Below, in pieces: positions 1-27,685 of a DNA stretch of 27,685 bases (position 1 is its first letter; each line of letters begins with the position of its first letter). Below the pieces are notes generated by a model. The model was not told where the DNA came from. It saw nothing but the letters and a program-made list of their open reading frames with translations, and did no database searches. A program made the translations under genes and the position numbers. The stretch covers positions 1-27,685 of IMG/VR virus record IMGVR_UViG_3300020187_000164. One strand, 5' to 3'. Source of the stretch: a virus.

Positions 1-106
1 AAATAATTAAAAGTAATGCACGGGAAGCTTGGCTTCCCGGGATAGGGTTTGTATATTCACGTGTTGTTAATAATTAGCAACAATTAATTAATTTAAAAAT
101 AAAGGT
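1..106. other. Leader region before the first gene
   Basis: No gene is visible here. The stretch holds a short GC-rich hairpin at 21-39, unusual against the AT-rich background, then an AT-rich run up to the first start codon at 107. A TTTG at 48-51 followed about 20 bases later by a weak TAATAATTAG could be a degenerate Bacteroidota-type promoter (TTTG / TAnnTTTG), but the match is poor. The virion-gene decamer ATATTTATAA is absent, which fits an early or middle gene downstream. Confidence 0.4.
21..39 (+). terminator. GC-rich hairpin, possible terminator
   Basis: CGGGAAGC (21-28) is followed by a 3-base loop and its perfect reverse complement GCTTCCCG (32-39). A perfect 8-bp GC-rich stem with a tight loop is what an intrinsic terminator stem looks like. 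However, the sequence after it (GATAGGGTTTG) has only a weak T run, so it could instead be an mRNA-stabilising hairpin or an attenuator. The gene it would terminate lies upstream of the window. Confidence 0.4.
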
Positions 107-916
107 ATGTTAAATTACGAAAGTCAAGAGTTTAAGAGTTTAGAAGAGTTAAGAGAAATCGCTCCAAGTATTTTTACCCAAGTTGGTTCAGAAAGTACGA
201 GTGATAAGTACACCCACATTCCAACTGATCAAGTGATCAAAGATATGGAATTACTAGGATGGGGTGTTGTAGATGCTAAAGAAGTTAAAGCTAGAAAAGA
301 AACAACAGTTGGTTTCCAAAAGCATTTAGTTGTTTTTAGAAATAATGATGTTGTTATTAATGGTGAAGATGGGGATACAGTTTTCCCACAAGTATTGCTT
401 ACCAATTCTCATGATGGTAAAAATTCATTCCAATTTACAGCTGGATTATTTCGTATGATTTGTGAGAATGGTTTAGTTATAGCTACAGATACATTTGAAG
501 ATGTAAAGATCCGTCATATGGGTTATGATTTTTCAACTTTACAAGATACTATTAAAGAGATGGTTGAAAGATTACCTTTAACTGTTGAAGCAATGAATAA
601 GATGAAAGAAGTTGAATTGCAAGAAGAGCAAATGTTTGATCTTGCTAAATCGTTTCTAGATATTAGAGTAGAAGGTACGGAAAATACCTTTGATGATCAA
701 GCAATTGATGAAGTTTTAAATGTTCAACGTAAAAATGATGAAGGTAATATGCTTTGGGAAGTATTTAATCGTGTCCAGGAGAATATTATTGAAGGTAATT
801 TCGAATATATTACAAAAACAGGAAAAAAACGTCAAGCTCGAGTTATTAAGAATTTCAAACAAGATCAAGACGTAAATAAAAAAATGTTTAGTAAAGCATT
901 AGAATTTGTAGCATAA
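107..916 (+). CDS. DUF932-family phage/plasmid-like protein
   Basis: A 269-residue soluble protein that I assign to the DUF932 (phage/plasmid-related, TIGR03299-like) family. The supporting features are the central block around residues 97-124 (LLTNSHDG, then FRMICENGL) and the C-terminal segment at 216-231 (LWEVFNRVQENIIEGN). Both resemble the family's conserved 'S.dG...f......R..C.NGL' and 'L...N..qe...' patterns. The biochemical role of DUF932 is not established; members are common in phages and plasmids and are usually expressed outside the structural module. The ATG at 107 follows an A-rich stretch (AAAAATAAAGGT), and no upstream in-frame start is evident. The stop codon shares one base with the next start (TAATG), suggesting translational coupling with the GIY-YIG gene. 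The family call is fairly sure; the function is unknown. Confidence 0.72.
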   Translation: MLNYESQEFKSLEELREIAPSIFTQVGSESTSDKYTHIPTDQVIKDMELLGWGVVDAKEVKARKETTVGFQKHLVVFRNNDVVINGEDGDTVFPQVLLTNSHDGKNSFQFTAGLFRMICENGLVIATDTFEDVKIRHMGYDFSTLQDTIKEMVERLPLTVEAMNKMKEVELQEEQMFDLAKSFLDIRVEGTENTFDDQAIDEVLNVQRKNDEGNMLWEVFNRVQENIIEGNFEYITKTGKKRQARVIKNFKQDQDVNKKMFSKALEFVA

Positions 917-1389
917 TGAAAAGGATAACAGATAAAGTAGCGAAGGGGTATATTCCCCTTCGTGAAAATTACGGAAATACTGGTATTGAAAACGCAGCTT
1001 TTTTTACCATCACCCCAAGTGAACGAGGAGAGGGATGGGAAGACGTAACGTATTATACCGAAAAAAAGTATGGGCTTTATGCCGATCAAGGTGAAGGAGA
1101 TCAATGGGTATATGTATTATCAAACCCATCATTGCCTAAGGAATACCTAAAAATTGGGTATACTAAATTAAAACCTGAGGAAAGAGCAATTCAAATATCA
1201 TCTGCTACTGGTGTTCCTACACCTTATAAAGTAGAATGGGCTTATAAGTGTTTTAATGGTGAAATGGTAGAAAGAATGACTCATGAGAAATTAAAAGCAT
1301 TTAGAGTCAACAATAGAAAAGAATTTTTTCATATTAGTTTGGAAGAAGCAAAGGATAATATTATATTAATAGGTAATAAATTTAAATAA
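916..1389 (+). CDS. GIY-YIG / T5orf172-type nuclease-like protein
   Basis: A 157-residue protein whose C-terminal two thirds look like the T5orf172/MUG113 branch of the GIY-YIG nuclease superfamily. I see VYVLSNP (65-71) for the GIY strand, KIGYT (79-83) for the YIG strand, Arg90 in the following helix (the usual catalytic Arg), E119 and H123 in 'VERMTHEKL', and EFFHI (136-140) as the family's closing motif. Members are usually annotated as putative DNA nucleases, but few have been tested, so cleavage activity is inferred. The first ~60 residues match no domain I recognise. The ATG overlaps the previous stop by one base; the next in-frame Met is residue 117, so 916 is the only sensible ATG. 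A strong hairpin lies at 941-962, about 25 bases into the gene. There is no sign of an intron or of insertion into another gene, so this is probably not a homing endonuclease. Confidence 0.72.
   Translation: MKRITDKVAKGYIPLRENYGNTGIENAAFFTITPSERGEGWEDVTYYTEKKYGLYADQGEGDQWVYVLSNPSLPKEYLKIGYTKLKPEERAIQISSATGVPTPYKVEWAYKCFNGEMVERMTHEKLKAFRVNNRKEFFHISLEEAKDNIILIGNKFK
941..962 (+). promoter_or_regulatory. Perfect hairpin in the 5' end of the GIY-YIG gene
   Basis: CGAAGGGG (941-948), a six-base loop (TATATT) and CCCCTTCG (955-962) form a perfect 8-bp stem within codons 9-16. Such a GC-rich stem just after a start codon could slow or gate ribosomes on the transcript. A regulatory role is inference; it may also be a chance product of codons for Lys-Gly-Tyr-Ile-Pro-Leu. 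Confidence 0.4.
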
Positions 1390-1392
1390 AAA

Positions 1393-1605
1393 ATGAATAT
1401 AACACAAGAACAAATGGACCAAGATAACACAAAATCAGAATTAATTAATGATTTGGTAGCAACTTCAACAGTAATGGATGAAATGTGGAGATACCACCCA
1501 GATAACCCAAATAAAAAGGATATTGTTAAAGAATATAAAATTTTAAAACAAATCCAGGCTGATATTGAGCGGGAGTTAAATGAAGTAGATAAGATAGAAA
1601 ATTAA
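1393..1605 (+). CDS. Small hypothetical helical protein
   Basis: A 70-residue acidic, strongly helical protein, rich in Asp, Glu, Asn and Lys, with no recognisable domain. Its C-terminal half (about residues 45-66, EYKILKQIQADIERELNEV) has a heptad-like hydrophobic pattern that could pair as a short coiled coil. It begins three bases after the GIY-YIG stop, behind an A-rich spacer (TAAATAAAAA), so it is most likely translated from the same message. No signal peptide or membrane segment is visible. I do not recognise it. Confidence 0.6.
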   Translation: MNITQEQMDQDNTKSELINDLVATSTVMDEMWRYHPDNPNKKDIVKEYKILKQIQADIERELNEVDKIEN

Positions 1606-1608
1606 CAT

Positions 1609-1618
1609 ATATTTATAA
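1609..1618 (+). promoter_or_regulatory. Candidate late promoter ATATTTATAA (copy 1)
   Basis: An exact decamer in the 26-base gap between two genes, ending 13 bases before the ATG at 1632. The same decamer precedes four other genes in this window with similar spacing. Promoter function is inferred from position and recurrence. Confidence 0.55.
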
Positions 1619-1631
1619 TTAAATAATATTA

Positions 1632-2063
1632 ATGATAGATAAAAATAAAATATTCAAATTGTTTGTAGATGGGAAAGAAATCAATGGTGATAAAACCAAT
1701 GAAGAAATCCAAGAATTTATGAATGGGCCGTATGCTAAAATAGGAATGTTTGTTAAACTTATCCAAAATCATGAAGTATTCCATAAAAAATTAGAAAAAT
1801 TTCTTAAACAAGAACAACCTGATTATAATGTGGAATCTACTAAAGAAGCATCTGAATATACTGTATATTATAGGGCTTGGTATTATATTAAAGGTATTGA
1901 TGTCGATAAAAATGAAGATGTTGATGCTATTATTAATTTTAATCCCTTAACACTTAATAAAACTTTAGATGGCGCTCTTAGTTTTTTTGAAAACTATGAA
2001 GAATATGAAAAATGCGCACATATATATAAAATAAAAGAAATATTAAAAGAATATTCAGAATAA
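1632..2063 (+). CDS. Hypothetical protein with its own late-type promoter
   Basis: A 143-residue acidic soluble protein that I do not recognise. The N-terminus (IFKLFVDGKEI) looks like a short beta hairpin; the rest is mostly helical with many aromatic residues, for example YTVYYRAWYY near residues 77-86. No signal peptide, membrane segment or catalytic motif is visible. It starts 13 bases downstream of the decamer ATATTTATAA and has no Shine-Dalgarno site. Since that decamer otherwise precedes virion genes, this protein may be made late and could be a minor virion or assembly protein, although its neighbours are non-structural. It is followed by an unusually long (116-base) intergenic gap. 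Confidence 0.62.
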   Translation: MIDKNKIFKLFVDGKEINGDKTNEEIQEFMNGPYAKIGMFVKLIQNHEVFHKKLEKFLKQEQPDYNVESTKEASEYTVYYRAWYYIKGIDVDKNEDVDAIINFNPLTLNKTLDGALSFFENYEEYEKCAHIYKIKEILKEYSE

Positions 2064-2179
2064 CTAGGTTACCCAAAAATCCATTCGTACATTTGAAATA
2101 CAGGTTTTGGGAAAAATAGGGGATGGAAATAAAGGTTTAAAAGAGGGGGATAAAATTTACCCTTTATAAAATTACACAT
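2064..2179. other. Intergenic region with possible RNA structure
   Basis: The longest gap between genes after the leader. CCCAAAA (2072-2078) can pair with TTTTGGG (2105-2111), and the stem can be extended by CC/GG (2081-2082 with 2103-2104) across a 2-base bulge, leaving a loop of about 20 bases. The second half is purine-rich (GGGGATGG, AGAGGGGG) and ends with CCCTTTATAAA, a loose relative of the late decamer, nine bases before the ATG at 2180. No T run follows the stem, so a simple terminator is unlikely. Confidence 0.4.
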
Positions 2180-2362
2180 ATGAGAAATAGAGAAGTAATC
2201 AACAGAAAATTAGAAACGTTAGATCATGTTCTAATCAACCTTCAAAGAATTATAAACACCAATGAACCGGTTCAAACTTATAAAAAAGGTATTGAAAAGG
2301 GTCAAGATATTATTGAAGAAATTAGATCTATGATTGAAAGAGAACCAAGAGTTAATGAGTAG
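2180..2362 (+). CDS. Small hypothetical helical protein
   Basis: A 60-residue charged protein, almost certainly all helix, with heptad-like spacing of Leu/Ile in residues 10-25 (KLETLDHVLINLQRIINT) and again at 42-53 (GQDIIEEIRSMI). It could form a helical hairpin or a small coiled-coil dimer. No known family is recognised. The ATG at 2180 follows AAAATTACACAT with no Shine-Dalgarno site. A variant element CCTTTATAAA ends nine bases upstream and may act as its promoter. It sits 30 bases before the HD hydrolase gene and may share its transcript. Confidence 0.58.
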   Translation: MRNREVINRKLETLDHVLINLQRIINTNEPVQTYKKGIEKGQDIIEEIRSMIEREPRVNE

Positions 2363-2392
2363 GTCTAACCAATTAATATTAAAATAAAAGTT

Positions 2393-3166
2393 ATGAAATT
2401 ATCCGCAGAAAAAATCCAAGCTAATTGGATCGAGTTTAACACTAACATTGAAACATACATTACTGGAGATCGTAAACAACGTTTACTTGACTTCTATCAA
2501 AAGTATGAAGACCGTATTATTCTAATGCCCGCGGCACATAAGAAAGAATACCATTCAGCATTTCCAGGTGGGTATGTAGATCACGTTAATAGAGTAGTAA
2601 AAGCAGCTTTATCCATGTCCGCTGTATGGGAAGGGTTTGGTTGTGATATGACGACATTTACCCAGGAAGAATTGGTATTTTCAGCGATTAACCATGATTT
2701 AGGTAAAATGGGATCTGATACTGAAGAAGCATATGTGCCTCAGACAGATAATTGGAGACGTGATAAGTTAGGTGAAGATTATATGTTTAATAAATCATTA
2801 CCCTTCGCAGCCGTCCCAGATCGTGGATTATTTCTACTCCAACAACATGATATCAAATATACATTCAATGAAATGTTAGCTATTCAGACCCATGATGGTT
2901 TATATGATTCAGCAAATGAAAAATATTTAAAAGCATTCATGCCTGAACAGAAACCTCGCACATCTCTTCCATTTATTTTACATCAAGCTGACATGATGGC
3001 GGCGCGTATTGAATTTGAAATTGAGTGGTTACCAAAATTCTCTAAGAATAGCGTGGCTACACCAAAGAAGAATTATACATTGAAGGCCAATATAAAATCA
3101 TCTAAGACAAAAGCATTAAATAGTATGTCAAGTCCTGGATTAAAGAATATGTTAGATAGTTTATGA
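2393..3166 (+). CDS. HD-domain phosphohydrolase
   Basis: A 257-residue protein with a metal-binding HD-superfamily phosphohydrolase core. Visible ligands are H64 (YVDHVNRV), the diagnostic H101-D102 pair (INHDLGKMG), H152-D153 (QQHDIKY), H167-D168 (QTHDGLY), and H197 with D200 (LHQADMMAARIEFE), which fits the H...HD...H...D layout. HD enzymes act on nucleotides, cyclic nucleotides or RNA phosphate esters; the substrate here cannot be read from the sequence. Roles in nucleotide metabolism or in counteracting a nucleotide-based host signal are both possible but are inference. The C-terminal ~45 residues are basic and look like a flexible tail. The gene overlaps the next by four bases (ATGA), so it is coupled to the small membrane protein and the late sigma factor. 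Confidence 0.8.
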   Translation: MKLSAEKIQANWIEFNTNIETYITGDRKQRLLDFYQKYEDRIILMPAAHKKEYHSAFPGGYVDHVNRVVKAALSMSAVWEGFGCDMTTFTQEELVFSAINHDLGKMGSDTEEAYVPQTDNWRRDKLGEDYMFNKSLPFAAVPDRGLFLLQQHDIKYTFNEMLAIQTHDGLYDSANEKYLKAFMPEQKPRTSLPFILHQADMMAARIEFEIEWLPKFSKNSVATPKKNYTLKANIKSSKTKALNSMSSPGLKNMLDSL

Positions 3167-3441
3167 TGTTAATTTTATCCATTGTTTTAGGTATTTTGGT
3201 CGTTATCTTAGGATATACGACCTTTAACCTTTTACGGAAAAATGAAAAAGCAGAAGATATAATTATATCCCAGAAAACTTTTATTGATAAAATAGATGAA
3301 CATATTTCATTCTCTAGTGATCGTCTAAATCAAATTGACCAAAAGGGTTCTTTTAAAAGTGATGATGAAATAGGATGGTTTTTTAATGAAATTAAAATAA
3401 TCCAAAATGATTTATCACAATTTAAAAAAGACAATACCTAA
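3163..3441 (+). CDS. Small single-pass membrane protein
   Basis: A 92-residue protein with one hydrophobic N-terminal segment (residues 2-21, MLILSIVLGILVVILGYTTF), then a basic NLLRK stop-transfer-like stretch and a charged, helical C-terminal domain. The acidic motif GSFKSDDEIGWFFNEIKIIQ (62-81) resembles, from memory, conserved small proteins of marine T4-like phages, but no function is known to me. The likely topology is an N-terminal inner-membrane anchor with a cytoplasmic tail. The start overlaps the HD gene stop (ATGA at 3163-3166); a second ATG at 3166 would remove only one residue. It also shares one base with the sigma-factor start, so all three are probably translated together. 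Confidence 0.65.
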   Translation: MMLILSIVLGILVVILGYTTFNLLRKNEKAEDIIISQKTFIDKIDEHISFSSDRLNQIDQKGSFKSDDEIGWFFNEIKIIQNDLSQFKKDNT

Positions 3442-4151
3442 TGGCTGAAGTTAGAAAAAGAAGAAAAAAAAGTAAAAATTATTTTACCCAAGATACAGAA
3501 GATGCTATAGTATTATACAACAATACAGAATGTTCTGAAACTAGATCTAAAATATATGAGCGTGAAATACATTTCGCGTTTTTTAAACTTACACAAAACA
3601 TCATCCATACTTTTAAATTTTATCATACGGATGTTGAAAATCTAGAACATTTACAGCATGAAATAATTACATTTTTACTATCTAAGATACATTTATTTGA
3701 TCCTAGTAGAGGGGCCAAAGCATACTCGTATTTTGGAACCATCGTAAAACGTTGGTTAATATTATATAATACCAAAAATTATAATAAAAAAGTAAAAAAA
3801 GTTGATGTAGATGTTCTTACAGGAGAAAACTCAACACATACTTACTCCCAAGGTGATGAAAAAATAAAAAGTGATTTAGATAAATATGTTGATATATTTG
3901 TAACCCATGTATCAGAAAATATTTATGAATTATTTCCAAAGAAAAATGATGCCCAAATAGCAGATGCCATTTTAGAATTATTTCGTAAAAGAGAAACTTT
4001 AGAGGTATTTAACAAAAAGGCACTTTACATTTATATTCGTGAAATGGTAGATGTAAAAACTCCTAAAATTACTAAAATAGCTGATAAGCTTTATGATATA
4101 TTTAAACAACAATATATCTTTTTCTTAGAAAATGGGTACGCCCGATTTTAA
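3441..4151 (+). CDS. gp55: gp55-like late-transcription sigma factor
   Basis: A 236-residue protein with a sigma-70 region-2-like core at about residues 70-113 (LQHEIITFLLSKIHLF, DPSRGAKAYSYFGTIVKRWL). The 'FDpsrg..ayaYf..i.kr' signature is shared by T4 gp55 and similar phage sigma factors, which replace the host sigma to direct RNA polymerase to late promoters with the sliding clamp. T4 gp55 is 185 residues; this one has a basic N-terminal tail (VRKRRKKSK) and a longer helical C-terminal part. I see no region-4-like -35-binding domain, consistent with gp55. The ATG shares one base with the upstream stop (TAATG). Recurrent ATATTTATAA boxes in the window are obvious candidate targets. Sure of a sigma-like factor; gp55 orthology is inferred from motif and context. 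Confidence 0.78.
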   Translation: MAEVRKRRKKSKNYFTQDTEDAIVLYNNTECSETRSKIYEREIHFAFFKLTQNIIHTFKFYHTDVENLEHLQHEIITFLLSKIHLFDPSRGAKAYSYFGTIVKRWLILYNTKNYNKKVKKVDVDVLTGENSTHTYSQGDEKIKSDLDKYVDIFVTHVSENIYELFPKKNDAQIADAILELFRKRETLEVFNKKALYIYIREMVDVKTPKITKIADKLYDIFKQQYIFFLENGYARF

Positions 4152-4166
4152 ATCCTATTTATATTC

Positions 4167-4176
4167 ATATTTATAA
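4167..4176 (+). promoter_or_regulatory. Candidate late promoter ATATTTATAA (copy 2)
   Basis: An exact decamer ending 12 bases before the ATG at 4189, at the switch from the sigma-factor gene to the baseplate module. A near copy, CTATTTATAT, sits 12 bases upstream (4155-4164). No terminator hairpin separates it from the sigma gene. Confidence 0.58.
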
Positions 4177-4188
4177 CAAAATTATATT

Positions 4189-4545
4189 ATGGGATCATTA
4201 GACAGTGTTGTATTCGGGAAGAAAAAATTCTCTAATATCTTAGAAGAAATATACAACAATCAAAAAAAGAAAGAAAAACAAATATCGGGTTTAATATCCG
4301 AACTTAAACCATTAATTAATGATATTGGTGATGCAACTTTAATTGTACCACTTATTAAAGAATATATGGATATTGGTGTTCGTAACGATGAACAATTAAT
4401 TAAAATGGCTACTATAGTACAGCGTGCGCTTAATAATAGTTCTAGCGAGGATGCATTGGGTATTACAGATGAGGAAAAACAACAATTAATGGAAGAGTTA
4501 GATAAGCTTAATACAAATTTCGAAGAAAAAAAAGATGGCAAATAA
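4189..4545 (+). CDS. Small helical protein, head of the baseplate gene cluster
   Basis: A 118-residue, almost wholly helical protein. It opens with LDSVVFGKKKFSNIL, has a basic stretch (NQKKKEKQ, residues 24-31), a central GDATLIVPLIKEYMDIG segment (47-63) and an acidic, Lys-rich C-terminal helix. I recall similar small proteins next to baseplate genes in marine T4-like phages, but know no function. It is preceded by the candidate late promoter at 4167-4176 and overlaps the next gene by 11 bases, so it is probably co-expressed with the spike-like protein and may be an assembly factor or a minor virion component. That role is inference from position only. Confidence 0.62.
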   Translation: MGSLDSVVFGKKKFSNILEEIYNNQKKKEKQISGLISELKPLINDIGDATLIVPLIKEYMDIGVRNDEQLIKMATIVQRALNNSSSEDALGITDEEKQQLMEELDKLNTNFEEKKDGK

Positions 4546-5791
4546 ATACGGTTTTTCCAGTATAAATCAACAATTAAATATTAGTAGCACTCCTGATTCT
4601 GTTTTAAAGAATCAAGTTGACATACTCTCCCAGAATATAATATCTGCTAGAGTAACTGATATTATTCTTGATAGTACCTATCCTAATTTTTTTGAATTAG
4701 GTGGGTGGAATGCTGTAGGGACTATATTTTTTGAATCTGTAGGTGGAGCAGATTTAGATTCTAATTATAATAATACTGCTTTACCTTTATTACCCTATTT
4801 AAAAAATTACCCATTAGTAAATGAATTAGTATTGCTTTTTCAACTTCCTGATACTAATATAGGATCTAATAGTGATACTAAAAAATATTACTATTTAAAC
4901 CCTATTGCCCTTTGGAATAACCAACACATGAATGGTTATCCAAATTTATTAAAAAAATCCACAACTCAGTCTACCCAAAACAAATCATACCAAGAAATGT
5001 CTGAGGGTCAAACTTCAAAATCTACAGATGAAGAAGTTGATTACCAATTTAACTCCCCAAAAGTTGGTGGTACCTTTGCTGAAAGAAGTAATATACACCC
5101 TCTCTTATCTTACGCAGGAGATATAATTATGGAAGGTAGATGGGGTAATTCTATTAGATTTGGTAGTACAGTAAAAGTAGATAGTAATAATTGGTCGGGA
5201 AATGGTGAAAATGGTGAACCTATTACTATACTTAGAAATGGTCAATCACCTGAATCAAATGATGAAGGATGGGTTCCTGTAGTTGAAGATATAAATAAAG
5301 ATTTAAGTTCAATATATTTAACTTCTAACCAAACAATACCTTTAAAAACAGATATAACCTCAAACCCAACATTATCTAATCCACCCGAAGCTATTACAGC
5401 ATATAGTGGTAGTCAGGTAATGCTTAATTCTGACAGGTTAGTATTTAATTCTAAGGCGGATAGTATTATATTTAATTCACAAAAAACTATATCTCTTACA
5501 TCCATTCAATCATTAGGTTTATACTCCCAAGATGGAGATATAATTTTACAATCAGGTAGGGCAAATATAAGGTTAGGAGATGCTAATGCTAATCAATCTA
5601 TTATATTAGGTGATAATTTTATAGAAGACTTTCAAGATCTTCTAAAAAAATTAAGAAACTTATGCCAATTACTTACAGGAGAACCTAAATTATACATAAG
5701 TGGGGGAGCAGCAGGTTCGGTTAAAACTACTATAAATTTAATGTTAGATAATCTTGATAGTTATACTTCTAAAATTGTAAAATCTATCTAA
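4535..5791 (+). CDS. Baseplate hub/spike-like protein (gp5-like, no lysozyme)
   Basis: A 418-residue protein with the layout of a membrane-puncturing spike. The N-terminal part (residues ~25-105; ARVTDIILD, GTIFFESV, PLLPYLKNYPLVNELVLLF) looks like a beta-barrel/OB-type domain. GDIIMEGRWGNSIRFGST (~195-212) is a pattern I associate with hub proteins of marine T4-like phages. Residues ~290-360 alternate hydrophobic and polar positions in short strands (SDRLVFNSK, KTISLTSIQSLGLYSQDGDI, LQSGRANIRLGD), as in the gp5 needle that forms a trimeric beta prism. The last ~55 residues are helical. T4 gp5 carries a lysozyme between OB domain and needle; I see none here. It starts inside the preceding gene (11-base overlap), and the next gene begins one base after its stop. 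The gp5-like role is likely but inferred. Confidence 0.62.
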   Translation: MANKYGFSSINQQLNISSTPDSVLKNQVDILSQNIISARVTDIILDSTYPNFFELGGWNAVGTIFFESVGGADLDSNYNNTALPLLPYLKNYPLVNELVLLFQLPDTNIGSNSDTKKYYYLNPIALWNNQHMNGYPNLLKKSTTQSTQNKSYQEMSEGQTSKSTDEEVDYQFNSPKVGGTFAERSNIHPLLSYAGDIIMEGRWGNSIRFGSTVKVDSNNWSGNGENGEPITILRNGQSPESNDEGWVPVVEDINKDLSSIYLTSNQTIPLKTDITSNPTLSNPPEAITAYSGSQVMLNSDRLVFNSKADSIIFNSQKTISLTSIQSLGLYSQDGDIILQSGRANIRLGDANANQSIILGDNFIEDFQDLLKKLRNLCQLLTGEPKLYISGGAAGSVKTTINLMLDNLDSYTSKIVKSI

Positions 5792-5792
5792 A

Positions 5793-7469
5793 ATGACAGA
5801 AAAAGCACTACTTGCCTTAGCCGCAAAAGAACTATTATCAGATAAGGGTAAAAAATTATTAGGGGATAAAATCAATATTAAGGAAATAACAAATAGAATA
5901 TCTTCTTTATCTAGTAAATTTAATATAGATTTAACCACTCTAGCAACTGCAGCAGCAGCATCAGCTGTTACTGTGGCTGTAAGTGAATCTAATAAAGTAG
6001 ATAAAACTAAAACTGCTAAAGAAAGAATAAATGATAAAAAAGAGTCTGTTAAAAATACTAAAAAGAGTTTAATTGATAAGGCTAAAAAAGAAATAATTCG
6101 TTTAAAAGCTAAATTAAAAAGCGAAATACCTGTTATAGAAGAATTTGAAATTACGGGTAGAATATTTGATAAAATAACGGGTAAGGTATTACAGGGAGTT
6201 AAAGTAGAACTTGGAATTAGTATGGGTGGAGTTGAAGTTAGTACCCCTGAAAGCATAGAATTAGAAAATCCCACCAATGTACCAATAGAATTAGTTACTC
6301 CAATCCCCAACTTTGATTTTAATGCTGAAGTTTATACCCCTATCCCAGATCAAAAAACTATAACTGATAAGCAAGGTAGTTTTTCAATTAAAGTCAAACT
6401 TCCTATAATTCCTAAAAACCAAAAAACCCCACTTAAATTAGGATTATTATATACTAAATCAGGATTTGTACCTTCTAGTGCCCCTATAATTAATGGTGAT
6501 CAAACTATTAAATCTAATCTTCAAGCTTCAAGTTTAATTAATCTTGATAAAGCAGCCAAAAATATATCTAAAGAATATAATGACACCGTTGATGAAGCTC
6601 AAAAATTAGTAAAAGCAATAGCCATGAACCCTGAATTACTAGTTATTTCAGCTTCAAAACTTGCAATCGACGTATTAGTAGGTATTATTAAAACTAAAAC
6701 CATCCCTATGGCTGTAGGAATATTAATAGCCTTCGGTATATCAAAATTAACTCAGTCAAATAGAAAAACATGCCCTACTCCTGAGGAATTAGAAGAACTT
6801 ATTAGAAAAAGAAATAGATTAGTAAGACAACTTAATCAAATATTTTCTAAAATAGTAGCAAGTACAGCATTAGCTATTGCCTTTAAAACATTATCTGCAA
6901 CATTAAAAGGTGTTAGTATATCTTTAGACGCAATTCCCTTACCTCAAGCTATAGGTACACCACCAGCTAAAGATTTTGGTGGTTTAATATTTGCACAAAC
7001 TTATTCTACTACAGCTAAATTAAGAACCCTTACTTTACAAATAAAAGAATTAGAAAAAAGTTCTGATGAATTAAGTAAGGCAACCTTAGTGGCATTAGTA
7101 TTTCTAATAGCAGCTGCAGCCACTGTAATAATTTTACTAAATGGTTTAGATAAATTAATGCAAGAATGTGCTGAAGAAAATGGGGTTACACAAGTAGAAT
7201 TAACTGCTATTAACCAAGAATTATTAGATTTAACTGAAGAACAAGAAGAAGATGGAAATCCCATTATAAAAAATATTAATGGTTTTACTATGGCTGTAGT
7301 AACAGATGATAAAAACCCTGTAGGTAGTCTAAAAAGAAGATATGCTGTCGCTAAAAACAATCAAGGAGTTGTTCAATTAAAAGGTGAACCTTCATTTAGT
7401 GCAAGTGACCAAATACTAATCGATGAACTTATATTCTATATACAACAAAACGATTTAAAAGCATTCTAG
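5793..7469 (+). CDS. Baseplate-cluster protein with a transthyretin-like domain and hydrophobic segments
   Basis: A 558-residue protein. The N-terminus is Ala-rich and helical, with a basic coiled-coil stretch at ~65-110. A beta domain at about residues 117-210 (EITGRIFDKITGKVLQGVKV, then TITDKQGSFSIKV) matches the CarboxypepD_reg / transthyretin-like pattern of extracellular beta-sandwich modules. Strongly hydrophobic stretches follow at ~290-317 (VGIIKTKTIPMAVGILIAFG), ~354-371 and ~431-453 (ATLVALVFLIAAAATVIILL). The conserved-looking C-terminus includes SLKRRYAVAKNNQGVV and LIDELIFYIQQN. The exact role is unknown; its place between the spike and gp25 suggests a hub- or tape-associated part. 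Hydrophobic helices would suit a protein delivered into, or docking at, the host membrane during injection, which is inference. Confidence 0.58.
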   Translation: MTEKALLALAAKELLSDKGKKLLGDKINIKEITNRISSLSSKFNIDLTTLATAAAASAVTVAVSESNKVDKTKTAKERINDKKESVKNTKKSLIDKAKKEIIRLKAKLKSEIPVIEEFEITGRIFDKITGKVLQGVKVELGISMGGVEVSTPESIELENPTNVPIELVTPIPNFDFNAEVYTPIPDQKTITDKQGSFSIKVKLPIIPKNQKTPLKLGLLYTKSGFVPSSAPIINGDQTIKSNLQASSLINLDKAAKNISKEYNDTVDEAQKLVKAIAMNPELLVISASKLAIDVLVGIIKTKTIPMAVGILIAFGISKLTQSNRKTCPTPEELEELIRKRNRLVRQLNQIFSKIVASTALAIAFKTLSATLKGVSISLDAIPLPQAIGTPPAKDFGGLIFAQTYSTTAKLRTLTLQIKELEKSSDELSKATLVALVFLIAAAATVIILLNGLDKLMQECAEENGVTQVELTAINQELLDLTEEQEEDGNPIIKNINGFTMAVVTDDKNPVGSLKRRYAVAKNNQGVVQLKGEPSFSASDQILIDELIFYIQQNDLKAF

Positions 7470-7473
7470 TTTA

Positions 7474-7483
7474 ATATTTATAA
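7474..7483 (+). promoter_or_regulatory. Candidate late promoter ATATTTATAA (copy 3)
   Basis: An exact decamer five bases after the preceding TAG stop and ending 14 bases before the ATG at 7498. It heads the gp25-gp6 gene group. Confidence 0.58.
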
Positions 7484-7497
7484 TAAATCAATACAAC

Positions 7498-7869
7498 ATG
7501 AAATTAAGTCAATTAAAAACTATTGTAAAAGAGGCCGTAAAAGAGGCTATACAAGAAGAAATGAAAGATATTCTTATGGAGGCTGTACGTTCACCTAAAC
7601 AAACAGTTTATGAACATAACGTAGGTACTCCTACAACAGATGTAGCAGCTCCAACTCCGATGTCAACTGATAGCAGAATAGCTATGAGAGAAAATATACA
7701 AAATGTTTTAGGGGGTATGATGCCTGGAGTAAATGGTACTTTATCCGCTACATCAGCAGATATACCTTTACAAGTAGGAAGTGGAGATACAACATCTCCA
7801 AATGGTAGTTTACCAAATGGAAATGTAAGCATGGATCAAATAATGGGTTTAATGAGTAGTAAAGGATAA
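7498..7869 (+). CDS. Small probable virion protein with an amphipathic N-terminal helix
   Basis: A 123-residue protein of two parts. Residues 1-31 form an amphipathic charged helix (LKTIVKEAVKEAIQEEMKDI). The rest is a low-complexity Gly/Pro/Thr/Ser/Met-rich tail (GGMMPGVNGTL, MDQIMGLMSSKG). No family is recognised. The helix could dock on a partner while the tail is extended, as in small scaffolding or linker proteins of tails; this is inference. It follows the candidate late promoter at 7474-7483, ends two bases before the gp25 gene, and is therefore almost certainly co-transcribed with the wedge genes. Confidence 0.6.
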   Translation: MKLSQLKTIVKEAVKEAIQEEMKDILMEAVRSPKQTVYEHNVGTPTTDVAAPTPMSTDSRIAMRENIQNVLGGMMPGVNGTLSATSADIPLQVGSGDTTSPNGSLPNGNVSMDQIMGLMSSKG

Positions 7870-7871
7870 TT

Positions 7872-8279
7872 ATGGCATTTGGAGCAAGACAAATATACCC
7901 TAATGATTTACGACCTAGTGTCGGAATTGGTGTTAATCTACCATTTAGTGGTCCTACTGCTTTTACTCCAAACTATCAAACAAAGGATTCTATAAAAAAT
8001 AATTTAATTAATTATTTATTAACAAATCCTGGGGAAAGAATAGAAAATCCTTCATTTGGTGCTGGTTTAAGAATTTATATTTTTTCCCAAATATCAAGTG
8101 GTAATCTTGAGTTTATTCAAGAAGATTTACAAGAAAAAATAAAAAGTAATTTTCCTGATATTTCTCTTAAATCTGTAGAGGTTTTGCAAAGTATAAACTC
8201 AAATACTATACAAGTAAATATAAATTATAGTATACCTAATACAGGGATAAATGATACTCTAGAATTAAATTTTAACTAA
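7872..8279 (+). CDS. gp25: Baseplate wedge subunit, gp25-like
   Basis: A 135-residue protein of the GPW/gp25 family, which forms the conserved sheath-initiating wedge core of contractile tails along with gp6 and gp53. The diagnostic segment is NPGERIENPSFGAGLRIYIF (52-71), equivalent to the family's 'pGER...P.fG..l...lf'. It is preceded by the helix SIKNNLINYLL and followed by a helix (FIQEDLQEKIKSNF) and a beta hairpin ending the chain. The length matches gp25 (about 132 residues in T4). The upstream gene's last codons supply AAAGGA, one of the few Shine-Dalgarno-like strings in the window, seven bases before the ATG. The stop shares one base with the gp6 gene (TAATG). Confidence 0.9.
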   Translation: MAFGARQIYPNDLRPSVGIGVNLPFSGPTAFTPNYQTKDSIKNNLINYLLTNPGERIENPSFGAGLRIYIFSQISSGNLEFIQEDLQEKIKSNFPDISLKSVEVLQSINSNTIQVNINYSIPNTGINDTLELNFN

Positions 8280-10150
8280 TGGCAGTACAAAATAAAGACA
8301 TAACTTATATTAATAAGGACTTTAATGATATTAGAGCCCAACTTATTAATTTCTCTCAAACATATTTTCCTAACACATATACTGATTTTAGCCCTGCTTC
8401 ACCTGGTATGATGTTTATAGAACAGGCATCTTATGTTTCAGATGTACTATCTTTTTACTTAGATAATCAAATTCAAGAAACTTATTTACAGTATGCTAGA
8501 CAATTTGATAATCTATATGATCTTGCTTACATGTTTAGTTATAAACCTAAAGTAACTGGTTTAGCCGTTGTAGATGTAGATGTATATCAACAGGTACCTT
8601 CTAAAGTTGTAGGTTCCCAAACAGTACCTGATTTTGATTATGCTTTAGAAATCCCAGAAAATACATCGGTTTCTTCAAGAAGTGGTACAAGATTTAATAT
8701 ACAAGAACCAATTGATTTCTCAGTTTCTTCTTCAATAGACCCTACAGTAACTACAATTTCTCAAATATCTTTAGGAGAACCAACTTATTATTTATTAAAA
8801 AAGACTAGAAAAGCAGTTTCAGGTACTATAACTTCTACTAATTTTACTTTAGGTAATTATACTGCCTACCCAACTGTAGAACTTAATGTATCAAATATTT
8901 CTAATATAATAGATATATTAGATTCTGATGGTAATAGATATTATGAAGTAGATTATTTAGCACAAGATTTAGTATATGATAGTATTAAAAATACAAACAC
9001 TAATGATCCTAATAATTATCAAGATGGGGATGCACCTTATATTCTAAAAACAAAATCAGTAAACAGAAGATTTACAACTAGGTTTATAAATGAAAGTACA
9101 TTACAAATACAATTTGGATCAGGAAAACCCCTTCAAACTGATGAAGAAGTTACTCCAAACCCAAATAATGTAGGTCTAGGTTTACCATTTGAACAAAATA
9201 AACTAACAACAGCTTATTCGCCTACTAACTTTATATTTACAAATACTTATGGTGTTGCTCCTTCAAATACTACTTTAACTGTAAGGTATTTAGCAGGTGG
9301 TGGTGTTGTTTCTAATATAGATGCAAATACCCTAAATACTATAGATTCATCAACAGTTAAATTCTTAAACCCAGGATTAAACAATAATATTACAGCAGAT
9401 TTTGTATTTAATTCATTAGCAGTTAATAATCCCATAGCAGCTAGTGGAGGAGGTGGAGGAGATACTATAGAAGAAATTAGACAAAATTCATTATCTAATT
9501 TTAACACTCAACAAAGAAATGTTACAGCAGATGATTATTTAATTAGAGCTTTAAGTATGCCTTCTAAATATGGGATAGTATCTAAGGCATTTGCAGCTAA
9601 GGCATCAACTAAAGACCCAGATGTTATTTTAGATTTATATATTCTAACTCAAGATTCTAATGGTAATTTAACCAAATCTTCAGATGCTATAAAAAATAAT
9701 TTAAAAACCTATATAAATCAATATAGGATGATAGGGGATTCAGTAAATATCAAGGATGCATTTATAGTTAATATAGGATGTGAATTTGATATAATAACTC
9801 TTCCTAATTATAATAATAGTGAAGTATTAACCAAATGTATATCATCAGTAAAAAATTATTTTGAATTACGTAGATGGCAAATTAATCAACCTATTATATT
9901 AAGAGAAATTACTTTATTATTGGATGGAATCCCTGGGGTTCAAACAGTAGCTAGTATAGATATAATAAACAAAGCAGGAACAACTAGTGGCTACTCAGAA
10001 TATGCTTATAGTATCTCGGGAGCAACACAAGGAGGTGTTATTTACCCTTCATTAGATCCTAGTATATTTGAAATTAAATTTCCTAATGATGATATAAAAG
10101 GAAGAATAGTATCTTTAGGTACATCTACTTTTAGTTATGGAGGATATTAA
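8279..10150 (+). CDS. gp6: Baseplate wedge subunit, gp6-like (baseplate J)
   Basis: A 623-residue protein matching T4 gp6 and baseplate J-like wedge proteins in size, position after gp25 and motifs. The N-terminus has the typical helix-rich opening (FSPASPGMMFIEQASYVSDV at ~37-56, LYDLAYMFSYKP at ~79-90). The middle is beta-rich with a Gly-rich linker (AASGGGGGDTIEEIRQNSL, ~382-400) leading into the J core, NVTADDYLIRALSMPSKYG. The C-terminal part carries RRWQINQPIILREITLLLDG and a final beta domain. Gp6 forms dimers that make the inner ring of the baseplate and trigger sheath contraction. The start overlaps the gp25 stop by one base, so wedge partners are made in stoichiometric order. High confidence. 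Confidence 0.88.
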   Translation: MAVQNKDITYINKDFNDIRAQLINFSQTYFPNTYTDFSPASPGMMFIEQASYVSDVLSFYLDNQIQETYLQYARQFDNLYDLAYMFSYKPKVTGLAVVDVDVYQQVPSKVVGSQTVPDFDYALEIPENTSVSSRSGTRFNIQEPIDFSVSSSIDPTVTTISQISLGEPTYYLLKKTRKAVSGTITSTNFTLGNYTAYPTVELNVSNISNIIDILDSDGNRYYEVDYLAQDLVYDSIKNTNTNDPNNYQDGDAPYILKTKSVNRRFTTRFINESTLQIQFGSGKPLQTDEEVTPNPNNVGLGLPFEQNKLTTAYSPTNFIFTNTYGVAPSNTTLTVRYLAGGGVVSNIDANTLNTIDSSTVKFLNPGLNNNITADFVFNSLAVNNPIAASGGGGGDTIEEIRQNSLSNFNTQQRNVTADDYLIRALSMPSKYGIVSKAFAAKASTKDPDVILDLYILTQDSNGNLTKSSDAIKNNLKTYINQYRMIGDSVNIKDAFIVNIGCEFDIITLPNYNNSEVLTKCISSVKNYFELRRWQINQPIILREITLLLDGIPGVQTVASIDIINKAGTTSGYSEYAYSISGATQGGVIYPSLDPSIFEIKFPNDDIKGRIVSLGTSTFSYGGY

Positions 10151-10160
10151 AAAATAAAAC

Positions 10161-11333
10161 ATGGCAGTATATAAATTATTTCCCTTACAAGACGCATCAT
10201 TATATGCATTTTATCCCTTTATGAATACAGGGATAGATTCTATAATCGAAGTAGGTAACTTAAATGTTAATATAAATCCTGTACCACAGGTTTTTAGATA
10301 TTTAATAGAATTTGATCAAGATCAAATTAATGATGTTATACAAAATACAGTTGGTAGCGATATTTCATTTTCAAGTACTTTAAAAGCCTATATAGCTAAT
10401 GCTCAAGGTGTTATATTTGATACTGAAATGGAAATATATCCTGTATCTGGTTCTTGGAATAATGGTAGTGGTACATATTTAGATTCACCTTTTACTACAA
10501 ATGGTGTTAGTTGGAAAGCCCAAAACTTCTCAGGATCCTCTACTTCAGGAGCAAAATATTGGAATACAGATATCCCATCCCTTTCGACTTATGTAACAGC
10601 TTCTTGGCAAACAGGTACTGCTGGAGGTGGAACTTGGTTTACAGGTTCAACAGATACAAATAATCCTAATATTGAGGTTACTCAATCCTTCAAATTAAGA
10701 TCCGAAAAAGATTTAAACGCTGATGTATCAGATATAGTAAATGTATGGTATTCAAGCTCTAATAATATTGGTGGGTTTACTGATATACAAAATAATGGTT
10801 TTATAGTAAAATGGGAAGATGCTATTGAATTTAGTATTGCGGATGCTATCCAACCTATAATGCAATTTTACTCAGTAGATACTAATACTATATACCCCCC
10901 AGTATTAGAAATAAAATGGGATGATTCTAGTTTTGAAACTGGATCTTTACCTGCATTATCAACTTCTGATATATTTGTTGCCTTAGATAACAACCCGGGA
11001 GTATTTTATAGTGAAAGTATTAATAGATTTAGATTAAATTGTAGACCTGATTACCCAGTAAGGGTATTCCAAACCCAATCTATAGATACTATAAATCATT
11101 ATTTACCAAAAGATTCGTTATGGGCTATCAAAGATTTAGATACTAATGAATTTATAGTTCAATTTGATAGTGATTATACTAAAATAAGTTGTGATCCAGT
11201 AGGTAATTATTTTGATGTTTATATGACAGGATTACAACCAGAAAGATATTATAAAATATTAATTCAAACTACCATTAGTGGTAGTACAATTGTTAAAGAT
11301 GATAACTACTATTTTAAAATAGTTAATGGATAA
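10161..11333 (+). CDS. Probable baseplate/virion structural protein, DNRLRE-like opening
   Basis: A 390-residue, beta-rich protein with many Ser, Thr, Asn, Trp and Tyr residues and no signal peptide. The opening (YKLFPLQDASLYAFYPFMNT) and the strands after it resemble DNRLRE-type beta-sandwich modules seen in surface and virion proteins; this resemblance is by eye and tentative. A C-terminal section (~275-385: DIFVALDNNPGVFYSESINR, then LQPERYYKILIQT) looks like a second, fibronectin-like beta domain. It begins ten bases after gp6 behind AAAAAATAAAAC and overlaps the next gene by one base. Its place suggests a wedge-peripheral or gp7/gp8-like structural role, which I cannot prove. Confidence 0.6.
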   Translation: MAVYKLFPLQDASLYAFYPFMNTGIDSIIEVGNLNVNINPVPQVFRYLIEFDQDQINDVIQNTVGSDISFSSTLKAYIANAQGVIFDTEMEIYPVSGSWNNGSGTYLDSPFTTNGVSWKAQNFSGSSTSGAKYWNTDIPSLSTYVTASWQTGTAGGGTWFTGSTDTNNPNIEVTQSFKLRSEKDLNADVSDIVNVWYSSSNNIGGFTDIQNNGFIVKWEDAIEFSIADAIQPIMQFYSVDTNTIYPPVLEIKWDDSSFETGSLPALSTSDIFVALDNNPGVFYSESINRFRLNCRPDYPVRVFQTQSIDTINHYLPKDSLWAIKDLDTNEFIVQFDSDYTKISCDPVGNYFDVYMTGLQPERYYKILIQTTISGSTIVKDDNYYFKIVNG

Positions 11334-11830
11334 TGGCAGAAGAAAGATTAGATCTTAGGAAAGAAATATTTAATAAGGCCCAATATATTAAAACTATAAA
11401 TACTAGTTTTGATGAATTGGGTAATACTACTATTACTGAAGATTTAATTGTTCAACCAACTGTTGAAGAATTCTTTGGATTATACAATACTCTTTTTTAT
11501 GATATACAAGCCCTGGGTGAAACTAATTCACATCAGTATTTAGCTAAAACTAGTGGTGAATATATTAATTTTGATGATGTAAGTGCTGAAGTACAAGCAT
11601 TACAAGCAGAAATAGCGCAACTAAGAGAAAATTTACTTAAAGCCCAAATGGATTTAATATCAGCTGAAGTTGCACAATCAGGAAATGAAGAAAGTAATGT
11701 TATAATGGCAAAAGCAACAAAAGAAGTACAAGAAGCAAATGCTCAATTAGTAAATACAAGTACAGCATTATCACAAAATACGCAAACATCAACTGGAGGA
11801 GTTAGTAGTGGAACATCAAGTAACTATTAA
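11333..11830 (+). CDS. Coiled-coil protein of the baseplate cluster
   Basis: A 165-residue protein. The N-terminal half has a motif EEFFGLYNTLFYDIQALGE (45-63) followed by NSHQYLAKTSGEYINF (65-80), which I recall from similarly placed proteins in marine phages without a known function. Residues ~81-145 are a Gln/Glu/Ala-rich coiled coil (SAEVQALQAEIAQLRENLL). The last ~20 residues are a Ser/Thr/Gly tail. The one-base overlap with the upstream stop (TAATG) implies coupling. A trimeric coiled coil would suit a connector between the baseplate and the huge next protein; that is inference. No Cys, signal peptide or membrane segment is visible. Confidence 0.6.
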   Translation: MAEERLDLRKEIFNKAQYIKTINTSFDELGNTTITEDLIVQPTVEEFFGLYNTLFYDIQALGETNSHQYLAKTSGEYINFDDVSAEVQALQAEIAQLRENLLKAQMDLISAEVAQSGNEESNVIMAKATKEVQEANAQLVNTSTALSQNTQTSTGGVSSGTSSNY

Positions 11831-11860
11831 GTGTTTAGAAAAAAATAAGAGTAAAGATCT

Positions 11861-14800
11861 ATGAAACTAGAAACAACAATAACCCCAATTTCCCCTGATA
11901 CTTTTGAGTATCAAACTTATTCTAACTCGGATGAAAATTTAATTATTCAATCTGAATTAGATACTGTATTTTCTTCTTCCATTGACTATATTGAATATTA
12001 TATATACGATCAAAATAAAGATTTAATATATCCAAATGAAACATTACCTTTACTTGATTATGATGTAAGAGAAGGTGATGTGTTGTTAAATCCTAGTTCT
12101 AATTTAGAATCTTTAGGTTTTGATATAGGAGTGTATAATATATCTTATTCTTTTTATAGAAAAAGAGCAGCCTCCTCAATCAGTCAAAAATACTTTATAT
12201 CCAGTATATCATCAGATAGAACTGAAATTAGACTAGATAGTAATATTATTGAAAATAGTGATATAATTTCATCTGTAAATGATTTTATTCAATATAGAGA
12301 ATCATCAACTTATTTTGTTGATTTTTATCTTAATTTTGGAAATAATAAAGTAACAATTGCTAATAATATAAAATTAGAAACTGAAGAAGGAGTAGATCCA
12401 ACAGTACTAATTAAATTATATGAACCTCTACCTTTAGAATTTAGTAATAAATCTGAATTATGGATAGTTGAATTACTTTCTTCTCCACAAGCTTATAAAG
12501 TAGATTTTCCATTTGAACCTACTATAGAAGAGGATTTTACTTATATTGCTGGACCTAACTATAATTTAAATATTATAGGAGAAACAGCATCCCCAGGAGA
12601 ACAATTTTCATACAACACATTAATTAACTCAGACTTAACAAGTTCGATTAATCAAATTCAAAGTTTATTAAACGAAAAAGAAATTAACATAAATATTAAT
12701 TATGAAAATTTTGGTAACTTTGTAAACTTTAGCTCTGCTAAAACACGTTTAGAAAATTTTTATTATAAAGTAGATTTAATACAATCTTCTAGTGAACAAT
12801 TAACAAACTTTTTAGACCAAGTAGCAACAGATACTACTTTAACAAATGCTTATAGTTCAAGTGTAGCTTCATTAACAGGTGCTATAGATAAAATAATTAA
12901 GAATTTTGATGGGTATGAATATTTCCTATATTTTAATAGTGGTTCATCAACTTCTTATCCTAAATCTAATACAGAACCACCTTTTATTTTATATCCAACT
13001 TCAAACCCTGAAGTACAAACGTGGATAACATCATCACTAGCCACAGCTGCTAATTATGATGAAAATAATAGAGATTGGTTATATAACTCTATACCAGAAT
13101 ATTTAAGAGATGACCCAGCAAACAGAAATTATGAACTATTTGTTGATATGGTTGGTCAGTATTATGACAATGTTTGGACTTATACTAAAGATATTACAAA
13201 TAAATTTGACGCAGATAACCGTTTAGATTATGGTATTTCAAAAGATCTAGTTTCAGATGCTATTAAAGATTTTGCAATTAAATTATATTCAAACAATTTT
13301 AATACAGATGATTTATTTACAGCTTTTCTAGGACTTACCCCTTCGGGTAGTGCATTTCCTTTCCCTAATATAACGGGTTCGGTTGTAGATGGTGGTGGAA
13401 ATTTAGACATACCTACTGGGTATGAGTACGTAGATACTAAAATATCTGCTTCAAATGATATAGTCCCATTAGACGATGTTAATAAGAGCATATATAAACG
13501 AATATACCATAATATTCCGTATTTACTCAAAACTAAGGGTACAATAGCTGGTTTAAGAGCACTAATTACTTCTTATGGGATACCAGATACTATTTTAAGA
13601 ATAAGTGAATTTGGGGGTAAAGATAGAAATGAATCACAGGATTATGACTTAAAACAAGATGTGTTTAATTATTCATTTGATACAGGAGAAGATTCTGATA
13701 ATTTTGTATCATCTTCCATGGTACCAAATACTTTATTTCCAAATCAGGATTCGGGTAACGACCAAGTGGGTACAGTTCAATTTAGATTTAAATCCCATGG
13801 TATTCCATCTGCTGAAAATAATATTGCTAGTAGTGATATTAGATACTCACAATCTTTATGGTTAACAGACCGTACCCCATTAGAACCAACTTGGAATGAT
13901 AACGCATTAGGAGCAGCTGTAGTTTTAGAATATACAGGATCAGGATTTGTATCTGGATCTTACTCAGGTTCAATAGCAAGTCCATATGATACTTGGGGTA
14001 CATTAAAATTTTACCCAGATATAGTTTATAGCCCTGATGTAAGTTGTAGTATATATGCCCCTTTCTTTAATGAAGATTGGTGGTCAGTTCAATTAACATA
14101 TAACGGAGGTGGTCAAGCTGGAGCTTCAACTGTTACAGCATCATTATTTGCAGCCAATGAGATTGATGGTAAAATAGGATTTAGTGGGTCTGATGAGAAA
14201 TTAAATTTAGATGGTAGATCCTGGAATAGAAGTGAACATTTTAAAATAAATGATAATGCTAATCATGTCATAAATAATACTACATATACACCTTTTTCTG
14301 GTTCATTCCAAGAATATAGAATGTATACCCCTATGATCAGTGAAAGCAATTTCTTTGATTATACTGTTAATCCTTATTCTAATGAAGGAAATGGTATTAA
14401 TTCCACCCCAGACCAACAATTTTTTAGAGCAGCTTTAGGTAGTCAATTAGATACAGGTAGTAGAACATCAATCCATCCTAGAGTAACAGGATCAGATGTA
14501 CAAATTACACAATCATTTTCAAATGGTAATAGCTCATTTTATATAGAAACAACTTTTGACCCTTGGGTTACAAATGTAGAAGATATATTCCAAGATCAAG
14601 CACCTGTAGGTATTAAAAATAGAATTACAGATAAAATTCAAACAGAAAAAACAATATTATCTGAAGCCCCATATGGCTTTCCAAACCCAACAGCTTCAGT
14701 ACCTGAAATTTCAAGTTTGAATAATGATACTCAAACACTTTCCCCAATGGAATCTATGCAGGAGTTATCATTTATTAGTCAAAGTTATACTCCTAATGTT

Positions 14801-17800
14801 GATTATTTAGAGGTAGCATTTTCTCCATCAAATCAAATTAATGACGATATTAATGCTCAATTAGGGTACTTTAACTTAGGTGAGTTCATTGGAGATCCAA
14901 GATTTGTTTCTTCATCCTTATACACTTACCCTGATCTAGACAGATTAAGAAATGCATATTTTGAAAAATATATGGATAGCTACGATGTAGTTGATTTTGT
15001 TAGGTTAATTAAATTCTTTGATAATTCATTATTTAAAATGATTAAAGACTTTACTCCGGCTAGAACTAGTTTATCTTCTGGTGTGGTAGTAAAACAACAT
15101 ATCTTAGAAAGAAATAGACAAAGACCGGCACAAGTAACATCATCATTACATGATTATGAAGGTTTAGTAGTAAATGCACCTAAAGACTATTCATCAGGTT
15201 CATCAGATTTTCCACAATATTCAACCCAAGGTTCTTCTATATATAAATTTAGTGGTGGAACGGGTGGTTCATTTGAAAGGTTTAATGGTGAACAAACATA
15301 TGGAATACCATTATATGGTCAAATGTTAGGTAGAGATGGAGGAATCCCATTTACTGGTACAGAATTAGAAGGCAATATTATAAGTAATAGCGTTTTGCAA
15401 CCTATGAATAATGGTACTTTTAATGGAATTATAAATGGGGTTATTAAAAGTTCTGGATTCTACCCTGTAAATAAACCAAATTCTTATATTTTGGGTACTA
15501 TTAATTTAGAAATTAAAATTAATGGTGGTGTATTTACGGATATTTCAGTGTTTTCTACAACCTCTAATAATATGCTTCTTAGCCCAGGGAATACTATTAC
15601 AATACCTGGTACCTCTTTTGGTCAACCTCAAGGAGAAATTGTTATTGAACTAACACCTTCAGTAATAACCCCATCTCCTTTTTGGAATGCAACATTACCT
15701 TATAATAGATTTGGTGTAACACAAAGCTGGCAAGATGGAAATGAAGGATCAATATTAAATACAACTAACTTTAATCAAAGTAGTTCACAATATATTAGTG
15801 GATCATATTTAGGCCCTAGAAAATTCACAAAAGATAACCAATCAGAATTTTATGATGGTATCTTTAGTGGCTCTATGATAATAGTAACAACACAGTCCTT
15901 AAATCCCGATTGTGATCCATATTTAAATGCTAATGATACACCTGTAGTATATAAACCTATATTTTTTGGATTACCAACACCAAATAACGCAGGACAAGAG
16001 GCAGTAGTAACCCAAGAGAGTTTTAATAATCAATTAAATTCCCCACCTTCAGGATATGCGTGGATTGCATCTCAAGTAACTAATGTTGGAGGGGGAGGAA
16101 TCCAACAAGTACAAACTATTAAATTAAGTCAAAATGATATTACAGGAACAGAAGTAATTAATTATTTAGATGATTTTGACAATTTAAGAATTATATTTGG
16201 TGACGCTACAATACCTTATAATGAAACTGCAACCGAATATATTATAACTGGTAGAACACTTTTTGCAGATCATATTATATTACAAGTATCCCAAACAGAA
16301 GGAAATAATTATTTCCAAACTATTAGTGATTCTATATCTCCAATAGATTATTACCCAATTACAAGTTCAGTTAGTGGAGGTTCAATGCAATGGAGTTTAA
16401 CCCAAGCTACAGATTATCATACCCCTTTAGTAAATTCTGGAAGTAATGATAACAACCAACAAGGTGTATTTTTAAATACTCAAGAAAATACACAAGAACA
16501 AAATTTCTTTTATTATAATAACAATACACCTTTAGCTAAAGATGCATTAGGTTTCTTTAATCCGGGCACACAGGGAACAACTACTAGTAAAATATTTGGG
16601 TTAGGTTTTTATAAAAACGGTGCTTATACTATACCATATACACCAAATATTCCTTGGTATATAGAGGCTACAATTAAATATAGTGCATCTTTTAACGCTG
16701 ATGCTGAAGGTGAAATAACTGATGGAGGAATTTACCATAAAGGAACCAGCTACATCGAAAACTCTACTTTAACAAATCAAAACTTTTTATTAGAAAATAA
16801 TAGTACATATGGATTTTATGTTAGTACTCAGGATTTTGATTCAGCAGTTTTAGCAACAGCAGCATCAGATCTTACCACTTCAGATAACCAAATATTTTAT
16901 TCAGGAAATAATCCATTTTATCCTTTATCCAATATAATTAGTAACCCAGCACTTTATTCAGATTCTAGTTTATCAACCCCTATAACTCTTATCTCGGGTA
17001 AATATTATAAAGTCTCTAATTTATTTGAAACAAATGGTACAGATCAAGATTATTTTGTTATAAAAATTGCAAATGTAAATGGTACACTAAAAGGACTTTT
17101 ACAAACTGGTAATAGACGACCAGCTATCGGTAAAGCAGCAACTAAATCCTTAATTGTATTAGGTGAAACTAAAGAATATTTTAGACCTGCTCCTAGAAGT
17201 GTATCTGGACTAGGTCAAGTATTATTTAATGGTAATAATTACAGAGCTAACATCCCAGGTAATTCAGGTTCCGGAGTTCCTGTAACAACATATGGTGGTC
17301 ACCCCAAATTTAAGGTAGGAACTACAAATTCTATGGACTGGTCCTTCCCAAAATTAAAAATAAAAGGAACAGACCCAGGATTAAGTGGGGGAGGAACAGC
17401 AGGTTTAATCCCATTTTCCGGTAGTTTGGCTTTATTTAATAATTCTGATTTTGATGTTAATTTTTCAGCTTTTGGGGGTGGTAGTACTAATTATACAGAT
17501 TTTTTAGAGGTTACTCAAAACCTCTCAATTAATCGAAAAGGAACAGGATATCAGTATGATGGGTCTATTTATGTAAAATGGAATGGAACTAATGGTTTAG
17601 CAACTGATATATACGAAGGTGCTTCACCCCCAGGTGGACAACAAGGTTTTGATAGATACAGTGGTAATACTAGTGTAGAAGTATACGCTACAATTGATGC
17701 AAATAATACATTTGCTGATTTTAAAGTAGAACTTATTGAGCAAATATGGAATGGATCTACCACCTCCCCTATTTTTGGACTTGAAAATGTATTAATGACC

Positions 17801-20800
17801 CGAACTTCTACTAATGGTGTAGTGGAATTTAATGGAGATCTTGCAGATTTATTTAATACCCTAAATGGTTTAGTACGAGTAACAGGTTCACCAACCTACT
17901 CCAGATTTCTTTGGAGAGTACAAAATAATGACAATAATTCTCAAGACTATGAATTTCAATTAGATGAATTTAATTGCCAAGTTAAATACTTCCAAACTGC
18001 ACAATCAACTACCGAAGTAAGCTACCCATATAATGGTGGTTTTGGTGAGATGTGGAGAGGAGCTTATAACACCCCCAATTTAAGAGGTTTTCAAAGTGGA
18101 GATCAAAACCAATTTCTTGCTGGAGGTTCAACCGGAAATTATTATTCTGAATGTGTAGTTAATGTTTATTTAAAAAGAACAGGATCAGATGTTAACGGAG
18201 ATTATGATTATATTATAACATCATCTGTTTATGACCCCGCAACAGGAGAGGGTGGGTACTCAGGTTCAATACACTCAGGATCAACAATAAATTTTCAAGA
18301 TGATTTCCCAGTAACTGTTTTTAATGATAATCCTCCTTCTGCTACTACAATGTCTACATATACCAACCCAGGAGATATGTATTATGTAGAATATGAATTT
18401 ATGGATTACAAACCTGGGGTACTTGGTGGGATACCACAATTAGGACAGTTTGTAGGATTTCAGACTTCAAATGTTTCCCCTCAAGAAACACAAATAGATA
18501 TTACCTCAACAGGACCTGGTGGGGCAAGTGGTAATTTTGATCTTACACCAAGTGTTCTTTTAAGAACTTCAAGTCTTTTTCCATCCCCTGTAGATACAGG
18601 TACGGAAGTTTTTAGACAGTCTTGGGTTGTACCAAGTCAAGCCTCTGTATCAACAGCAACAGTTTCAGGAATTTATAATGGTAATTTTAGTGCTAATGAC
18701 ATTCATAGATTTTCTATAGAAGTAGCTAAAGGAAATAATTTAGGTTCTGGGTTAGTAATACAAGAATTTACAGCAAGTATATTTCCTGCAAATTCAATGT
18801 GGGCACCTATTCCTGATCCTTCATCATATGGTAATTTTAGAGCACCAATTAATACTGAATTTATAGTTCCAACTTATTATGCTGGTGCCTTACCATTTAA
18901 CTTAGCGTTAGATTGTCAACCTTTATTAAATAACTACATCTTACAAAGACCAAGTGAATATATAATGGATGTAGATTATACAAATGAATCAGGACCTATT
19001 ATACCAGTAAATCAGGAACAAATATTAGAAAATAAAGCAGTTAAAGCCGCAGTACCAGATTCTAACTATACTTCACTACGTTCTATAAACCCAAGATATG
19101 ATGGTGTAAAATCAACAAGTAAAAAATTAAATGTTTGGAGTGTAGGAGATACAGGTACATATGGTAAAAACCCAACAATAGAATTAAGAGATGCATTTTT
19201 CGGGTATTTTAATGATATATCAGATCCATATCCAAATATTAATGCTTTAACTCAAGTTAATGTAAACTATTTAATTGATGAACAAGGTAATGCTTTACCA
19301 CCTTCATTAAATGATCAACTTAGTATTGATACTTTTGATGCTGTTTTTCCAAATACAACAGTAGGTAAATTAGCAATTAAGGATGGAAAAAATAGATATA
19401 CTTCTTTTTCAGCTCCTGCACCTATTAGTCGTACAATGGAATATGTAACACCTATATGTTATTCACAAAATTCCGGAAACAATTATAGTACTTCAATTCC
19501 ATTATCTGGATCTGGATATATTTCAAGATATGATAATAATGATGAAAATTCAGTAAAATTTGGTCAATTCTCAGCTGCTGGTACAAGTTCAATTTCGAAT
19601 GGTAACCCTATTGATCAGCAATCAGTAAGTTATAGAATTAACCCTACTGAAGCTATTACCACACCTGCACCAGAGGTTGTAGATGTTTATAATATAGCAG
19701 GACATGAGGGTACAGCTTGGTACAACCCTGATGGTACTCTTGGATGGAATCAAGGCGTAGGACAAGAATTAACCAACCAACAAATTGTATCAATCCAACA
19801 TTCTGTTGTAACCACTTTTGTAAGTGAAACAAATGGAGTAAGAGATGAATTAGATTTAACATTTAAAATGTTTACGGGTTCAAATGCTGATACACAAATA
19901 CCATTTAACCTTGAAGGTATTGATTGTAAGGTATATACAGAAACAGGTCAGGTTTATTTACTCCAAGATGTAGATACTTATGGTTGGTTTACTTATGAAA
20001 ATTTACCTACTTCACAAATATTAAAAGATAGAATAGGTTCTCTCCTGGGTATTAATAGATGGAGATGGTCAAGAGTACCTATCCCAGGAGGAGGAATTGT
20101 ATGTAAAGTTGATTGGGAAATGTTTGAAACTTTATTTGACTTAGGTTTAATGAGAGAAAGATCACCTAAAAATGGATCAGGGGTTCAAGCCTTAGAATGG
20201 ATATTTAAAGCTAATTCCGGAAATTATAACATAAAATCAGGTGATGAAATTAGATGGGAATTTTCAGGTTCATTTAAAGATGCTAGAGGTGGTTACCGTC
20301 AAGGTTATTTCTTCCCTAATTCATATGAAGGAGCTTATACACCTGCTATGATAAAAGGTATGGGTGCTAATGATTACTTATTAGATGAAGCTAATAAAGC
20401 AGCAGCACCTTATTGGGTATTTTCCGGATCAAATGATTATTCATTTATAGAAATGCAATCTCCAAACTTTAATGAAGCATATGGTACTGGATTTTACCAA
20501 GGTGATTTACCTTACGAACCAGGATTTTCAGAATATTTTCCTGGGAACGTAGAGCCAAAAACAACTTCTTTTGATAAAATTGAAAACCCTATAGAATTTA
20601 AAGAAGGTGATGAAATAAGATTTGGTAATAATGAATCTTTTGCATATACTGTTTTAGAAGTATTTGCACCTTCTGAAAATGTTAATAGTAGTGGGGCAGC
20701 TAGAGTTAAACTTAGACTAAATAGACCAGTAGACACTTCAATTAATAAAGATTTCTTTTTAGTTAGAAGAAAAGTTCCATCTCCTCAGTCTCTTTATTTG

Positions 20801-21079
20801 GAAACCCCATTTCCTTATGGTATATTATCAAGTGGAAGTGTTAGTAAAACAATTTTATCTACAGGTTCAGTTGATTTTGCTTTAACATCTTCGGGTGCTG
20901 CACAAACAGGATCATTCCCTCTTATTGATGGGGATGGTTTATATACAGGTTCAATAAGTGAAGTAGAAGCATTATCAACACCAGGTATTTTATACCCAGA
21001 TTTCCCAACGGAATATCTAATACAAAGTGCATCTATAATAGTAAATGATTTAATTTCTAAAGGAATAATAGAATCTTAA
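11861..21079 (+). CDS. Giant multidomain virion protein (3072 residues)
   Basis: One uninterrupted frame of 3072 codons, a third of the window. Residues 1-~330 are beta-rich. Residues ~400-600 are helical and tail-associated in style (DWLYNSIPEYLRDDPANRNY; IYKRIYHNIPYLLKTKGTIA; LITSYGIPDTILRISEFGG). Residues ~635-845 look like a concanavalin/LamG sandwich (VGTVQFRFKSHG, SFQEYRMYTPMISESNFFDY). Next comes a helical conserved block at ~1026-1090 (FDNSLFKMIKDFTPARTSL, VVVKQHILERNR). The remainder is long beta-rich Ser/Thr/Asn/Gly sequence with one conserved-looking island, RPSEYIMDVDYTNESG (~2364). I recall the N-terminal and 1026-1090 motifs from large structural proteins of environmental T4-like phages. 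A baseplate-peripheral protein that anchors or is itself an adhesin is likely. No terminator or late decamer precedes it; it is 30 bases after the coiled-coil gene. Confidence 0.7.
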   Translation: MKLETTITPISPDTFEYQTYSNSDENLIIQSELDTVFSSSIDYIEYYIYDQNKDLIYPNETLPLLDYDVREGDVLLNPSSNLESLGFDIGVYNISYSFYRKRAASSISQKYFISSISSDRTEIRLDSNIIENSDIISSVNDFIQYRESSTYFVDFYLNFGNNKVTIANNIKLETEEGVDPTVLIKLYEPLPLEFSNKSELWIVELLSSPQAYKVDFPFEPTIEEDFTYIAGPNYNLNIIGETASPGEQFSYNTLINSDLTSSINQIQSLLNEKEINININYENFGNFVNFSSAKTRLENFYYKVDLIQSSSEQLTNFLDQVATDTTLTNAYSSSVASLTGAIDKIIKNFDGYEYFLYFNSGSSTSYPKSNTEPPFILYPTSNPEVQTWITSSLATAANYDENNRDWLYNSIPEYLRDDPANRNYELFVDMVGQYYDNVWTYTKDITNKFDADNRLDYGISKDLVSDAIKDFAIKLYSNNFNTDDLFTAFLGLTPSGSAFPFPNITGSVVDGGGNLDIPTGYEYVDTKISASNDIVPLDDVNKSIYKRIYHNIPYLLKTKGTIAGLRALITSYGIPDTILRISEFGGKDRNESQDYDLKQDVFNYSFDTGEDSDNFVSSSMVPNTLFPNQDSGNDQVGTVQFRFKSHGIPSAENNIASSDIRYSQSLWLTDRTPLEPTWNDNALGAAVVLEYTGSGFVSGSYSGSIASPYDTWGTLKFYPDIVYSPDVSCSIYAPFFNEDWWSVQLTYNGGGQAGASTVTASLFAANEIDGKIGFSGSDEKLNLDGRSWNRSEHFKINDNANHVINNTTYTPFSGSFQEYRMYTPMISESNFFDYTVNPYSNEGNGINSTPDQQFFRAALGSQLDTGSRTSIHPRVTGSDVQITQSFSNGNSSFYIETTFDPWVTNVEDIFQDQAPVGIKNRITDKIQTEKTILSEAPYGFPNPTASVPEISSLNNDTQTLSPMESMQELSFISQSYTPNVDYLEVAFSPSNQINDDINAQLGYFNLGEFIGDPRFVSSSLYTYPDLDRLRNAYFEKYMDSYDVVDFVRLIKFFDNSLFKMIKDFTPARTSLSSGVVVKQHILERNRQRPAQVTSSLHDYEGLVVNAPKDYSSGSSDFPQYSTQGSSIYKFSGGTGGSFERFNGEQTYGIPLYGQMLGRDGGIPFTGTELEGNIISNSVLQPMNNGTFNGIINGVIKSSGFYPVNKPNSYILGTINLEIKINGGVFTDISVFSTTSNNMLLSPGNTITIPGTSFGQPQGEIVIELTPSVITPSPFWNATLPYNRFGVTQSWQDGNEGSILNTTNFNQSSSQYISGSYLGPRKFTKDNQSEFYDGIFSGSMIIVTTQSLNPDCDPYLNANDTPVVYKPIFFGLPTPNNAGQEAVVTQESFNNQLNSPPSGYAWIASQVTNVGGGGIQQVQTIKLSQNDITGTEVINYLDDFDNLRIIFGDATIPYNETATEYIITGRTLFADHIILQVSQTEGNNYFQTISDSISPIDYYPITSSVSGGSMQWSLTQATDYHTPLVNSGSNDNNQQGVFLNTQENTQEQNFFYYNNNTPLAKDALGFFNPGTQGTTTSKIFGLGFYKNGAYTIPYTPNIPWYIEATIKYSASFNADAEGEITDGGIYHKGTSYIENSTLTNQNFLLENNSTYGFYVSTQDFDSAVLATAASDLTTSDNQIFYSGNNPFYPLSNIISNPALYSDSSLSTPITLISGKYYKVSNLFETNGTDQDYFVIKIANVNGTLKGLLQTGNRRPAIGKAATKSLIVLGETKEYFRPAPRSVSGLGQVLFNGNNYRANIPGNSGSGVPVTTYGGHPKFKVGTTNSMDWSFPKLKIKGTDPGLSGGGTAGLIPFSGSLALFNNSDFDVNFSAFGGGSTNYTDFLEVTQNLSINRKGTGYQYDGSIYVKWNGTNGLATDIYEGASPPGGQQGFDRYSGNTSVEVYATIDANNTFADFKVELIEQIWNGSTTSPIFGLENVLMTRTSTNGVVEFNGDLADLFNTLNGLVRVTGSPTYSRFLWRVQNNDNNSQDYEFQLDEFNCQVKYFQTAQSTTEVSYPYNGGFGEMWRGAYNTPNLRGFQSGDQNQFLAGGSTGNYYSECVVNVYLKRTGSDVNGDYDYIITSSVYDPATGEGGYSGSIHSGSTINFQDDFPVTVFNDNPPSATTMSTYTNPGDMYYVEYEFMDYKPGVLGGIPQLGQFVGFQTSNVSPQETQIDITSTGPGGASGNFDLTPSVLLRTSSLFPSPVDTGTEVFRQSWVVPSQASVSTATVSGIYNGNFSANDIHRFSIEVAKGNNLGSGLVIQEFTASIFPANSMWAPIPDPSSYGNFRAPINTEFIVPTYYAGALPFNLALDCQPLLNNYILQRPSEYIMDVDYTNESGPIIPVNQEQILENKAVKAAVPDSNYTSLRSINPRYDGVKSTSKKLNVWSVGDTGTYGKNPTIELRDAFFGYFNDISDPYPNINALTQVNVNYLIDEQGNALPPSLNDQLSIDTFDAVFPNTTVGKLAIKDGKNRYTSFSAPAPISRTMEYVTPICYSQNSGNNYSTSIPLSGSGYISRYDNNDENSVKFGQFSAAGTSSISNGNPIDQQSVSYRINPTEAITTPAPEVVDVYNIAGHEGTAWYNPDGTLGWNQGVGQELTNQQIVSIQHSVVTTFVSETNGVRDELDLTFKMFTGSNADTQIPFNLEGIDCKVYTETGQVYLLQDVDTYGWFTYENLPTSQILKDRIGSLLGINRWRWSRVPIPGGGIVCKVDWEMFETLFDLGLMRERSPKNGSGVQALEWIFKANSGNYNIKSGDEIRWEFSGSFKDARGGYRQGYFFPNSYEGAYTPAMIKGMGANDYLLDEANKAAAPYWVFSGSNDYSFIEMQSPNFNEAYGTGFYQGDLPYEPGFSEYFPGNVEPKTTSFDKIENPIEFKEGDEIRFGNNESFAYTVLEVFAPSENVNSSGAARVKLRLNRPVDTSINKDFFLVRRKVPSPQSLYLETPFPYGILSSGSVSKTILSTGSVDFALTSSGAAQTGSFPLIDGDGLYTGSISEVEALSTPGILYPDFPTEYLIQSASIIVNDLISKGIIES

Positions 21080-21088
21080 AAAGAATAC

Positions 21089-21098
21089 ATATTTATAA
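21089..21098 (+). promoter_or_regulatory. Candidate late promoter ATATTTATAA (copy 4)
   Basis: An exact decamer ten bases after the giant gene's stop and 30 bases before the ATG at 21129. A second, near-perfect copy at 21108-21117 has the usual spacing to the start, so this one may be a spare or an upstream start site. Confidence 0.5.
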
Positions 21099-21107
21099 CA
21101 TATAACA

Positions 21108-21117
21108 ATATTTATAT
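21108..21117 (+). promoter_or_regulatory. Candidate late promoter ATATTTATAT (copy 4b, one mismatch)
   Basis: This differs from the consensus decamer at the last base and ends 11 bases before the ATG at 21129, matching the 12-15 base spacing of the other copies. With 21089-21098 it makes a tandem pair. Confidence 0.5.
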
Positions 21118-21128
21118 AAAAACACAAC

Positions 21129-21797
21129 ATGGGATATTTAAATAACGCAGTAATAACAGTTGATGCTATCTTAACAACCAAAGGTAGAGAATTGTTAGCT
21201 AGAAATGATTCTTCATTTCAAATTACACAATTTGCATTAGGAGATGATGAAATTGATTATACATTATACAATCCAAATCACCCTTCGGGTTCAGCTTATT
21301 ATGGAGAGGCAATTGATAACATGCCTCTGCTAGAAGCATTTCCAAGTGAATTACAAATAATGAAATATAAGTTAACTACCTTACCTAGAGGTACAGCAAA
21401 ACTACCAGTATTAGATTTAGGTTTTGCCGCTATTACTCTAAAACAAGGTGCTCAATTAGCTGTAACACCTCAAACTCTAAATTATTTAGGTAATGAACAG
21501 GTATTTGAAACATCAGGATATAGTGCAACAATTGGAGATGTAAGATTAATGAATACATTTACAGGACAAGGTATCCAAACAGAAGCAGCAACATCAGCAA
21601 ATGCAACTGCAACACAAACACTTGGTACTAATGTAACAAAAACAATTATAGGTACTCAATTTAATTTAACTTCAACAACAGTTAATACATTATTTGGGTC
21701 AAATACTCAACTAAGAACAACATTAACAGTAACAGGGTTAGATAGTGGTGCACGTATAACAATTCCAGTAACAATAACTCAACAAGCATTAAAATAA
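21129..21797 (+). CDS. Conserved virion structural protein
   Basis: A 222-residue protein. The N-terminal half is well ordered: GYLNNAVITVDAILTTKGRE (2-21), QITQFALGDDEIDYTLYNP, GSAYYGEAIDNMPLLEAF and MKYKLTTLPRGTAKLP. I recall this combination from many environmental tailed phages, where it is labelled only as structural. The C-terminal half is Thr/Ala-rich and beta-like (TTLTVTGLDSGARITIPVTI), resembling an immunoglobulin-like or decorating domain. No enzymatic motif is visible. It heads a new transcription unit behind a tandem pair of late-type decamers, suggesting strong late expression. It may be a baseplate or fibre-attachment protein; its role is unknown to me. Confidence 0.62.
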   Translation: MGYLNNAVITVDAILTTKGRELLARNDSSFQITQFALGDDEIDYTLYNPNHPSGSAYYGEAIDNMPLLEAFPSELQIMKYKLTTLPRGTAKLPVLDLGFAAITLKQGAQLAVTPQTLNYLGNEQVFETSGYSATIGDVRLMNTFTGQGIQTEAATSANATATQTLGTNVTKTIIGTQFNLTSTTVNTLFGSNTQLRTTLTVTGLDSGARITIPVTITQQALK

Positions 21798-21803
21798 TAA
21801 AAT

Positions 21804-22886
21804 ATGGCATTTAAAAGATTAGATCCTGAAGATTTTATAGTAAGTTCCGATTCGGTAACTTCAACAGTATGGAGTAATAATTCCCCATCACTTAATACCT
21901 ATTTTTCATCTTCAACACAAAAAGAAGGAACATCAGGTCCTTATTATTTAAATGTGTACCAAGCAGATTCCACAACAGATGAAGCTGCAGTACAATTTCA
22001 AATAGCATATGCTAATAAAAATGGTGGGGGTGGTGTAAATTTTGACTCCTCAGTACCCGGAAAATCTCCAACAACAACTATTTATGGGCAATACAGAACA
22101 TTAGTATTAGAAGATGAAAATTCTAGTTTTGTTTGGGGAGACTCATATACAGGTAGTGCAGATAATGATTTTTATGTTATTAGTATTGAAAGAGCAAGAT
22201 ATAAACAATCTTTATTACCTGGTTCTTTAAATTTAGTATTATCAAGTTCAAATAATAACGCAGCAAATACTACTGTTGAATTAACAGATGATTCAAATAT
22301 GGTAACTCTACCAACTTATTATGGTACACAAAGAGCTTACCAATTAATCTCAGGATCAAATGGTAAATCATACCAAGCAATTGCTGGAGGAACAGGAACA
22401 GGGTATACATCTGATAATGGTTCTTATGGTTTAGTACTACCAGATATTTCTACTATACTATTAAACGCTGCAGCCTTAAATAATAATACAGGAACAGGTG
22501 GTGGTATAAACATTCAAACAGATTCTGATGTTGATAACTTTGGAGATAATCCAACTAGGTTATATGATGCCATAAGTGGTTCATTTGCATTTGAATCCAC
22601 CATACCTAATATATTTGAATTAAATTCTCAAGAAACACTAACATCAGATTATGTTTTCATTAGAGCAAGAAATTCAGAATATAACTACACAGAAAATCCA
22701 TCATTTATATCAGGGTCAACTGGTGAAGTAATTTATCCTTACTTTATAAATAATCCTCAAACCTTCCCAACAACTGTAGGTTTATATAATGATTCAAATG
22801 ATTTATTAGCTGTAGCTAAATTATCAAGACCAATACAAAAAGATTTTACAAAAGAAGCTCTAGTACGAGTGAAATTAGATTTCTAA
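21804..22886 (+). CDS. Virion structural protein, paralogue A
   Basis: A 360-residue beta-rich protein with a Ser/Thr/Asn/Gly composition typical of tail appendages. It starts FKRLDPEDFIVSSDSVTSTV and ends with NYTENPSFISGS ... TTVGLYNDSNDLLAVAKLSRPIQ. Both ends have counterparts in the next gene (QFNSQDLIISPFEV at the start; NYTQNPSSITGS and TTIGLYDGNSQLLAIGKLAKPLQ at the end), so the two arose by duplication. The central part (FVWGDSYTGSADNDFYVISI, then RARYKQSLLPGSLNLVLSS) is not shared by eye. It starts six bases after the previous stop behind AATAATAAAAT. It may be a baseplate or fibre-connector component, inferred from position just before the long fibre. Confidence 0.6.
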   Translation: MAFKRLDPEDFIVSSDSVTSTVWSNNSPSLNTYFSSSTQKEGTSGPYYLNVYQADSTTDEAAVQFQIAYANKNGGGGVNFDSSVPGKSPTTTIYGQYRTLVLEDENSSFVWGDSYTGSADNDFYVISIERARYKQSLLPGSLNLVLSSSNNNAANTTVELTDDSNMVTLPTYYGTQRAYQLISGSNGKSYQAIAGGTGTGYTSDNGSYGLVLPDISTILLNAAALNNNTGTGGGINIQTDSDVDNFGDNPTRLYDAISGSFAFESTIPNIFELNSQETLTSDYVFIRARNSEYNYTENPSFISGSTGEVIYPYFINNPQTFPTTVGLYNDSNDLLAVAKLSRPIQKDFTKEALVRVKLDF

Positions 22887-22891
22887 AATGA

Positions 22892-24001
22892 ATGAGCGCT
22901 TACAAACAATTCAATTCACAGGACTTAATAATATCTCCATTTGAGGTAAATAAATCTTTCTATTATGAAGGAAATGCTGCCCTAATTCAACCTGATGTTG
23001 AGATAGATAGATTTTTGGGTCGAAATGGTGATTATCTATTATCTGGTAGTATAATGACGGGTCAAATACCCGCGTATAAAAAACCACAGGTATTAGTATA
23101 TGATTCAATTCAACAACTATACTATCAAAATTATATATCAAGTAGTGGTGGATTTACTCAAGATGCAATTACTTCTAGTATTGTTATAGGAGCAACTCCT
23201 GAAGGAAATAGAAGAGTAGGTGCAGTACAAAATACTAATTACTACGATTACCCTCAAACTAGTTTATGGCCTAGTAGAAATTTCCCAACACCATCTCCTC
23301 TTACATCTTCGGTTCCCATCGGTGTAATTTCTATTCCATCAAAATTATGGGGTGATTATGTCCAACCACATTCTTTCTATTTAGAAGGAATTTCTGGTTC
23401 TATTAAAGATGATGGAGAAGGTAGATTATTATATAAATCAACAAATGAGAATTCCGTATATAATTACATGTCAGGTAATATAATATATGAACATGGTGTA
23501 GTAACAATTTTTGATTCACATTTACCTGGAGCAATAAGTTCTGGTGGTGGTGATCAAACTGATTTTTATGGTACTGCCATTTATGGAACTAGTTTATATG
23601 GTGGTAATTCTTCACCTTGGGGTGATACTTTAGAATTTATAGAATCTTGGGTATTAGAAGAGGTTACTATGTCTTTCTCTAGTTCTTATACTTTATATGA
23701 AACCCAATATAAAGCAACAATCTCAGAAAACGAATTTAATTATACACAAAATCCCAGTTCTATTACAGGCAGTCAAATTCCTACAGTATTTTCAAGTAAT
23801 AGTGATAGTACAAATTGGGAAAATACAGCATCTTCAGGTGTCCGTTTAGATACTATTACAGGATCATATTTTTCTCCTTACATAACAACTATAGGTTTAT
23901 ATGATGGTAATTCCCAGTTATTAGCAATAGGTAAATTAGCAAAACCCCTTCAATCTTCACAAACAACAGATACAACTATTTTGGTGAATATTGATAGGTA
24001 A
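22892..24001 (+). CDS. Virion structural protein, paralogue B
   Basis: A 369-residue beta-rich protein related to its upstream neighbour through the opening (YKQFNSQDLIISPFEVNKSF) and the C-terminal ~90 residues (NEFNYTQNPSSITGS, ITTIGLYDGNSQLLAIGKLA). The middle has Tyr/Ser/Gly-rich turns (DFYGTAIYGTSLYGGNSSPW) unlike paralogue A. An ATG four bases upstream (22888) opens another frame that stops after 18 codons, so 22892 is the start; it lies five bases after the preceding stop. Two neighbouring paralogues before a fibre gene would suit hetero-oligomeric connector subunits or specialised adaptor copies, which is inference. Confidence 0.6.
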   Translation: MSAYKQFNSQDLIISPFEVNKSFYYEGNAALIQPDVEIDRFLGRNGDYLLSGSIMTGQIPAYKKPQVLVYDSIQQLYYQNYISSSGGFTQDAITSSIVIGATPEGNRRVGAVQNTNYYDYPQTSLWPSRNFPTPSPLTSSVPIGVISIPSKLWGDYVQPHSFYLEGISGSIKDDGEGRLLYKSTNENSVYNYMSGNIIYEHGVVTIFDSHLPGAISSGGGDQTDFYGTAIYGTSLYGGNSSPWGDTLEFIESWVLEEVTMSFSSSYTLYETQYKATISENEFNYTQNPSSITGSQIPTVFSSNSDSTNWENTASSGVRLDTITGSYFSPYITTIGLYDGNSQLLAIGKLAKPLQSSQTTDTTILVNIDR

Positions 24002-24004
24002 GTT

Positions 24005-24014
24005 ATATTTATAA
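24005..24014 (+). promoter_or_regulatory. Candidate late promoter ATATTTATAA (copy 5)
   Basis: An exact decamer three bases after the preceding TAA stop and ending 15 bases before the ATG at 24030 of the fibre gene. Confidence 0.58.
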
Positions 24015-24029
24015 TAAACCCATTTATTC

Positions 24030-27000
24030 ATGGCTCAAGAATTTAAATATCAATCTGAAATACAGCAAGGTCAGATAATACAATCATGGCATGTTTCTCA
24101 GTCTGTTGAAGCTTTTACAGGAGAAGAAGCTTATGATATAACTATATCAGGTTCTTCAACTTTAACGGGTTCAATGTATGTTGATCCTAGTAAGTTATTG
24201 GCAACCCCACAAACACATTATTTATCATATAATAACACAACAGGTCAAGTTTTTAAATCAGAATTAGGACCAGAAAGTACTTCAGGTACAAGTGGTACTA
24301 GTGGTACTTCAGGTACAAACGGTACATCAGGTACAAACGGTACTTCAGGTACAAGTGGTACATCAGGTACAAGTGGTATTTCGGATAGATATGCAACAAC
24401 TTCAACAACTACCTATACTTTAGGAGCATCAACTCCCTGTTTAACCGTTGAAACAGGATTAGCTTATACAACAGCACAATCAATTATTATAGTACATGAC
24501 ATTAACAACTTCCAAGAATGTGAAGTTGACACTTATAATCCTGCTACAGGAGTACTATGTTTTACAAATATAACAAGAGTAGAAGGTTCAGGAACTTATT
24601 CCGATTGGGAAATAAACTTAGATGGAGCTTCAGGAGGTGATGGAACGTCGGGTACTTCTGGAACTAGTGGCACAAGTGGCACATCAGGTACTTCGGGTAC
24701 TTCTGGAACTAGTGGTACGACAGGTACATCAGGTACTTCAGGTTCAAGTGGCACAAGTGGTACTTCAGGAATAAATGGTCCAACTGGAACAGGTGGTACA
24801 AGTGGTACCTCAGGCACTTCAGGCACTTCAGGAACAAGTGGAACAGACGGAACTTCAGGAACTTCAGGAACAGATGGCACATCAGGTACTTCAGGTACAA
24901 ACGGTACATCTGGAACTTCAGGTACTTCGGGTACAGATGGTACAAGTGGTACAAGTGGTACCAGTGGTACAAGTGGTACAAGTGGTATTTCGGATAGATA
25001 CTCAACAACCTCTACAACTACCTATACTTTAGGAGCATCAACTCCCTGTTTAACCGTTGAAACAGGATTAGCTTATACAACAGCCCAATCTATTATTATT
25101 GTTTATGATATAGATAATTTCCAAGAATGTGAAGTTGACACTTATAATCCTGCTACAGGAGTATTATGTTTTACAAATATAACAAGAATAGTGGGCTCAG
25201 GAACTTATTCATCTTGGGAAGTTAATTTAGATGGAGCTTCAGGAGGTGATGGAACATCGGGTACTTCTGGAACTAGTGGTACGACAGGTACATCAGGTAC
25301 TTCGGGGATAAATGGTACAGATGGAACTAATGGAACTAGTGGCACATCAGGTACTTCAGGTACAAGCGGTACAGACGGAACTTCAGGTACCTCAGGAACA
25401 GATGGCACATCAGGTACTTCAGGGATAAATGGTTTAAGAGGAGCTAATGGAGCTATTACTTTTGAATATGAATATAACAACACCCCTATTACACCGGGTA
25501 CTGATGGTGATGGTAGTTTAAGATTTAATAGTATAAACTTAGATCAAGCTACAGCAGCATACATAGATGAAAATGATATCAATGGTAATGATATATCTGA
25601 ATTTTATGATTCATTATCTAATGCAGACGATGCACGTGTCCAAGTTGCCAAAACCTCAGACGCAGCGTCATTTGCTTTATATAAAATTACGGCTATAACC
25701 GATAATACAACATATTATACTCTTACTATATCAGAAGAGGCATCCTCAGATACACAACCATTTAATGCTACCGATAATGTATTTTTAAGTTTTGGAGTCT
25801 CAGGAGCTGCAGGCACATCAGGTACTTCAGGTACAAGCGGTACAGACGGAACTTCAGGTACCTCAGGAACAGATGGTACCTCAGGAACTTCAGGAACAAA
25901 CGGAACTAGTGGAACTTCTGGAACAGATGGAACTAGTGGTACGTCAGGTACTTCAGGAACAGATGGTACTTCAGGAACAAGTGGTACCGATGGTACTTCA
26001 GGTACTTCAGGAACAAGTGGTACATCAGGTATAGACGGAACAAGTGGAACTTCAGGAACCGATGGTACAAGCGGTACTTCAGGTACGAATGGAACTTCAG
26101 GAACAAGTGGTACTTCAGGTACTTCAGGTATTGGAACATCAGGAACATCAGGAACATCGGGTACAAGTGGGTTTGTAGAAGGAGCTACAGCATATGGTGA
26201 AATATTTGAAGTTGGTGGATCAGCAATATCTATTGGTACTTCATATCAAGGATGGAATACAGGAACTCAAGGAAGATCTTTATCTTTAACTTTTACTGCT
26301 GGAACATTCTTAACAGCAGACACATATACAATTCCACAATCAGAATTAGCTGGAGATTATTTAATAAATGCTTCATATACTTTCTTTGCTGGTGGTTCTG
26401 ATACTTTAATTGCAGCAATATTTGTAAATGGTATAGAACAAATCCCTACAACAACTAAAAGATCATTTCAAAATAATGCTAGAGGTTCATTTTCTATTAC
26501 AGATATATTAGAATTAGCAAATGGTGATGTTGTAGGAATTAGATTTAAAACTGCAAATGGACCCACAAACTTTACACCTATTAATATCTCATTTAATATG
26601 AGTAAATTAGTAGGGTATGGAGATCAAGGACCAGCAGGTACATCAGGAACTTCGGGTAGAGACGGAACATCAGGTACTTCAGGAATAAAAGGAACATCAG
26701 GTACTTCAGGTACAAACGGTACATCAGGTACTTCAGGTACTTCAGGTACTTCAGGTACAAGTGGTACATCAGGTATAGATGGAACAAGTGGAACTTCAGG
26801 TATAGACGGAACAAGCGGAACTTCTGGAATTGATGGCACAAGTGGTACTTCAGGTATAGATGGAACTTCAGGTACTTCAGGTACTTCAGGTACTTCAGGT
26901 ATAGATGGAACTTCAGGTACTTCAGGTACTTCAGGTACTTCAGGTATAGATGGAACTTCAGGTACTTCAGGTACTTCAGGAACAGATGGTACAAGTGGAA

Positions 27001-27685
27001 CTTCTGGTATAAATGGAACAAGTGGTACCTCGGGAACAGACGGAACTTCTGGAACAAGCGGAACTTCTGGAACAAGCGGAACAGACGGTACAAGTGGCAC
27101 TTCAGGCACTTCAGGTACGGATGGAACTTCAGGAACAAGTGGAACAGACGGAACTTCAGGTACTTCAGGAACAAGTGGTACATCAGGTATAGACGGAACA
27201 AGTGGAACTTCAGGAATAAATGGAACTTCAGGTACTTCAGGAATTGATGGTACTTCAGGTACTTCAGGTATAGACGGAACATCAGGTACTTCAGGTATAG
27301 ACGGAACATCAGGAACTTCAGGAACAAGTGGAACAGATGGAACATCAGGTACTTCAGGAATAAATGGAACTTCAGGAACCTCAGGAATAAATGGAACTTC
27401 AGGAACCAGTGGTTCATCAGGAACAAGTGGAACCTCAGGAATAAACGGAACTTCAGGAACCTCAGGAATAAATGGAACTTCAGGAACAAGTGGAACAGAT
27501 GGAACATCAGGTACTTCAGGAATAAATGGAACTTCAGGTACTTCAGGAATAAATGGAACTTCAGGAACCAGTGGTTCATCAGGAACCAGTGGAACTTCAG
27601 GAACCTCAGGAATAAACGGAACTTCAGGAACTTCAGGAATAAATGGAACTTCAGGAACCAGTGGTTCATCAGGAACCAGTGGAAC
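24030..27685 (+). CDS. Collagen-like tail fibre protein (partial, runs off the window)
   Basis: An open frame from ATG 24030 with no stop through the end: at least 1218 codons. Residues 1-82 are a virion-attachment-type module (SWHVSQSVEAFTGEEAYDIT, GSSTLTGSMYVDPSKLL) I recall from environmental phage fibres. Then five Gly-X-Y arrays, mostly Gly-Thr-Ser with GTD, GTN, GID and GIN, alternate with globular inserts: D1 at ~117-201 and its duplicate D1' at ~320-404 (TYTLGASTPCLTVETGL, FQECEVDTYNPATGVLCF), D2 at ~475-591 (FEYEYNNTPITPGTDGDG), and D3 at ~715-863 (GDYLINASYTFFAGGSD, IAAIFVNGIEQIP), which looks like a C1q/TNF-type jelly roll. Gly at every third residue predicts a trimeric collagen-like rod carrying receptor-binding knobs. 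The start lies 15 bases after a late-type decamer. Fibre function is inferred. Confidence 0.78.
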   Translation, partial: MAQEFKYQSEIQQGQIIQSWHVSQSVEAFTGEEAYDITISGSSTLTGSMYVDPSKLLATPQTHYLSYNNTTGQVFKSELGPESTSGTSGTSGTSGTNGTSGTNGTSGTSGTSGTSGISDRYATTSTTTYTLGASTPCLTVETGLAYTTAQSIIIVHDINNFQECEVDTYNPATGVLCFTNITRVEGSGTYSDWEINLDGASGGDGTSGTSGTSGTSGTSGTSGTSGTSGTTGTSGTSGSSGTSGTSGINGPTGTGGTSGTSGTSGTSGTSGTDGTSGTSGTDGTSGTSGTNGTSGTSGTSGTDGTSGTSGTSGTSGTSGISDRYSTTSTTTYTLGASTPCLTVETGLAYTTAQSIIIVYDIDNFQECEVDTYNPATGVLCFTNITRIVGSGTYSSWEVNLDGASGGDGTSGTSGTSGTTGTSGTSGINGTDGTNGTSGTSGTSGTSGTDGTSGTSGTDGTSGTSGINGLRGANGAITFEYEYNNTPITPGTDGDGSLRFNSINLDQATAAYIDENDINGNDISEFYDSLSNADDARVQVAKTSDAASFALYKITAITDNTTYYTLTISEEASSDTQPFNATDNVFLSFGVSGAAGTSGTSGTSGTDGTSGTSGTDGTSGTSGTNGTSGTSGTDGTSGTSGTSGTDGTSGTSGTDGTSGTSGTSGTSGIDGTSGTSGTDGTSGTSGTNGTSGTSGTSGTSGIGTSGTSGTSGTSGFVEGATAYGEIFEVGGSAISIGTSYQGWNTGTQGRSLSLTFTAGTFLTADTYTIPQSELAGDYLINASYTFFAGGSDTLIAAIFVNGIEQIPTTTKRSFQNNARGSFSITDILELANGDVVGIRFKTANGPTNFTPINISFNMSKLVGYGDQGPAGTSGTSGRDGTSGTSGIKGTSGTSGTNGTSGTSGTSGTSGTSGTSGIDGTSGTSGIDGTSGTSGIDGTSGTSGIDGTSGTSGTSGTSGIDGTSGTSGTSGTSGIDGTSGTSGTSGTDGTSGTSGINGTSGTSGTDGTSGTSGTSGTSGTDGTSGTSGTSGTDGTSGTSGTDGTSGTSGTSGTSGIDGTSGTSGINGTSGTSGIDGTSGTSGIDGTSGTSGIDGTSGTSGTSGTDGTSGTSGINGTSGTSGINGTSGTSGSSGTSGTSGINGTSGTSGINGTSGTSGTDGTSGTSGINGTSGTSGINGTSGTSGSSGTSGTSGTSGINGTSGTSGINGTSGTSGSSGTSG
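24276..24377 (+). repeat. Gly-Thr-Ser array R1
   Basis: 34 codons of GTS with two GTN triplets, joining the N-terminal module to domain D1. At DNA level it is a degenerate 9-base repeat (GGT ACA/ACT TCA/AGT/AAC). Confidence 0.85.
24378..24632 (+). repeat. Fibre domain D1, first copy
   Basis: 85 codons of a globular beta-rich insert starting ISDRYATTSTTTY. It is duplicated 609 bases downstream (24987-25241) with long exactly matching DNA blocks, for instance 24405-24475 against 25014-25084. The GLAYTTAQSI...GVLCFTNI pattern resembles insert modules found between collagen-like arrays in other environmental phage fibres (from memory). Confidence 0.8.
24633..24986 (+). repeat. Gly-X-Y array R2
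   Basis: 118 codons between D1 and D1', mostly GTS with GTD/GTN and one GIN-GPT-GTG-GTS passage. The 9-base DNA unit is strongly varied at synonymous positions (GGT/GGA/GGC, ACA/ACT/ACC/ACG, TCA/TCT/TCG/AGT). Confidence 0.85.
24987..25241 (+). repeat. Fibre domain D1, second copy
   Basis: The duplicate of 24378-24632 at an offset of 609 bases (203 codons), in frame. Blocks of perfect DNA identity flank a segment (25083-25118) with many, mainly synonymous, changes. Confidence 0.8.
25242..25451 (+). repeat. Gly-X-Y array R3
   Basis: 70 codons linking D1' to domain D2, with GTS, GTT, GIN, GTD and GTN triplets, ending GINGLRGANGA where the code leaves the GTS pattern. Confidence 0.82.
25803..26171 (+). 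repeat. Gly-X-Y array R4 with one register break
   Basis: 123 codons between D2 and D3, mostly GTS/GTD. At 26127-26135 the run reads Gly-Ile-Gly instead of Gly-X-Y-Gly, the only break of three-residue periodicity I found inside the arrays. Confidence 0.82.
26853..26987 (+). repeat. 45-base tandem repeat inside R5
   Basis: Three consecutive units each begin GGTATAGATGGAACTTCA (26853, 26898, 26943) and encode GID followed by four GTS triplets. The third ends with a changed last triplet. The spacing is exactly 45 bases. Confidence 0.8.
27543..27685 (+). repeat. 90-base period repeat at the window end
   Basis: The 53 bases from 27543 to 27595 recur exactly at 27633-27685 (offset 90 bases, 30 codons), up to the last base of the window. 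A related earlier copy starts at 27381 (offset 162 bases). Confidence 0.8.

Follow-up and report, generated by a model that had tools for sequence, protein, structure and literature searches.

A 3,072-residue composite protein in the baseplate operon of an uncultured phage: a candidate wedge core, a LamG-type insert, and a C-terminal module that is a separate gene in some relatives

A giant composite gene in a wedge operon

A gene for a 3,072-residue protein lies behind the baseplate wedge genes of the phage sequence described here, and it raises the question of what a chain of this length does in a contractile tail and whether its parts were once separate. The window, which is the 27,685-base IMG/VR virus record analyzed and the stretch within which the genome was seen, carries the giant gene at 11861-21079 (ATG to TAA, 0 internal stops; calculated mass, 339 kDa; pI 4.4); the features given below between 7872 and 21797 are all on the plus strand. 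To our knowledge, no T4 virion protein is as large; T4 gp7 has a length of 1,032 residues. An earlier note made from the sequence had described a single chain and suggested that it joins parts that are separate in T4. The single chain was confirmed and the joining of parts was supported in outline: the ORF is unbroken and is also present in close relatives, the C-terminal module stands alone as a gene in Flavobacterium phage immuto and in 21 of the 58 relatives with complete loci, and the LamG-type domain is an insert without a counterpart in immuto. An assembly accident was excluded as the source of the giant ORF: among the matches listed, 58 deduplicated IMG/VR loci span both this gene and the next conserved one in full, and 37 of these have a single fused ORF of 1,525 to 3,265 residues. 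The protein is a composite of a conserved core, a LamG/concanavalin-type sandwich inside this core, a fast-evolving beta-rich middle, and a C-terminal module. It is fairly probable that it represents the outermost wedge protein (BW3) of a contractile-tail baseplate, with a LamG insert, an outward-facing middle, and a joined C-terminal virion module.

The giant gene follows the gp25- and gp6-type genes of the operon, with two genes in between. The gp25-like sheath initiator, or baseplate wedge 1 (BW1; 135 residues, 7872-8279), matched Pfam GPW_gp25 (E = 3.5e-10; score of 40 bits against a cut-off of 27.2), and the gp6/J-like baseplate wedge 2 (BW2; 623 residues, 8279-10150) matched a PHROG baseplate wedge subunit (E = 8e-13) and TIGR02243 (E = 3e-20, below the curated cut-off); a profile of 11 relatives matched a solved gp6 (E = 1.2e-5). 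The two intervening genes encode a conserved 390-residue protein (10161-11333), found at the same place in relatives and without a meaningful PDB match, and a conserved 165-residue protein (11333-11830), found at the same place in most relatives but not detected in loci L003, L004, and L120 to L122. The 165-residue protein contains the strongly conserved core LYN.LFYDI..LGETNSHEYL and showed no known family in Pfam and PHROG scans. Downstream, a conserved 222-residue neighbor (21129-21797) that is kept in relatives served as the anchor of the region. The order gp25, gp6, 390 aa, 165 aa, giant, 222 aa, and 360 aa was kept around the giant gene in relatives wherever their contigs extend far enough, and a C-module gene may precede the 222-aa gene in some of them. 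After the 222-aa gene, the window contains two further genes and then a collagen-like fiber gene. Genes 21804-22886 and 22892-24001 have paralogous C termini (30% identity, E = 2e-8), and five consecutive genes of Microcystis phage Mel-JY01 (L003) matched gene 21804-22886, all covering its C-terminal part. The fiber gene (24030-27683, at least 1,218 residues) runs off the contig and is built from GTSGTSG/GTDGTSG repeats that are interrupted by small domains of other sequence; the long minus-strand open frames within it are by-products of the collagen-like repeat. Rfam and tRNA scans of the 27,685-base window gave no match.

In the library scans no single known family spanned the giant chain, and the outcome that would have counted against the earlier note, one known single-function family throughout, was not seen. 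A Pfam scan of all 3,072 residues gave no family at E <= 1, a PHROG scan of the whole chain and an NCBIfam scan in four pieces gave nothing significant, and self-BLAST detected no internal duplication. Across 21 long fused relatives, identity per 50 residues was 0.41 to 0.90 over residues 1 to 1150, collapsed at 1151 to 1250, remained low and gappy up to 2300, and was high again at 2351 to 2500 and moderate at 2851 to 3072. Rates of change, quoted only for pairs that include the window (the table being numbered by first member) and here with L021 as the partner, followed the same modules. For residues 1 to 600, dN was 0.05 and dS 0.45 to 0.61; for residues 961 to 1112, dN was 0.035 and dS 0.60, and the dN/dS ratios of the core blocks were 0.06 to 0.12. 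The ratio was 0.38 for the LamG stretch (dN 0.27, dS 0.70), 0.55 for residues 1113 to 1300 (0.36, 0.66), 0.60 for residues 1651 to 2100 (0.62, 1.04), 0.12 for the conserved C-terminal block C1 (0.09, 0.74), and 0.31 for the block C2 (0.17, 0.56), and dN exceeded dS in no block of this pair. The LamG stretch and the middle change faster than the core, which denotes fast change and not proven positive selection.

When residues 1 to 1100 were compared with 50,697 phage records, the six matches were four Flavobacterium phage immuto records, Microcystis phage Mel-JY01, and an uncultured 484-kb phage. Two partly overlapping IMG/VR scans yielded 26 and at least 80 loci, the second with 566 relatives among 599 pattern matches, and a scan of bacterial and archaeal genomes yielded six contigs, each belonging to a MAG: Winogradskyella, Flavobacteriaceae, and Gammaproteobacteria once each, and other bacteria three times. 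Because of the MAG contigs and immuto, the hosts lean flavobacterial, probably toward marine flavobacteria, with the proviso that binning of a phage contig into a MAG does not prove a host; the wider family extends beyond flavobacteria, as the Gammaproteobacteria and Microcystis cases show.

The conserved core and its LamG-type insert

The chain begins with an N-terminal beta domain (residues 1 to 240, 11861-12580; model pLDDT 73 to 88 from residue 41 to 220), followed by the very conserved, predicted helical core proposed as the BW3 (gp7/gpI-type) part (residues 241 to 600, 12581-13660; 90 to 92% identical to L021/L030, dN/dS about 0.1). In Mel-JY01, the phage of record LR756508, and immuto, the identity of this core goes down to 25 to 39%. 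A second conserved predicted helical block (residues 961 to 1112, 14741-15196; 95% identical to L021/L030) stands directly after the core in immuto. The structure model of residues 1 to 1112, built from 23 sequences, had a mean pLDDT of 49.8 and was good only at about 41 to 220 and over most of 631 to 840 (mostly pLDDT 63 to 87), with the helical core mostly below 50. The helical N-terminal region of the earlier note was thus retained in part: helices were predicted at low confidence from about 250 to 600, whereas residues 1 to 240 are mainly a beta domain. Its second helical block is real as a conserved element, with helices predicted at 1026 to 1038 and 1043 to 1063 in this low-confidence model. 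In the Flavobacteriaceae MAG contig L121, part of the N-terminal beta domain matched a separate 292-residue ORF (L121:3482-4360) just upstream of the core ORF (L121:4363-8043), so that the N terminus may be split off too. In MAG contigs L120 (7829-12883) and L122 (6851-13030), the core starts about 450 to 780 residues later in the chain, suggesting that the chain also grew at its N terminus.

The core was placed as a BW3 candidate because of its position after the gp25 and gp6 genes and because of a block resembling the KGT block of P2 gpI. This block, KxKGT...YGIP...EFGG (residues 557 to 585, 13529-13615), is the strongest feature of the core sequence, contains invariant residues, and was aligned to P2 gpI by hhalign. 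With 67 of the 89 available core rows (alignment A3) and 10 P2 gpI relatives taken from named records, the hhalign score was 29.95 (E = 0.002), whereas the best of 200 column shuffles reached 22.75; once five relatives at greater distance had been included and near-copies taken out, it was 29.67, against a best of 25.59 in 300 shuffles. The reversed gpI profile scored 14.4, and the neighboring 390-residue and gp6 proteins, at 17.4 and 18.4, showed no gpI signal. The hhalign probability of the core match was just 13 to 14% over 33 to 112 columns, with a confident part of 33 columns, and the global mode showed no signal (score 1.72, within shuffles). The gpI profile also matched designed helical repeats at the KGT block (E = 4.8e-5), and the motif is therefore partly generic. 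No signal was obtained between the core and T4 gp7 by hhalign, PF09684 (Tail_P2_I) had no match in the window at E <= 10 and was absent among the best 25 of 34 families listed in the Pfam scan of core members, and PDB profile searches with the N module and with the core gave no meaningful match. Member-by-member scans of the core alignment (67 sequences) and the C-module alignment (44 sequences) gave scattered Pfam and PHROG matches, with at most five members per family, and these were read as chance. The fold-comparison (VIA) rows for the N model were filled by the LamG domain, so that the helical core was hardly probed. For the gp7-type wedge part that the earlier note had placed in the N terminus, gene position and the KGT comparison thus speak in favor and the library HMMs supplied no match; as judged from sequence, a BW3 role of the core is likely, and membership of the family is putative. 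Nothing in the data pointed to gp10, the other wedge protein named in the note.

The main competitor, considered unlikely but deserving of attention, is that the giant is a large adhesin or a tail-fiber-type protein at the periphery of the tail tip, comparable to A511 Gp106 or Vp4 Gp120, which come after BW3, and that the real BW3 is the 390-residue or the 165-residue gene. In phages Deep-Blue and Vp4, BW3 directly follows BW2 and is in turn followed by a large CBM-bearing protein (PMC11406892). The 390-residue gene has the position directly after gp6 here, and no library match ties the giant to gp7 or gpI. On the other hand, it is the giant's core and not the 390-residue profile that carries the gpI signal, and this core is extremely conserved, unlike a host-range fiber.

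Within the core proposed here as BW3, residues 601 to 960 (13661-14740) comprise a LamG/ConA-type insert and a linker. The LamG-like sandwich proposed previously was borne out by the predicted model, in which residues about 601 to 866 are assigned a LamG/pentraxin/ConA-type fold by fold comparison; the best match was PAPP-A (Z 14.8, 197 residues, rmsd 4.3 A), followed by pentraxin PTX3 (Z 13.3), CBA120 tailspike 2 (TSP2; Z 12.8), and a sialidase CBM40 (Z 11.9). Foldseek alone was weak (best E = 0.017), and no LamG family HMM was matched: the whole-chain Pfam scan was empty at E <= 1, and residues 621 to 1100 had no NCBIfam at E <= 5. The immuto alignment goes from residue 591 straight to 976 without the LamG stretch, so that, with immuto as the reference, LamG is inserted into the conserved core; no LamG match was detected in MAG locus L119. 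The Mel-JY01 protein WWT39511 and the LR756508 protein (1,336 and 1,400 residues) have the core in common with the giant and further, poorly alignable sequence at the LamG position (26.9 and 29.1% identity), and for this reason loss of LamG in immuto is as possible as gain here.

The C-terminal module and repeated gene fusion and fission

Behind the core lie a hypervariable stretch (residues 1113 to 1300, 15197-15760), in which the first gene ends in 10 early-split relatives (median, 141 residues after the core), and a middle (residues 1301 to 2340, 15761-18880) that is fast evolving by its conservation and dN/dS profiles. The C-terminal module (residues about 2341 to 3072) consists of two conserved blocks and a tail peptide: alignments of relatives delimited C1 (residues 2341 to 2500, 18881-19360) and C2, with the tail peptide and then the stop (residues 2861 to 3072, 20441-21079). 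For alignment A6, 16 of 60 C-module rows were removed by eye, mostly for a differing C-terminal end. A model of residues 2073 to 3072 from 44 sequences had a mean pLDDT of 71.7 and was mostly strands and loops, so that the earlier description of about 1,900 further beta-rich residues was supported for this part of the chain. Between the two blocks, residues 2564 to 2837 (19550-20371) possibly form a C1q/TNF-like jelly roll: the phi812 central spike gave Z 8.5 and the cyanophage A-1(L) short fiber Z 7.6, with a typical Z of 7. Z values of 7 to 8.5 are common and may arise by chance, and Foldseek hits to this fold (best E = 0.016) were mixed with other folds. When the C-terminal model was compared with PDB and BFVD by Foldseek, no match was convincing. 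Pfam, PHROG, and PDB sequence searches with the module gave no convincing match either, and, with this weak jelly roll as the one candidate fold, the label of fiber given previously to the C terminus was not upheld.

The C-terminal 1,972 or 742 residues had no match among the 50,697 phage records, and the split-form C protein of L096 matched solely the four immuto records. In immuto (vB_FspM_immuto, MW353176), which has the same gene order and a core 37% identical to that of the giant, the arrangement consists of two genes, the 1,265-residue immuto35A_161 and the 403-residue immuto35A_162, far shorter than the giant; part of C1 is on the second of these (E = 1.5e-4 and 3e-5 in two comparisons). 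The first is annotated as a hypothetical protein and the second (L002:18572-19783) as a putative nucleic acid binding protein, a name that is probably wrong. The C module was not detected in Mel-JY01, LR756508, L120, L121, or L122.

The fused and split counts were based on 101 loci, of which 96 had a near-full N module, 85 remained after deduplication at 97%, and 58 were complete; the 27 uncounted loci were cut (19) or without the downstream anchor (8). Among the matches listed, the C module was in the same ORF in 36 of the 37 fused loci and in a second ORF in 20 of the 21 split loci. L086, one of 22 loci first called split, was moved to the fused group because one ORF also includes its C module, and the counts keep L026 (fused) and L099 (split), where the C module was undetected. 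The 21 second ORFs have ATG starts in all three frames relative to the first ORF (7, 6, and 8 cases), with ATGGC in 15 of the 21 and at most 13 open codons upstream. Because of these starts in all frames and the short upstream frame, the second ORFs are taken as real genes, and sequencing error or frameshift was rejected as the cause of the split. The fused chain of L038 aligned to the first ORF of split relatives up to about residue 1447 and then, from 1468 to 1472, to residue 2 of the second ORF in L051 to L053, a clean junction. Carried over to the window via L051 to L053 and L038/L043, this boundary, precise in those loci, falls near residues 1748 to 1766 (17102-17158), where similarity to the window is weak.

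An N-module tree (quick maximum likelihood, no bootstrap) had 62 rows: 38 fused, including the window, 22 split, including immuto, and 2 unlabeled. On this tree the fused/split label required 8 changes, with 7 of them forced by well-supported branches, against a mean of 18.1 for shuffled labels, implying that switching was recurrent yet clustered. All fused forms longer than 2,500 residues were within one clade. Both outgroups that have the C gene, immuto and L119, are split; the immuto branch is long, and L119 is outside the tree. The core gene and the C-module gene have, by this comparison of sequences, been fused or separated repeatedly, with at least 7 to 8 changes.

These data also bear on two further readings. 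Ordinary modular mosaicism, in which recombination built a chimeric structural protein with a middle that is mostly filler and a fusion of no special consequence, would fit the poor conservation and variable length of residues 1301 to 2340 and the persistence of one-gene and two-gene forms, but it was considered improbable in view of C1 and C2, which stay conserved at the far end of both forms. That the chain is a polyprotein cut near the old gene boundary into separate virion proteins is very improbable, as fused forms persist across a large clade, even though split relatives encode two separate products.

Proposed role and known baseplates

According to the favored wedge-protein reading, residues 241 to 600 and 961 to 1112 would form the conserved BW3 core, in the role of T4 gp7 and P2 gpI, and would be expected on the gp6-like ring in one copy per wedge and six per virion. 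The LamG/ConA-type sandwich and the rapidly evolving beta-rich middle would face outward and may serve to bind glycans on the host surface or to hold the receptor-binding parts. As for the conserved C-terminal module, it would have been, or in relatives would still be, a separate virion protein adjoining the core; it is placed at the baseplate because gene fusion is indirect evidence that the products touch. With core and C module both presumably anchored in the baseplate, one chain or two would be equally workable, and evolution has switched between the two states several times.

Known BW3 proteins show both likenesses and differences. Receptor-binding proteins attach to BW3 (T4 gp7, A511 gp104, PA0619, and P2 gpI) at the baseplate periphery (PMC10811340), and in phage XM1 the (gp16)2-gp17 complex is the counterpart of (gp6)2-gp7, with the 242-residue gp17 present in one copy per wedge (PMC10457771). 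The giant resembles T4 gp7, P2 gpI, XM1 gp17, and pyocin PA0619 in its place after the gp25- and gp6-type genes, and gpI also in the KGT block; these proteins, however, have 176 to 1,032 residues, gp7 has no detectable sequence match to the giant, and P2 and T4 lack the two genes between the gp6-type and BW3 genes. Enlargement of a wedge-3 protein by carbohydrate-binding-type domains is described for Bacillus phage Vp4, whose 831-residue Gp119 has CBM folds that its 341-residue homolog Deep-Blue Gp177 is without and binds host cells (PMC11406892). The likeness to Gp119 is one of working principle; its CBM folds are other than LamG, and joining to a downstream gene is not mentioned for it (PMC11406892). 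Vp4 Gp111 is the counterpart of two Deep-Blue proteins, Gp188 and Gp186 (PMC11406892). In the AlgoCIS injection system, the gp7-like part was termed a hotspot of evolutionary re-engineering, and Alg11 carries CBMs, two of which make up domain IV (PMC8894135); Alg12/Alg11, however, have other fusion partners and belong to a bacterial system (PMC8894135), whereas the giant's operon keeps gp6 separate. As principles, the decoration of BW3 and the fusion or splitting of tail proteins have therefore been published before; what is new here is how large the protein is, where LamG sits in it, and that fusion and fission recur. Among the papers listed in literature searches, no title or abstract opening described the giant's protein family.

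A more specific version of the wedge-protein reading, advanced tentatively, is that the baseplate protein is anchored at both ends, with the N-terminal wedge core and a C-terminal virion-binding module holding between them some 1,200 residues of hypervariable loop, with the LamG head in the core and with this fringe as a main host-facing surface. If this is true, host recognition would lie in the wedge itself, besides or instead of in a separate fiber, in a chain that toggles between a one-gene and a two-gene form. In the dozens of related uncultured phages compared here, this protein, probably of wedge type, varies by LamG insertion and by repeated fusion with, or fission from, its neighbor, and matched relatives of both forms are at hand for structural work.
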